A stretch of 57,172 bases of DNA from a virus. Positions 1 through 57,172 of the stretch are shown here, piece after piece. A program made the position numbers and the translations under genes. The stretch's first letter is position 1. The number at the start of each line of letters is the position of its first letter. The DNA is taken from positions 1 to 57,172 of the IMG/VR virus record IMGVR_UViG_3300033182_000558. The stretch is one strand, 5' to 3'. The notes beneath the pieces are model-generated. The model did no database searches, was not told the DNA's origin, and was given only the letters and a program-made list of their open reading frames with translations.

Positions 1-125
1 TCGGGTTTAACAGGTGGGGGTGATTTAACATCTACACGAACATTAAATGTTGGTGCAGGTGATGGTATAACTGTAAATGCAGATGATATACAAGTTGATG
101 GTACGGTTTTAAGAACAACAGGAGA
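1..125 (+). repeat. 125-bp exact direct repeat inside the fibre gene, copy A (copy B at 1774-1898)
   Basis: Bases 1-125 are identical to 1774-1898 (offset 1773) and in the same reading frame. The two copies diverge at the base after the shared GGAGA. Copy A is cut by the window edge, so the repeat may be longer. It encodes a module with GGGDLTS and DGITVNADDIQVDG. Confidence 0.9.
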
Positions 126-3100
126 CCAAACAAAGACCGCAGGCTCTCTTACCTTTAACGATAACGTACCTTTATACTTCGGTACAGCACAGGACTTAAA
201 AATACATCATAATGGTGTTTCAAACATAGTAGAAGACGTAGGTACAGGTGGATTAACTCTTAGAGGTAATAACGTTTACCTACAGGACGACTCTACCGGC
301 GGTTACGGATTATTTGCCCAGGGATTAAATAATGGTGCATTTGAAATATATTATGACAATTCGTTAAAACTTGCTACTACGTCAACTGGAGTAACGGTAT
401 CAGGTAGTGTAAATGCTTATGGAGCAGTTACTGCATCTGAATTTACAGGTAGTTTTATAGGTGATGGTAGTGGTTCATTTAGTGGTAGTTTTGAGGGTGA
501 TGGTAGTGGTTTAACAGGTATAATAGCAGAAGGTACAGTTAGTTCATCCGCTCAACTTACAGATACATTTTTAGAAATTACAGGAGATAGTGTTGTAAGT
601 TCATCGGCACAAATAGACCACGATTCTACTACCAATTATTCTGCTGACGAGCATTTCACCCAAGCCAACATCACCACAGTGGGGACTGTTACTAGTGGTG
701 ACATTACAGGAATACTTCCATCGGGAACTGTTAGTGGGTCTTCACAAGTTTCATATACAGGTTTATCAAATATACCAAGTGGTATTGTTTCTTCGTCATC
801 ACAAATAGACCACGATAGTACTACAAACTTTAGTTCTGACGAACACTTTACTCAAGCTAATATTACAACTGTTGGAACTGTTACTAGTGGAGATGTGAGT
901 GCAATACTTCCTAACGGCACAGTAAGTAGTTCAGGTCAAATAGACCACGACCAAACTACTAATTATAGTGCAGATGAACATTTTACTCAAGCTAACATTA
1001 CAACTGTTGGGACAGTAACAAGTGGGGACATTACAGGTATTTTACCAAGTGGTACAGTTTCATCTTCTGCTCAATTACAATCTACCTTTGACACACGATA
1101 CTTAAACACTACGGGGGATAGTGTAATTTCATCATCTGTAGAAGGTGACGGACAAGGACAAATAAAATTAAATGGTGTAAATGTAAATACCAACGGACTA
1201 GGAACAGATGACTCACCACAATTCACTAACCTAACACTTTCAGGCGACTTAACAGTAAATGGAACTACTACTACGGTCAATTCAACGGAAGTGGAAATAG
1301 GTGATAGAATTATTGTACTAAATGGTCAAGATGCCGCAGGTGATAGTGGTATAAACGTTTACGACACATCAACTAATCAAACAGGTTCTTTACTTTGGGA
1401 TTCATCAGGTGATTATTGGAAAGCGGGTGAGTTAGGTTCGGAAGTAAAGATATTACGTCAGACAGGAGATAGTGTAGTTTCATCTTCTGCACAAATAGAC
1501 CACGATAGTACTACAAACTATTCTGCTGACGAACACTTTACCCAAGCTAATATCACAACCGTTGGAACGGTTACAAGTGGTGATGTAAGTGCGATATTAC
1601 CAAGTGGTGTTGTTTCATCTTCGGCTCAATTAGAAGGAACATTTGATACAAGATACCTAAACACCACGGGTGATAGTGTGGTTAGTAGTTCCGCTCAAAT
1701 ATCACACGATTCAACGAGTGGATTTGTAGCAAACGAACACATAGACCACAGTACAGTAGAAATAACTGCAGGTTCGGGTTTAACAGGTGGGGGTGATTTA
1801 ACATCTACACGAACATTAAATGTTGGTGCAGGTGATGGTATAACTGTAAATGCAGATGATATACAAGTTGATGGTACGGTTTTAAGAACAACAGGAGATA
1901 GTGTAGTTTCTTCGTCAGCACAAATTGACCACGACCAAACAACTAATTATAGTTCTGATGAACACTTCACCCAAGCTAACATTACAACTGTTGGGACTGT
2001 AACAAGTGGTGATATTACAGGAATACTTCCAAGTGGAACTGTTAGTGGGTCTGACCAACTAGAAGGCTACATCTCTCAAAGTGGTACTTTTGTTGCAAAT
2101 GAAACAATTATTGCAAATGGTTCAAACTCAGTAACATCTTCAAACATACTGGCATTAGATACCAATAATAACTTTCTAGGTATAAATCAAACGTCACCTG
2201 AAGTAACACTTCATATGACAGGAGAAGGTGCTCAAACGGCTCAAATTAGAATAGAACAGTACAACGATACCGCAGATGCACCTGATATTAGAACACGAAA
2301 AGCTAGAGGAACTGAGGCATCACCGTCTGCTCCAAATGCTGGAGATTATTTATTTAGACAGAACATAGAAAGATATAACGGTTCTAGTTTTGAAACAATG
2401 CACTCTCAACAATTTGACTTGGATGATACTGATGCTACCAAGGCCACCTATCAGTTACAAACTAACATAGGTAGTGGATTACAAAACAGATATGTTATAA
2501 ATGCACTCGGTAATCATAGATTTATAGGAGATGTAAGTGGTTCTATTTTTAGTGGTTCTTTTGTAGGGGACGGTAGTGGTTTAACGGGTATAAGTTCGGC
2601 AGCAGGAACAGTTAGTTCATCCGCTCAACTTACAGATACATTTTTAGAAATTACAGGAGATAGTGTTGTAAGTAGTTCTGCTCAAATAGACCACGATAAT
2701 ACTACAAACTATTCTGCGGATGAACACTTTACCCAAGGTGATATAACCACGGTAGGAACCGTTACTAGTGGGGATGTGAGTGCAATACTTCCTAACGGCA
2801 CAGTAAGTAGTTCAGGTCAAATAGACCACGACCAAACTACTAATTATAGTGCAGATGAACATTTTACTCAAGCTAACATTACTACACTTGGTACGGTAAC
2901 AGTAGGTAACGTAGATGCTATCTTACCAAGTGGGACATTTAGTGGGTCAATTACTGATGAATTACCAAGTGGAGTTATAAGTAGTTCTGCTGAAGGTGAC
3001 GGGCAAGGACAAATAAAATTAAATGGTGTAAATGTAAATACCAACGGACTAGGAACAGATGACTCACCACAGTTTACTAATCTTACTCTTTCAGGTGATT

Positions 3101-5571
3101 TAACAGTAAACGGTACAACTACAACCGTAAACTCAACGGAAGTAGAAATAGGTGATAGAATTATTGTATTGAATGGTCAGAACGCTGCAGGTGATAGTGG
3201 TATAAATGTTTATGATAATGCCACAAACCAAACAGGTTCTTTACTTTGGGACACTACAAGTGATTATTGGAAAGGTGGTTTATTGGGGTCAGAGGCAAGG
3301 TTCTTGACCGTTGATGATGAAGGTTCGGGTAATGGATTAGACGCAGATACACTTGATACATACCACGCGGCTGACTTTATCCGAAAAGGTGAAGACGTAG
3401 ATACTACATTAGGTAATAGTACGGACAATCGTGCTACGGTTCTTACATTAAACCATTCAAGTACGGATATATTTGCCGCAGACTCTGATATAGGTGACGC
3501 AGAACGAAACCTGACAATACAAAACCCTAACAGTGCAGACACGAATGGAATGTACACCGCACTTCATATGCAGGTACTTGGTACTTCTGCTCGTGTGATG
3601 GGTGATATAAAGTTTGTTCGTGATAGTGGAACACGAGGTAAATGGTATTTTACATCAAAAGACACAAGTGCTGTATTTCACGACGCATTCAGTATTAGTA
3701 CCGAGGGTGTTGAGGTAAGTGGTAGTTCAAGTGACATACTTACACTACGTGGAATATCATCAACAGGTGCCGGTGGTATAAAAATAGAAGACCCGACCGC
3801 CCCAACATACGGTGCTCACTTTAGTTATTTAGACGGTGCAACAGAAGTATCCATTGGTGGTGTCACCGCTGGTACACGAAATGATGTTATACGTATAGAC
3901 AGAGATACTACACAGACTGTTAAAATAGATGACACGGGGGTAGGGATTGGTACTACTAGTCCTGATGCTAAATTACATATCGGTTCAAGTTCAGGTGCTA
4001 CTGCATACCAATCAGGTAATGACGGTATTATAGTTGAAAGAAATGGTAGAGCTGCAATAAATCTTTTGACTCCAAATACAAACGATGCTTACATCTTTTT
4101 TGCAGACCCTGAAGCCGGTAATGCTGGATATGTTGGATACGAACACGCTAATGATAGAATGGCATTAAGGTCTTTAGGAGATTTTTATTTTACTGGTGGT
4201 AACGTAGGTATTGGTACGAATTCGCCTGATGATAAACTCCACGTCGTTGGTAATATTTTTATACAAGATAGTTCACCTGAAATAACATTAGAAACAGGTG
4301 CCACTCACTATAACTGGCAACTAGCCGCTCAAGAAAACAAAGACGCCGCATTTGAAATATCGGTAGGAAGTCAAGACGCTGACGCATCTAACGATACATT
4401 CTCACCACTTATGGTAGTTAGTGCAAGTGGTGCAGTGGGTATTGGTACGACTTCGCCTTCTTCATTATTACACGTTAAAACTACAAATGATAATACGGGA
4501 ACAGGTGTAACCGTTGGGGTAGGACTTGATAATGGTTCGGCAACTACACCAAATGCGATAGACTTACAAAACGTTGGTGGTACTACTAGTGATGCAGTGG
4601 CTGCCAACTTTAAAGTAGGTGGTACGGATAGGGCAAAAATTATAGGTGGTAGATATAGTAATGGTGGGTTGTTAAAAATACAAGTAGGGAATACGTCCAA
4701 CGTTCTCACCGACAGAGTTATAGTAGATAGTGATAGTGTTGAAATTAAAACTGCAGAAATAACATTAGACCAAAACTCAGCTGCAACAGATACTATTATT
4801 AATAACACTAACGCTGCTAGTGATTTGGTATTAAAGACTAGTGGTGGTAATGTTAGGATTGACGATAATTTGGAAATATCATCTTCTGCTAGAGTAGGGG
4901 TAGGTACAGGTTCTCCAAATTCAACGTTAGAAGTAGCAGGGGCTTCAGGTGTAAGTCAATTACGACTACGGTTTAGTTCTGACACGAATGGTTATACGGA
5001 TATAACCGCAAACAGTTTAGTGGCTGGTCTAAATTTTGATATAACAGAACCACCATATGGTACTGCAGGATATAATTTTCAAGTTGATGGTAATACAGTA
5101 CTTTCTGTAAATGCAACAGGTTCTATGGAAATAGCTGATGGTCAACCTTCAAGTTATAATGCATTAACGGTAAATGGTAATATATCAGCTACGGGTGAAA
5201 TAACTGCATATGCTTCTGATGAAAGATTAAAAGATATAATATCACCTATAACAGAACCTATCCAAAAAATTCAATCTTTGGATGGATTTTATTATCTTTT
5301 TAATGAAACTGCAGAATCTATTGGAATACAGAGTGATAGTAGAAAAGTAGGTTTATCGGCACAACAGGTACAAAAAGTTTTACCTGAAATAGTAACCTTT
5401 GCACCTGCAGACAGAAAAGATGGAAAAAGTAAGACAGGTGAAGATTATTTGACGATACATTACGATAAGTTAGTTCCTTTATTAGTTGAGGGTATAAAAG
5501 AACAACAACAAACAATAGAAAAATTACAAGAAGAAGTTAAAGAACTCCAAAAGGTTATTAGGAGAATATAA
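1..5571 (+). CDS. Long repetitive tail fibre/adhesin with C-terminal Peptidase_S74 chaperone (5' end outside window)
   Basis: Frame 1 is open from the first base to the TAA at 5569-5571 (1856 residues seen), so the gene starts upstream of the window; the GTG at 679 is internal. The body is low-complexity beta-rich repeats: seven copies around DEHFTQ (preceded by VSSSAQIDHD-like, followed by ITT[VL]GTVT), several GDGSGLTG-type motifs, and five GIGT-SP-LH-like motifs. The C-terminus carries the S74 signature (YASDERLKD; Ser codon at 5215), followed by a chaperone domain and a C-terminal coiled coil rich in E, Q and K. In this family the domain trimerises the fibre and then cuts itself off before the Ser, which here would release about 118 residues. 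The protein probably acts in receptor binding at the virion tail. The S74 call is firm; the exact fibre type is not. Confidence 0.93.
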   Translation, partial: SGLTGGGDLTSTRTLNVGAGDGITVNADDIQVDGTVLRTTGDQTKTAGSLTFNDNVPLYFGTAQDLKIHHNGVSNIVEDVGTGGLTLRGNNVYLQDDSTGGYGLFAQGLNNGAFEIYYDNSLKLATTSTGVTVSGSVNAYGAVTASEFTGSFIGDGSGSFSGSFEGDGSGLTGIIAEGTVSSSAQLTDTFLEITGDSVVSSSAQIDHDSTTNYSADEHFTQANITTVGTVTSGDITGILPSGTVSGSSQVSYTGLSNIPSGIVSSSSQIDHDSTTNFSSDEHFTQANITTVGTVTSGDVSAILPNGTVSSSGQIDHDQTTNYSADEHFTQANITTVGTVTSGDITGILPSGTVSSSAQLQSTFDTRYLNTTGDSVISSSVEGDGQGQIKLNGVNVNTNGLGTDDSPQFTNLTLSGDLTVNGTTTTVNSTEVEIGDRIIVLNGQDAAGDSGINVYDTSTNQTGSLLWDSSGDYWKAGELGSEVKILRQTGDSVVSSSAQIDHDSTTNYSADEHFTQANITTVGTVTSGDVSAILPSGVVSSSAQLEGTFDTRYLNTTGDSVVSSSAQISHDSTSGFVANEHIDHSTVEITAGSGLTGGGDLTSTRTLNVGAGDGITVNADDIQVDGTVLRTTGDSVVSSSAQIDHDQTTNYSSDEHFTQANITTVGTVTSGDITGILPSGTVSGSDQLEGYISQSGTFVANETIIANGSNSVTSSNILALDTNNNFLGINQTSPEVTLHMTGEGAQTAQIRIEQYNDTADAPDIRTRKARGTEASPSAPNAGDYLFRQNIERYNGSSFETMHSQQFDLDDTDATKATYQLQTNIGSGLQNRYVINALGNHRFIGDVSGSIFSGSFVGDGSGLTGISSAAGTVSSSAQLTDTFLEITGDSVVSSSAQIDHDNTTNYSADEHFTQGDITTVGTVTSGDVSAILPNGTVSSSGQIDHDQTTNYSADEHFTQANITTLGTVTVGNVDAILPSGTFSGSITDELPSGVISSSAEGDGQGQIKLNGVNVNTNGLGTDDSPQFTNLTLSGDLTVNGTTTTVNSTEVEIGDRIIVLNGQNAAGDSGINVYDNATNQTGSLLWDTTSDYWKGGLLGSEARFLTVDDEGSGNGLDADTLDTYHAADFIRKGEDVDTTLGNSTDNRATVLTLNHSSTDIFAADSDIGDAERNLTIQNPNSADTNGMYTALHMQVLGTSARVMGDIKFVRDSGTRGKWYFTSKDTSAVFHDAFSISTEGVEVSGSSSDILTLRGISSTGAGGIKIEDPTAPTYGAHFSYLDGATEVSIGGVTAGTRNDVIRIDRDTTQTVKIDDTGVGIGTTSPDAKLHIGSSSGATAYQSGNDGIIVERNGRAAINLLTPNTNDAYIFFADPEAGNAGYVGYEHANDRMALRSLGDFYFTGGNVGIGTNSPDDKLHVVGNIFIQDSSPEITLETGATHYNWQLAAQENKDAAFEISVGSQDADASNDTFSPLMVVSASGAVGIGTTSPSSLLHVKTTNDNTGTGVTVGVGLDNGSATTPNAIDLQNVGGTTSDAVAANFKVGGTDRAKIIGGRYSNGGLLKIQVGNTSNVLTDRVIVDSDSVEIKTAEITLDQNSAATDTIINNTNAASDLVLKTSGGNVRIDDNLEISSSARVGVGTGSPNSTLEVAGASGVSQLRLRFSSDTNGYTDITANSLVAGLNFDITEPPYGTAGYNFQVDGNTVLSVNATGSMEIADGQPSSYNALTVNGNISATGEITAYASDERLKDIISPITEPIQKIQSLDGFYYLFNETAESIGIQSDSRKVGLSAQQVQKVLPEIVTFAPADRKDGKSKTGEDYLTIHYDKLVPLLVEGIKEQQQTIEKLQEEVKELQKVIRRI
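892..1001 (+). repeat. 110-bp exact direct repeat in the fibre gene (second copy 2773-2882)
   Basis: Bases 892-1001 match 2773-2882 exactly (offset 1881). They cover the end of one GTVTSGD unit and a full IDHDQTTNY-DEHFTQ unit. A neighbouring near-identical pair starts at 1141 and 2992 (offset 1851, one mismatch in the first 80 bases), so whole blocks of the shaft appear duplicated. Confidence 0.88.
1774..1898 (+). repeat. 125-bp exact direct repeat inside the fibre gene, copy B (copy A at 1-125)
   Basis: Identical at the base level to 1-125. Synonymous sites are conserved too, so this is a recent duplication or a gene-conversion tract, not only protein-level repetition. Confidence 0.9.
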
Positions 5572-5777
5572 TGGGTGTTATACCAGCAACGGGTACGGAA
5601 GTTAGTTTGGGTAAGATTGCTAGAGCCTATGGTGTGATAGGTTCATACCCCCCGTCTGCCGGTACGAATTTAGGTCTTAATGTTGACTTGGGGCCAGAAC
5701 TTTCTATACCCGCGTCTTCATCAACTGATATGAGTGAAGATTTTGGTGGTCAAACAACACCAAACACTTACCCATAA
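5571..5777 (+). CDS. Small tail-fibre-associated protein, 68 aa
   Basis: The ATG at 5571 shares its A with the fibre stop (TAATG), so the two are probably translationally coupled. The sequence opens IPATGTEVSLGKIARAYG and is rich in G, S, P and T, with no cysteine and no membrane segment. Short proteins that open with a [P]ATG-[IV]SLG-like pattern are common next to fibre genes in phages, where they are thought to be tail or adhesin accessories. That assignment is inference from pattern and position; no catalytic motif is visible. Confidence 0.6.
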   Translation: MGVIPATGTEVSLGKIARAYGVIGSYPPSAGTNLGLNVDLGPELSIPASSSTDMSEDFGGQTTPNTYP

Positions 5778-5779
5778 TT

Positions 5780-5807
5780 TTGACATTAAAAAAGGTTTTA
5801 GTATATT
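5780..5807 (+). promoter_or_regulatory. Sigma-70-like promoter ahead of the biosynthetic island
   Basis: TTGACA at 5780-5785 is followed, after a 16-bp spacer, by TATATT at 5802-5807, seven bases before the ATG at 5814. Read as a Bacteroidetes promoter it is TTTG (5779-5782), N19, TATATTGT, close to TTTG-N19-TAnnTTTG. It is the only convincing promoter seen before the gene array that runs to 38729. The first ten bases, TTGACATTAA, recur at 57081. Confidence 0.6.
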
Positions 5808-5813
5808 GTTGGT

Positions 5814-6230
5814 ATGAGTATAAGTTACAAACCATATCCATCGGAGTATGAACTACGATATGTGATGTTTCCCAATATTGGGTTTGACAAACAACAACTA
5901 TTGGAGTTTTTAGAATACCGAAAGAAAGCAAAAGGTGAGTTGTTAGAAACACTTGATAAGATACTATCGGACTACCCAAAGGATAAACTAGTTAAACTGT
6001 TAAACAACGACCCTGATGTAAGTAGAATATCTACTATTGAAAAGTATGCACGTAAAGCTGCAAAAGATATTTTGTTGACAGGTAAATACGAACCTGAAAC
6101 CTTTGAGGTAGTTACTAACCTACCATTATCAGATTACCAACTACTAATGAAACGGAGTAAAGAGATTATTACTCAAATACAATCATTGGGAGTACAGGAA
6201 GAGTCACCAAAAGGAATGCCGGGTGCGTAG
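5814..6230 (+). CDS. Hypothetical protein, 138 aa, first gene of the island
   Basis: I do not recognise this protein. It is predicted mostly helical, rich in K, E and L, with no signal peptide, transmembrane segment or cysteine cluster. It opens SISYKPYPSEYELRYVMFP and ends with a short flexible PKGMPGA tail. The start ATG lies directly behind the promoter at 5780-5807. The TAG stop abuts the ATG of the next gene (6231) with no spacer. Its place at the head of the array suggests a regulatory or adaptor role, but nothing in the sequence shows one. Confidence 0.7.
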   Translation: MSISYKPYPSEYELRYVMFPNIGFDKQQLLEFLEYRKKAKGELLETLDKILSDYPKDKLVKLLNNDPDVSRISTIEKYARKAAKDILLTGKYEPETFEVVTNLPLSDYQLLMKRSKEIITQIQSLGVQEESPKGMPGA

Positions 6231-6923
6231 ATGAAGAAAAGTATTTATGATACTACGTTGTGGGAATCTCAACCAAAGAAAGTAGCTATTTTAGTTCCTA
6301 CCAAAGATGTAGTATATTCTCACTTTTCATTCAGTCTCGCAAACATAATCAAAACATCAATACAATCAGGGTTAGATGTTGATGTGTTTTTTGACCAATC
6401 TACTATTCTTATTAACCAAAGAGAATACCTTGTCAATAAAGCCATAGAAAGTCATAGTGATTATATGTTTTGGATGGATAGTGATATGTATTTACCATCC
6501 ACTACAATCCTACGATTACTCGCACACAACGAAGACATTGTATGTGGAAACTATATGAAAAGAGCACCCCAATTTAAGACAGTCGCGTACACCGATACGA
6601 CTGATTGGGATAGTTGGGTTCCACTTGTAAAAGAAGATGAGTTGGTAGAAGTAGAAGGTGTTGGGTTGGGATGTTGTTTAATGAAAACAGATATATTTAA
6701 GAAACTCAAACGACCATTCTTTGAGTATAACTACCAACCCAAAACAAAAGATTGGGGTGGTGAGGATTTTATGTTACAGAAAAAATTGAGAGACCAAGGA
6801 TACAAAATCTATTTAGATATGGTGTTAAGTGAACAAGTAAAACACATTGGAACATTCGCGTTTGGAGATAAGATGAGTACCAATCAACGGAAAATAAAGG
6901 AAAGAAAAAATATATCTTTATGA
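6231..6923 (+). CDS. GT-A-type glycosyltransferase, 230 aa
   Basis: The N-terminal strand (KKVAILVPTKDVVYSHF) and the metal-site motif WMDSDM near residue 83 fit a GT-A nucleotide-sugar transferase. A downstream GGEDFMLQKKLRDQG resembles the acidic catalytic motif of GT2-like enzymes, and a late KHIGTF supplies a possible metal-binding His. There is no membrane anchor, so it should act in the cytoplasm. It starts immediately after the TAG of the previous gene. Donor and acceptor sugars cannot be read from the sequence. Confidence 0.8.
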   Translation: MKKSIYDTTLWESQPKKVAILVPTKDVVYSHFSFSLANIIKTSIQSGLDVDVFFDQSTILINQREYLVNKAIESHSDYMFWMDSDMYLPSTTILRLLAHNEDIVCGNYMKRAPQFKTVAYTDTTDWDSWVPLVKEDELVEVEGVGLGCCLMKTDIFKKLKRPFFEYNYQPKTKDWGGEDFMLQKKLRDQGYKIYLDMVLSEQVKHIGTFAFGDKMSTNQRKIKERKNISL

Positions 6924-7780
6924 CGGTGAATAAAAAAGAGATTGGAGTATCATTAAGTTGTTTTGAGGATTTGAGTTTATTTAATTACTATACCAAGAAT
7001 GCAAAAAAAGTAATTAGTAAATTCACAGACAGAGGATATGTAGTATATGTTCACACCAATAATCCTGATGAGTTTTCTGATTTAGATTGTTATGTAGTAC
7101 CATCTAAACTTAAAGTTATTTCTGTCAACGAAGTTGCAAAAATGACCGAGGACGAAAAGAACTTGATAAACTTTGATGACTATTGGACTTTTTACAGAAA
7201 GATTGAGGACATTGATTATGTTTTAGACAGACACGAGTATTGTTTATATATAGATTCAGACAACTTGCCAGTTGATGATACATTTAACAAGATAGAAAAA
7301 CATATATTAAATACTGAATGGGAAGGGGGTATATACTTTAACGGAGTTTGGGGGGATTTACAATCAATCAAAGACTCACCAAAAATAAATGGTTATTCTT
7401 ATCCAACGGTTGGATATTTAAAATGTCTTGAATATTTTTATTTCATAGACGAGACGGAAGGATTAAATCCATCACTTGATTTAAAACCATTTGATGAAAG
7501 TATTATGTTTATAAAAAAGTTTGATGAGTGGGGTTCATTCAAAGATTTAGTATTAGGAAAATATCAAACTATTGCTATAAACAATGATAAAAAAGATTTT
7601 TCTTGGATTGATGATGAATCATATAAACTATTTGGTAGAGCAGAAGGATTGGGTTGGACAATGGCGATAGAAGAACTTGATATGTTTAGTAAAGCTAAGT
7701 CTGATGATAGAATTTATGATATTAGAAAAACACTTGTGGTAAAAACTCATCCAACGACTTATGATAACACAACGGTTTAA
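6920..7780 (+). CDS. Putative GT-A glycosyltransferase-like protein, 286 aa
   Basis: Begins IGVSLSCFEDLSLFNYYT and has a DSD motif in CLYIDSDNLPVDD near residue 110, in the position where GT-A enzymes bind the metal and nucleotide. The rest is rich in F, Y, W and D and matches no family I can name. It overlaps the previous stop as ATGA. Neighbours on both sides are transferases, which supports the call. A non-catalytic GT-A relative is possible. Confidence 0.62.
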   Translation: MTVNKKEIGVSLSCFEDLSLFNYYTKNAKKVISKFTDRGYVVYVHTNNPDEFSDLDCYVVPSKLKVISVNEVAKMTEDEKNLINFDDYWTFYRKIEDIDYVLDRHEYCLYIDSDNLPVDDTFNKIEKHILNTEWEGGIYFNGVWGDLQSIKDSPKINGYSYPTVGYLKCLEYFYFIDETEGLNPSLDLKPFDESIMFIKKFDEWGSFKDLVLGKYQTIAINNDKKDFSWIDDESYKLFGRAEGLGWTMAIEELDMFSKAKSDDRIYDIRKTLVVKTHPTTYDNTTV

Positions 7781-8351
7781 TTCCAATAAAGATTATAGAG
7801 GAGATGTTGACACGAGTAGAAATTATATGTTTCTAGGGTTTATTGAACTATTGACTGTATTGTCTAATAAACTAGACAAGACTGATTATACAATGATTGA
7901 GATAGGGAGTTATATGGGTGAGTCCACGATGATGTTTGCGTCAACGGGAATATTTTCCACTATATACTCAATAGACCCCCTTGATGGTTATGAAGAATTT
8001 AATGAAATGCATAACTATCCTTGGGAGTTTGTAAGAGATGAGTTTACTAAAAACACTAAATATTTTGATAGTATAGTTCACTTACAAGATTTTAGTTACA
8101 ACGTGGTTGATAAGTTTGAAAATGATAGTATAGATTTTATTTATATAGATGGTAGCCATTCTGAAGAAAATGTTAGACGTGATTTAGAATTGTATTTACC
8201 AAAACTAAAAAAGAATGGAATTATTGCAGGACACGACTATCTTGAACTTGTGTGGCCTGACTTGGTAAAAGTTGTGACGGATGTTGTGGGTAAACCCGAT
8301 ATAGTATTTTCAGATACAAGTTGGATAAAATTTTATAATAATGAAGTATAA
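7761..8351 (+). CDS. Class I SAM-dependent methyltransferase (Methyltransf_24-like), 196 aa
   Basis: Motif I is present as MIEIGSYMGESTMMFA, the acidic strand-2 motif as IYSIDPLDGY, and the family's DFIYIDGSHSEENVRRDLE segment is clear, followed by LKKNGIIAGHDY. This layout is typical of the Methyltransf_24 group, often found in glycan clusters, where it may O-methylate sugars; the exact substrate is unknown. The start overlaps the upstream gene by 20 nt. Confidence 0.85.
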   Translation: MITQRFNSNKDYRGDVDTSRNYMFLGFIELLTVLSNKLDKTDYTMIEIGSYMGESTMMFASTGIFSTIYSIDPLDGYEEFNEMHNYPWEFVRDEFTKNTKYFDSIVHLQDFSYNVVDKFENDSIDFIYIDGSHSEENVRRDLELYLPKLKKNGIIAGHDYLELVWPDLVKVVTDVVGKPDIVFSDTSWIKFYNNEV

Positions 8352-8949
8352 ACTATTAAAAAACAAAATACCAAATGATGTAGTTGAGTATTTACAAAAC
8401 TACACATTAACTGTTAAAGATAAAATATCTAAAGTAATTGGTCAACCTAAAAAGAATGGGTGTGGTTCTTTTTGGAGAGGACTTGATATGGCTTCTAGTT
8501 TAGAATTAGTATCAGACGAGGAAAACAAAAAGTTATACGATGTATACACTTCAAAATTTATGTATGACATTATTACTGAATACATACCATCACCTTATCT
8601 ATTTAATGACCAAATAGTTGTTAAAGAGGGTGGTGAGGAATTTGAATTTGGTGAACACTTTGATAATCAATTCGGCCCAACACCTGACGATAAAGATTTA
8701 CTGACTATCAATTGTATGTTAGTATTGGATGATTTTACAGATGAAAACGGTGCAATAGAAGTTTATGACGATGAGTGGATTAGACTTTACCCAAAGGTTG
8801 GTGATATTCTAATGATAGAAGGGTTTACATTACATAGGTCGTTTAAGAACAATACTGATAAACCTAGAAGAGCATATCTTTGTGTATATTCTAACAAATC
8901 AATTGGTAAAAATTTTCAAAAAGGATTTTATTATGAACAATTTAAATAA
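8341..8949 (+). CDS. 2-oxoglutarate/Fe(II) oxygenase, PhyH-like, 202 aa
   Basis: The facial triad is visible: H-x-D in FGEHFDNQFG, a distal His in EGFTLHRSF, and the 2-oxoglutarate-binding Arg in KPRRAYLCVYS. Spacing fits the phytanoyl-CoA dioxygenase group, whose members hydroxylate or otherwise oxidise small molecules. It overlaps the methyltransferase by 11 nt, so the two may tailor the same sugar or acceptor. It is one of three such oxygenases in the island. Confidence 0.82.
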   Translation: MKYKLLKNKIPNDVVEYLQNYTLTVKDKISKVIGQPKKNGCGSFWRGLDMASSLELVSDEENKKLYDVYTSKFMYDIITEYIPSPYLFNDQIVVKEGGEEFEFGEHFDNQFGPTPDDKDLLTINCMLVLDDFTDENGAIEVYDDEWIRLYPKVGDILMIEGFTLHRSFKNNTDKPRRAYLCVYSNKSIGKNFQKGFYYEQFK

Positions 8950-8976
8950 TGAAGTAACAATAGAGGGACAACAGTA

Positions 8977-9828
8977 ATGAACTACGGTTTTGATGGATTT
9001 TGGAGAACTAAACGTTTATCTATAAAATGGATAAATGATTTATTAAAATATATAATCCCAACTAAAAGGTTAGATTGGGATTCTTATATTCAGAAAACAT
9101 ATGTACTTCATCTACCTGAAGAAAAAAAACGTAAAAGAAATCTTAACAGACAACTTAATAAAATAAAAACTAAAAATGGTAGTCTTCGTAATGAAGTAAC
9201 TTGGTGGGAGGGTTTCAAGGGTGTAACCGAGTGGGATAAAAGTTTATATGTAGACGAGTACTCTTTTTATTATCATTACTTAATTGACCCCGTTGATACA
9301 TTTGGTATGACCGAAGAACAAATGAAATCAACAATGATTAAATGTAGTGTGCCTGAACGGTCAATAGCACTATCTCATATTAAAATACTCCAAGACATTG
9401 TAGAAAATGATATACCTTACTCATTGATTATGGAAGATGATGTTTGGATTAGATATGACTTTAATAAACGTTTTAAGTCAATAATGGATGAACAAGTACC
9501 AAAAGATTTTGATATACTTTATATCTCATCAATGCCTACACAACGAGGTTTTACGTGGGACGAACATTCTAAAGACGTATTACGATTATACAATGGAGTA
9601 TGGTGGATGAGTGGTCTTATTGTAACAAAAAAAGCTGCTCAAAAAATGTTAGACAATCTACCGTGTGTTGGCCCAATTGACGTTTGGATTAACCATCAGT
9701 TTGAGGGACTAAATGTTTATATGACACGAGAAAATTTAGTGGAGCAAAGACTTGATTATAAATCATCTAACTCATATTCATTTCTTGAAACATACCCTGA
9801 TACAGATATGAAATATAATGAAAACTAA
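8977..9828 (+). CDS. Glycosyltransferase family 25 (LPS-type), 283 aa
   Basis: Contains the GT25 core ERSIALSHIKILQDIVENDI followed by YSLIMEDDVWIRYDF, the acidic metal-site motif of the family, and a later GGVWW/GLIVTKKAAQKML-like region and GPIDVWI acidic motif. GT25 enzymes add galactose or related sugars to LPS or glycan chains. The N-terminal 40 residues are basic and aromatic. A 27-nt gap carrying GAGGGA precedes the ATG, one of the few spaced starts in the island. Confidence 0.88.
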   Translation: MNYGFDGFWRTKRLSIKWINDLLKYIIPTKRLDWDSYIQKTYVLHLPEEKKRKRNLNRQLNKIKTKNGSLRNEVTWWEGFKGVTEWDKSLYVDEYSFYYHYLIDPVDTFGMTEEQMKSTMIKCSVPERSIALSHIKILQDIVENDIPYSLIMEDDVWIRYDFNKRFKSIMDEQVPKDFDILYISSMPTQRGFTWDEHSKDVLRLYNGVWWMSGLIVTKKAAQKMLDNLPCVGPIDVWINHQFEGLNVYMTRENLVEQRLDYKSSNSYSFLETYPDTDMKYNEN

Positions 9829-10429
9829 TGTAAAATATAAAGTCAAAGTTTTATCTCTCAAGAGAAGAAAAGACAGACAAGAAAAAGTAAAAAAAGTTCT
9901 TAAAGGAATAGACTTTGAATTTCATTGGGGTATTGATGGTAAAGAATACAAACTTACAGAATGGGATAGAGAATGGGTATATGGAAATACATACAAAGAT
10001 TATGGAATTCATATTCCGTCATTGGTTGCAACTAATCGTTCTCACAATAACATATTAAGAGATTGTATAAAAGATGGAATACCTTACTTTGTATTTGAAG
10101 ATGATGTAAAGTTATTAAAACCGATTGATTTTAGTTTTCAAGAAATAGCTAATAAAGATTTAGATTGTTTTTGGATGGTTCCACATAAACCATCTATACT
10201 ATCATATGTTGTATGGCCAAGTGGTGCAAAAAAGTTAATTGAATATACTAACAAAAAAGGAGGTTTGAGTAGAGGGTTTGATTACTCGTGGAGTGAAGCA
10301 CGTCATACTGAAGGACTTATGGAATCAGAACATTTATGGGATGATTATTTTTATCAAATATCAGGAGATGAAGACTCTGACATAACTACTAAACTTTATT
10401 ATGGACTTGATGAAATAAGAATGTACTAA
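9818..10429 (+). CDS. Glycosyltransferase family 25-like, 203 aa
   Basis: Starts VKVLSLKRRKDRQEKVKKVL, the GT25 N-terminal strand and basic helix, then has SLVATNRSHNNILRDCIKDG and FVFEDDVKLL, equivalent to the SH-I and EDD motifs of the upstream gene. It lacks the last part of a typical GT25 and is shorter. It overlaps its neighbour by 11 nt and is probably a diverged paralogue acting on another linkage. Confidence 0.8.
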   Translation: MKTNVKYKVKVLSLKRRKDRQEKVKKVLKGIDFEFHWGIDGKEYKLTEWDREWVYGNTYKDYGIHIPSLVATNRSHNNILRDCIKDGIPYFVFEDDVKLLKPIDFSFQEIANKDLDCFWMVPHKPSILSYVVWPSGAKKLIEYTNKKGGLSRGFDYSWSEARHTEGLMESEHLWDDYFYQISGDEDSDITTKLYYGLDEIRMY

Positions 10430-11247
10430 TGATACAGAATTTGAATAAAACCATACACCAAATTTGGTTACAACCCCCAAACGGTAACTCTCATAGACAG
10501 TATATTAAATATACAAAAAGTTATAAAAGGTATGCTGAACAAAATGGTTGGGAATATCTTTTTTGGGATAATGAGTCAAGTGAATTATTTGTAAAATCAG
10601 AGTTTCCACAGTATTACGATAGATTTTATTATTTAGACTCTGTTATAAAGAAAGCAGACTGTTTAAGGTATATGTTATTATATTCCATTGGTGGTTTGTA
10701 TGTTGATATGGATACATACCTGAAAGGTGATTTGAATGAGTTTATAAACTCAAAAGAAATTGTTAGGGGTGATTATGAATATACACCTTGGTATATTGAC
10801 CCTAAACTTAAAATTAAACACAACTATAATCTTATTGTCGGTCAAGAAAAATCAATATGTGAATATCACTATAATAAGTTTGGGTTACAGATACAAAAAC
10901 TAAACAACGCAGTTATGTTTGGTAATCGGGGATATGGTTTATTTCTAAACCTAATTAAACAAGGTTTTATTTTAGAAAAAAATACTATACTCAATTCATT
11001 TGGAGTTCATATGTTTTCTAATATGATTTACAAAAAAATGGCAGAGTTTAATAATGATATGTTTTATCTAAATGATTATAGTATTAATTCTGATATTTTA
11101 ACACTACCACCTATCTTTTTTCACGAAATGGATGTTCACAAAAAAGACTTCGTAAAGAAAGGTGGAAAAAAAGAATTTATTAGAGATAAACGACAACTCA
11201 TTGTTCACGACTTTGATTGTAATTGGGATATTCCAAATGAAGATTAA
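10429..11247 (+). CDS. DXD-motif glycosyltransferase (Gly_transf_sug/GT32-like), 272 aa
   Basis: Opens KTIHQIWLQPP and carries KKADCLRYMLLYSIGGLYV-D-MDTY, the hallmark of GT32 (Och1/TcdA-like) enzymes, in which DxD binds Mn2+ and the nucleotide sugar. A late HDFDCNW resembles the family's C-terminal His motif. It starts at TAATG with the previous stop. Specificity is not readable. Confidence 0.88.
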   Translation: MIQNLNKTIHQIWLQPPNGNSHRQYIKYTKSYKRYAEQNGWEYLFWDNESSELFVKSEFPQYYDRFYYLDSVIKKADCLRYMLLYSIGGLYVDMDTYLKGDLNEFINSKEIVRGDYEYTPWYIDPKLKIKHNYNLIVGQEKSICEYHYNKFGLQIQKLNNAVMFGNRGYGLFLNLIKQGFILEKNTILNSFGVHMFSNMIYKKMAEFNNDMFYLNDYSINSDILTLPPIFFHEMDVHKKDFVKKGGKKEFIRDKRQLIVHDFDCNWDIPNED

Positions 11248-12067
11248 TCTAGTTTCAGTAATAGGCCATAACTCAAAGATTATCCCACATTGGTATAAAC
11301 ATTATAAAGATATTGTTGATGACATTTATATCATTGTTTACCTTACAAATGATGACACATCTATCATCAATACCTTGGATGAGTTGGGTATTACACCACA
11401 CTGTATAGTTCATTCACCAAAGTTTCATTGGGAAGAAGTTACACGACTATATAACGAAACTAAAATGGAAAAACCCGATGAGTGGTGGGTGGTCGCAGAC
11501 AATGATGAATTACATTTATACCCTACCGACTTAAAAACTATGATAGTAGAGTGTGAACAAAATGGTTGGGAGTTTATCACGGGTGGTTTTATAGATAGAA
11601 TTGGAAAAGACGGATATTTTCCCGATATTACAAACAAGAACATTTGGAGAACATTTCCACTTGGTGGTTTTTTTAGATATCCATTGAGTGGTGCTTGTCC
11701 AAATAAAGTATGTGTTATGAAAGGTAACATAGAGGTTACAAGTGGACAACACTATGCTAAAATAGATGGAAAAACGGTATGGGGTGTAGAGGGAACAAAA
11801 CACCCACTACGTTATCCTGTTGATAAAGGATTCATTCAGGTTCATCATTTTAAGTGGGATAGTTCATCTATTGCCAGACTAAAAGAGGTATCAAACATTA
11901 AAAAGGACTATACTTTTTGGTGGGAATACAAAAAAATGTATGACTCTGTGAAAAATACAGAACAAATCAACATAACGGACAAAGATTTTATGTTTGAGAA
12001 ATTATTTTGTAACTTTAACGAGTATACACAATGGAAACAACTAACAACTAAAATCATACAAATATGA
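11237..12067 (+). CDS. GT2/GT92-like glycosyltransferase, 276 aa
   Basis: The open frame extends up to 11162, but the ATG at 11237 gives a natural N-terminus (MKINLVSVIGHNSKIIPHWY) and an 11-nt overlap like other junctions here. EWWVVADNDELHLYP is the acidic motif of the Glyco_tranf_2_4/GT92 group, and the late VHHFKWDSSSIARLKE matches its basic C-terminal motif. It is cytoplasmic with no anchor. The acceptor is unknown. Confidence 0.82.
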   Translation: MKINLVSVIGHNSKIIPHWYKHYKDIVDDIYIIVYLTNDDTSIINTLDELGITPHCIVHSPKFHWEEVTRLYNETKMEKPDEWWVVADNDELHLYPTDLKTMIVECEQNGWEFITGGFIDRIGKDGYFPDITNKNIWRTFPLGGFFRYPLSGACPNKVCVMKGNIEVTSGQHYAKIDGKTVWGVEGTKHPLRYPVDKGFIQVHHFKWDSSSIARLKEVSNIKKDYTFWWEYKKMYDSVKNTEQINITDKDFMFEKLFCNFNEYTQWKQLTTKIIQI

Positions 12068-12270
12068 GTAAGAAAGAAGTTATAGAAGAGTACTCACCTG
12101 ACAACGTTTTAGAAGAACGTAAAGTACGAGCACTTGAAAAGATAGCTAATTCTTTGGATGCTCTCACCATTTGGTTTGAGGAGATTGACAAAGAAGAATG
12201 GGACGCTAGATTACAATGGTATCTTGCAGAGTTCCATAATAAGTTTGTAGCATTAGATGACGAAAAGTAA
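12064..12270 (+). CDS. Small acidic helical protein, 68 aa, unknown
   Basis: ATGA overlap with the upstream gene and a 14-nt overlap with the downstream GT7 gene support this as real. It is acidic and helical, with VRALEKIANSLDALTIWFEE as a likely amphipathic helix. No known family is recognised. Its place directly before the two GT7-LamG genes could mean a partner of those enzymes, which is inference. Confidence 0.65.
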   Translation: MSKKEVIEEYSPDNVLEERKVRALEKIANSLDALTIWFEEIDKEEWDARLQWYLAEFHNKFVALDDEK

Positions 12271-13678
12271 ACTTGGAGTCATAGTACCCTACCGTAATAG
12301 GAAAGAACATTTAGAGAAGTTTTTACCCACTATTAAAAAGGTATTAAGTCAACAAAGTATTGATTATGAGATTATTATAGTTGAACAAGTTGATAATAGA
12401 CCATTTAATAGGGGTAAACTTCTTAATATCGGTTTTAAGAAAGCAGTTGAATTAGGTTGTACCTATGTTGCTCTTCACGATGTTGATATGTTACCTATCG
12501 GTGTGGACTATACTAAAGTTGACCGACCTACTCATCTTGCTACAAAATTCTTATCTCAACACGGTGAGGTAAGAGAATTATTTGATACGTACTTTGGTGG
12601 GGTTACATTATTCCCTGTTAAAGATTTTTACCAAGTAAATGGTTACTCCAATGATTATTGGGGGTGGGGTTATGAAGACGATGATTTACTGTTTAGATGT
12701 AAAGAAAACTTCCTAGACGTAAACACCAAAAAAATACCTATCGTAACACGAAACACAGTTGGTTTCAGATTTAATGGTAAAGATTCTAAAATAGAAATAC
12801 CTATGCCTTATGGGTTAAGTAGTTATACTATATTAGTTTCTTGTGAACCTGATGAAATGGAGATGGACGAAAGTTTAGATGTTGATGAGTATTCTATTGT
12901 TGCAATCCCCGGCTACGACACAGGATTTACTTACAATTCTTTTAAGAGATACAAGTTTCAAACTTGGACTAGTAAAAAAGATTTGGTAAATCTAAAATCA
13001 AATATGTCCCAACCCAAACGAACTTGTATGATAGCAACGGTTGACTCTTATAATAAAAAAGTCAAGTTCTATCAAGATGGTGATTTGGTGGATGAGGACA
13101 CGTTTGTTGGTAGAATAATGCCGTATCACACAGAAGATAAAATAATATTAGGAGACACGGGTTCCCCTGAAAATAAAAGAAAACCATTTAAGGGTGTGAT
13201 TGATTATTTCGCACTTTGGAATCATTCATTGGAAGAAGGACAAGTTAAAAGTTTGTCTGAAAAACTTTATATGGGTGTAACATCAGAATTTGATGACTAC
13301 GTTGCACCACATACACTTGAGTCAGTATATGATATGAAGTTCAGTACTTGGAATAAAGTATTTGATTTATCTGAAAGAAGATTAGAAGCAGATGTACTCA
13401 ACTGTGAACGTATAGAAGTAAACCACCAATATGATTACAATGAATTACCTGTTCCTTGGAGGAGAGACTCAACATTTGAGTTATTACCACACGAGGATAA
13501 TGGGTTCTATGAAAATAAATGGACTTACACGGAAACCCGAAAGAATCAAGTACGGTTTTACAATAAGGTATTAAAAGGTAAAACGAATTGGAAAAAAGAC
13601 GGGTTAGATACTTTACGATTTGTAAAGGCTAATGAGATAAATAAAGATAAATACCATCATATATTTGCAGACTTATGA
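12257..13678 (+). CDS. GT7 beta-4-galactosyltransferase-like enzyme with inserted LamG domain (copy 1), 473 aa
   Basis: Residues 1-155 are the GT7 catalytic core: PYRNRKEHL (11-19), FNRGKLLNIGF (50-60), metal motif HDVDM (74-78), YFGG and VNGYSNDYWGWGYEDDD (127-143). Residues about 165-385 are a concanavalin-A-like LamG domain, ending with FKGVIDYFALWNHSLEE (311-327). GT7 then resumes: PHED (411-414), where animal enzymes place a metal-binding His before the NEPN segment, and DGLDTLRF (448-455), equivalent to their DGLNSL. The lectin is thus nested within the transferase, not appended to it. The family moves Gal or GalNAc from UDP to a terminal sugar; the lectin may hold the acceptor. The start overlaps the previous gene by 14 nt. 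Confidence 0.85.
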   Translation: MTKSKLGVIVPYRNRKEHLEKFLPTIKKVLSQQSIDYEIIIVEQVDNRPFNRGKLLNIGFKKAVELGCTYVALHDVDMLPIGVDYTKVDRPTHLATKFLSQHGEVRELFDTYFGGVTLFPVKDFYQVNGYSNDYWGWGYEDDDLLFRCKENFLDVNTKKIPIVTRNTVGFRFNGKDSKIEIPMPYGLSSYTILVSCEPDEMEMDESLDVDEYSIVAIPGYDTGFTYNSFKRYKFQTWTSKKDLVNLKSNMSQPKRTCMIATVDSYNKKVKFYQDGDLVDEDTFVGRIMPYHTEDKIILGDTGSPENKRKPFKGVIDYFALWNHSLEEGQVKSLSEKLYMGVTSEFDDYVAPHTLESVYDMKFSTWNKVFDLSERRLEADVLNCERIEVNHQYDYNELPVPWRRDSTFELLPHEDNGFYENKWTYTETRKNQVRFYNKVLKGKTNWKKDGLDTLRFVKANEINKDKYHHIFADL

Positions 13679-15093
13679 AACTAGGGGTATGTGTACCATA
13701 TAGAAACCGAGAAGAACACTTAAAAGAGTTCATCCCAAAGGTGGGTGAATATCTAACTAAACAGGGTATAGAACACGAGTTCTTCATCGCACATCAAGTT
13801 GATGATAAGTTATTTAACCGAGGTGCTATGAAAAACATAGCTGCCAAACACGCATTTGCAAATGGTTGTGATTACATTGTATGGCACGATGTGGATATGA
13901 TACCCGAAGAAGGTTGTGATTACTCTTTTCCAACTGAAGGCCCCCGACACATTGCAACTAAAATATCACAGATGGATTACAAACTTAAATACTTTGAGTA
14001 TTTTGGTGGTGCTGTAATCTTTTCTAAAGAACAAGTAGAACAAACCAATGGATATTCTAATGACTATTGGGATTGGGGTATGGAAGATGATGACTTATTT
14101 TGGAGATGTACTCTTGAGGGTTTGGTTGATGCAGAATATCTAAAGACACCACAGAACAATCAAACATACTTACATTTTGATGGTAAACGTTCTTATGTTA
14201 GAATACCATTTAGAGATGACTTTAAGAGGATTACAACTCGTTCACATACCGTTTCAGTTGTCGTAAGAGCAAACCAACAACCCGAAAAGAATAGAGTTTA
14301 TTTAATCGGAGATAAAGAAAAGAAATATGTGGAATATCCTATATTTAGGATTCCTGGCTATGATTACGGGTTCTCATTTAACAACTCACGTGCTATGAGT
14401 TTGATGTATTGGGATGTTAGAAATAATTTTAATTATATGTGGGGGAAACGATACGACAATCAATGGACTATCTTAACTGCTACGTTTGATGAATATACTT
14501 GTGAATCTCGTTTCTTTGTGAATGGTATTGAGGTAAACGAAGAAGATGGGTTGGGTTCTAAATCACCTCACTTTTGGGGAAATAGTAGACTAAAAAATTA
14601 TAGAAACTATGATTGGTATTTAGGTGTGTCGCCGGGCTTACCAAAGACCGCTAGTAATAAGTTTTTTAAAGGTGATATTGCGAGTGTTCATTTTTGGGAT
14701 AGAAAACTCCACGATGAAGAAATTAAAACATTGTTTAACAGAATACCCGATGACGGTAACATATTAACATTAGACTTTAACAATCCAAATGACTTTGGTA
14801 GAATAGAGTGTTATGATACACACATACGAACAGATGATGAATTTAAAATACCAAAGTCAATCCTACCTCACAGAAAAGAAGGTAGAATGTTTTGTTTACC
14901 ACACAAAGACGAGGGAATAGTTGATGGTGAATTTGTAAAAGGCGAAACCACAGCACGTAACGAAAGACGTTATGTGTTGGAAATGCAACAAGGTAAAATA
15001 AATTACAAAGATGATGGTATCAAACAAGTTGCATATAACATAGACAGTATTGATAAAACTGATAATGTGTGTATGTTAAATGTTAAACTATGA
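13675..15093 (+). CDS. GT7 beta-4-galactosyltransferase-like enzyme with inserted LamG domain (copy 2), 472 aa
   Basis: Paralogue of the preceding gene, joined by an ATGA overlap. GT7 core: PYRNREEHL (8-16), LFNRGAMKNIA (47-57), HDVDM (71-75), NGYSNDYWDWGMEDDD (125-140). LamG domain about 162-383, with RIPGYDYGFSFN (225-236) matching IPGYDTGFTYN in copy 1, and FKGDIASVHFWDRKLHDEE (331-349). The GT7 tail resumes with PHKD (409-412) and DDGIKQVAY (446-454). Metal ligands look intact, so both copies should be active, probably with different acceptors. Confidence 0.85.
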   Translation: MKLGVCVPYRNREEHLKEFIPKVGEYLTKQGIEHEFFIAHQVDDKLFNRGAMKNIAAKHAFANGCDYIVWHDVDMIPEEGCDYSFPTEGPRHIATKISQMDYKLKYFEYFGGAVIFSKEQVEQTNGYSNDYWDWGMEDDDLFWRCTLEGLVDAEYLKTPQNNQTYLHFDGKRSYVRIPFRDDFKRITTRSHTVSVVVRANQQPEKNRVYLIGDKEKKYVEYPIFRIPGYDYGFSFNNSRAMSLMYWDVRNNFNYMWGKRYDNQWTILTATFDEYTCESRFFVNGIEVNEEDGLGSKSPHFWGNSRLKNYRNYDWYLGVSPGLPKTASNKFFKGDIASVHFWDRKLHDEEIKTLFNRIPDDGNILTLDFNNPNDFGRIECYDTHIRTDDEFKIPKSILPHRKEGRMFCLPHKDEGIVDGEFVKGETTARNERRYVLEMQQGKINYKDDGIKQVAYNIDSIDKTDNVCMLNVKL

Positions 15094-16313
15094 GTGATAC
15101 TATATGTATATTACCTTTTATTCACTTTTACACACAACCCGATGGTGAAGTAAAACCTTGTTGTATAGCAGACGGGTTTGATGAACGACAATTTCTATCA
15201 CAGAAAAGTATAGAAGATATTTGGAATTCCGACCAATATAAACAGTTACGAAAAGATATGTTGGAAGGAAAACGAAATAAAGTATGTGATGTTTGTTATA
15301 GAAAAGAAGACCTAGGGGAACACTCACCCCGACATATGTTCAATGAGAATACACTTTGGACAATGCCAGAAGTGAACGAAGACTTTTCAGTAGATACACA
15401 ATTCCAACACATAGATGTTCGTTTTAGTAACTTGTGTAATTTTAAATGTAGAATGTGTACTCATACATTTTCTAGTAGATGGTATGAAGATGAGGAACAA
15501 GTAAACCCACATTTTTTTAAAAAAGACCACAAAAAAGTTTTGGTTGCTAGTGAAACTATCATTGATGACCTAATCCCACATTTGGATGATATTAAAAGTG
15601 TTTATTTTGCAGGTGGTGAACCACTTACAATGCCTGAACATTATGAATTGTTGACTTGGTTATATGATAAATTACCATTTGAACAGATAAATAATAAAAT
15701 GTTAAAACCATTATCAATCCACTACAACACTAACTTATCTACATTAAAATACAATGAAGATGATTTGTTAAAGTATTGGAAAAGTTTTAGACGTATACAA
15801 CTCGCGATTTCGTGTGATGGTATTGGTGAGGTTGGTGAATATCAACGAATTGGTTTTAGTCATAAAAACTTCACAAAGAATTTAAATAAAATAAAAGAAT
15901 TGGCTAAACCATTATCAAATGAAGTAGAAAATAATGGTGATGGTGAGTTTTGGTATTCATTTCAATACACGACTACTATTTTTAACATACATCATATTTT
16001 TGACTTTATTGACTTTATGATTGATAATGATTATATTGACCACACAGATACAATAGATTTCTTTTATGCGTGGCAACCTCAACATTTTGCAATCAATAAT
16101 TTGAGTGACCTACAAAAAGAAACTTATAACAAAATGTTTGATGAGAAAATACCAACACTTACATCAGAAAAAACAAAAGGACAGTTATTATCATTACAAA
16201 CATTTATGAATAATGATAGAACAATGGATTTAGATGATGTACGAGATAAAGTAGTTTTATTGGATGAACTAAACAAAACAGATTACAGAAATAACATACC
16301 ACTTATTATATAA
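15090..16313 (+). CDS. Twitch-domain radical SAM protein, 407 aa
   Basis: The radical-SAM cluster C116-x3-C120-x2-C123 (LCNFKCRMC) and the glycine motif FAGGEPL are clear. Upstream lies an extra Cys set, PCC (C24, C25) and CDVC (C66, C69), on the N-terminal side of the barrel, fitting an auxiliary Fe-S binding twitch/SPASM-like region, here before the core. Related proteins occur in marine T4-like phages without a defined reaction. ATGA overlap upstream and TAATG overlap with a second such gene downstream. Confidence 0.83.
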   Translation: MSDTICILPFIHFYTQPDGEVKPCCIADGFDERQFLSQKSIEDIWNSDQYKQLRKDMLEGKRNKVCDVCYRKEDLGEHSPRHMFNENTLWTMPEVNEDFSVDTQFQHIDVRFSNLCNFKCRMCTHTFSSRWYEDEEQVNPHFFKKDHKKVLVASETIIDDLIPHLDDIKSVYFAGGEPLTMPEHYELLTWLYDKLPFEQINNKMLKPLSIHYNTNLSTLKYNEDDLLKYWKSFRRIQLAISCDGIGEVGEYQRIGFSHKNFTKNLNKIKELAKPLSNEVENNGDGEFWYSFQYTTTIFNIHHIFDFIDFMIDNDYIDHTDTIDFFYAWQPQHFAINNLSDLQKETYNKMFDEKIPTLTSEKTKGQLLSLQTFMNNDRTMDLDDVRDKVVLLDELNKTDYRNNIPLII

Positions 16314-17770
16314 TGGAAGAATTATCACAAGAAGCAAAAGACAAAATTGATGTAAGAAAACACGCTCACGAGACTGATGAGAGTGGTTTATATTTTGGGA
16401 TGAAAAAAAAACTTGACGAAATTGGATGTGGTATGTGTTTGGCCAAATGGACACAGACAACACTACACTTACAATTAGGTCACACTCATTCCTGTCACCA
16501 CCCACGAACACATAAAATATCAGAAGCAGAAATCAAACGTAATCCGTCTGCACTCCATAACACTCGTTACAAGAAGTTACGTAGAAAAGAAATGTTGGAA
16601 GGTAAACGTCCTGATGAATGTGATTATTGTTGGAACGTAGAAGATAATTCAGACAGATTTTCAGACCGAGTGTTTAAGTCAGCGGAAAGTTGGTCACGAC
16701 CTCATTACGAAGAAATTAAAAACTCTAATTGGAGAGATGACTACAACCCACGATACGTAGAGGTTGCGTTCTCAAATGCGTGTAACTTTAAGTGTTCATA
16801 CTGTGCACCACAGTTTTCATCAACGTGGATGGAGGAGGTTAGAAATCACGGTGGTTATCCAACTACTGATAGATTTAATGACCCTCAACATATGATAGAT
16901 GAACAAAAAGTTCCAATACCACACAAAGACTACAATCCATATGTGGATGCATTTTGGAAGTGGTGGCCAGACCTCTATAATGACCTTCACACGTTCCGTA
17001 TTACGGGTGGAGAACCACTTTTATCAAAAGATACTTGGGATGTATTAGATTTTATTTTAGAACAAGAAAATCCTAATAGAAATTTACAGTTAGGTATCAA
17101 TTCTAATTTAGGAGCACCTGACCATCTGATTGATAAATTTATTGATAAGATTAAACAGATTGAAGATGAAGGGAGAGTTAGAGAACTTATTATATTTACA
17201 TCTGTTGATACAGTAGGAGAACAAGCAGAATACATTAGAAATGGTTTGGAATTTAATAGATTTTGGACAAACGTAAATAAAATAATGACGGCTTGTCCTA
17301 GAGTGATTGTAACATTTATGGTTACATATAACGCTCTTTCAGTTCCAAATTATTATCAACTTATTAATGGTGTATATCAACTTAAAACTGAATACGCGTC
17401 ATCTGACCGATATTGGAACTCTGCAGTATTTTTAGATAGTTCATATCTCCGATACCCTGCACACCAAACCGTACAGGTATTAGAACCTGTATGGGATAAA
17501 GAAGTATTACGTCAATGTCAACAGATGGATTACTTAGGTGTACCTTTATTTGACCATAAATATATTGGATATTCTGATGTTGAGATACAGAAACTAAAAA
17601 GACTTTACGATTGGATGCACTCCCGTGTTGATGACAGACGATTATTAGAACAACGGTATAACTTTGGTAAGTATTTTGAGGAACACGATAAACGAAGAGG
17701 TACTGACTTTAAGAAAACGTTTCCTGAACTTGCTGACTTCTTTGAAAAATGTAAGGAGATTAAATTATGA
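16313..17770 (+). CDS. Second twitch-domain radical SAM protein, 485 aa
   Basis: Radical-SAM motif C157-x3-C161-x2-C164 (ACNFKCSYC) and TGGEPLLSKD are present, with an upstream Cys set C39, C42, C61, C103 and C106, again consistent with an N-terminal auxiliary cluster. It is longer than its neighbour, and the two share EMLEGKR and the general layout, so they are paralogues. They probably act on the same or consecutive substrates. The substrate (peptide or sugar) is not inferable. Confidence 0.83.
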   Translation: MEELSQEAKDKIDVRKHAHETDESGLYFGMKKKLDEIGCGMCLAKWTQTTLHLQLGHTHSCHHPRTHKISEAEIKRNPSALHNTRYKKLRRKEMLEGKRPDECDYCWNVEDNSDRFSDRVFKSAESWSRPHYEEIKNSNWRDDYNPRYVEVAFSNACNFKCSYCAPQFSSTWMEEVRNHGGYPTTDRFNDPQHMIDEQKVPIPHKDYNPYVDAFWKWWPDLYNDLHTFRITGGEPLLSKDTWDVLDFILEQENPNRNLQLGINSNLGAPDHLIDKFIDKIKQIEDEGRVRELIIFTSVDTVGEQAEYIRNGLEFNRFWTNVNKIMTACPRVIVTFMVTYNALSVPNYYQLINGVYQLKTEYASSDRYWNSAVFLDSSYLRYPAHQTVQVLEPVWDKEVLRQCQQMDYLGVPLFDHKYIGYSDVEIQKLKRLYDWMHSRVDDRRLLEQRYNFGKYFEEHDKRRGTDFKKTFPELADFFEKCKEIKL

Positions 17771-18483
17771 GATTTGACAAAGATACATTCTTTTTTGTAA
17801 AGAACCGAAACAAGTATGATTTAGCATTAACACCAATAGATTTGTTGACAGCTAATGATTTTACATTTGTAGTTAAGTGTAAACCTGATTGGGATAACAT
17901 ACCTGACAACACTACCACTGCAATTATTGCAAAGAATGGAAAACACATCGGTATATTGGCTAAAAAATTTACATCTCCGAATGACGGCCCTCAGTGTTTT
18001 ATTGGATTAGAAGGTTGGTGTATGCCTGAACGTGGAGAGGATGAAGTTTCATTTGGTTACGATTATTGGGTTGAAGATGATAAAAAAGATATTGAATTTA
18101 ATTTAGCATTTATTCATAATGTAGAAAAAAAAGAAGTAACGTTATGGGTGAATGACAAAGAAATAAAACAAAAATATAGAGGACAATTATCGGATTATTC
18201 AAATGCTTGGTTGTGGGTCGGTTGTGGTTGTGGTTTTAGTGGTTTTTCATTAGAACATCAATGGCAATTCATCGGTGATATTGATTTTGTAGGAATATAC
18301 AAAAAAAAGTTAAATAAAAAAGATATAGATAAAATAGTAAAAGATGAAATTTTAACAGAGGCTACTAGTAGAAAACACAAACCTGCGTGTGTTACCAATT
18401 TCAGTAACCAAACACCATATAAAATAAAAGATGAAAGTGGTATGGGTCATAATTTAATTGTTGGTGGGTATGAGTGGACATAA
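17767..18483 (+). CDS. Stand-alone LamG/concanavalin A-like lectin protein, 238 aa
   Basis: Beta-rich sequence with FTFVVKCKPDW near the start, IEFNLAFIHNVEKKEVTLWVND in the middle and FIGDIDFVGIYKKKLNKKD near the end, the usual LamG pattern and the same order as the lectin domains inserted in the two GT7 genes. No transferase part is present. It is cytoplasmic, with no signal peptide. It may bind glycan intermediates or act with a transferase. ATGA overlap upstream. Confidence 0.7.
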   Translation: MRFDKDTFFFVKNRNKYDLALTPIDLLTANDFTFVVKCKPDWDNIPDNTTTAIIAKNGKHIGILAKKFTSPNDGPQCFIGLEGWCMPERGEDEVSFGYDYWVEDDKKDIEFNLAFIHNVEKKEVTLWVNDKEIKQKYRGQLSDYSNAWLWVGCGCGFSGFSLEHQWQFIGDIDFVGIYKKKLNKKDIDKIVKDEILTEATSRKHKPACVTNFSNQTPYKIKDESGMGHNLIVGGYEWT

Positions 18484-19852
18484 TATTAATTTTGTATATG
18501 AGTTTATAACACCACTTGGTCATTTACCTATGGGTTATAACCACGATGATTTACCTATTATTTTTGACGATATCAATAATAAAGACCAAGGTTTATTTTC
18601 CCATCCATTAATTTATTATGGTACTACCAACCACGGAGAACCGTTTGGTAAACTATCCGAAAGTAGTTCTATTTATGATATATTTGATGATGCTAATTTT
18701 GGTAGAAAACAATTAGATGAACTTAATGATGATGAGATACGAAATAATATTAATTTATTTGTAATAACTCCTACTCATAATCAAACAATTATACATAAAT
18801 TAGATGACTTCCCCCTTGTTAAGTCTTTTTCTAAAAGAAGTTTAAATTATTTAAAACACCACAAAAACTTTAAAGTTGTTATATTAGATAATAAAGAAGG
18901 TGGTTATGATTATCCAAATAGTTTTTTTGATAATTTCTTAAAATTTTATATAGATACGGGTATTGATAGTACACAACTTATTTTCATAACAAGTACCGCA
19001 AATATCAATCAAATATATCAGAACTATAAAAAGATAAAAAATATTGACTATGATTTTATGACGTGTAAGAAATTACACTTTCACGTATATGATGACCCCG
19101 GCAAATGTATAATTGATTATTACGAACAAGCTGATAAAAATAAAACAGATACCGTAGATTATGATGGTGTACCATATTCACTTCCGTGGATGGGTGAATT
19201 AGATGAAATACGTTCTAAATACTTTATGTGTATGAATAGAAATTCAGAACGATTACACAGAACTTATTTAGTGAGTGAATTGGTAGAAAATGGATTACTT
19301 GACAAAGGTTATATTTCACTTTTACAATCAGATACTGTTGATGATATGTGTACACGTGATGAGAAGTTAAAGAGAAACATAGGAGACCGTTACCCTTTCA
19401 CAATTGACTATGACGACAAATACTTTATTGCCAATATGCACAATTTTTTTAACACAAAGGAATCTTGGTTGGATTCTTACTTTTCCGTAGTCAATGAAAC
19501 AACTAATTCTAAAAGTCATATTTTTATCACCGAGAAGAGTGTGAGACCTATGATATATTATCATCCCTTTATAATATATGGTAATCCACATATTCTAAAA
19601 GAATTACGAGAATTAGGATTTAAAACATTTCCTGAATTCTTTGATGAATCATATGATGACGAACCACACCCAATCAAACGAATGAATATGATTGTAGAGA
19701 ATGTGAAAAGACTATGTGATATGTCCAAAGATGATATACACAAATTATATCAATCAGTTAAACCAAAATTATTACATAATAGAAAACGATTGGTTGATAT
19801 GGCGATAAACAAATATAAAAATAAAGTTTTTATTGATGCAGTTTCAGGGTAA
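18470..19852 (+). CDS. Putative transferase paralogue 1 (NR-x-HR / TEK-P-QPF family), 460 aa
   Basis: The frame opens at a TTG (18458), but the ATG at 18470 is the better start, with a 14-nt overlap. It shares a two-part signature with four other proteins here: FMCMNRNSERLHR (about 250-262) and, 150 residues on, ITEKSVRPMIYYHPFIIYG, then LGFKTFPEFFDESYDDE and a final LLHNRKRL. The second part resembles the sugar-nucleotide-binding end of GT-B enzymes such as GT10 (SEK-x-P), so I infer a transferase. Catalysis is unproven. Confidence 0.6.
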   Translation: MSGHNINFVYEFITPLGHLPMGYNHDDLPIIFDDINNKDQGLFSHPLIYYGTTNHGEPFGKLSESSSIYDIFDDANFGRKQLDELNDDEIRNNINLFVITPTHNQTIIHKLDDFPLVKSFSKRSLNYLKHHKNFKVVILDNKEGGYDYPNSFFDNFLKFYIDTGIDSTQLIFITSTANINQIYQNYKKIKNIDYDFMTCKKLHFHVYDDPGKCIIDYYEQADKNKTDTVDYDGVPYSLPWMGELDEIRSKYFMCMNRNSERLHRTYLVSELVENGLLDKGYISLLQSDTVDDMCTRDEKLKRNIGDRYPFTIDYDDKYFIANMHNFFNTKESWLDSYFSVVNETTNSKSHIFITEKSVRPMIYYHPFIIYGNPHILKELRELGFKTFPEFFDESYDDEPHPIKRMNMIVENVKRLCDMSKDDIHKLYQSVKPKLLHNRKRLVDMAINKYKNKVFIDAVSG

Positions 19853-21257
19853 GATATATAATGTTTATGATTACAAAGGAGTTAATGGTTACTTACCTAA
19901 CGGTATAAATCCTGACTTTTTACGACTACTTAGAGAACACGACTATTCATTTAATAATGGGTTTTTGGATGAATTCCAACAAAAATATAGTGATGGGTTT
20001 TCTGTTTTTCATTGTGATGGTGTGTTGTATGATAATAATATTTTAGATGATACAATAACATCAATAGAAGTACAGGACAGACTTTGGATGGAATCCGAAG
20101 ATGAACATTTATACTTTTATAATGTTACTCCGTTTGGTGGTGGTAGTTCTACTTTTGGTTATCCATATACACACAATGACGGTCGTTCTTTTTTCTATTT
20201 TATTCCTGAATTGACTAAAAAAATGATTAAAGAAAAAGATAATTTTTATCTTATGGTCAATTATGGTAATGAGGGGACATTGGATAGATTTTGGTTTAAT
20301 GTGATACATCACGATGCAAATTTATTTAATATACCATTACATAAAATAGTATTCGTAGTTTCAGACTTTACAATTAAAGAAACGTATGATGACTATTGTA
20401 AAGAAAATGATTTTGATGAACAAATAAAAGTGTTTCCTGTTAATTGGTCATTAAGTGCTAAGTCGGAGGAGTATAACCTTTTATTACGTGATGAAAAAAC
20501 ATCATTTAATGATAATCATAATTTATGTAGTGTTGTTAAAAAAGAAGATGTTGATTTAGAAGTTACCCGTGATAAACACTTTGTGATGTTTAATCGTAGA
20601 TTACGGCCACATCGTTATTACTCTATATTGTTGTTTAACAGAATGAATATACTTGATAAGTTTGATATTTCATTTGACTTTGATACGTGTAGAACTTACA
20701 ACTTTGATGAAGAGAATTATAAGTATCACGGTACTGATTCTGAATTTAGAGATTTACTTTTAAAAGAAAATGAAAAAGTAATAAATGGTGAACTCACTAA
20801 AAGTATAATTGATTATGATGACTTACCAAACGTATGGGGGTTTAACTTTGAACAAAAAGAATCTTACTTAAACTCGTATATTCATATTACAGCAGAAACC
20901 AATTTCTTTGAGAGGGGATTATATCTTTCAGAAAAGACTTGGAAACCTATGGGTCAATTACAACCATTTATTATGATGGGGCCTGTTGGTTCATTAGAAC
21001 TAATTAGAAGTTATGGGTTCAAAACGTTTGATGGTTTTATAGACGAAAGTTACGATAAAATAGAAAACAACGAAGAACGTTTCAAGTTCTTAATCAATGA
21101 GATAGAACGATTATCTAACTTACCAAAGGAAGAATTAAAAAATTGGTATAAGTCAATTTTTAATGATATATTGGTACATAATCAAAAAGTACTAATTGAT
21201 TATAAAGATACGGACAAAAAACATATAAGAAAACAATTTTTGGATTTATTTAAATGA
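19836..21257 (+). CDS. Putative transferase paralogue 2 (NR-x-HR / TEK-P-QPF family), 473 aa
   Basis: The ATG at 19836 is chosen over the TTG at 19833; overlap upstream is 17 nt. Signature: VMFNRRLRPHRYY, YLSEKTWKPMGQLQPFIMMG, YGFKTFDGFIDESYDK and a terminal VHNQKVLIDY. The N-terminal half (about 230 residues) is unlike that of paralogue 1 apart from general composition, so acceptor-side domains seem to vary while the C-terminal half is kept. Tandem with paralogue 1. Confidence 0.6.
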   Translation: MQFQGKIYNVYDYKGVNGYLPNGINPDFLRLLREHDYSFNNGFLDEFQQKYSDGFSVFHCDGVLYDNNILDDTITSIEVQDRLWMESEDEHLYFYNVTPFGGGSSTFGYPYTHNDGRSFFYFIPELTKKMIKEKDNFYLMVNYGNEGTLDRFWFNVIHHDANLFNIPLHKIVFVVSDFTIKETYDDYCKENDFDEQIKVFPVNWSLSAKSEEYNLLLRDEKTSFNDNHNLCSVVKKEDVDLEVTRDKHFVMFNRRLRPHRYYSILLFNRMNILDKFDISFDFDTCRTYNFDEENYKYHGTDSEFRDLLLKENEKVINGELTKSIIDYDDLPNVWGFNFEQKESYLNSYIHITAETNFFERGLYLSEKTWKPMGQLQPFIMMGPVGSLELIRSYGFKTFDGFIDESYDKIENNEERFKFLINEIERLSNLPKEELKNWYKSIFNDILVHNQKVLIDYKDTDKKHIRKQFLDLFK

Positions 21258-22279
21258 TAGTACCAAATGTAACAAGTGAGTGGGGTGACTTAAAAGAAAT
21301 CATCATAGGTAATGCTCAAAACGCACAAATACCTACTGTAAAAGATAAATCACTCCATTGTATTGATTACGCCCATTTATCAGATGAGGAGTTTGAGAAT
21401 ATACCAACAGGGCCCTACCCACAACAAGTTATAGAAGAAAGTATCCACGACCTAGATGAATTACAAAAGACATTGGAAGGGTTGGGTATTAAAGTTTACA
21501 GACCAAATGATAATGACTTTACTATCAAACAGTCTAACGGAGAATGGGAAGTTGATGGATATTACAACTATTGTCCCCGTGACTCAATGTTGGTAATAGA
21601 AGATAAAGTATTATCTACACCAATGGCACTACGACAACGACAGTTTGAGGCTAATAACTTTAAACATTTATTTCACCCCGACCATTGGGTTGATTTACCC
21701 AAACCAAAGTTAATGGATAATATGTACAGTAGAGATGACTTGAGTATTCCTACATTAATGAACGAAGAACCCGCATTTGATGCTGCAAATATCTTAAAAG
21801 CAAATGACGATATTTTGTATTTAGTGAGTAACACGGGAAACAAGAAAGGAGCAGAACTATTACAGAATTGGTTAGACGAAAATACAACGAGAGATTATAA
21901 AGTTCATACCGCAGAAAACGTATATGCTTACATTCATATTGATACTACATTTGTATTGTTGAGAGAGGGGTTAGTATTGATAAATCCATCTCGTGTGAAT
22001 GATTACAATATGCCTGACTTTTTGAGAGATTGGGATAAAGTAATATGCCCCGAACCATACCCCACACAAGTTATGGATGATTGGTGCCCTGCGTCACCGT
22101 GGTTGGGTATGAATATTTTATCAGTAAATGATAAATGTGTAATTGTTGAAGAACACCAAGTACAATTAATGAGATTGTTAGACAAATGGGGTATAGAATC
22201 AATACCCATTAAAATGAGGCATAGTAGGACTTTATCAGGTGGGCCACATTGTGTGACACTTGACGTTGTTAGAACATAA
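21254..22279 (+). CDS. Glycine/inosamine-type amidinotransferase, 341 aa
   Basis: Shows the amidinotransferase (PF02274-type) triad: D176 in PAFDAANIL, H228 in YIHIDTTF, and nucleophile C333 in GGPHCVTLD. The D-to-H spacing of 52 compares with 49 in human AGAT. N-terminal EWGDLKEIIIG is typical. Such enzymes move an amidino group from arginine to an amine. In a sugar cluster the acceptor may be an amino sugar, aminocyclitol or glycine. ATGA overlap upstream. Confidence 0.85.
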   Translation: MIVPNVTSEWGDLKEIIIGNAQNAQIPTVKDKSLHCIDYAHLSDEEFENIPTGPYPQQVIEESIHDLDELQKTLEGLGIKVYRPNDNDFTIKQSNGEWEVDGYYNYCPRDSMLVIEDKVLSTPMALRQRQFEANNFKHLFHPDHWVDLPKPKLMDNMYSRDDLSIPTLMNEEPAFDAANILKANDDILYLVSNTGNKKGAELLQNWLDENTTRDYKVHTAENVYAYIHIDTTFVLLREGLVLINPSRVNDYNMPDFLRDWDKVICPEPYPTQVMDDWCPASPWLGMNILSVNDKCVIVEEHQVQLMRLLDKWGIESIPIKMRHSRTLSGGPHCVTLDVVRT

Positions 22280-22289
22280 AATAAAACAT

Positions 22290-23069
22290 ATGAAAACACA
22301 ATACCTTACAGAAGAAGAAAAACAACAGATGCTTTTTGATTGGAGATATAGAGGTTTTACCAATATAGAACTCCTAACAGAAGAAGAAGTTGATGAAGTA
22401 AATGAGGAGTTAGATAAACTCCGCAAAGAACGAACAGGAACTGAAGCCCCTGATGGAAATATTTGGGGTGAGTGGGAACCGTTTGCGTACCCACATAAAC
22501 TATCACCGAAGTTAGAAAAACTATTCGTACATCCAAAGATTATTGAGGCGTGTGAGTTTTTGATGGAGGGTGAAATTATGGGTATGCAGAGTTGGGCATA
22601 TTTTAAACCGCCGGGACAATTAGGTAGAGACCAACACCAAAACGCATTTTATACTCAATGTGGATTTAATGAGATTGTGAACGTCGCTATTGCGTTAGAC
22701 AACCACGACCCCGAGAATGGTGCAGTTTGGAACTTAGAGGGGTCACACCGACTTCCAATCTTACCTATTGAGATTGATGAGGAACGAACCAAAACCAATC
22801 CTGCATTTTGGAGAAACGAACGAGGTAAACCTTGTGTACTACCCGAAGGGCACGACTTTAAAAAGATAGAAGGATACCAACGGAAAGGAACAATGACTAT
22901 TCTTCACTCACACACAGTTCACGGTAGTGAGGAAAACAAGTCAAACCGAATGAGAAGAAACTACTTGGGTGGTTACTTAAAGAAAGGTGCAAACTTCTCA
23001 ACGGGTGGACAAATGAAACGAGAACCCATTGATGTTTATGAATTGAGAGAAAAACATTGGGGTGAATAA
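22290..23069 (+). CDS. Phytanoyl-CoA dioxygenase-like 2OG-Fe(II) protein, 259 aa, altered iron motif
   Basis: The TTG at 22260 is in frame, but the ATG at 22290, 10 nt after the previous stop, is the natural start (MKTQYLTEEEK). Typical PhyH features: YFKPPG, ALDNHDPENGAVWNLEGSHR, and a distal LHSHTVHGS with Arg in SNRMRRNYLGG. In the first metal motif the sequence is DQHQNAFY, where the family usually has HQD, so the iron-binding Asp appears replaced by Asn. It could be a non-canonical or inactive oxygenase. It follows the amidinotransferase and may act with it. Confidence 0.75.
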   Translation: MKTQYLTEEEKQQMLFDWRYRGFTNIELLTEEEVDEVNEELDKLRKERTGTEAPDGNIWGEWEPFAYPHKLSPKLEKLFVHPKIIEACEFLMEGEIMGMQSWAYFKPPGQLGRDQHQNAFYTQCGFNEIVNVAIALDNHDPENGAVWNLEGSHRLPILPIEIDEERTKTNPAFWRNERGKPCVLPEGHDFKKIEGYQRKGTMTILHSHTVHGSEENKSNRMRRNYLGGYLKKGANFSTGGQMKREPIDVYELREKHWGE

Positions 23070-24037
23070 TGAGAATACTTGTTACAGGCGGAGCAGGTTA
23101 TTTAGGTAGTGTAATTGTAGAAGAACTACTTAGACATAAACACGAGGTAACTGTATTAGACAGTCTAAAGTTTAATCAGTTATCTCTTTTGGGTTATACA
23201 ACTAATAAACGTTTTAAGTTTGTATACGGTGATGTATCAAATAAAAAGTTATTAAAAGAGTTGTGTACCGATGTTGATGTGGTTATTCCATTGGCCGCAG
23301 TTGTTGGGTTTCCTGCGTGTGCCAAAGACCCTGAATTGGCTGAAAAGTTAAACTACCAACAAATAGTTGATATTTGTGAGTTTACAAATGGAAAAGCAAA
23401 GATACTCTATCCAAACACTAATAGTGGGTATGGGGTTGGCGAATCTAACCAACATTGTACGGAAGAATCACCGTTAAATCCTATATCACACTATGGTGTA
23501 ACCAAGGTAAAAGCAGAAGAGTTTTTACGGACTTATACTGATGCAATCTGTTTTAGATTTGCAACTGTATTTGGTTCTTCACCTAGAATGAGAATAGACT
23601 TACTTGTAAATGAGTTTGTATACAAAGCATTGACCGATAAATATATTGTAGTATTTGAACCACATTTTAAACGAAACTACATTCACGTTAGAGATGTGGC
23701 AAGAGTGTTTACTCATATGATTGATAGATTTGATAAACATAAAGGAAATGTATATAATGTAGGACTATCTGATGCCAATTTATCAAAGTTAGAGTTATTA
23801 CATAAAATCAAAAAGTATATACCTGACTTTGCAATAAACACATCAGACTACTATGAAGACCCCGACAAAAGGGACTATGTAGTATTAAATGATAAAGTTG
23901 AAGCTACGGGATGGAAACCTTCCTATACTATTGGTGATGGGATACAAGAACTTATCAAAACATATCAAATGATAGTACCACGTCTATCATCAGAGTTTAG
24001 GAATGGCTTTCCACTTGGATACGCAAACACATTATGA
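23069..24037 (+). CDS. NAD-dependent sugar epimerase/dehydratase (extended SDR, GalE-like), 322 aa
   Basis: Rossmann motif TGGAGYLGS at residues 6-14, acidic strand-2 end VLDS, GDVSN, the catalytic YGVTK in SHYGVTKVKAEE, and the RFATVFGSSPRMR substrate region. Length fits UDP-glucose 4-epimerase relatives. It acts on nucleotide sugars in the cytoplasm. TAATG overlap with the oxygenase upstream and ATGA overlap with an RmlC-like gene downstream, so the two are likely consecutive steps. Confidence 0.87.
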   Translation: MRILVTGGAGYLGSVIVEELLRHKHEVTVLDSLKFNQLSLLGYTTNKRFKFVYGDVSNKKLLKELCTDVDVVIPLAAVVGFPACAKDPELAEKLNYQQIVDICEFTNGKAKILYPNTNSGYGVGESNQHCTEESPLNPISHYGVTKVKAEEFLRTYTDAICFRFATVFGSSPRMRIDLLVNEFVYKALTDKYIVVFEPHFKRNYIHVRDVARVFTHMIDRFDKHKGNVYNVGLSDANLSKLELLHKIKKYIPDFAINTSDYYEDPDKRDYVVLNDKVEATGWKPSYTIGDGIQELIKTYQMIVPRLSSEFRNGFPLGYANTL

Positions 24038-24582
24038 GTTACAAGGATAAGAGATGGGATGAGTACGAATGTTCTTACCTAAAAACATTTGGTAAGGACG
24101 TGGAGGTTTACACACCCTCTGTTTACAGAGAACACCGAGGAGAAATATGGACTACGCTACAAACCGAAACTCACCCATCTCTTCTTAGATTTCAAGAATA
24201 TAACTTTACACTACACGATAGGTTTTCTCAATCATACAAAGGAGTTCTTAGGGGACTACACTATGATGATAAAACTTGGAAGTTAGTTCAATCAGTAGTT
24301 GGTGATATTTACTTAGTGGTTTTAGATGTGAGGGAAAACTCATCAACTTATGGGAAGTGGGAAAGTTATATCTTATCAGACAAAACAAGAGACCAAGTAT
24401 TGATACCGCCAGGATTTGCTAATGGACATTACGCCCTAACCGATTGTGTGTTTCATTACAATATGATGTATAAGGGTGATTATGTTGGTGTAGATAATCA
24501 AGGTGTAATCAAATGGAATGATGAACGATTTGATATGAAATGGCCGAACGATAACCCAATAATGAGTGAAAGAGATAAATGA
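24034..24582 (+). CDS. RmlC-like dTDP-sugar 3,5-epimerase, 182 aa
   Basis: Clear cupin epimerase of the RmlC family: GVLRGLHYDDKTWKLVQ with the catalytic His, DIYLVVLDVRENSSTYGKW, IPPGFANGHYAL, and a C-terminal IKWNDERF-WP-NPIMSERD region. Length matches the family (about 180 aa). It likely epimerises a 4-keto sugar made by one of the SDR enzymes. No RmlA or RmlB pair is recognisable in the window, so the substrate may come from the host. Confidence 0.88.
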   Translation: MSYKDKRWDEYECSYLKTFGKDVEVYTPSVYREHRGEIWTTLQTETHPSLLRFQEYNFTLHDRFSQSYKGVLRGLHYDDKTWKLVQSVVGDIYLVVLDVRENSSTYGKWESYILSDKTRDQVLIPPGFANGHYALTDCVFHYNMMYKGDYVGVDNQGVIKWNDERFDMKWPNDNPIMSERDK

Positions 24583-25208
24583 AAAATTTAGAGCAATACC
24601 CAATAGTTAAAGAATCACTATATACTGAATCAGAACTTATTGAGTTTGAGAATGAGATTATAGAACAATGGGAAGGTGGTAATATCCGAGGCCCTGTTCA
24701 CTTATCTCACGGAAACGAAAAACAATTGATTGAGATATTTAAACGAATATCACCAACCGATTATGTATTTTCTACTTGGAGGTCACACTACCACGCTCTT
24801 CTCCACGGGGTAGATAAACAATGGTTATACGACCACATCTTGGAGGGTAGAAGTATTAGTGTTGTGAATAAAGAAAATAACTTTTACTCATCCGCCATCG
24901 TAGGTGGAATACTACCTATCGCGTTGGGAGTTGCAAAAGCACAAAAACTAAAAGTTAGTGATACAACTGTTTGGGTATTTATTGGTGATATGACATTTGA
25001 GACAGGTGGGTTTTATGAAGTTCATAAGTACGCACAACGTTTTGATTTACCAATTCGTTTTGTAGTAGAAGACAATGGATTCTCTACCAATACACCTACA
25101 AAAGATACTTGGAATGGTGTGACAAGAGAATTACCCAACGATGTTGTTAGATATGAATATCAGTCAAAGTATCCACATTACGGGACAGGAAAATGGGTAG
25201 TATTCTAA
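24579..25208 (+). CDS. TPP-dependent E1 alpha-like subunit, 209 aa (compact)
   Basis: Resembles the alpha subunit of 2-oxoacid dehydrogenase E1: DYVFSTWRSHYHALLHGV, AIVGGILPIALGVA, and the TPP motif from G136-D137 to N166 (GDMTFETGGFYEVHKYAQ, then EDN). Family members are normally 320-360 aa; this one ends soon after the TPP motif. No frameshift remnant is seen, because the next gene overlaps by 16 nt. Its beta-like partner is 3 kb downstream (28182). Probably a carboligase or decarboxylase in sugar synthesis (inference). Confidence 0.78.
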   Translation: MKNLEQYPIVKESLYTESELIEFENEIIEQWEGGNIRGPVHLSHGNEKQLIEIFKRISPTDYVFSTWRSHYHALLHGVDKQWLYDHILEGRSISVVNKENNFYSSAIVGGILPIALGVAKAQKLKVSDTTVWVFIGDMTFETGGFYEVHKYAQRFDLPIRFVVEDNGFSTNTPTKDTWNGVTRELPNDVVRYEYQSKYPHYGTGKWVVF

Positions 25209-26287
25209 ACTTTGTATTCCCCGATAACCCTGAACTTAAACAGGGGCCTATTGTAAATTACATACAATCAAATTATTCTTATACTGATAATTTTAAATTA
25301 CGAGACGGTTATAAGAATATAATAGTTATAGAAACTGTTGGTGATAGTGAACATAACGAACACTTTTTAAATATTATTGATTTTCTCAAACAGATAAAAT
25401 GTAAGGTATTACTTTGTTTCATCGCAGACCCCGTAAATGATATAAAATTAAATAGAATTAGAAAATTACTAGATGGTATAGATTATAAAATACTATCAAG
25501 TGATGTTTCATCAAAATATAGTGATGTTATTTCATTTGACTATTTTTTAGAAGAAAGTACTTGGGATATGTATAATCATTTTTTTAGTAATAATCATAAT
25601 GATTTAGGTTATAAGAGTAAGGATATAAAAATTAAAGAACTAGATAATTTCAGAAATTACAAGTTTTTATCTTTTAATAGAAATATGCAAAAACCACATA
25701 GATTGGGTTTATTTTTTCTTTATCTATTAGAACTACACAAAGAATCATTGTGTAGTTTTTTGTTTTTTGAGGGAGAAACACCACCTATTTACACACCCAA
25801 CGATTATGTTGATGGTTGGGAATCTAAATTACCTATTGAGTTAGACACCGTTGGTGATTTGACTAGTTTTAGAGTAAGTGATACATTTAAAAAAGAATTG
25901 TTTTTAGACACGTGTATTAACATAGTAACGGAAACATCCTTTAATGATAATGAATTATTTTTATCAGAAAAGATATTAAAACCCATATTAATGTATCAAC
26001 CATTTATTGTATTAGGCCCTGTTGGTTATTTAGAACGACTCAAAATTTATGGGTTCAAAACATTTTCAGACTTTTGGGACGAGAGTTACGATGAAATAGA
26101 AGACCCTACCGCTCGTTATAATAAAGTCAGAGAACTTATTTTATCACTAAATAAGATGAGTATAGAGGAAATGAACGAATTATACCAAAAGACAAAAGAA
26201 ATTTGTATATTCAATAGACAACTACATCAAAGTATGTATATAAACTCAATCCCAAAAATATTAGAAGAGATAGAAAATGAATGGTAA
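25193..26287 (+). CDS. Putative transferase paralogue 3 (NR-x-HR / TEK-P-QPF family), 364 aa
   Basis: ATG at 25193, overlapping the E1 alpha gene by 16 nt. Signature: FLSFNRNMQKPHRLG, FLSEKILKPILMYQPFIVLG, YGFKTFSDFWDESYDE, and a late CIFNRQLHQS in place of the usual HN-R. The N-terminal part is shorter (about 155 residues before the first motif). It lies between the TPP alpha gene and two SDR genes, so it may use the sugar they make. Confidence 0.6.
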   Translation: MGSILNFVFPDNPELKQGPIVNYIQSNYSYTDNFKLRDGYKNIIVIETVGDSEHNEHFLNIIDFLKQIKCKVLLCFIADPVNDIKLNRIRKLLDGIDYKILSSDVSSKYSDVISFDYFLEESTWDMYNHFFSNNHNDLGYKSKDIKIKELDNFRNYKFLSFNRNMQKPHRLGLFFLYLLELHKESLCSFLFFEGETPPIYTPNDYVDGWESKLPIELDTVGDLTSFRVSDTFKKELFLDTCINIVTETSFNDNELFLSEKILKPILMYQPFIVLGPVGYLERLKIYGFKTFSDFWDESYDEIEDPTARYNKVRELILSLNKMSIEEMNELYQKTKEICIFNRQLHQSMYINSIPKILEEIENEW

Positions 26288-27215
26288 AAAGGTTTTAATT
26301 ACAGGTTGTGGCGGATTAGTTGGAACTCATTTAGTTCACAAACTATTAGAAAAAAATTATTATGTAGTTGGTGTAGATTTATATCAATCGGATAATTTAC
26401 CAAAAGATGATAAGTTTACATTTCATAATATGGATTTAAGAGACCCATATGATGTTAATGTATTATTTAGTGAATACCAATTCGGTGGTGTAATAAATGC
26501 TTTCGGTATCAAAGGTTCTCCTATGAGAGCAAAAGAAAAACCAATAGATTTTTTAGAACCATCAATTAAGGTAAATACTAATATTATTGATAATTGTGTA
26601 AAAAGAAAGATTTGGTTAGTGTTTATGAGTTCAGTTGGTGTTTATGAACCAGCCGAAGAATTTGTAGAAGATACTGTATGGAAAACATTACCATCATCAA
26701 ACGATTGGTTCCCATCGTGGAGTAAAAGAATACCTGAATTATATTTGGAGGCATACAAGATTCAAGAGGGTTATAATAAATGGACGATTGTAAGACCAGC
26801 AAACATATTTGGTGAGTATGATAACTTCGGTGAAGGTGCAACTGTAATCGGAGCAACTTGTAGAAAAGTTTATGAATCAGATGGTGAGATTGAAGCATGG
26901 GGAGATGGTACACCAACGAGAGATTTTATCTACGCTGGAGATGTTGCTGATGGTTGTATTAAGTGTTTAGAGAAAGAACTACACATTACTACTAATTTGG
27001 GTAGTGGAGAAGAGATATCAATTAAAAGAATGATTGAAACGGTATCTAAAGTAAGTGGTAAAGAAATAAAAATTAATTGGGATACATCCAAACCCAATGG
27101 TGATATGAGAAGAAGAATGAGTACTAAAATACAAGAACAATTCGGATTATTACCAAAACTTGGATTTGAAGAAGGAATAAAAGAAACATACAAATATTAT
27201 GAAAAAACAAGATAA
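26277..27215 (+). CDS. NAD(P)-dependent sugar epimerase/reductase (extended SDR), 312 aa
   Basis: Rossmann motif TGCGGLVGTHLV (residues 8-19), then NMDLRD, VFMSSVGVYEP, WTIVRPANIFGEYDNFGEGA and WGDGTPTRDFIYAGDVA, an arrangement closest to the GDP-L-fucose synthase/epimerase group. The catalytic Tyr-x3-Lys is not clean: the helix reads ELYLEAYKIQEGY, so the Lys may be one residue off or the active site may differ. 11-nt overlap upstream and 17-nt overlap with a second SDR. Confidence 0.8.
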   Translation: MNGKKVLITGCGGLVGTHLVHKLLEKNYYVVGVDLYQSDNLPKDDKFTFHNMDLRDPYDVNVLFSEYQFGGVINAFGIKGSPMRAKEKPIDFLEPSIKVNTNIIDNCVKRKIWLVFMSSVGVYEPAEEFVEDTVWKTLPSSNDWFPSWSKRIPELYLEAYKIQEGYNKWTIVRPANIFGEYDNFGEGATVIGATCRKVYESDGEIEAWGDGTPTRDFIYAGDVADGCIKCLEKELHITTNLGSGEEISIKRMIETVSKVSGKEIKINWDTSKPNGDMRRRMSTKIQEQFGLLPKLGFEEGIKETYKYYEKTR

Positions 27216-28182
27216 AATATTAGTTACAGGTGCAAGTGGATTTATAGGTTCACGATTACTTAAAATGTTACACGAGTTGGGTTACACCAACTTACGTGCT
27301 ACTTCTTGGAGTAGAGATTTACGAGATGACTTTGGGGGTGTAGAACACATTAAAGGAAACCTACAAGACGCAGACTTTTGTGAAGTTGTATCAAAAGATG
27401 TTGATGTTGTATTTCATTGTGCCGCAAATACATCAAACGCATTAGACACACAATACAATCCATTACTTCACGTAACTCCAAACATTGAGATGAATGTAAA
27501 TCTTATGGAACAGAGTTGGAAAAATGACGTTAGAAAGTTTATGTTTATCTCATCTAACACAACATACCCTGATATGGGGATGGAACCGTGTACGGAAGAT
27601 ATAGAAGTGCAAACACCTGATATTGTACCTGTTTACAAAGCAGTTGGTTGGATGAAACGGTATTGTGAAACATTGTGTGATTTCTTCTCCAACCAAATCC
27701 ACAATCCAATGCAGTGTATTATTATTAGACCATCCAATGCGTTTGGGCCTAACGATAAGTATGACTTTGAGAAATGCCACGTAACACCTGCGAATATCCG
27801 TAAAGTTGCAGACGGACTGAATCCAATTCCACTTTGGGGTGATGGTACAGAAGTACGAGATGTAATCCACGTGGACGATATGGTGAGTGGGTTTATTACA
27901 GTTGCTGAAAAAGTTGATACTTATGACATCTATAATGTAAGTTATGGAGAAGGATATACAGTAATGGAAGTTCTCAATACAATCAAAGAAATTGAGAACA
28001 ATGACAACCCTGTTGAGTTTGTAAATAATAAGGCTCCAATGATTCCTTACCGACTACTAGACAACAGTAAACTACGAAGTCTTGGGTGGGAACCAAAGTG
28101 GAACTTACGAAGTGGGTTAGAAGATGCACTTGAGTGGTATAAAGAAAACAAAGACCAATTTGACCCAAACTCCAAACCATAA
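27199..28182 (+). CDS. NAD(P)-dependent sugar epimerase/reductase (extended SDR), second copy, 327 aa
   Basis: TGASGFIGSRLL at the N-terminus, GNLQD, FHCAANTSNA, FMFISSNTTYPD, VYKAVGWMKRYCE with a Tyr-x3-Gly-x-x-Lys arrangement, IIIRPSNAFGPNDKYDF and WGDGTEVRDVIHVDDMV. It belongs with GDP-fucose/colitose-synthase-like enzymes and is a diverged paralogue of the preceding gene. Tandem SDR pairs often catalyse sequential epimerisation and reduction. Its stop overlaps the E1 beta start as TAATG. Confidence 0.82.
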   Translation: MKKQDKILVTGASGFIGSRLLKMLHELGYTNLRATSWSRDLRDDFGGVEHIKGNLQDADFCEVVSKDVDVVFHCAANTSNALDTQYNPLLHVTPNIEMNVNLMEQSWKNDVRKFMFISSNTTYPDMGMEPCTEDIEVQTPDIVPVYKAVGWMKRYCETLCDFFSNQIHNPMQCIIIRPSNAFGPNDKYDFEKCHVTPANIRKVADGLNPIPLWGDGTEVRDVIHVDDMVSGFITVAEKVDTYDIYNVSYGEGYTVMEVLNTIKEIENNDNPVEFVNNKAPMIPYRLLDNSKLRSLGWEPKWNLRSGLEDALEWYKENKDQFDPNSKP

Positions 28183-28730
28183 TGAGTAATCCTCAATTTA
28201 CACCATACGTAGATGCTTTGACAGACTCAATGAGTATGTTGATGGAAGACCCTGATACTATATTTGTAGGGCAACAGATTGTGTATTATGGAAACCCGAT
28301 GAGTAAAACTATTGAGGGACTACCAAAGTGGAGAATGATAGAAACACCCGTAATGGAGGAAACCCAAATGGGTATGAGTCTTGGGTTGGCTATGGCAGGC
28401 TATCGTGTAGTTTCTTTCTATCCTCGTTGGGATTTTTTAATTTGTGCTATGAATCAATTAGTCAATCACGTTGATAAGATACGACTGATGAGTGATGATG
28501 AATGGAAACCACGATTGATTATTAGAGTAGGTAAGGGTAGTGATAAACCACTTGACCCCGGCCACCAACACAAGGGGAACTACACCGAACAAGTTAAACG
28601 AATGTTGGTTGATACTCCTGTAATCAATCTAAACTCTTACAACAAAATTAGAGACGGTTATGAGATGGCTATGAATCACGATGGCCCTATCATAATGGTT
28701 GAGTACCCTGAATTATATTACGAGTCATAA
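28182..28730 (+). CDS. TPP-dependent E1 beta-like subunit (pyrimidine-binding domain only), 182 aa
   Basis: Matches the transketolase pyrimidine domain of E1 beta: IFVGQQI, ETPVMEETQMGMSLGLAMAGYR with the conserved Glu at 59 or 60, DFLICAMNQLVNHVDKIR, and PRLIIRVGKGS. The family's C-terminal transketolase_C domain is missing; normal length is about 330 aa. With the compact alpha subunit at 24579 it would make a minimal split TPP enzyme. No E2 or E3 component is present, arguing against a classical dehydrogenase complex. Confidence 0.8.
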   Translation: MSNPQFTPYVDALTDSMSMLMEDPDTIFVGQQIVYYGNPMSKTIEGLPKWRMIETPVMEETQMGMSLGLAMAGYRVVSFYPRWDFLICAMNQLVNHVDKIRLMSDDEWKPRLIIRVGKGSDKPLDPGHQHKGNYTEQVKRMLVDTPVINLNSYNKIRDGYEMAMNHDGPIIMVEYPELYYES

Positions 28731-28849
28731 TGATTAAAAAGATACTACAATACTTTAAGAAACGAAAACAAGAAAAAGAGTTAGAAAGACGTTATAGAGA
28801 ACGTTTGGAAGAACTCAAAAAACGAGACCCATTTGTATATAAAAAATGA
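28730..28849 (+). CDS. 39-aa basic helical peptide
   Basis: ATG at 28730 shares the A of the previous stop (TAATG), and the TGA at 28847-28849 overlaps the next ATG (28846) as ATGA, the coupling seen throughout the array. The peptide is strongly charged (KKRKQEKELERRYRERL), a single predicted helix, ending DPFVYKK. No family is recognised. Both junctions make a real gene likely despite its size. Confidence 0.6.
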   Translation: MIKKILQYFKKRKQEKELERRYRERLEELKKRDPFVYKK

Positions 28850-29256
28850 GTAGAAAGTATTTACCTACATTATCAGAACTAATTGACCGACTGTCTATCG
28901 TACAGTTAAAAGAAGTGTTTATCCCCGAACACAAAGATGAATACTCACAAGAGATAAAAGACATTGTACACGACATAAACGAGATATTATCAGAATCAGA
29001 AGAACTTACTATTGATGGTGACTTTGTTAGGTCTATTGTTGTATTATCTCAAATGAACCTACATATCTGGCATAATGAATCTAATTACCGTAAAGGTATT
29101 AAAGATGGTAATAACTTGGAACTAACACACGGACTAAACGGAATACGTAATACCGCTAAAAACAAAATACAAGAAAAAGTTGGTGGTAGAAAAGATTACA
29201 AGATTGATTGTTTGGCCGCTGACTTTAAAGATTGGGAAATTAGTTGGGAGAAATAA
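28846..29256 (+). CDS. Conserved-looking hypothetical protein, 136 aa
   Basis: All-helical, soluble, with LSELIDRLSIVQLKEVFIPE near the N-terminus and a Trp-rich end (DWEISWEK). No catalytic or metal motif is obvious. It sits between a small basic peptide and a 2OG oxygenase. I cannot assign a function. Confidence 0.7.
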   Translation: MSRKYLPTLSELIDRLSIVQLKEVFIPEHKDEYSQEIKDIVHDINEILSESEELTIDGDFVRSIVVLSQMNLHIWHNESNYRKGIKDGNNLELTHGLNGIRNTAKNKIQEKVGGRKDYKIDCLAADFKDWEISWEK

Positions 29257-29257
29257 T

Positions 29258-30040
29258 ATGATAAATAAAAAAACTGAATGGGAAGAGAATAAAAAGAAGT
29301 ATGGATTTGGTAGAACCAAAGTAGATAATTTTTTAGACGAAGATACTGTATATAAGTTGTATGAAGAATGTATGAACGCACCCAAAGGAGGTTGGACTGT
29401 ATTTACACGGGCAGGTTCTCGTATGGAAGAGTTTAATGATTTAATCTCCCTACCAACCGCACACAAAGTAACCTATGATATAATGCATTCGGGTGAGTTC
29501 TTATATGAGTTAGAACAGATGACGGGGATTGTTGGATTACTACCCGACCCACATTTGGTTGGTGCAGGTTATTCTATTATTAGAAACGGAAAAACCCTTG
29601 GTTGTCATTATGATTTTAATTGGAATGACCGAATACGACTACACCGAAAACTAACATCACTACTTTACATCACACCCGATTGGAAAGATGAATGGGGAGG
29701 ACATATTCAGTATTATGATGATAATGTAGATGTAAACCCTAATGCTAATTTGATTGAGTCTGTATCTCCACGGTTTAACCGATTTGTAATCAATGAAAAT
29801 GTCAAACAAGGCCCATACCACCGAGTAAGTCAAGTGGACGCACCTGATAGTTACGCTAGATGTGCTATTAGATTTTTCTATTACATATCAACATCGGAGT
29901 ATGATAAAGACAATCCACCACACCGTAGTACGTACAAGACAAACGAATACTCACATCACAAACTTCACGAGGAAGAAAATTGGGATGGACACTTTGTTGG
30001 ACAAGGTGGTGAAGATTATGGATATACTCCAAAGAAATAA
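29258..30040 (+). CDS. 2OG-Fe(II) oxygenase, prolyl-4-hydroxylase-like, 260 aa
   Basis: The frame is open from 29180, but the ATG at 29258, one base after the upstream stop, is preferred. H-x-D in LGCHYDFNW, WGGHIQYYDDN in the jelly roll, distal His in QGPYHRVSQV and the 2OG-binding Arg in ARCAIRFFYY give a complete site of the 2OG-FeII_Oxy_3 type. The family hydroxylates proteins or small molecules; the substrate is unknown. TAATG overlap with the radical-SAM gene downstream. Confidence 0.84.
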   Translation: MINKKTEWEENKKKYGFGRTKVDNFLDEDTVYKLYEECMNAPKGGWTVFTRAGSRMEEFNDLISLPTAHKVTYDIMHSGEFLYELEQMTGIVGLLPDPHLVGAGYSIIRNGKTLGCHYDFNWNDRIRLHRKLTSLLYITPDWKDEWGGHIQYYDDNVDVNPNANLIESVSPRFNRFVINENVKQGPYHRVSQVDAPDSYARCAIRFFYYISTSEYDKDNPPHRSTYKTNEYSHHKLHEEENWDGHFVGQGGEDYGYTPKK

Positions 30041-31965
30041 TGAAACGTATTATATCATTTGTCCAACCCAACTTTAAACAAGGGCCGGGTGGTATTGCAT
30101 CATACTTACCATATAGTTGTGGTTTGTTATGGTCTCACGCCCTAACAAATGATATAGTAAAAGAAAACTACCAACTTCATAAATTTGTTTATAAACGAGA
30201 ACCATTGGATGAGTTGGCACAAGACTTATCCAATAGTACGGTAGTTGCGTTTTCTACATATGTTTGGAACCGAAACTATAACTTTACACTCGCTCAAAAG
30301 ATAAAAGACATAAACCCAAATGTCTTTACAGTATTTGGTGGGCCAGAACCACCAATAACCGACCCTAATATTTTTAATGATGTAATGCCATTTTGTGATG
30401 TGGTTGTAAAACAAGAGGGTGAGTTTGTTTTCACATCATTACTTGACCGTTTAGTATCAAGTGGTGATTATATGGATGTGAAGGGACTGTTGATAAATGT
30501 TGAGGGGTTACGAGTTGATACAGGTGATTCAGTACGTATTGAGACATTAGACGATGTACCATCACCGTACTTAACAGGTATTTTTGATGACATACTACCA
30601 TTAGAAAAAGAATGGAATGGTACATTAGAAACAAACCGAGGATGTCCTTACAAATGTACGTTCTGTGATTGGGGTTCTCTAACATACAGTAGAATGAAAA
30701 AATTTGGAATAGACCGTGTGTTTGATGAGATAGAATGGATGGGTAAAAACAAGATAGGTTATTTGGATGTCGCCGATTCCAACTTTGGTTTGTTTGTAGA
30801 ACGTGATAATCTCATAGTGGATAAGTTGATTGAGGTACAAAAGAAATATGGGTTTCCATACCGAACAGGTTGGAGTTGGGCTAAGAACCAAAAGTCAGAG
30901 GTTGTTGGAATAGCTAAAAAGTTAATTGAGAGTGGACACTTTAACAACGGACTAACCATATCATTACAGAGTCTTGATGAGAATACCCTAAAGACTATCA
31001 AACGACACAATATGGGTGTGAATAAAATAAACGAGATATTCTATGAGTGTAAGAAAGAGGGAGTGCCATTAAATGTTGAGTTGATAGTTGGGTTGCCGGG
31101 TGAAACATTAGAAACGTGGGAGGACACATTGTATGGTGTGTTTGAGGTCGGACAACACGATAGTATAGAAGTCTGGCAAGCACAAATATTAGAAAATGCT
31201 GAGATGAACTTATCTCAACGTAAAGAGTTTAGTATTAAAGGTATGAAAGTTGCTGACTACTTCCCCAATGGTGTAGATAATGAAGCACCTGAATATAGTG
31301 AGATAGTAACTGAAACATCAACAATGAGTTTAGATGAAATGGTTGAAGCGTATAAACTGTCGTGGTTTCTTATAACGTGGCACACAGGTGGATTCTCACA
31401 ATACATTTCACGATTTTTAAGACGATACAAAGATATACCATACAAAAAGTTTTATACCGATTTTAGAAAGTATTTACAGACAGATTCTTTTTGGAAACAA
31501 CAAGAAGATGAAATGACTACTGTAATAAAGAATTGGTATGTTGATGGGTTAGAGATACAAAAGAAAATAGGTGGTGTTGATATATCCGCGGCAACAAATC
31601 AATATAGAACATTATTTACAATACACAATAATTCTATGTATGATTATATTTATATGTTAGTGGATAAGTTCTTAAAAAGTTATGAGTTGTCGGATGACTT
31701 ATATAACGATTTGACACGACTGAATAAATGTGTAGTTACAAAACACAATGATATATCGGACTATACGGTTGGACTTAATAATACCATATTCACATACATA
31801 ACTGATACAGAATCACCACTACAAAATAACAAAGAAGTTATTGATGTGTATTATCCACACGACCCAATAAAAAGTAAAGATATAGATTGGTTTATGGAAA
31901 GTATATTCTACGCTAGACGAAGAAGTTTTGGTAAGAATTATCTAAGGAAAAGTTATGAAAATTGA
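30040..31965 (+). CDS. B12-binding-type radical SAM enzyme, 641 aa
   Basis: The N-terminal half has the Rossmann-like region of cobalamin-binding radical SAM proteins (VAFSTYVWNRNYNF, TVFGGPEPP, VVVKQEGEFVF). The radical SAM core has C202-x3-C206-x2-C209 (RGCPYKCTFCDWG), ISLQSLDENTLKTIKR and ELIVGLPGET. The DxHxxG cobalamin-anchoring motif is not evident, as in many members of the group. The C-terminal 200 residues are unassigned. Possible roles include methylation or ring chemistry on a sugar or peptide. Confidence 0.85.
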   Translation: MKRIISFVQPNFKQGPGGIASYLPYSCGLLWSHALTNDIVKENYQLHKFVYKREPLDELAQDLSNSTVVAFSTYVWNRNYNFTLAQKIKDINPNVFTVFGGPEPPITDPNIFNDVMPFCDVVVKQEGEFVFTSLLDRLVSSGDYMDVKGLLINVEGLRVDTGDSVRIETLDDVPSPYLTGIFDDILPLEKEWNGTLETNRGCPYKCTFCDWGSLTYSRMKKFGIDRVFDEIEWMGKNKIGYLDVADSNFGLFVERDNLIVDKLIEVQKKYGFPYRTGWSWAKNQKSEVVGIAKKLIESGHFNNGLTISLQSLDENTLKTIKRHNMGVNKINEIFYECKKEGVPLNVELIVGLPGETLETWEDTLYGVFEVGQHDSIEVWQAQILENAEMNLSQRKEFSIKGMKVADYFPNGVDNEAPEYSEIVTETSTMSLDEMVEAYKLSWFLITWHTGGFSQYISRFLRRYKDIPYKKFYTDFRKYLQTDSFWKQQEDEMTTVIKNWYVDGLEIQKKIGGVDISAATNQYRTLFTIHNNSMYDYIYMLVDKFLKSYELSDDLYNDLTRLNKCVVTKHNDISDYTVGLNNTIFTYITDTESPLQNNKEVIDVYYPHDPIKSKDIDWFMESIFYARRRSFGKNYLRKSYEN

Positions 31966-32737
31966 TATAAACGGTAAAAATTATTTAGTAACATCGGGGT
32001 GTTCATTCACAGATGGATTTCATATGGGTGAAAAAGGTAGTTGGGCGTATTACCTAGCCAACTCTCTTGGGTTAGAACTACATAATCAAGCAAGAGGTGG
32101 TAGTGGTAATGAATATATCGCAGACTCTGTGATTTACTATTTAGAAAATAATAGACATCTTTTGGAAAAAAGTATTGTTGGTATCGCTTGGTCTGACCCT
32201 AGTAGATTAATGAGTAGTATTTTTTGTTCGGATAATATGGGAGAATATTTAATACTTGATACTGTACAACCCCAAGACTTTTTAAAAGGTGAAAAGTATT
32301 ATGAATATAAAGATGCTAGAATATTTTTTTCTGATGTATTATTTTGTTATTACAAATCATATATGGCAATTCATAAATTAACAAACTTTCTTAATTTGTT
32401 TAACATACCATATTTTTTTATTGACGCAATATCACCAATAAAGTTAGAAATAAATTCAGATGTTGACAATCATTCTGTCATTGTTCGGGGTGCAGTTTCA
32501 GAACATAGTAATAATATCAAATATAATTTTAGTGATTATCCACATCATTATCCATTTGTATTAAATAAAAATTTTAATAATATATTATTTAACAACAACC
32601 TAAAGGTTAATGGTTATGATACTATTTTAGAATTTTTATTTACTGATTATGAAAAATACAATAAGGGTAATATAGGTCATCCTAATGACATCGCATCAAA
32701 AGAAATATCACAGTCAATTATAGAACAAATAATATGA
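31955..32737 (+). CDS. SGNH-hydrolase-like protein 1, 260 aa
   Basis: N-terminal VTSGCSFTDGF matches block I of SGNH enzymes with Cys next to the Ser, ARGGSGNEYI gives the Gly/Asn block, IAWSDPSR the third block, and GHPNDIASKEIS the C-terminal His. Such enzymes are esterases or O-acetyl transferases/hydrolases; phage versions of this type are uncharacterised. 11-nt overlap upstream and ATGA overlap with a paralogue downstream. Confidence 0.68.
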   Translation: MKIDINGKNYLVTSGCSFTDGFHMGEKGSWAYYLANSLGLELHNQARGGSGNEYIADSVIYYLENNRHLLEKSIVGIAWSDPSRLMSSIFCSDNMGEYLILDTVQPQDFLKGEKYYEYKDARIFFSDVLFCYYKSYMAIHKLTNFLNLFNIPYFFIDAISPIKLEINSDVDNHSVIVRGAVSEHSNNIKYNFSDYPHHYPFVLNKNFNNILFNNNLKVNGYDTILEFLFTDYEKYNKGNIGHPNDIASKEISQSIIEQII

Positions 32738-33642
32738 AATACATACTGACAACAGGTTGTTCATTCACAAAGAATAAAAAATTAGACGTAAATAGATTAG
32801 ATGAAGATTTACATAATGATACTCGTGCATCTTGGCCGGAGTTTTTACAAAAAGAATTAGGTGATGACTACAAAGTTCTAAATCTTGGAAATGCAACCAA
32901 TGATAACGTATCAATGGTTCGTATTCTATTGTATCATATTAATAGACTGATTGATGAGGGTATTGATAGTAAAGATATAATCTGTATAACACAATGGTCA
33001 GACCCTGTTAGAGAATCAATTTATGTGGAAAAAGATTACACCGATGAAATGGAACAGTTTGGTCACTTATTGTATTATACTCCAACTTGGAAAACCGATG
33101 GTGGTGTGTTTTACTTGACAGGTGGGTTTTCTCCACCCGATGGCGCAAAAGAACATTTAGGGATAGACAATGCAGTAAAGTATTGGGAACTTGAGGTAAA
33201 TTGGAATAACATACTCAATCAAACAATGAGTTGGTTAGAAGTTTGGTTGTTGTTAGAAAAAACGTGTAAAGAGTTAGGTATAAAAACTTACTATATGAGT
33301 ATGAGAAATCCATATTCACAGGAAACATATGAATGTCATTTTGGTGCACCTGAAAACAATTCTGATATACCCACTAAAAAACTTTGGTTTGATAATTACG
33401 AAATACTAAAACCGTATGTATCAAAATTACCAATAGATACTTCCAATCATTGGCATTATAAAAACTACAATGGACTTTTGGAATGGACTATTGATAATAG
33501 AATTGACGGTGTAGATGTTTTCCAAGAATCACCTAATATGACATATGATGAATATTTAAAAATACAACCAAATGGTTGGGGTCATCCATCTCCACAAATG
33601 ATGGAAAAGTTCGTAAAAGAAGAATTATTACCAATGTTATGA
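32734..33642 (+). CDS. SGNH-hydrolase-like protein 2, 302 aa
   Basis: Paralogue of the preceding gene: TTGCSFTKNKKLD, LNLGNATNDNVSM, ITQWSDPVR and WGHPSPQMMEKF mark the same four blocks. It has a longer middle region with a run of Trp residues. Cytoplasmic, no signal peptide. Likely acts on an ester or acetyl group of the glycan or its precursor (inference). ATGA overlaps on both sides. Confidence 0.66.
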   Translation: MKYILTTGCSFTKNKKLDVNRLDEDLHNDTRASWPEFLQKELGDDYKVLNLGNATNDNVSMVRILLYHINRLIDEGIDSKDIICITQWSDPVRESIYVEKDYTDEMEQFGHLLYYTPTWKTDGGVFYLTGGFSPPDGAKEHLGIDNAVKYWELEVNWNNILNQTMSWLEVWLLLEKTCKELGIKTYYMSMRNPYSQETYECHFGAPENNSDIPTKKLWFDNYEILKPYVSKLPIDTSNHWHYKNYNGLLEWTIDNRIDGVDVFQESPNMTYDEYLKIQPNGWGHPSPQMMEKFVKEELLPML

Positions 33643-34775
33643 TACACGTTCACGAGTATAAAGAGTTTCAATATGCACCATCAAGTAAATATGACCCAAG
33701 TTATGTTGACTTAGAACGATTGGTTTATTTACTAGACTTACCTGATGTACAGTATACCGAGTTTAAAAATAAACTGACTAAATCAGAAATTTATAATTTT
33801 GTAAAGACCAAGAGTCCTAGGGTTTATTTTTTAAATGCCGATTTGTTTTCACATTACAACCCTGATGATATATTTGACATATCAGATTCATTCCCTGAAA
33901 CATTGTTTGTTTTCTTTGACCACGAGACACACAACTTCACATACAGAACAAAACCATCTAATAATTGTATTTTAATTACAAACTCTGTTGAAGATTATGA
34001 GGTAACAAAAAACAGTAACATTTATAATTACTATTTTCTAAATTCAGGATTACAGGGTGAATATAATAATTTTATGATTGAGTTGTTCAATAACAGTTAT
34101 TTTATAAAACGATTTAAAAAATACAACTTTTTCAATGGAGTACACAAACCTCATAGATTGGCTTGTTATGAGTTGATTAAAAAAAATGACTTAATTGACG
34201 AGGGTTATTTTTCTTATATGGATTACACCCGTTCTTTGGGAACACCTGAAGAAAAACACGAAGTTATGAACTTTTTTGGGTTTGATGAAAACGAATATAC
34301 TAAATACATTTCACAGTTTGAAATACCATATTTATGTGATACTAATGAACCCGACCCAAATGTATATAAAGCATTTTTAGTACCACCTCAACTATCACTA
34401 ACAAGTTACTTTTATATTACAACAGAAACACGATTTATTATACGTGATGCGGTGTCAACATCTGAAAAAGCGTATAAAGGATTTTTGGGATTTAATATAC
34501 CATTGATATTTGGTCAACGTAGATTAAATGAATATTTACGTGATATGAATTTTGATATGTTTGATGACTTTTTTGATAATACATTGTGTGTTGATGATAA
34601 AGAAATGTACGAACAGTTTGATAAGAATTTGAAGAAAATAAAAGAAATGAGTTTACAGGATATACATTTATTTTATTTAGATAATTTTAGACGATTAGAA
34701 AATAATTTTACTTCAATGATACACTCTGCAAACAGTCAATTAAAAGATATAAGAAATATATGTTTAAAGTTTTAA
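33639..34775 (+). CDS. Putative transferase paralogue 4 (NR-x-HR / TEK-P-QPF family, diverged), 378 aa
   Basis: The frame is open from 33576, but the ATG at 33639 forms an ATGA with the upstream stop and is preferred. Signature in diverged form: NFFNGVHKPHRLACYE, then STSEKAYKGFLGFNIPLIFG, MNFDMFDDFFDNTLC. The first motif has NG instead of NR, and the Pro of the second is replaced by Gly. Paralogue 5 has the same NG change, so these two form a subgroup. Confidence 0.55.
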   Translation: MIHVHEYKEFQYAPSSKYDPSYVDLERLVYLLDLPDVQYTEFKNKLTKSEIYNFVKTKSPRVYFLNADLFSHYNPDDIFDISDSFPETLFVFFDHETHNFTYRTKPSNNCILITNSVEDYEVTKNSNIYNYYFLNSGLQGEYNNFMIELFNNSYFIKRFKKYNFFNGVHKPHRLACYELIKKNDLIDEGYFSYMDYTRSLGTPEEKHEVMNFFGFDENEYTKYISQFEIPYLCDTNEPDPNVYKAFLVPPQLSLTSYFYITTETRFIIRDAVSTSEKAYKGFLGFNIPLIFGQRRLNEYLRDMNFDMFDDFFDNTLCVDDKEMYEQFDKNLKKIKEMSLQDIHLFYLDNFRRLENNFTSMIHSANSQLKDIRNICLKF

Positions 34776-35863
34776 ATTATGGGGGAAATTCTCCTAGATT
34801 ATTCAGTATGTTATACCGACCATCCGACCAACGAGATGGGGTGTTTGATATAATCATAATTGATAGAGATGATTTACAAAATGATATGGAGGATGTACTC
34901 AAGTATTCTCACAAAGACACCAAAATATTAGTTGACATTGTTAGTGAAAGTGGTTGTATAACTGACTTTTTCAATGAATACAATAGAGTAGTAGAACAGT
35001 ATAACGAATATAAGTTCTTTTTAGTATCAGATTTTGACTCACCTATTAGAAAAGAATATCATAACAGTACTGTTTTAATAAAGAGAGAACTTGCTAATTT
35101 TTTATATTTTGGTACACCATATACCGATTCATATTGGGATTGTTTTGAATTACAACCTAACCAACATAGAGAAAACTCTATTATGTGTTTCAACGGCAGT
35201 GCTCGTGCTAGTAGAGTTTTATTACTATCACACTTTTTAAAAAATAATTTGATTGATAAAATTAGATGCAGTTTTAAATTCTATGACCATTACGATGAAA
35301 CTAAATTAAATGAAAAAATATATAACGAATTAGTTGATGGGTTATTACGTGATAAATATATTAATAAAACCGAACACACCCAACTACTAGACTATAAAAA
35401 CAATTTACCATTGAATTATGATAATTTTGAAATGGCGAATAGAAAGGTTAGACAAGAAGTATATTGTTCTATCTTTAATGTAGTTACAGAAAATACGTAT
35501 GGTAGTTTTTCTTGTGACGATATTAAAGACACTAACACATTCACCGAGAAAACATTTAAACCATTTATGATGGAACAAATACCCATTTTTGTTACACAAC
35601 CGTACCACGTTAAACTTTTACGAGAAATTGGTTATGATGTTTTTGATGATATAATTGACCACTCATATGATGAAGAACCCGATGAGAAAAAAAGGATGGA
35701 ACTTATTATTGAAGAAATTAAAAAAACACTTGACACGGATGGAGTATCTTTTTATTATGAGAACATAGAACGATTTTTACACAACCGTGAATTAACGTAT
35801 CAACATACACACGACGGGTACAAATATCTTAAAGAATTTTTAAAACAAAATAATTTACTTTGA
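34760..35863 (+). CDS. Putative transferase paralogue 5 (NR-x-HR / TEK-P-QPF family), 367 aa
   Basis: Motifs: SIMCFNGSARASRVLLLSHF, TFTEKTFKPFMMEQIPIFV, IGYDVFDDIIDHSYDEEP and a terminal FLHNRELTYQ. The NR of the first motif reads NG. It overlaps paralogue 4 by 16 nt, so the pair probably arose by tandem duplication. Two other copies are also tandem (18470 and 19836). Confidence 0.57.
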   Translation: MFKVLNYGGNSPRLFSMLYRPSDQRDGVFDIIIIDRDDLQNDMEDVLKYSHKDTKILVDIVSESGCITDFFNEYNRVVEQYNEYKFFLVSDFDSPIRKEYHNSTVLIKRELANFLYFGTPYTDSYWDCFELQPNQHRENSIMCFNGSARASRVLLLSHFLKNNLIDKIRCSFKFYDHYDETKLNEKIYNELVDGLLRDKYINKTEHTQLLDYKNNLPLNYDNFEMANRKVRQEVYCSIFNVVTENTYGSFSCDDIKDTNTFTEKTFKPFMMEQIPIFVTQPYHVKLLREIGYDVFDDIIDHSYDEEPDEKKRMELIIEEIKKTLDTDGVSFYYENIERFLHNRELTYQHTHDGYKYLKEFLKQNNLL

Positions 35864-36582
35864 CAGGTTTATATACAATAGGTGATTCTGTTTGTTGGGG
35901 TGCTGAATTAGAAAATAAACAAACAGAACGGTTCAGTCATCATATATCAAAACAACTAAACTTGGTTGATTGTAACAACTCCACCGCGGGTATATCTAAC
36001 GACTACATTTTTAGACACATCATTCGTGATGTTTCACATTGGATAGACACCAAAGAACTATGGAGTGAAGAAATGGGTTGGGTTACTGTTGATGATATAT
36101 TTGTTTTAATTGGTTGGACTGCACCCACACGATTTGAATGGTGGAATGGGAATGAATACGAACAAGAAAGACTTTGGGTTGGTTATGACAAATGGGGAGA
36201 CCCCGACCAAGACAGAACAACCGAAGATGAATTTGTGTTGAATCAAACACAACTACTACCATCATACATACGGACAATCAACTACGTATTATGTTTACAG
36301 TCATTTCTTACACACCATAACATCAAACACTATATGTTTAATGTATTCTATGATTATGAATGGGTGGGTGAACCTGAAAACAAAATAGACAAGTTTGGTC
36401 GGGACAAAAACCAATACAGTTTTGAACAAATGTATAGACTTCTTCCCACATCATTCACAGGTGATACGATGTATAATGTAATACGAAATGGTGGATTATT
36501 ACCAAGACGACACCCAACTAAAGACGCTCACCAAATATGGTCTAACTATTTAATTGACAACGGTGTATTTAATGAACTCTAA
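35860..36582 (+). CDS. SGNH-hydrolase-like protein 3 with TTG start, 240 aa
   Basis: Starts at TTG 35860, which overlaps the previous TGA as TTGA, mimicking the ATGA junctions of the array; no ATG precedes block I. GDSVCWGAE is a canonical GDS block with Ser, STAGISNDYI the Gly/Asn block, LIGWTAPTR the third, and PRRHPTKDAHQIW supplies the Asp-x-x-His end. This copy has the most canonical active site of the three. Confidence 0.66.
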   Translation: MTGLYTIGDSVCWGAELENKQTERFSHHISKQLNLVDCNNSTAGISNDYIFRHIIRDVSHWIDTKELWSEEMGWVTVDDIFVLIGWTAPTRFEWWNGNEYEQERLWVGYDKWGDPDQDRTTEDEFVLNQTQLLPSYIRTINYVLCLQSFLTHHNIKHYMFNVFYDYEWVGEPENKIDKFGRDKNQYSFEQMYRLLPTSFTGDTMYNVIRNGGLLPRRHPTKDAHQIWSNYLIDNGVFNEL

Positions 36583-37237
36583 ACCAAATATGATATATTA
36601 CCCACTATACCCGATAAATGACCCGTGGGATTGGGTTACTCATTTTGAGAGGGAAGTATCAACTTACTGTGGGTATAAGTATGGTGTGGCGTGTGATTCT
36701 AACTCAAACGCAATACGACTAATGTTACACTACCTCAACATCACAGACTGTGACATTGAAATACCATCTAACACTTATGTATCAGTTCCCAATCAAATTA
36801 TTTTAAGTGGAAACAGACCAAAGTTTGAAGACATCAAATGGGAGGGATTATACCCAATTGGGGATACAGGTATTATTGACGCGGCTACATCATTTCACAA
36901 AGATATGAGTAGGGGGTATGAGGACAAGTATATGATACTTTCATTTCATCTAAAAAAGATACTAAATATAGGTAAAGGTGGAATGATACTCACCAACGAT
37001 AAAGACTTTGTTGAATGGAGTAGACCGATGGTATACGATGGACGACACAAAGACAAACTATACCAAGATGATGAATTTGAGTGTATAGGGTGGCATATGT
37101 ATATGACCCCCGAGGATGCCAAAAAAGGTTTAGACATATTCAATTCAGGTGAAATAAAAGACTATAACGAACCTGTTGGCAGTAGTGAAACATACAAAGA
37201 CTTACGAGAACAAAAAATATACAAACAGTATTTATGA
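36572..37237 (+). CDS. Short DegT/DnrJ/EryC1-type aminotransferase, 221 aa
   Basis: CGYKYGVACDSNSNAIRLML and IPSNTYVSVPN are the PLP-phosphate and substrate regions of sugar aminotransferases; GDTGIIDAATSFHKD and LSFHLKKILNIGKGGMI hold the cofactor Asp and the Schiff-base Lys. Normal length is 360-400 aa; this protein lacks most of the C-terminal domain, with no downstream remnant since the next gene overlaps by ATGA. It may be a minimal enzyme or a fold-only relative. The ATG at 36572 is preferred; 36590 is possible. Confidence 0.72.
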   Translation: MNSKPNMIYYPLYPINDPWDWVTHFEREVSTYCGYKYGVACDSNSNAIRLMLHYLNITDCDIEIPSNTYVSVPNQIILSGNRPKFEDIKWEGLYPIGDTGIIDAATSFHKDMSRGYEDKYMILSFHLKKILNIGKGGMILTNDKDFVEWSRPMVYDGRHKDKLYQDDEFECIGWHMYMTPEDAKKGLDIFNSGEIKDYNEPVGSSETYKDLREQKIYKQYL

Positions 37238-37641
37238 AGATTTGGATAAACGGTTGTTTTGATATATTACATCACGGACATTTTCAGATGATTAGATATG
37301 CACGTTCACTTGGTGATGAACTAGTTGTGGGTATAGATACCGATGAACGAGTTAAACAATTAAAAGGAGAAGACCGACCATACCACACTCACGCTCAACG
37401 TAAGTATAATCTTTACCGACTAAAAGACGTAACCAAAGTTGTTATGTTTGGTAGTGATGAAGAATTGATATGGCACATCAAAAACGAGAACCCCCACACT
37501 ATGGTTATTGGGTCAGACTACAAAGATAAAAAAATTATTGGATTTGACTTATTTAAAAATATTGTTTATTTTGACAGAAACCATAACTTTAGTACAACAA
37601 ATATTATTTCATATGAAAATAGAACAACCAAAGATAGTTAG
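37234..37641 (+). CDS. Cytidylyltransferase-like protein, HldE C-domain type, 135 aa
   Basis: NGCFDILHHGHFQMIRYARS contains the HxGH nucleotidyltransferase motif, followed by LGDELVVGIDTDERVKQLKG and a terminal FSTTNIIS, the layout of the nucleotide-transfer domain of HldE/RfaE. It would activate a sugar-1-phosphate with ADP or CDP. The matching kinase half is a separate gene at 37980. ATGA overlap upstream. Confidence 0.85.
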   Translation: MKIWINGCFDILHHGHFQMIRYARSLGDELVVGIDTDERVKQLKGEDRPYHTHAQRKYNLYRLKDVTKVVMFGSDEELIWHIKNENPHTMVIGSDYKDKKIIGFDLFKNIVYFDRNHNFSTTNIISYENRTTKDS

Positions 37642-38005
37642 TAAATCTTGGGGATATGAAAAATGGATTCATAATGATGAGGAATATTGTGGTAAACTAC
37701 TAGTATTTCCAAACGAAGGAAACTACTTTTCAATGCACTACCACTTGAAGAAAAAAGAAACGTGGTATGTTCAAAGTGGTTCGTTTGAGTTACGATATAT
37801 TGATACAGAAAATGGGGAATGTAATTCGTTGATACTAAATAGTGGTGTAACCATTACCGTTGAACGGGGACAACCACATCAACTAATCGCACTTGAAGAT
37901 AATTCAATTATGTTTGAAGTATCAACCGAACACTTTGATGACGATAGTTACAGAATAACAAGAGAAAAATACGAGTCATATGAAGATATTAGTAATAGGG
38001 GATAG
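37613..38005 (+). CDS. Cupin, phosphomannose-isomerase C-terminal-like, 130 aa
   Basis: The frame is open from 37508 but the ATG at 37613 yields MKIEQPKIVSKSWGYEKW, typical of this cupin group. SMHYHLKKKETWYVQSG carries the metal-binding His and Glu, and PHQLIALEDN the distal His. It lies between the two HldE-like halves with overlaps of 29 and 26 nt, so it could provide an isomerase step for the same sugar phosphate, in place of a GmhA-type isomerase (inference). Confidence 0.8.
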   Translation: MKIEQPKIVSKSWGYEKWIHNDEEYCGKLLVFPNEGNYFSMHYHLKKKETWYVQSGSFELRYIDTENGECNSLILNSGVTITVERGQPHQLIALEDNSIMFEVSTEHFDDDSYRITREKYESYEDISNRG

Positions 38006-38729
38006 TTGCACAGACGTTTTTATTTACGGAACGTGTGATAGGATTTGTCCCGAAGCACCCGTACCTGTGTTTAATCCAACTCGTGAAGTGATGAATATGG
38101 GAATGGCGGGTAATGTATTCGCAAACCTTAGAGGGTTAGGTGCAAGTTTTGTGAATATGATTACCAACAATGACAACATTATAAAAACCCGATATGTAGA
38201 AGAGAAATCAAATCAAATGTTGTTACGAGTGGACGAGGATGATTGGTGTGAGGATAAGTTTAACATAAATGATGTTGACTTTGATAAGTACGATGGTGTT
38301 GTTGTCGCAGACTACGACAAAGGTTACTTATCATTTAAAGACTTGGTTGAGATAGGTAAACGGTCAAAGTGGTCTTTTGTTGATACAAAAAAATACAAAG
38401 ACTTTTCTTATTTTGAGCATTTTGATTTTGTAAAGATGAATGAGGCTGAATGGGAGAAGTGTAGAGCACACGGAGCAAACTACAAAGATGTGGAAGATAA
38501 ACTAATTGTAACCAAATCTCAAAAAGGGTGTACTCACCAAGGAATAACTTACCCTGTTGATACATCAGTAGAGGTTAGAGATGTTAGTGGTGCTGGGGAT
38601 ACGTGGACGGCTTCATTCGTATGGGATTATTTACATAACAAAGATGTCAAACACGCCATTCGTACTGCGAATGAGAATGCTACAAAAGTAGTTCAAAAAC
38701 GTGGTGTGTCTTTCTTATTTTTAGATTAA
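37980..38729 (+). CDS. PfkB-type sugar kinase, HldE N-domain type, 249 aa
   Basis: GDSCTDVFIYGTCDRICPEAPVPVF and GMAGNVFANLRGLGA match the heptose-7-phosphate kinase domain of HldE, and DVSGAGDTWTASF holds the catalytic Asp and the anion hole of PfkB kinases. It is somewhat shorter than the usual 310-aa domain. It phosphorylates a sugar phosphate to feed the nucleotidyltransferase at 37234. Last gene of the 33-kb array. Confidence 0.85.
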   Translation: MKILVIGDSCTDVFIYGTCDRICPEAPVPVFNPTREVMNMGMAGNVFANLRGLGASFVNMITNNDNIIKTRYVEEKSNQMLLRVDEDDWCEDKFNINDVDFDKYDGVVVADYDKGYLSFKDLVEIGKRSKWSFVDTKKYKDFSYFEHFDFVKMNEAEWEKCRAHGANYKDVEDKLIVTKSQKGCTHQGITYPVDTSVEVRDVSGAGDTWTASFVWDYLHNKDVKHAIRTANENATKVVQKRGVSFLFLD

Positions 38730-38743
38730 ATCATACACTTTGA

Positions 38744-38751
38744 TATTTATA
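38744..38751 (+). promoter_or_regulatory. TATTTATA element in the 45-nt gap before the NTase gene
   Basis: Part of GATATTTAT, 23 nt before the ATG at 38775, in the first real intergenic gap after the island. The same core recurs at 43781, 46815, 49493 and 54130 (last base differs). Candidate phage promoter element; see findings. Confidence 0.4.
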
Positions 38752-38774
38752 TGTATCATTAAACTAATCCGTGT

Positions 38775-41351
38775 ATGATAGACCCAAAAGACTTAGGAAA
38801 CGAAATAGGTAAACAAATCATTGAAGCAATAGAAGAAACTTCAGACCAAAGTTCTTTTAATACAACATTAGATGAAATTGTAAAGGATTTTGTAAATGAA
38901 GCATCTTTAAGTAATGTAGGCCCTGATGATGGGCCGGGGTTTATGTATCCTAACTTTGATGCGTATAAAAGGGCTAGTGTTAGTGATAATAAAGGATTAC
39001 TAGACACGGGTTGGGAAATCGTTGACTATATGTTAGATGACGACCAAGAACAAGAATTAAACCCACCGATTTATCCAAATGGGCCGGTTGGTTCTGTTTC
39101 CTATTTCCCATCGGGTGATATTGGTGTAACAACACCTACAAACCAAGAGGACATCTACGGTGTTCAGGCATATAATAAGTGGAAAAAACACGTTATGAAT
39201 ATGTTAAAGTCTTTGGGTTGGGAGATAAAACAATCTAAACAACAAGAACGACTTACAAAAAAATTATCAGTTGATTCCGCAAAATCTATAAAAAACCAAC
39301 CTGTAAAAGATAGAACTAAGGGGGTACAAAAAGCAATTGACTTGGAAGAGTCATTGATGAACGAAATACCATATTCAGATTTAAAGAAAATAGACAACTA
39401 CGCAGACTCACAACTCAACCCCGTAGATGTGGTATTGACAGGTAGACACTTCTTTGACCGACTACAAGACCCAAGAAACAAAAAAGAAATATCACAAGCA
39501 GAACTTATTGGATTTTTCAAAAGACTATCAAAAAAGAAGAAAGACTTTTTAGAGTTTATAAAAAAATACGACCAAATAGTTGCAAAAGACAACCGAACTA
39601 AACTTAATATTCCATTTATGAAACAAGCGAACAAAGTAATCGCTAAAACCATAATGAGAAAAGATGACTTTAAAACATCTAATCCATCGTTTCATTTTGA
39701 ATCCATACACACACTTCCTGATTCACTTGGTATAGACAGAAGTAAGATGCCACAAATCAAGTCAACATTGATGGGTGACTACATACGATACATTGATGAT
39801 ATGGGTGTTAGAGTTAGAAAAAAGAAACTACCAATATCTACACTCAAAAATACACAAGGACATCTAAACAAAAAGAAAATTCAAGGACTATTACAAAAAG
39901 GTGGAAAGGAAAGTTTACAGAAACCGTTTATAATTTCATCTGACAATTACATACTTGACGGACACCATCGTGCAAACGCCCTATACAATATTGATGATAA
40001 ACATAGAGCGAATGTAATACAAATAAACTTACCTATAAAGAAACTCATACAAGTTACTCACGATTTCAGTAAAGTAAAATACAAAGACATAGATGAGAGT
40101 TATACTATGGAGGTGTATATTGAGGATACACCATACGCGGGTATACTTGAGAATATGTTTATTGGAAAAGAAAATACAAAAATTGAAGAAAGTATTGGAC
40201 TTTCTCTAAATGAATCCGTATATTCTAGTGAAGAAATGATTTTAGACACCGACAAAGACATTTTCTCTGAAATGGTAATTCAACAAACATTAGGTATTTT
40301 GTCAGAAAGTGGAGCATTGCCGGGAGTAACTCAAGTACCATCATCTGTCGCAGACAAGGTAGTGGGTGAGTTTATTAAAAAAGTATTACAACCACTAAAC
40401 ATCGTAAAGGTGGATAGTGTGGTTGGGTTAGGTAGTACTCGTGCTATTCTAAAGAAACTACCTACGGCTAAAAAGATGAGTGGTGATTTAGACTTACTTG
40501 CTATTGCTAAACAAGATAGTAGAAGTGCGGTGGGTAAGTTGGTTAGTTGGGCTCAAAAAAGAGATTATGATTATCAAGTCGCTTTTGGAAACATATTTAG
40601 TGTCGCATATCCATTTGGTAAAAGTAAATATCAAGTTGATTTGATGATTTCACAACCATCGGAAGAAGATGAGGTGTATAACTATATGAGAAAGTTTAAA
40701 TACTTTTCAGACGAAGACCCATCACAAAAAGGAGATTTTATACTCAAAGGAGCACACAGGTCTGAATTGGCTAAAACAGTTGTGAAGGCTATGGGTTTAA
40801 GTGCAGCTGAGAGTGGATTTAAACAATTCAAGTGGAATGACAAATACAATGATGTAAATACAATTGCAGACACACTTGAAAAGAAGGCTAGTAGATTTAG
40901 AGATAAGGACAAACAACAACAAACATTAGAACTTGTTGATTTATTACGAAACAAAATCAAAGACATTCGTAAACTAAAAAAGTATTTGGTAGACCAAGAC
41001 GATTTACTCAAAGACCGTTACCCTAGTTCATTGTTTAAAAGTGTTCCAAAAGCATTTGACCTTATGATTGATATGTTATTCAGTAAGGAAAACACCCCTG
41101 AAACTTGGGAGAAGGTATTAGACCGAAAGTTTAAAGTATCAAACGCTATTGAACGAATGAATAAGTTTGATGATGTTATGAATATAATGAAAGAACTTCT
41201 AAAAAAACGACTGATTACTCCTCGTGGTGTATTGGGTGTATTTACCGAAATGAAGAAAAACTTTGATACAGGTAAAGCGGCCGCCAAGTGGAATAGGTCA
41301 TTAGAAGAATACATAGAAAAACAATTCCCTTTCCTTAAAAACAGATGGTAA
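38775..41351 (+). CDS. ParB-like motif plus Pol-beta-type nucleotidyltransferase fusion, 858 aa
   Basis: Residues 1-150 are unassigned. A ParB/Srx-like element lies around residue 395 (ILDGHHRANAL, preceded by KPFIISSDNY). A nucleotidyltransferase signature follows: G553-S554, D571-L-D573 (SGDLDLLA) and third acid D622 (YQVDLMI), the metal triad of the Pol beta/MNT fold. Between them SLNE480-S481 matches the gp21 cleavage consensus, so the halves may be separated in the virion. The C-terminal 200 residues are helical. It could tag nucleic acid or protein with a nucleotide; its target is unknown. TAATG overlap with a ligase-like gene. Confidence 0.68.
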   Translation: MIDPKDLGNEIGKQIIEAIEETSDQSSFNTTLDEIVKDFVNEASLSNVGPDDGPGFMYPNFDAYKRASVSDNKGLLDTGWEIVDYMLDDDQEQELNPPIYPNGPVGSVSYFPSGDIGVTTPTNQEDIYGVQAYNKWKKHVMNMLKSLGWEIKQSKQQERLTKKLSVDSAKSIKNQPVKDRTKGVQKAIDLEESLMNEIPYSDLKKIDNYADSQLNPVDVVLTGRHFFDRLQDPRNKKEISQAELIGFFKRLSKKKKDFLEFIKKYDQIVAKDNRTKLNIPFMKQANKVIAKTIMRKDDFKTSNPSFHFESIHTLPDSLGIDRSKMPQIKSTLMGDYIRYIDDMGVRVRKKKLPISTLKNTQGHLNKKKIQGLLQKGGKESLQKPFIISSDNYILDGHHRANALYNIDDKHRANVIQINLPIKKLIQVTHDFSKVKYKDIDESYTMEVYIEDTPYAGILENMFIGKENTKIEESIGLSLNESVYSSEEMILDTDKDIFSEMVIQQTLGILSESGALPGVTQVPSSVADKVVGEFIKKVLQPLNIVKVDSVVGLGSTRAILKKLPTAKKMSGDLDLLAIAKQDSRSAVGKLVSWAQKRDYDYQVAFGNIFSVAYPFGKSKYQVDLMISQPSEEDEVYNYMRKFKYFSDEDPSQKGDFILKGAHRSELAKTVVKAMGLSAAESGFKQFKWNDKYNDVNTIADTLEKKASRFRDKDKQQQTLELVDLLRNKIKDIRKLKKYLVDQDDLLKDRYPSSLFKSVPKAFDLMIDMLFSKENTPETWEKVLDRKFKVSNAIERMNKFDDVMNIMKELLKKRLITPRGVLGVFTEMKKNFDTGKAAAKWNRSLEEYIEKQFPFLKNRW

Positions 41352-42805
41352 TGAAAAAACTTGATATACTTACGTATGACATCTTAACAGAAGACATTGT
41401 AAAGATGGATAAAATCATTCATTTAGATGAAATGTCTACCGATGACTTTATCAACTTTGTAAAATCATTTGTCAACATTGAAAACAGAGATGTTGAGATA
41501 AGTGAGAAAATTGATGGTATGAACTTTTCGTTTGGACTTGACAATGACAATAAGTTTTACAGTAAGACCAAATCATCTAAACCTGTAACCGACCCATCGG
41601 TGTATGGTGATTTTAGTTTCTTACAAGGCATTAAAGACTATCACAATATTCTAAAATCAAACTCACGTATTCTTAAAACTGTAAAAGATATGGTTAGTGG
41701 GTTTGAGAAAAAGGATAAACCATTTACTTTACAAGTATTTGGAGAACTCCTACCATCTTCACAGACCAACATTGTGAAGTATGATAAGAGTAAGATTGGT
41801 AATGGTGCGATTGTATTGTTTGATGTAAAAGTTGACGGACAGTCAATACTAAACAAACCATACAGTAAAAAAGTATTTAACAGTTTAGCCACACAACTAA
41901 ATGACAAGGGTGGTTGGAAGGTATATGAAAAACCACTTCTAAAACCCGATAAGTTTAAGTTTGATGTCTACCATCTAATTACATTAGAAGAGTTGTACAG
42001 GAAGTATTTTGACATCCTAAAGTCACGTAAACGTGCAGACAAACCTACAAAGGAAAAGGCTAAACGAGTGATACAGTCGTTAATGGATAGTATCAAACGA
42101 CAGTTTATGAAAAATATGATTATGAACCGACAGTCTGTATTGGGGAATGTAGAACCTGAAGGATTGATACTACGAGATTTCAGTAACAACTTATTAGTAA
42201 AACTTGTAGATAAAGACGCGTTCACTCAAGCCAATCAAGCAGGTTCTCAATATATCAAAGATGTTATGATGGCGGTTAAAAAAGTGAATACCAATATAAA
42301 GAATGATATATTTGGTAATGCTGATATTATGAAGAACTTTGCGAAAGTTATAGAGAAATCAGTAGATTGGGCATTTACACAAAAACAATCAGACCCTAAC
42401 TTTAAAGTTAAATCATTGGACGATGTATTAAAAGTTGCGTATAATGATATGGTGGAGGAAAAACGAATCAAATACACTGCACCTCAAGCATTATCCAAGA
42501 CAGTAAAATATCTCAAAGAATTACGTAAAGAGATTGTAAAATCAATGAAAGAATTAGAGGACGGTAAGGATGATATACCTGAATCAAAATACATCATTAG
42601 TAAAGAAAAAATGGAATCATACCGAGATTCTGTGGACGGAACCGTTAGTGATTTACAATCATTACCGAAGGGTGAGGGTATAAAGGTTTATTTAACGATT
42701 ATCTCATTCGTATTCGGCCCTTATAAAATTAGAGAACTTAAAAAACAGTTTAACCTATCAGAAGGTTTGACTACAAAGAGATTGGGAACAATAATAATAA
42801 AATAG
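41351..42805 (+). CDS. Putative covalent nucleotidyltransferase of the DNA/RNA ligase superfamily, 484 aa
   Basis: The ATG at 41351 (TAATG with the upstream stop) is preferred over 41345. Motif I is K53 in EKIDGMNFSFG, motif III-like VFGELL near 130, motif IV E270-G in EPEGLILRD and motif V K284 in LLVKLVDK. Order and spacing fit ligases or cappers that form a lysyl-AMP. The C-terminal half is helical and unassigned. The N-terminus has ILTE followed by D and HLDE followed by M. A nick-sealing or RNA-repair role is plausible; family placement needs structure comparison. Confidence 0.7.
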   Translation: MKKLDILTYDILTEDIVKMDKIIHLDEMSTDDFINFVKSFVNIENRDVEISEKIDGMNFSFGLDNDNKFYSKTKSSKPVTDPSVYGDFSFLQGIKDYHNILKSNSRILKTVKDMVSGFEKKDKPFTLQVFGELLPSSQTNIVKYDKSKIGNGAIVLFDVKVDGQSILNKPYSKKVFNSLATQLNDKGGWKVYEKPLLKPDKFKFDVYHLITLEELYRKYFDILKSRKRADKPTKEKAKRVIQSLMDSIKRQFMKNMIMNRQSVLGNVEPEGLILRDFSNNLLVKLVDKDAFTQANQAGSQYIKDVMMAVKKVNTNIKNDIFGNADIMKNFAKVIEKSVDWAFTQKQSDPNFKVKSLDDVLKVAYNDMVEEKRIKYTAPQALSKTVKYLKELRKEIVKSMKELEDGKDDIPESKYIISKEKMESYRDSVDGTVSDLQSLPKGEGIKVYLTIISFVFGPYKIRELKKQFNLSEGLTTKRLGTIIIK

Positions 42806-42807
42806 TT

Positions 42808-43413
42808 ATGAATAAAAAAAATGTTGATGCATTAAAATCTATCCTATCAGGAAAAGATGTTGAAAAAGGTATTCAGGTTGGTTATACAGGGACACCAAAA
42901 CAAACCAAACCAAGTGGAGATGGTAAAGAGATTGGGGAGGTATGGACGGAAAATGGAAAGACTTGGGAAAAGACAAAGACAGGTGTACACCGAAAAAGTG
43001 TGTTACAGTCTGCAAGAATACCTATGTTTTGTCCTAAATGTGAAAAGGTAATGAAAGGGCAAAAAGACACAAAGGCATTTTACTCCAACGGTACTTGTTT
43101 AAACTGTTTAGTTGACCATCACGAAGAGTTACGAAAAGAAGGTAGATTAGACGAGGTGATGTTCAAGAAAAGAATACAGAACGCTCAATCGTGGTTAAAC
43201 GAACAGTACCAACAGTTAAACGAATATATGAGTAAAGAAAACTACAATCCCGAGTTTGTTTTATCAGACGGTAGTATAGAAAAGTGGGAAGTGGATGGTA
43301 ACATTTCACAAATAATTGATAGTTATAAGGAGTGGTTACAAGAATTTGAAGATAACCTACAAGAATCAATTAAAGAATATGAACAAACCTACGACAAAAA
43401 GTTTAACGAATAA
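42808..43413 (+). CDS. Zinc-ribbon protein with coiled coil, 201 aa
   Basis: Two CxxC pairs (FCPKCEK and TCLNCLV) about 20 residues apart form a likely zinc ribbon near residues 75-100. The N-terminal 60 residues are polar and Gly-rich; the C-terminal half is an acidic coiled coil. It could bind nucleic acid or a capsid partner. No family name is assigned. Confidence 0.65.
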   Translation: MNKKNVDALKSILSGKDVEKGIQVGYTGTPKQTKPSGDGKEIGEVWTENGKTWEKTKTGVHRKSVLQSARIPMFCPKCEKVMKGQKDTKAFYSNGTCLNCLVDHHEELRKEGRLDEVMFKKRIQNAQSWLNEQYQQLNEYMSKENYNPEFVLSDGSIEKWEVDGNISQIIDSYKEWLQEFEDNLQESIKEYEQTYDKKFNE

Positions 43414-43777
43414 GGAACTTTTACAAAATTTAGTTGACCGTTTAGATACGATTGAAAAACATATGCCGAATGGTGAGATGGTGGTGATAATGAACCACAT
43501 TGAAACTATGATGGAGAAACAAGAGAAAATGTATCAAGACCTATCTGAAATGAAAAAAACATTGTTGAACCCCGACAATGGTGTCGTTGTACGGGTAAAT
43601 AAAAACACAGAGTTCAGAGAAGAACAAGAAGATAAAGAACGAGATTTTGATAAACTATTCAGAGAACATTACCAACTAATGACATTCAAATCTAACATTA
43701 CAAAGTTTTTATGGTTGATATTATCATCCATCACCGCAAGTATTGTAATGTTATGGACTAAAATATTTAACTCATAA
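43379..43777 (+). CDS. Coiled-coil protein with C-terminal membrane anchor, 132 aa
   Basis: The ATG at 43379 (35-nt overlap) is chosen over the upstream frame opening. Residues about 15-105 form helices rich in E, K, M and D; the end FLWLILSSITASIVMLW is one transmembrane segment with a short tail. The layout recalls XhlA-type membrane-associated lysis accessories, but no homology is evident. Confidence 0.6.
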   Translation: MNKPTTKSLTNKELLQNLVDRLDTIEKHMPNGEMVVIMNHIETMMEKQEKMYQDLSEMKKTLLNPDNGVVVRVNKNTEFREEQEDKERDFDKLFREHYQLMTFKSNITKFLWLILSSITASIVMLWTKIFNS

Positions 43778-43780
43778 CTA

Positions 43781-43788
43781 TATTTATA
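43781..43788 (+). promoter_or_regulatory. TATTTATA element, 14 nt before the ATG at 43803
   Basis: Within TATATTTAT (43779-43787) in a short intergenic gap. An AAGGA Shine-Dalgarno-like sequence follows before the start codon. Shared with the other gaps between late genes. Confidence 0.42.
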
Positions 43789-43802
43789 GAAAAAGGAAAA
43801 CT

Positions 43803-43997
43803 ATGAAATATTCTAAATTAAAAGAATTAGTATCACAATTAGTAGAAGAAGAACAAACAAAATATCAAAAGTTCTTTCAAGCTGCTCTTAAAAAGTTTGG
43901 TGTAAACTCACCTGCAGACTTTGAGAGTGAAGAAAAGAAAAAAGAGTTCTTCAATTACGTTGATAATAATTACGACGCAGAAAATGAAACTGACTAA
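43803..43997 (+). CDS. Small helical protein, 64 aa
   Basis: Follows a TATATTTAT element and an AAGGA sequence. YQKFFQAALKKFGVNSPADF and KKKEFFNYVDNNY are amphipathic helices, and the protein is acidic overall. Its opening (KLKELVSQLVEEEQ) resembles the leader-like N-termini of nearby proteins. Small proteins of this kind occur in head regions of marine T4-like phages; the role is unknown. Confidence 0.62.
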   Translation: MKYSKLKELVSQLVEEEQTKYQKFFQAALKKFGVNSPADFESEEKKKEFFNYVDNNYDAENETD

Positions 43998-44250
43998 ACG
44001 TGAGTTAAGACAAATCATCCGAGAAGAGTTGTCGTTGGTTGTAGAAGCCGACGCAAAACAACTTATTAAGAAATCGGGTGGTAGTGAAAAGAAATTCTAT
44101 GACTTATTGTCTAATACTGAAAACAGTATGGGGGATGATAAGTATTATAAATGGTTATCTTCGGAACTTAAAAAAGTTGGAGTTAGTAAAAAAGTGGATA
44201 AGTATTCACAAGCAGACTCCGAAGAAACATTATACAAAAAACTAAAATAG
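43984..44250 (+). CDS. Small basic protein with leader-like N-terminus, 88 aa
   Basis: The ATG at 43984 (14-nt overlap) is preferred to the open frame from 43921. Residues 1-21 (MKLTKRELRQIIREE...VVE) form an amphipathic helix ending in E21-A22, a possible gp21 cleavage site like those that release capsid-targeting leaders of T4 internal proteins. The remaining 67 residues are basic and helical. A head-packaged internal protein is a reasonable guess. Confidence 0.6.
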   Translation: MKLTKRELRQIIREELSLVVEADAKQLIKKSGGSEKKFYDLLSNTENSMGDDKYYKWLSSELKKVGVSKKVDKYSQADSEETLYKKLK

Positions 44251-44259
44251 GAAAATAAA

Positions 44260-44466
44260 ATGGCAAATTGGGAAGTATTTGATGTCAACCAAACCAAAGT
44301 CGGTGATATGACACAAGACGAGGTTGATGCAAGATTATTTGATAGTGCATCTTTGGATGGATTACATTACTTTTTTTATGATGAAAATATTTACGTAGGG
44401 TTATCCGACATAGAGGGTAGTGAAAATATTAGAGTCGTAAAACAAGTAGAAGACGGTGGTGAATAA
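44260..44466 (+). CDS. Small acidic protein, 68 aa
   Basis: An AGGA sequence is spaced correctly before the ATG. Contains WEVFDVNQTKVGDM and LDGLHYFFYDENIYVGL, probably a small beta fold. No known domain. It lies between small head-region genes and a membrane protein. Confidence 0.55.
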   Translation: MANWEVFDVNQTKVGDMTQDEVDARLFDSASLDGLHYFFYDENIYVGLSDIEGSENIRVVKQVEDGGE

Positions 44467-44527
44467 TCAAGACGACACCACCGAAGAAGAATTAGTAAAA
44501 GAGTTAGAAGACTTTTTAGATGAATAA
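44459..44527 (+). CDS. Possible 22-aa acidic peptide, GTG start
   Basis: The GTG at 44459 (or 44456) opens a short frame to the TAA at 44525-44527, four bases before the next ATG, with TTEEELVKELEDFLDE near its end. It would fill the only gap here and overlap the previous gene in the local style, but length and start codon make this tentative. Confidence 0.25.
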   Translation: MNNQDDTTEEELVKELEDFLDE

Positions 44528-44530
44528 GTT

Positions 44531-45223
44531 ATGTTTAAGTTTTTTAGAAAATATTGGAAAGAACTTGTAATCATTGGGTTGGTTATTCAGGTTGTCGCGT
44601 ATTCCAATATTTTGGGAAACCGTGATGATGAGTTCCAAGTGGTACAAGTCAACGGAAAAGATTATGAGTTACTTTCACAAGAGATAGACACAGTTGTTGT
44701 AGAAAAAGAAGTAACGGTTACAAAGTATGTACCAAAGACAGTTTATAGAACAGACACGGTACGAGTGGAAATACCGAGTGATGTTGATACTACCGCTATA
44801 TTAGACGATTACTTCGCATCCTACACCGTATTGGATACACTTAAATTAGATTATGACTTTCCTGACGCCATTACTGATGAAACGGGTAATCAACCACCAT
44901 CTACATTGGGGTTTGGTATTTTAACAGACGTAATCTCACAAAACAAAATACAAAGTAGAAATGTAAAATGGACATTTCAGGTTCCAACTGTATACAATAC
45001 AACTATTGTAAAGGAACTACCAAAGAATGAGTTTTACATTGGAACGGGTCTTGGGTATAACAAAACAGACTTTTTAGGTTCTGTCAATATAGGGTTAGGT
45101 TGGAAGACCAAAAAACAAAGACTACTTATATTAGAAGGTGGGGTTACTAATGATACTTACGGTGAACTAACAGAATACAACCCATACCTATCATTGTCAT
45201 ATTATATAAAGTTAGGTAAATAA
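44531..45223 (+). CDS. Membrane-anchored protein with beta-barrel-like C-terminus, 230 aa
   Basis: One N-terminal membrane segment (ELVIIGLVIQVVAYSNIL, about 11-28) after a basic start, then a 100-residue extracytoplasmic region with VEKEVTVTKYV and VYRTDTVRVE strands, then alternating strands with turns (EFYIGTGLGYNKTDFLGSV, GLGWKTKKQRLLILEGGV, NPYLSLSYYIK) that look like part of an outer-membrane barrel. Possible roles are envelope disruption (spanin-like) or envelope alteration. Its stop is directly followed by the terminase ATG. Confidence 0.6.
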   Translation: MFKFFRKYWKELVIIGLVIQVVAYSNILGNRDDEFQVVQVNGKDYELLSQEIDTVVVEKEVTVTKYVPKTVYRTDTVRVEIPSDVDTTAILDDYFASYTVLDTLKLDYDFPDAITDETGNQPPSTLGFGILTDVISQNKIQSRNVKWTFQVPTVYNTTIVKELPKNEFYIGTGLGYNKTDFLGSVNIGLGWKTKKQRLLILEGGVTNDTYGELTEYNPYLSLSYYIKLGK

Positions 45224-46807
45224 ATGAGTGACGTAAATTACAAACGAATTATACAACAAGAGTATATAAAGGCGGCACAAGACCCTGTGTATTTCTTTAG
45301 AAAGTATATGACGATTGCTCACCCAACCAAAGGTAGTATCAAGTTTGACCTATACCGTTTTCAGGAACTCGCATTTAAGGAACTCATAAATAACGATTAT
45401 AATATTATCCTTAAAGCTAGACAGATGGGTATATCCACGTTGACGGCGGGATATGCGTTATGGATGATGTTATTTCAGAAAAACAAAAAAGTATTGGTAA
45501 TTGCTACAAAACAGGATGTGGCTAAAAACTTGGTAAGTAAAGTAAGATATGCACACGAAAACTTACCCAAGTGGTTACAAAACAAAACAATTGAAGACAA
45601 CCGATTATCGTTAAAGTTTGGTAATGGGTCAGAGATTAAAGCCATCTCAAGTTCACCTGATGCTGGTCGTTCGGAATCTCTTTCCCTTTTGATATTAGAT
45701 GAGGCCGCTTTTATAGAACACATTGATGCAATATGGGCCGCTTCTCAACAAACACTAGCCACAGGTGGTAAGTGTATAGCACTTTCTACTCCCAATGGTA
45801 TGGGTAATTGGTTTCACCGAATGTGGGTAGGGGCTAAAGAAGGGGACAATAAGTTTAATCCAATCAACTTACATTGGAGTTTACACCCCGATAGAGGACA
45901 AGAATGGAGAGATGAACAAGATAGTATTTTGGGTGTAAAACTAGCTGCTCAAGAATGTGACTGTGACTTTATATCATCGGGTCAAACGGTGATTGAGGGT
46001 GCGGTGTTGAAGTGGTATAAAGATAATCATATTAAAGACCCAATAGAGAAACGTGGTAGAGATGGGGGTTTGTGGTTATGGGAATATCCTGATTATTCAT
46101 TAGACTATTTAATTACTGCTGACGTTGCGAGGGGTGATGGACAAGATTACTCTGCCTTTCACATAATGGAAGTAGAGAGTATGAGACAAGTTGGTTCATA
46201 CAAGGGTAAGGTGGAAACAAAAGAATATGGTAGAATACTCAACTCTATTGGTAGAGAATACAATAACGCACTACTTGTAGTGGAGAACGCGAATATTGGG
46301 TGGGCGGTATTACAAGAGTTGATTGATTTGGACTATCCAAACATCTTTTACTCATCAGCAGATATGCAAGTAGTAGATGTTCATTATAGTTACGTGAATA
46401 AAAAACATCAAAATTATGATAATCCTACCAAGCCAGGATTTACAACTTCATCTAAAACCCGACCTATGTTGATTTCTAAACTTGATGAATATGTTAGAAA
46501 GAAACAAGTTGAGATTGTTGATGAACGATTGATAGATGAACTATTTACATTTATTTGGTTGGGTCAACGTGCCGAGGCTATGAGAGGATATAATGATGAC
46601 TTGGTAATGAGTTACGCCATCGCACTTTGGGTTCGGGACACCGCCCTACGGTTACGACAAGAAGGAATTGAATTGACAAAACAATCTCTAAATTATATGA
46701 AGAAATCATCCACACCCGTATATTCATCCAATAGTATTTCAGGGGGAGACCCATACAAACAAGTGGTCAATGGAGAAGAAATAGATATTCGTTGGTTATT
46801 TAATTAG
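45224..46807 (+). CDS. 17: Terminase large subunit (T4 gp17-like), 527 aa
   Basis: Packaging ATPase and headful nuclease. Walker A-type KARQMGIST (64-72), Walker B LLILDEAAF (155-163), the coupling-type LSTPNG (187-192), and the RNase H-like nuclease with D300 in TADVARGDGQDYS and an acidic pair in YNDDLVMSYAIAL near 467. Length is slightly below T4 gp17 (610 aa). A small terminase subunit (gp16) is not recognisable upstream. It anchors the head-gene module. Confidence 0.95.
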   Translation: MSDVNYKRIIQQEYIKAAQDPVYFFRKYMTIAHPTKGSIKFDLYRFQELAFKELINNDYNIILKARQMGISTLTAGYALWMMLFQKNKKVLVIATKQDVAKNLVSKVRYAHENLPKWLQNKTIEDNRLSLKFGNGSEIKAISSSPDAGRSESLSLLILDEAAFIEHIDAIWAASQQTLATGGKCIALSTPNGMGNWFHRMWVGAKEGDNKFNPINLHWSLHPDRGQEWRDEQDSILGVKLAAQECDCDFISSGQTVIEGAVLKWYKDNHIKDPIEKRGRDGGLWLWEYPDYSLDYLITADVARGDGQDYSAFHIMEVESMRQVGSYKGKVETKEYGRILNSIGREYNNALLVVENANIGWAVLQELIDLDYPNIFYSSADMQVVDVHYSYVNKKHQNYDNPTKPGFTTSSKTRPMLISKLDEYVRKKQVEIVDERLIDELFTFIWLGQRAEAMRGYNDDLVMSYAIALWVRDTALRLRQEGIELTKQSLNYMKKSSTPVYSSNSISGGDPYKQVVNGEEIDIRWLFN

Positions 46808-46814
46808 TAGGATA

Positions 46815-46822
46815 TATTTATA
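46815..46822 (+). promoter_or_regulatory. TATTTATA element in the 63-nt gap after the terminase gene
   Basis: Within TATATTTATAT, 48 nt before the ATG at 46871. A TTG lies 18 bp upstream (46792-46794). It would start transcription for genes 46871 to 49486. Confidence 0.42.
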
Positions 46823-46870
46823 TATTAGACAAGTATTTGGAATAATATACAAATAATAGTATCTTTCACT

Positions 46871-47422
46871 ATGATTATAAAAGAAAATATACAACTAACC
46901 GAAGGTTTAGAATATCACAAAGAAACTAATATCCCACTTGATGAAAACGTATATCGTTTTGGAAGTGCAAATTATTTTAAGTTATACAACGAAGCAAGAA
47001 AACTATACGAACAGGGAAAACTAAAACCCATTGATGAATTAGAAGAGTTTTTCTTAAAGAGTGATATTGGAAAGATTGGGATATACGAAGGTGAAAAAGT
47101 ATTGTTAGACTTCCCAATGCCAATGAAAGAAGCAGAATATCAAGGTAAAGATGTAGAACTAAACAAACCCAAACGTGGTGGTAGTAAAAAGTTCTATGTA
47201 TATGTTAAAGATGGGGATAAGGTAAAGAAAGTTTCATTTGGTGCTGCTGGTGGAGGGGGTAAATTATCTGTAAAATTGAAAGACCCAAAAGCTAGAAAAG
47301 CATTTAGTGACCGACACAACTGTCCTGACAAAACAGATAAGACATCTGCGGGGTATTGGTCGTGCGCCTTGCCGAGATTTGCAAAGCAACTTGGATTGAG
47401 TGGAGGAGGTAGATATTGGTAG
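46871..47422 (+). CDS. Conserved marine-phage-type head-region protein, 183 aa
   Basis: The C-terminus has the distinctive pattern RHNC-x2-K-x-DKT-x2-GYWSCALPRFAKQLGL, seen in proteins of marine T4-like phages near packaging genes. GGSKKFYVYVKDGDKVKKVSFG is a basic beta segment. The N-terminus, MIIKENIQLTE-G, fits a short capsid-targeting leader with gp21 cleavage after E11. The two Cys could bind zinc or form a disulphide. Function unknown. Confidence 0.7.
   Translation: MIIKENIQLTEGLEYHKETNIPLDENVYRFGSANYFKLYNEARKLYEQGKLKPIDELEEFFLKSDIGKIGIYEGEKVLLDFPMPMKEAEYQGKDVELNKPKRGGSKKFYVYVKDGDKVKKVSFGAAGGGGKLSVKLKDPKARKAFSDRHNCPDKTDKTSAGYWSCALPRFAKQLGLSGGGRYW
47402..47410 (+). promoter_or_regulatory. 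Strong Shine-Dalgarno (GGAGGAGGT) for the TTG start at 47416
   Basis: Purine-rich GGAGGAGGT ends 5 nt before the TTG. It is the strongest SD-like sequence at a start in the window and is what supports TTG initiation. It also encodes Gly-Gly-Gly of the upstream protein, so chance cannot be excluded. Confidence 0.5.
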
Positions 47423-47691
47423 ACCCATACACAGATAATCAAATCACCGATGATGTAAGAGTACGAGTATTTGATACTGACATTGATGAAGACGAGTTGG
47501 TATGGCATCGGGATAAACGAAATAGGGTCGTTGAGATATTAGACGGTGAAGGTTGGATGTTTCAGTTTGAAGACGGAATACCTTTTCCAATGAAAAAAGG
47601 AGATAAGTTAGAAATAACAAAAGAACAATACCACAGAGTAATTAAAGGTGATACACCGTTAAAAATTAAAATAACAGAATATGGCAGATAA
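47416..47691 (+). CDS. Small cupin-like protein, TTG start, 91 aa
   Basis: No ATG is available before the conserved part. TTG at 47416 follows GGAGGAGGT (47402-47410) at good spacing, so the Shine-Dalgarno decides the start; it overlaps the upstream gene by 7 nt. KRNRVVEILDGEGWMFQFED and LEITKEQYHRVIKGD resemble a single cupin half with a late His. Similar small cupins sit beside portal genes in marine T4-like phages; the role is unknown. Confidence 0.7.
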   Translation: MVDPYTDNQITDDVRVRVFDTDIDEDELVWHRDKRNRVVEILDGEGWMFQFEDGIPFPMKKGDKLEITKEQYHRVIKGDTPLKIKITEYGR

Positions 47692-49486
47692 TAGTTTAAG
47701 GGCAGGATTACAACGTTTGTTTTCTACGAATGTTATTGTTAGAAAGAACCCAAATGGTTCAGGTCTAAAAGTCCGTGATACATCCAAACTTCAAGCGTTT
47801 AACCAAGATTATCTAAAAGACAAGTTTAGACGAATACATAGAAGTTCATTGACCGCAAACTCTCGTGACCAAATCACGGGATATTCTGCTATGAGGGAAC
47901 AACTTTACCGTGATTATGATATAATGGATAGTGACCCTATTATTGCATCTGCTCTTGACATTTATGCTGACGAATCAACTACCCGTGATGAGAGTGGTAA
48001 TCTATTAAAGATTTATTCAAGTGATGATAATATCAAAGAGATATTAGAGAACCTTTACTATGATATTATGAACTTAGAGTTTAACTTATGGCCGTGGGTT
48101 AGGAACTTATCAAAATATGGTGACTTCTTTTTACACCTTGACATAAGTGAAAAGTATGGTATTGTAAATGTTAAACCATTATCAGTACACGAAATTGAAC
48201 GATTGGAAGATACTGACCCTGACAATCCACATTATGTGAAGTTTTCTAACACATTGGAAAAAGATATAGAGTATGAAAGTTACGAGATGGCACACTTCCG
48301 TCTTTTGAGTGATTCTAACTTTATCCCTTATGGTAAATCAATGGTTGAGAATGCTAGACGAATCCATAAACAATTACAGTTGATGGAAGATGCTATGTTG
48401 ATTCATCGTATAATGAGGGCTCCATCTAAACGAGTGTTTAAGATTGACATTGGTAATATTCCACCCAATGAGGTTGAGAACTATATGGAACAAGTCATCA
48501 ACAAGATGAAGAAAGAACCACATATAGACCGAACCACAGGTGATTACAACTTAAAGTACAATATACAAAATATGACCGAGGACTTTTACTTACCCGTCCG
48601 CGGTCAAAACAACAGTACCGAGATAAATGAATTGAGTGGTTTATCATATGACGGTACAGAGGATATTGAGTATCTAAAAAACAAAATGATGTCTGCTCTT
48701 AAAATCCCTAAAGCATATTTGGGATATGAGGAAGGATTAAATGGTAAAGCTACACTCGCACAAGAAGACATTAGGTTTGCTAGAACCATAGAAAGAATCC
48801 AACGAATTGTAGAAAGTGAGTTGACTAAAATTGCTATCATTCATTTATATTCACAAGGATTTAAGGACGAACAGTTGGTTGATTTTAGTATCAAACTAAA
48901 CAACCCATCTACCATCTATACAAGAGAACAAATAGAAATACTTTCATCTAAATTAGGTCTTGTTCGTGATATTAAATCAGAGAAGATACTATCACAGGAT
49001 TGGATATATGAAAATATCTTTGATATGACCGAAGATGACATAGAAGAACAACGAGAACGATTGTTGGAGGATATGAAACAAACCTTTAGATTTAACACCA
49101 TTGAAATGGAGGGTAGAGACCCTGAAACAGAAAGTGGTGAAGAAGAAGGTGATATGGAGGGTGGTGAAGAAGGAGGAGATGACTTTGGTGTGGGTGAATT
49201 TTTAAACGCATCTGACGAAGACCCATCAGATGAATATAGTGAACCAAATGATAATAAAGGTTACTACACATCTAAAGACTTTGAGAACTATGGTAAACAG
49301 GGTGGACGACCAAAACACACTTCACGTTATGAGAAAGATGACTATGTTATGGGAAGAGACCCAATTGGTAGAAAAGAGAGAAGTAGAAACGAAAGTATTT
49401 TAGATACACTCAAAAAAGATATACCAAGAGTAAAACCTGTTACTACTATATTGTCCGAGGATAATATATTAAAAGATAATGAATAA
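47681..49486 (+). CDS. 20: Portal vertex protein (T4 gp20-like), 601 aa
   Basis: Portal signature regions: SRDQITGYSAMREQLYRDYDIMD near the N-terminus, SALDIYADESTTRDE, FFLHLDI, MEDAMLIHRIMRAPSKRVFKIDIGN, PVRGQNNSTEI, KNKMMSALKIPKAYLGYEEGLNGKATLAQED. This 12-mer is the DNA conduit and assembly start of the prohead. The C-terminal 110 residues are acidic and Gly-rich, probably disordered, and end with ILSEDN. It overlaps the small cupin gene by 11 nt. Confidence 0.95.
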   Translation: MADNSLRAGLQRLFSTNVIVRKNPNGSGLKVRDTSKLQAFNQDYLKDKFRRIHRSSLTANSRDQITGYSAMREQLYRDYDIMDSDPIIASALDIYADESTTRDESGNLLKIYSSDDNIKEILENLYYDIMNLEFNLWPWVRNLSKYGDFFLHLDISEKYGIVNVKPLSVHEIERLEDTDPDNPHYVKFSNTLEKDIEYESYEMAHFRLLSDSNFIPYGKSMVENARRIHKQLQLMEDAMLIHRIMRAPSKRVFKIDIGNIPPNEVENYMEQVINKMKKEPHIDRTTGDYNLKYNIQNMTEDFYLPVRGQNNSTEINELSGLSYDGTEDIEYLKNKMMSALKIPKAYLGYEEGLNGKATLAQEDIRFARTIERIQRIVESELTKIAIIHLYSQGFKDEQLVDFSIKLNNPSTIYTREQIEILSSKLGLVRDIKSEKILSQDWIYENIFDMTEDDIEEQRERLLEDMKQTFRFNTIEMEGRDPETESGEEEGDMEGGEEGGDDFGVGEFLNASDEDPSDEYSEPNDNKGYYTSKDFENYGKQGGRPKHTSRYEKDDYVMGRDPIGRKERSRNESILDTLKKDIPRVKPVTTILSEDNILKDNE

Positions 49487-49492
49487 TACTTA

Positions 49493-49506
49493 TATTTATA
49501 TTTATA
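49493..49506 (+). promoter_or_regulatory. Two overlapping TATTTATA elements before the prohead-core-region gene
   Basis: TATTTATA occurs at 49493-49500 and again at 49499-49506, within TATATTTATATTTATAAT, 15 nt before the ATG at 49522. The only doubled occurrence. Confidence 0.45.
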
Positions 49507-49521
49507 ATAAAATTGTACAAT

Positions 49522-50382
49522 ATGAAAAAAATTAAACACTCCAAATACAAAAACACGGGTTTTTTGTTTGAGATTTTAACTAGACAAGTAACCGTGGATA
49601 CTATGGAGGGTGTATCAGAGAGTAAAGCCCTATCTTTAATTAAAAAGTATTTCAATAAAGGTACTGAGTTATACAAAGAATACGCATTGTATGATGCGTT
49701 GATGAAGAAAAAGTTTGTGAGTGAAGTACGTGCTAATGACTTTATAGAAAAAGTAATCAAGTTACAAGAACGACTAAATATAAAGAAGTTAAAGACCGAA
49801 AAATACAATTTGGTAAAAGAAATTAAAAAACATTATAGTCTTGATGAAATGTTTTCCACCCAACTAAATGAATATAAAGTATTGGGGTCAATTTACATCT
49901 TGTTTGAAGGTGAAGGTTTAAATGAAAATACCATCACACACTACGATGATTGTAAAAACAATTTGATGGAGTTTATGATGAAAGAAGGAGATTACACATC
50001 AAGTACTCCTACTGTTTCAGAACGATATTTAAAAGAAGATAAAGAAGTACGTTTGTTGGCTTACAAACTAATGATTGAGAAGTTTAATAAAAAGTATTCA
50101 CCATTAGGTAAGAAACAAAAGTCTTTACTAAAAGAGTTTATAAACAATGTTTCTAATACTAATTCTTTGAGAACATACATCAACAAAGAAGTTGACGTAG
50201 TAAAAGAAACACTAGAAAATCAGATTGGTAAAACATCATCTGACATTACAAAAATTAAATTGAATGAAACTATCAAAATGATAGATAAGATTAAAAAAGG
50301 TAATGTAGTAAGAAACGAACAGTTCAAGGCTATGTTACATTTTTATGATTTAGTAGATGAATTGGAGAAGGTGAATGGATAA
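49522..50382 (+). CDS. Conserved helical protein between portal and protease genes, 286 aa
   Basis: The ATG at 49522 is preferred over the TTG at 49513. KIKHSKYKNTGFLFEILTRQVT at the N-terminus is a pattern I associate with marine T4-like phages in this position. Long helices rich in K, E, L and N, no cysteine motif. Two LNE tripeptides (STQLNEYK, GLNENT) are present but followed by Y or N. In T4 the prohead core genes 67 and 68 lie here; whether this is an equivalent is inference from position. Confidence 0.65.
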   Translation: MKKIKHSKYKNTGFLFEILTRQVTVDTMEGVSESKALSLIKKYFNKGTELYKEYALYDALMKKKFVSEVRANDFIEKVIKLQERLNIKKLKTEKYNLVKEIKKHYSLDEMFSTQLNEYKVLGSIYILFEGEGLNENTITHYDDCKNNLMEFMMKEGDYTSSTPTVSERYLKEDKEVRLLAYKLMIEKFNKKYSPLGKKQKSLLKEFINNVSNTNSLRTYINKEVDVVKETLENQIGKTSSDITKIKLNETIKMIDKIKKGNVVRNEQFKAMLHFYDLVDELEKVNG

Positions 50383-50794
50383 AGTTGTTCGTACAATTGT
50401 AAAAGAGGTATTGAGAAAAGTTCGTAGTATGAATGAGGCTACTACTACTGCTAATGTAGCGGGTTATAATACTCCTTTTGCGTTTTCGGGTGACGGTGAT
50501 GATGAAAAGAAAAAGAAACATCTAAAAAACCAAGGATACACTATTGTAGAGAACAGATGGTTAGACCTTAAACGAGATGTTAATAGAACTGCTCCAAGAA
50601 AAATTGCAGACGGTGTTTCTAATCTCAATAAACAATTACACGAAATTGAAAAATACTTAAATTGGTACGGTAAAATCAGAACAGAGGGTGGTGTTAGTAA
50701 AGACAAATACCACAAACGTACTAGTAAACAGTTGAAAGAGATGAAAACAAGAATAATGAGAATTAACGAAAAATTGAATAGACTATCAATATGA
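50375..50794 (+). CDS. Prohead-core-region protein with leader-like N-terminus, 139 aa
   Basis: Residues 1-21 (MDKVVRTIVKEVLRKVRSMNE) form a basic amphipathic helix ending at E21-A22, a good gp21 site. Then TTTANVAGYNTPFAFS, a pattern seen in marine T4-like head regions, and a helical, basic remainder. Likely a core or internal head protein. It overlaps the upstream gene by 8 nt and the next by ATGA. Confidence 0.65.
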   Translation: MDKVVRTIVKEVLRKVRSMNEATTTANVAGYNTPFAFSGDGDDEKKKKHLKNQGYTIVENRWLDLKRDVNRTAPRKIADGVSNLNKQLHEIEKYLNWYGKIRTEGGVSKDKYHKRTSKQLKEMKTRIMRINEKLNRLSI

Positions 50795-50940
50795 ACGAAA
50801 AACTTATTATAGAACGTATTGAAGAGTTCGTTAATGAAGAACTTGAACCATCTGATTTAAGAGAAATTAGAAAACTTATTAGACAAGAAATCGCAAACGT
50901 ATTGTTTGACTTATTTAAGAAAAGAGGTGTTTGGGTATGA
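50791..50940 (+). CDS. 49-aa helical protein before the protease gene
   Basis: ATG overlaps the previous TGA (ATGA), and its TGA at 50938-50940 overlaps the ATG at 50937 of gene 21, so it is coupled on both sides. Helical: IERIEEFVNEELEPSDLRE then IRKLIRQEIANVLFDLFKKRG. T4 has small core proteins (gp67, gp68) at this place; no sequence match is claimed. Confidence 0.65.
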   Translation: MNEKLIIERIEEFVNEELEPSDLREIRKLIRQEIANVLFDLFKKRGVWV

Positions 50941-51521
50941 ACAACTTATTGATAGAAACCAATTTATTTGAAGCACGATTACACGAAGACAACGGTAAGT
51001 TGTTAGTGAGTGGAGTGTTACAAAGAGCTGGTGCTAAAAACCAAAACGGTAGAGTGTATCCAAAACACATTTTAGAACGTGAGGTAAAACAATATGAACG
51101 ACTTATACAAGAAAGACGTGCGTTGGGTGAGTTAGACCACCCCGACAGTTCTGTTGTAAACTTACAGAATGTATCTCACAATGTTGTAGAGATTGGATGG
51201 AACGGTGATGATGTGGTAGGTAAAGTAGAAGTATTACCAACCCCATCAGGTAATATCCTAAAAGAACTTTTTAGAAGTGGTATTAGATTAGGTATTTCAT
51301 CTCGTGGTATGGGTTCGGTTCAAGAATCACCAAATGGGTTAGAGGTTCAAGAAGACTTTAACTTAATCGCGTTTGACTTTGTAAGTAATCCATCAACTCA
51401 CGGTGCGTTTTTATCACCAATATCAGAGGGAGTAAATCCAACGGTATGTGATATTTATTGTAAAACAGAAGATATTATATCAAAAATTATAATGGAATTA
51501 GGACAAGAATATGGCGTTTGA
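50937..51521 (+). CDS. 21: Prohead core protease (T4 gp21-like), 194 aa
   Basis: Serine protease that cleaves scaffold and capsid proteins. His68 in ALGELDHPD and Ser121/122 in LGISSRGMGS are the conserved catalytic sites, with LQRAGAKNQNGRVYPK and FDFVSNPSTHGAFL as family landmarks. The ATG at 50937 (ATGA) is preferred over the TTG at 50931. NLFE-A at 9-13 could be an autocleavage site. It should act on the VNE, MNE and LDE sites noted in neighbours. Confidence 0.95.
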   Translation: MNNLLIETNLFEARLHEDNGKLLVSGVLQRAGAKNQNGRVYPKHILEREVKQYERLIQERRALGELDHPDSSVVNLQNVSHNVVEIGWNGDDVVGKVEVLPTPSGNILKELFRSGIRLGISSRGMGSVQESPNGLEVQEDFNLIAFDFVSNPSTHGAFLSPISEGVNPTVCDIYCKTEDIISKIIMELGQEYGV

Positions 51522-51780
51522 ACAATACAATAAATTAGGACACCCCGGCAAGTTTGCTACTTCAACTACCGTAACATCGGGAGAGTTGGTATTGACGGGT
51601 TCTAACTACGGACATAGTGCGGTGATTAGAGGAACAGGTGCTACTGGCAATTTACACTTATCTAATGGTGGAACTATTGCGTTGGGTGATTTAGACGCGG
51701 GAGTAGTTCACGAATTATCACTAGAAAAAGTTTCATCTGTTAGTGGTGGGAACGTTTACCTACTGAAACGAGGATTCTAA
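51511..51780 (+). CDS. Small beta-rich protein, 89 aa
   Basis: Overlaps the protease gene by 11 nt. Predicted beta strands: TTVTSGELVLTGSNYGHSAVI, NLHLSNGGTIALGDL, HELSLEKVSSV, NVYLLKRGF. Could be a capsid decoration or stabilising protein given its place and fold, but no homology is recognised. Confidence 0.6.
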   Translation: MAFEQYNKLGHPGKFATSTTVTSGELVLTGSNYGHSAVIRGTGATGNLHLSNGGTIALGDLDAGVVHELSLEKVSSVSGGNVYLLKRGF

Positions 51781-51782
51781 AA

Positions 51783-53891
51783 GTGCCGGCACAATCACAA
51801 CAACAACAAAAACTTTTTGGACTAGCCCTATCAGTTAAAAGAGGTGATACTCCACGTAGTGAGGTTAGTAAAGATATAATAAAAATTGTAGATACTATGA
51901 GTGAAAAAGAAATTGAAGACTTCGCAGGAACCGAACACAAAGGACTACCTAAAAAAGTAGAACAGAAAATCCGTGAAATGGCTAGACAAACCATTAGAGA
52001 ACGAATGATGGGAGAGGCCAAATTCAACCGAGGTGATATGGTTAGGGTTATTGACAATCCTAAATATGTTATGGATAAAAAGAAATTCGCAGGTAAGTCA
52101 GGGTATGTTAAAAACATTATGGGTAGAGATGTAATGGTTAAGTTCCCAAATGGTAGAACTATTTTAGTTGACCCAAAAGATTTAGAGATGAACCCCAACG
52201 AATCAGTAAACGAAGCTAGAGATTTCTTGGTATATAATGTACAACCCAAAAAAGTTGAGGCATTTTTAAAGAAATATAAAAAAGTTGAACCATCTATGAA
52301 ACCATATTTGAAAGGTAACTTGATGAAGGCCTATGTCAAGTGGTTAGATTGGAAAAATAAGAATGAAGATAAACTTGGTGGTAGACCAGAAAAGGTAGAT
52401 TCACCTGCTTTTGGTTCAAAAACATTTTATAAATTTGATGGATTGCCGGGTTGGGCAAATGTATTTCAGTATTTGTATTATAAAATTAACTTGAAGGAAT
52501 CAGTAAACGAAGGAGATACACTTAAACAAGTAAAAAAGGGTAATAGTATAATTTTAAAGAAAGGAAATAAAATATACGCAACTATTTCTCAAAATCCAAA
52601 CAAAGAATTTAATTGGACTGTTTATTTTAAAAAAGGTGGAGCATTATCAGGATATAAAACTAAAGAAGATGCAATTGCTAGAGCACAGAAAATGAGTGAT
52701 AGTTTTAAAAGTGTGATTAATAAAATAAAAGGTGAATCAGTAAACGAAGGAATGGTAAAAATTGAAGTTGATTTATTCAAAAACTATAATCAACGAAGAC
52801 CTGATAAAACTGTTCCAATGAAAATAGATGATAAAACTACTCTTTCAAAGTTATTAAATCATACAACTTTCAAAGCTATGAAAGATAAATATGATTATAT
52901 AGAACTTCATTATGGTGATAAGTTTTTAGGTAGTGCTATGGCTGGAACTGATAATTGGGAATTTAAAAAAGGTAGAGGACTACAAGATACAAGTTTTAGA
53001 GAATCAGTAAACGAAGGTAAAAAGGCATTTAAAGTAAATCCACAAATAGGTAAAGCTAAATACAGTATTAGTTTCCACGATGGAAAATCAAAAAACAAAG
53101 ATGGAAGTGATTTTTGGGGAATTGAAACCTTTAAAAATAAAGTAGATTTAGAAAAAGGAATTAAAAACTATAAGAGTAAAGGATTTGTCCAAGAATCAGT
53201 AAACGAAGACTTTGGAACTATTGCTCTTGGTGTTGCAGGTGGATTACTTTTACTTAAAGTTCTAAAGTTTGTAGCTAAAAAAGTAATAGGAGGTGTTGCT
53301 CGTAATGCAACTTTAAGTAGAGAAGTATTGCATACAACCATAGAATCAATGACAAAAGAACTTATTAAGCAAAAAACTAAGAAGCCGAATGGTAAGCTTA
53401 AGGATGTAAGTTTAGAGGATATATTTAGGTTGAAAGTGGTACTTAAAAGATTAGTTGATAGGGGTGACATTAAAACGATGAACGATATTCAGAAAATTAT
53501 TAAAAAAGCATCAAACGGGAAGATGGAATCAGTAAACGAAGCAAATGGTGAGTTTGTTGTTTATGTTGAAAAAGATAATGGTAGAAAGAAACTTCTTCAT
53601 ACCAAGAAATCTCAACGAGCAGCCAATATGTTTATGTCTAAAAATATGGACAAAATCCTAAACAAATCAGGTATAAGAAGTATTGGTAGTATGAGTAAAG
53701 ACCAATGGGAAAAGAAAGAAGCACAGTTTGCAGAAAATATCAAGAAAAAAGGTATGAAAACTGTAACTAAAAAAGAATGGGACAGAACTCATAAAGATTT
53801 TAAAGGTATGATAAAAGGTCAACCTTATATGATGTGGTTTGACAAACAAACACAATCAACAGTATACGGCCCTGTTCATATCAAAGACTAA
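51783..53891 (+). CDS. Modular polyprotein with six ESVNE linkers (predicted gp21 substrate), 702 aa
   Basis: GTG start at 51783, 10 nt after AGGA. Residues 1-60 resemble DUF3008 (QQQQKLFGLAL, EDFAGTEHKGLPKKV); 80-139 form a small KOW-like fold (FNRGDMVRVIDNP, KSGYVKNIMGRDVMVKF). ESVNE recurs at 140, 239, 318, 407, 471 and 582, dividing the protein into seven modules of about 60-140 residues, mostly small, basic and unrelated. Module 6 carries a hydrophobic helix (TIALGVAGGLLLLKVLKFV). V-N-E then A, G or D fits the T4 gp21 consensus, as does MMGE-A near residue 77. I infer internal head proteins made as one chain. Confidence 0.75.
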   Translation: MPAQSQQQQKLFGLALSVKRGDTPRSEVSKDIIKIVDTMSEKEIEDFAGTEHKGLPKKVEQKIREMARQTIRERMMGEAKFNRGDMVRVIDNPKYVMDKKKFAGKSGYVKNIMGRDVMVKFPNGRTILVDPKDLEMNPNESVNEARDFLVYNVQPKKVEAFLKKYKKVEPSMKPYLKGNLMKAYVKWLDWKNKNEDKLGGRPEKVDSPAFGSKTFYKFDGLPGWANVFQYLYYKINLKESVNEGDTLKQVKKGNSIILKKGNKIYATISQNPNKEFNWTVYFKKGGALSGYKTKEDAIARAQKMSDSFKSVINKIKGESVNEGMVKIEVDLFKNYNQRRPDKTVPMKIDDKTTLSKLLNHTTFKAMKDKYDYIELHYGDKFLGSAMAGTDNWEFKKGRGLQDTSFRESVNEGKKAFKVNPQIGKAKYSISFHDGKSKNKDGSDFWGIETFKNKVDLEKGIKNYKSKGFVQESVNEDFGTIALGVAGGLLLLKVLKFVAKKVIGGVARNATLSREVLHTTIESMTKELIKQKTKKPNGKLKDVSLEDIFRLKVVLKRLVDRGDIKTMNDIQKIIKKASNGKMESVNEANGEFVVYVEKDNGRKKLLHTKKSQRAANMFMSKNMDKILNKSGIRSIGSMSKDQWEKKEAQFAENIKKKGMKTVTKKEWDRTHKDFKGMIKGQPYMMWFDKQTQSTVYGPVHIKD
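52200..53541 (+). repeat. Six exact dispersed copies of the 16-mer GAATCAGTAAACGAAG
   Basis: Copies start at 52200, 52497, 52734, 53001, 53193 and 53526, spaced 297, 237, 267, 192 and 333 bases, all multiples of three and all in the same frame. All are identical at synonymous positions, while the intervening modules share no clear sequence. Such exactness suggests recombination sites between cassettes or recent spread of the linker. Confidence 0.92.
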
Positions 53892-53906
53892 ACAAATAAA
53901 AACAAT

Positions 53907-54110
53907 ATGTCGGTTACAAATGTAGGTGTTAAAGTAAGATATGGTAATGTTGAAAAAGCATTATCTATATTTAAAAAGAGAGTAAAAGAAACGGGAATAC
54001 TTCAGGAATACCGAAGTAGACAAGAATATATTAAACCCTCTGTAAAGAAAAGAAAAGCCAAAAAAGACGCTCAATATCGTTCTAGACTAGAACAACAAAA
54101 AAATATTTAA
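53907..54110 (+). CDS. rpsU: Phage-encoded ribosomal protein bS21 homologue, 67 aa
   Basis: VRYGNVEKALSIFKKRVKETGILQEYRSRQEYIKPSVKKR covers almost the whole bS21 signature; the basic C-terminus (KAKKDAQYRSRLEQQK) is typical. bS21 sits on the 30S subunit near the anti-Shine-Dalgarno and affects initiation. Viral copies are known in some marine and large phages and are thought to bias host ribosomes to phage mRNA. The leader AACAAATAAAAACAAT is A-rich with no SD. It lies among late head genes, between the polyprotein and scaffold. Confidence 0.93.
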   Translation: MSVTNVGVKVRYGNVEKALSIFKKRVKETGILQEYRSRQEYIKPSVKKRKAKKDAQYRSRLEQQKNI

Positions 54111-54243
54111 TTTTTTATATTTACATATATATTTATTCTTAACGAATACATCATTTCTATCTTATATGGTGTCAACGATATACTAACTGTCTATTGAAGC
54201 AACCAAATTGACTTCACAATATTAAAATTAAAACATAAATCGT
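54111..54243 (+). promoter_or_regulatory. 133-nt intergenic leader of the scaffold/capsid genes
   Basis: No ORF. It holds TATATATTTATTCTT (TATATTTAT at 54128-54136), the same core as at other late-gene gaps, then about 107 nt of leader ending in A-rich ATTAAAATTAAAACATAAATCGT before the ATG at 54244, without a Shine-Dalgarno. No clear terminator is visible after bS21. Probably the main promoter for genes 22 and 23. Confidence 0.45.
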
Positions 54244-55362
54244 ATGGCACAAGAAAAAAAATCACTTGTTGATGAAGTACTAGATGACGCTCTACAAGTT
54301 CGTGATACTGCTCTTGCCAACGCCAAACTTGCATTACAAGAGGCTTTTGAACCTCGTATCAAGTCTATGGTTTCTCGTCACTTACAAAGTGAAGCTGAAT
54401 TAGAAGAAGCTGAACTAGAAGAAGCTGAACTAGAAGAAGTTGAACTAGAAGAACGTGGTGATGAAGAGTTGGAAGAACGTGGTGAAGAAGAAGTTGAAGA
54501 AGGTGACGAAATCGGACTACCTGACCCAACTAACGCTGACGACGCTTCTCTTGAAGAAGAAGAACACGAAGACGAAGTTGAAGAAGAACTAGAACCATCT
54601 GACATTGATGACGAAAATGAAGAACCATCTGACGTGGCTTCTGACGATTCAGGTATTGGAGAGGGTGACCACTCTGACGAAGAAATGGAAGAAGAAATGG
54701 AAGAAGATGATGACCTTGACCTAGAGTCTGTAATCGCTGAATTAGAAGCTGAACTTTCTGAAGAAGAAGATGAAGACGAAATGGGTGAGGAAGAAGATGA
54801 AATAGATATGGACGATATGTCTATGGACTCTGAAGAAGAAGAGGAAGATGATGATGAAATTATTGACCTTGATGAACTACTTACTGCACTTACTGAAGAT
54901 GACGAAGTTGAAGAAGTCGTTGAAGAAGAAGTAGAAGAAGTAGTTGAAGAACAAAGCGAACTAGAACAGGAAAACCAAAGACTAGCTTCGGAACTTAAAG
55001 AACATCGTGAGGCAGTAGAAATCCTCCGCACTAAGTTAAATGAAGTCAACCTGTTAAACGCTAAACTCCTATATACAACTAAGTTATTCAGAAAATTCAA
55101 TCTTTCAAATGACCAAAAAATGAAAGTAGTTGAGTCTTTTGACCGTACTTCATCAGTACGTGAAACTAAGTTAGTATTTAGTACATTAGCAGAATCTTTG
55201 AGTATGAACAACTCTTCTAAAACTAAAAAGAAAGTTGCTTCTATTACTGAAGGATTCGCATCAAAACCCACGACATCTACTAAACCTAAACAACAAGAAA
55301 TCATTTCTGAAGGAAATGAAGTTGCTGATAGATTTAGAAGACTAGTATCTTATAACAAATAA
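54244..55362 (+). CDS. 22: Prohead scaffold protein (T4 gp22-like), 372 aa
   Basis: Extremely acidic core protein: residues 45-245 are mostly E and D, including a fourfold AELEE-type repeat, flanked by helical ends. The C-terminal third has a coiled coil (ELEQENQRLASELKEHREAV), the scaffold-typical KLLYTTKLFRKFNLS, and SITEGFASKP with SITE-G as a probable gp21 cut. Scaffold is degraded during maturation. It lies directly before the capsid gene as in T4. Confidence 0.9.
   Translation: MAQEKKSLVDEVLDDALQVRDTALANAKLALQEAFEPRIKSMVSRHLQSEAELEEAELEEAELEEVELEERGDEELEERGEEEVEEGDEIGLPDPTNADDASLEEEEHEDEVEEELEPSDIDDENEEPSDVASDDSGIGEGDHSDEEMEEEMEEDDDLDLESVIAELEAELSEEEDEDEMGEEEDEIDMDDMSMDSEEEEEDDDEIIDLDELLTALTEDDEVEEVVEEEVEEVVEEQSELEQENQRLASELKEHREAVEILRTKLNEVNLLNAKLLYTTKLFRKFNLSNDQKMKVVESFDRTSSVRETKLVFSTLAESLSMNNSSKTKKKVASITEGFASKPTTSTKPKQQEIISEGNEVADRFRRLVSYNK
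54391..54450 (+). repeat. Four tandem 15-bp units in the scaffold gene
   Basis: Units of GAAGCTGAACTAGAA at 54391, 54406, 54421 and 54436, with one or two base changes in the outer units (T for C; GTT for GCT), encode EAELE x3 and EVELE. A likely site of slipped-strand length variation. Confidence 0.9.
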
Positions 55363-55384
55363 CTCTTAATTTAAGGATAAAACA

Positions 55385-56989
55385 ATGGACAACATCCAAT
55401 CTTTAGTTGAAAGTGCCGGTGAACGACATATCCAAAGCCAAAAGGCGAAAGAGCTTGTTTCTAAGTGGGAACATACAGGACTTCTTGAAGGATTAAAATC
55501 TGAACAACAAGCTTCTGCTATGGCTCAAGTACTTGAGAACCAAGCAAAACAACTTTTGGACGAGGCTACTCGTACAGGTACTACTGCAAACTCTGAACAA
55601 TGGGCTGGTGTAGCACTACCCCTAGTTCGTAGAGTATTCGGCGAAATCGCCGCACAGAACTTTGTTTCTGTACAACCTATGAACCTTCCATCAGGTCTAG
55701 TATTTTACTTAGACTACAAGTATGGTACTGTACAAAATGCAAAACCTGCATTTAACAATACTTCTCTTTATGGTGGTCAAGGTGGAACCGACACTCCAAC
55801 CAACGCAGCTACAAACGGTCTGTATGGTGCTGGACGTTTCGGATATTCTATCAATGACGTAGTAACTAGTGGAGTGGCTCCAACTTCTTACGCTAGTGCT
55901 TCTCAAGCTGACGTTAACTTTGACACTACCCTTTCTGCTTCTGTTGCAGCCGGTGAGATTACCAAAGTAACTATCGCGTCTTCTGAATTCACAAACCCTG
56001 ACTTAGAAGGTGTACGTGCTTTCCAAGCTAGTGGTTCTGCTGTTGTATCTAACCTAAACGCATTCAACACCACAAGTGGTGCTAACATCGTATTGTTCGT
56101 ATCTGCTGCCGCTGGTGCTTCTTCTTCTCTTGCAGGAGACTTTGAAGTTGCTTACCACAAACAACCAACTGATAGTTCACGTGGTGACTTTGAAGATGGT
56201 GCTGTTGGAGCTTTCGGTTCTGATATTGACATTCCTGAAATCAACCTTGATGTACAATCAAAAGCCATCGTTGCTAAGACTCGTAAGTTGAAAGCACAAT
56301 GGACTCCTGAATTGGCGCAAGACTTGAATGCATATCACGCTATTGACGCTGAAGCAGAATTGACTTCTGTTCTTTCTGACTACATCTCAATGGAAGTTGA
56401 TTTAGAAATCCTTGATATGTTGATTCAGAATGCCGTAACTACTGACTATTGGTCAGCTCGTGTAGGATATGAGTACGACTCTAACTCAGGTGCTTTTGCC
56501 ATCGGTGGTTCTAGTGGTGCAGGTCTTGCATATCAGAAAAACACTTGGTTCCAAACTTTAGGAACTAAAATCAATAAAGTATCTAACAAAATTCACCAAT
56601 TGACTATGCGTGGTGGTGCAAACTTCTTGGTTGCTTCTCCTGACGTATGTACAATTCTTGAATCTATCCCAGCGTTCTCTGTATCTGCTGGTAAAGATGC
56701 ACTTCAGTTTGCTGCAGGTGTAACTCAAGTAGGTACTCTTGGAAGTCGTTACACGGTTTACAAAAACCCATATATGACTGAAAACACAATCTTGGTAGGT
56801 TACAAGGGAGACAACTTCCTTGAGGCTGGTGCCGTTTACGCTCCATACGTACCATTGATTATGACTCCTACCGTATATGACCCAACCAACTTCACTCCGA
56901 GACGTGGTATTATGACCCGTTACGCTAAAGAAATGACGCGTTCTGAATTCTACGGTGTGATTTACGTTGAAGGTATGGAGACTCTATAA
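55385..56989 (+). CDS. 23: Major capsid protein (T4 gp23-like), 534 aa
   Basis: ATG preceded by AAGGAT. The N-terminal 60 residues are a helical delta domain ending QLLDE-A (E60), a match to the gp21 consensus, so the mature chain begins at A61 (ATRTGTTANSEQWAGVALPL). Then VRRVFGEIAAQNFVSVQPM, GLVFYLDYKYG, KSKAIVAKTRKLKAQWTPELAQDL, ATSPD-type VASPDVC, and the C-terminal NFTPRRGIMTRYAKEM, all typical of T4-like capsid proteins. Synonymous codons are more C-rich (GCT, CGT, AAC) than in the island, as expected for a highly expressed gene. Confidence 0.96.
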   Translation: MDNIQSLVESAGERHIQSQKAKELVSKWEHTGLLEGLKSEQQASAMAQVLENQAKQLLDEATRTGTTANSEQWAGVALPLVRRVFGEIAAQNFVSVQPMNLPSGLVFYLDYKYGTVQNAKPAFNNTSLYGGQGGTDTPTNAATNGLYGAGRFGYSINDVVTSGVAPTSYASASQADVNFDTTLSASVAAGEITKVTIASSEFTNPDLEGVRAFQASGSAVVSNLNAFNTTSGANIVLFVSAAAGASSSLAGDFEVAYHKQPTDSSRGDFEDGAVGAFGSDIDIPEINLDVQSKAIVAKTRKLKAQWTPELAQDLNAYHAIDAEAELTSVLSDYISMEVDLEILDMLIQNAVTTDYWSARVGYEYDSNSGAFAIGGSSGAGLAYQKNTWFQTLGTKINKVSNKIHQLTMRGGANFLVASPDVCTILESIPAFSVSAGKDALQFAAGVTQVGTLGSRYTVYKNPYMTENTILVGYKGDNFLEAGAVYAPYVPLIMTPTVYDPTNFTPRRGIMTRYAKEMTRSEFYGVIYVEGMETL

Positions 56990-57006
56990 TTGTTGATTGA
57001 CAATTA
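56987..57006 (+). other. Small inverted repeat after the capsid gene
   Basis: TAATTGT (56987-56993), a 6-nt loop, then ACAATTA (57000-57006), overlapping the capsid stop. Followed by CTGTTGACAAATG. Seven A/T-rich pairs; a weak hairpin of unclear function. Confidence 0.35.
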
Positions 57007-57024
57007 ACTGTTGACAAATGACCG

Positions 57025-57059
57025 AAGGGGGGTAGTTTTTACTACTCCCCTTTTTTTTT
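57025..57059 (+). terminator. Rho-independent terminator of the head operon
   Basis: AAGGGGGGTAGT (57025-57036), TTTT loop, ACTACTCCCCTT (57041-57052): 12 pairs with one G-U, followed by an unbroken T-run to 57059. It is the strongest hairpin I found and closes the late unit after gene 23. Confidence 0.93.
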
Positions 57060-57080
57060 AAAAAAAAAATAAAAAAACAC

Positions 57081-57109
57081 TTGACATTAATAAAATAATT
57101 GATTATCAT
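57081..57109 (+). promoter_or_regulatory. Sigma-70-like promoter after the terminator
   Basis: TTGACA at 57081-57086, 17-bp spacer, TATCAT at 57104-57109. TTGACATTAA repeats the -35 region at 5780 exactly. It would drive the gene starting at 57158. Confidence 0.6.
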
Positions 57110-57157
57110 ATAAGTGTTGTGTGAAACAACAAAAACCTAAATTAAAAACTTACAAAA

Positions 57158-57172
57158 ATGACAAAATTAGAA
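57158..57172 (+). CDS. Start of the next gene (5 codons, cut by the window end)
   Basis: ATG at 57158 after the A-rich leader AAACTTACAAAA, reading MTKLE to the window end. Promoter, leader and start codon agree, but identity cannot be given. In T4 the next gene is 24; nothing here tests that. Confidence 0.45.

Follow-up and report, generated by a model that had tools for sequence, protein, structure and literature searches.

Why should a single reading frame among the head genes of a T4-like phage carry the same five amino acids six times? The question is raised by an ORF of 702 codons (51783-53891, plus strand) in a 57-kb virus record from an environmental sample, the whole of which (57,172 nucleotides) was analysed and is called the window here. 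An earlier note had suggested that the prohead protease may cut its product into seven head-internal proteins. Our analysis makes a closely related answer probable: the ORF would encode a head-internal polyprotein which gp21 cuts into packaged, likely injected modules, and these modules would be exchanged at the linkers. In this proposal cleavage, packaging, injection and the function of the modules are inferred.

The window contains a T4-like head cluster with terminase, portal, an S77 prohead protease (gp21), the 702-aa ORF, bS21, an acidic scaffold-like protein and a gp23-type capsid protein. The ORF lies, as the earlier note had it, between gene 21 and bS21. Upstream is gp21, the proposed cutter (50931-51521, plus strand; Peptidase_S77, PF03420 1e-27; phrog_207 9e-54), in which TNLFE↓AR at residue 14 is itself a candidate site (arrows mark proposed cuts). 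Downstream, all on the plus strand, follow phage bS21 (53907-54110; phrog_21469 3e-9), the scaffold-like protein (54244-55362; pI 4.05, several hydrophobic-x-E sites) and the major capsid protein gp23 (55385-56989; phrog_138). The scaffold-like protein had no profile match and owes its name to composition and position. The maturation site QLLDE↓A of the window's gp23 at residue 60 (55553-55564) was used for calibration. As a host marker bS21 gave a single distant match to a MAG, and no host was assigned. The head-cluster protein encoded at 50375-50794 (plus strand) has a leader ending in RSMNE↓A and is apparently another gp21 substrate; in three related loci (L011, L040 and L254) cassettes sit within its homologue. 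Elsewhere in the window, an 858-aa ORF (38775-41351; phrog_2859) has DFVNE↓AS at residue 42 and several more such sites, and is possibly a further protease substrate. A radical SAM protein with a weak B12-binding match is encoded at 30040-31965, within the phage genome.

The 702-aa ORF starts with GTG. The start is supported by the DUF3008 N-terminus MPAxSxxQQ, which is also present in the closest relative, L126. The N-terminal sequence MPAQSQQQQKLFGLALS contains no T4-style leader resembling MKTYQEFIAE, and no candidate site precedes the one at residue 78. All six ESVNE are encoded by exact, in-frame copies of the 15-mer GAATCAGTAAACGAA at 52200, 52497, 52734, 53001, 53193 and 53526. The residues following them (P1') are, in order, A, G, G, G, D and A. 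A scan of the window which allowed up to 3 mismatches to the 15-mer found 12 matches, whereas 100 shuffled sequences averaged 3.5 and the highest count among them was 8; outside the six linkers no match had fewer than three mismatches. A chance repeat as the origin of the linkers was ruled out because the 100 shuffles never reached the observed number of near-matches.

The linkers delimit seven modules, all on the plus strand, and a further hydrophobic-x-E↓A site, RMMGE↓AK at residue 78 (MMSE↓AN at the equivalent place in L126), probably splits the first of them. Thus, the products may number eight and not the seven of the earlier note. Module 1a (51783-52016), ending in RMMGE↓A, is indeed the DUF3008 domain which the earlier note had suspected (PF11450 2e-14; 53.9 bits against a gathering score of 24; residues 3-59 only), and relatives were found in 48 loci. 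Module 1b (52017-52214, with linker 1 at 52200-52214) is a small beta-rich domain with 82% identity in L126; its predicted structure, with a pLDDT mostly between 65 and 85, weakly resembles SH3-like barrels. Modules 2 (52215-52511, linker 2 at 52497-52511) and 3 (52512-52748, linker 3 at 52734-52748) had no relatives among the loci collected, and neither had module 6 (53208-53540, linker 6 at 53526-53540), which follows the linker with D at P1' and contains the hydrophobic helix announced in the earlier note. Module 4 (52749-53015, linker 4 at 53001-53015) has 87% identity in L285 and is the last module of L126. Relatives of module 5 (53016-53207, linker 5 at 53193-53207) are carried by 94 ORFs. 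The C-terminal module 7 (53541-53888) is 77% identical in L250, where additional modules come after it, and 74% identical in L285.

Are these modules proteins in their own right? Compared with each other the seven modules of the window had no detectable similarity, and all are basic (pI 8.8-10.1, 64-144 residues; median pI of modules 9.4), which agrees with the dissimilar, mostly basic pieces described before. Modules having relatives are under purifying selection with dN/dS values of 0.08-0.33 (about 0.3 for module 4 and about 0.1 for module 5). Module 5 was modelled alone because MAFFT misaligned the full-length alignment in which all modules are mixed. It was predicted as a compact, independently folding domain (pLDDT 86.8) with a loose, low-confidence ESVNE tail. 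The full-length model, which was built on few sequences, was weak overall (mean pLDDT 57), and all six linkers fell in low-confidence stretches. The dN/dS values together with the confident compact fold of module 5 indicate that the modules are real proteins. Their functions were not revealed: searches of the modules with Pfam, PHROGs, PADLOC and for folds yielded DUF3008 and weak matches only, with no PADLOC match at all and, in foldseek, nothing below E=0.001 and no confident fold match. A relative of module 5 was sought in cellular genomes and not found.

The window is not a single case. The exact 15-mer was found in at least 119 contigs of IMG/VR, many with multiple copies per ORF, and two linker-independent scans, with gp21 and with the interior of module 5 as queries, added further loci. 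After removal of near-duplicates at least 122 ORFs had two or more linkers (maximum eight), nearly all within the head-gene cluster. Related phages with the same linker and other modules, for which the earlier note had asked, thus exist, and its fused, multiply cleaved architecture is supported as far as sequence can decide, albeit as a large family. At least 215 modules are bounded by linkers on both sides. They fall into at least 111 families, 36 of which have two or more members, and module order differs between phages. The module 5 family alone has at least 35 linker-bounded members with 12 different families as right-hand neighbours. Among the array loci recruited by module 5, 67 of 70 have a head gene within 5 kb. 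Three array locations recur: before terminase, between the homologue of ORF 50375-50794 and gp21 (or inside that homologue), and in the gap from gp21 to the scaffold gene. In the stretches examined only 9 of 80 loci recruited by gp21 had an array ORF; accordingly, arrays belong to a part of this phage group. In L126, with a gp21 95% identical to that of the window, modules 1a and 1b are kept, module 4 is last, the other modules are different, and the linkers read ESVVNE, ESVVSE and ESVNE. Its polyprotein (L126:6851-8500) ends with FRESVK-stop within a would-be linker, which gives the impression of an array cut short at a seam. The eight-linker array of L218 (558-3072) contains the short GRAFINAAKKAKAEGKTEFEFNGKTYPVTIK module twice; hence, duplication within arrays also occurs. 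A phrog_7595 module lies behind PMPMKE↓A in the window itself, between terminase and portal (46871-47422); it is C-terminal in a polyprotein of L100 and was found in cultured Methylophilales, Pelagibacter and C48C1 phages. In the nearest cultured phages by capsid protein, Microcystis phage Mel-JY01 and Flavobacterium phage immuto, the head-cluster ORFs examined contained no ESVNE array.

Next we asked which features of the junctions are kept. Upstream of module 5, 54 distinct contexts were available. Position P1 was E in 54 of 54 and P3 was hydrophobic (V, I, F, L or M) in 53 of 54, including contexts without the other letters of ESVNE such as KVTFEE, VKGIDE, GKKLRE, ISEMTE and DGNMRE. The phrog_7595 module was preceded by E in nine of nine contexts, with a hydrophobic P3. 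Over all 249 module starts lacking a strict linker, hydrophobic-x-E stood immediately before the start in 62%, compared with 0.4-0.6% when the starts were shifted by 10, 20 or 30 residues as a control. No E was at P1 in 31% of these contexts, some of which are other genes or alignment slips. A homologue which keeps the neighbouring modules and loses the linker Glu would have spoken against the earlier note; none was found, and hydrophobic-x-E is usually kept. In 452 linkers P1' was A or G in 290 (64%, background 14%), followed in frequency by D and S; 36% had neither A nor G. The capsid proteins of the array loci have LLDE↓A (42), LVTE↓A (17), LVSE↓A (9), and also LVKE↓A and IIDE↓A. This site, of the form [LI][LVI]xE↓A/S, we take to be the place corresponding to the T4 gp23 cut. 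The junctions of the arrays match in class the gp23 site of the phage itself, i.e. hydrophobic-x-E often followed by a small residue. The proteases of T4, phiKZ and SPN3US all cleave after Glu (PMC9026906, PMC5694885). In the T4 IPIII leader, residues 8 and 10 (P3 and P1) control processing, and the phiKZ and 201phi2-1 proteases have few requirements beyond the Glu motif (PMC9026906).

A gp21 substrate need not stay in the head. The pieces might assist head assembly and then exit the prohead like the fragments of T4 gp22, gp67 and gp68, i.e. the ORF might encode a core or scaffold polyprotein. The shared gene cluster and junction rule would suit such a role, and T4 core proteins are likewise cleaved to many small pieces, which presumably leave (PMC9958956). 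However, the basic modules bear no relation to one another, are conserved and have been swapped between phages, and at least module 5 is folded in the model. Further, a separate gene for an acidic scaffold-like protein (pI 4.05) exists, and a DUF3008 relative in cyanophage S-SCSM1 carries a virion-protein annotation. We consider a core or scaffold role unlikely, yet it cannot be dismissed.

The linker DNA was examined in 135 ESVNE from ORFs which had not been recruited by the 15-mer. Only 11 of 192 possible spellings were used, and the commonest accounted for 56%, whereas 4.6% was expected from codon usage. Ser was never encoded by AGY and Val was GTA in 133 of 135. Identical linker pairs made up 59% within one ORF compared with 30% between ORFs. 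Thus, the identity at synonymous sites exceeds what is needed at the protein level. Because spellings are few and one is dominant, the linkers seem to have been copied from a single ancestral sequence. Of the DNA blocks with at least 85% identity, 51% had their 5' end and 36% their 3' end within a linker, compared with 5-6% for random positions. The pairs in this count are not independent, and a shared linker alone pushes a block to its outer edge. In L256 and L275 a cassette of 207 nt between linkers is 100% identical, and the flanks are unrelated (25-33%). Taken together, the block ends in linkers and the L256/L275 cassette leave an exchange of modules at linkers well supported by sequence comparison.

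Could the linkers equally well be mere flexible spacers, multiplied and homogenised by duplication and recombination, in an uncut multidomain virion or core protein? Their apparently single ancestry, their nearly identical DNA and their place in low-confidence stretches of the model are all compatible with a spacer. Yet a spacer needs no Glu at a fixed place, whereas junctions without ESVNE still mostly end in hydrophobic-x-E, A and G are enriched at P1' and the gp23 site has the same form. We give an uncut protein little credence. Least of all can we see in the 15-mer a DNA element for recombination, packaging or regulation which is translated by chance with the protein sequence as a by-product: synonymous conservation beyond codon usage and the coincidence of breakpoints with the 15-mer would agree with this, but a pure DNA role is unlikely because all but two of the 249 copies in head loci lie within ORFs and are read in frame as ESVNE (247 copies), the window elsewhere has no copy with two or fewer mismatches, and the protein-level junction rule holds without the 15-mer. 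By frame and strand of the copies a non-coding DNA element was ruled out.

How does a polyprotein processed by the head protease compare with known systems? T4 IPI, IPII, IPIII and Alt are, like the proposed products of the arrays, small head proteins which an S77 protease cuts after hydrophobic-x-E, and the sets vary between relatives. IPI-III are packaged, trimmed by gp21 and injected (PMC9026906), and each inhibits a different GmrSD restriction enzyme (PMC12373910). The T4 proteins differ in that they are encoded by separate genes, each with its own leader of 10-19 residues and one mature protein per gene. The modules of the arrays are joined in one chain, each seemingly released by a cut on either side, and exchange takes place where the cuts would fall; the window ORF has six linkers. 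This ORF therefore fails two defining features of the T4 internal proteins, an own leader and a single protein per gene. Polyvalent proteins (Iyer et al., 2017, PMC5512222) resemble the arrays by having several unrelated domains per chain. These proteins of phages and conjugative elements are thought to accompany DNA into the host and were likened by the authors to the polyproteins of RNA viruses (PMC5512222). However, many of their domains are enzymatic and processing is proposed to be by embedded zincin-like or assemblin-like peptidases (PMC5512222), whereas the arrays have repeated junctions and are proposed to be cut by the head protease. Pfam searches of the window ORF and ten other arrays found neither an embedded processing peptidase nor known domains of polyvalent proteins (LPD, MPTase, ARTs, ParB-like and others); a sub-threshold LPD5 match in L250 (E=0.009) was the only hint. 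Prohead-protease substrates of phiKZ and SPN3US are likewise cleaved behind the Glu of S/A-x-E or A-x-E, and a single propeptide is cut at several places (PMC9026906, PMC5694885, PMC10052503); yet the extra cuts fragment propeptides, and no succession of unrelated folded modules is liberated. Some of the same modules occur in proteins of the phages Melnitz and C48C1 (Kyanoviridae; QZI94307.1, QZI94305.1, WJE87968.1, WJE87969.1), in several cases behind hydrophobic-x-E (IEIDE↓M, PEMDE↓A, LTE↓A). Those proteins, annotated as hypothetical, differ by having fewer modules and no repeated ESVNE. The cultured Methylophilales phage Melnitz (L286, MZ577095.1) encodes two unannotated multi-module proteins with hydrophobic-x-E junctions (6553-7941 and 4336-6288); in one of them MKKFSEIIE↓A is followed by an opening nucleotidyltransferase-like domain. 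A literature search, with subscription papers mostly outside its scope, found no description of tailed-phage head cargo as an RNA-virus-style polyprotein cut by the head protease. If the proposal holds, the arrays would be a new variation on the theme of head-delivered protein sets, with release from one polyprotein by a protease acting in trans.

As we envisage it, one chain would be made alongside the head proteins and co-assemble into the prohead core; judged from pI, the basic chain would join an acidic core. Once the chain is enclosed in the prohead and the gp21-type S77 protease is activated, the latter would cut it in trans behind the Glu at every hydrophobic-x-E junction, i.e. at the six ESVNE and probably also at RMMGE↓A. 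This may release about seven or eight proteins, all small, basic and folded on their own, which would stay with the packaged DNA and likely enter the host as the T4 internal proteins do. Between phages, arrays would evolve by exchange of whole modules with breakpoints in the shared linker DNA, so that one sequence would serve as protease site and as in-frame recombination seam. The array, the conservation of its linkers, shuffling at these linkers, the junction rule, the location in the head cluster and the presence of the protease can all be read from the sequences. Direct evidence from virions is limited to the free-standing DUF3008 protein SSCSM1_93, annotated as a virion protein, of cyanophage S-SCSM1, the virion proteome of which was measured by mass spectrometry (PMC9602691); virion or cleavage data for array phages do not exist. 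Delivery of effectors with the DNA is, then, plausible but unproven. Melnitz offers a culturable test system.

If the proposal is right, the modules constitute a ready list of head-delivered proteins of uncultured aquatic phages, with the limits of each marked by its cut sites. The analogy to T4 IPI-III would make them candidate anti-defence factors, and many 'hypothetical' ORFs near gene 21 in environmental T4-like phages would be accounted for. Exchange at linkers would also make it genetically simple to arrive at new sets of cargo. Whether T4-like aquatic phages possess a combinatorial cargo system, in which more than 100 small head-delivered proteins are exchanged as in-frame cassettes between polyproteins through a 15-bp protease site and seam, we regard as evenly balanced. 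Should this be true, a module swap would suffice for a phage to change its host-directed set, and no new promoter, start or targeting leader would be needed.
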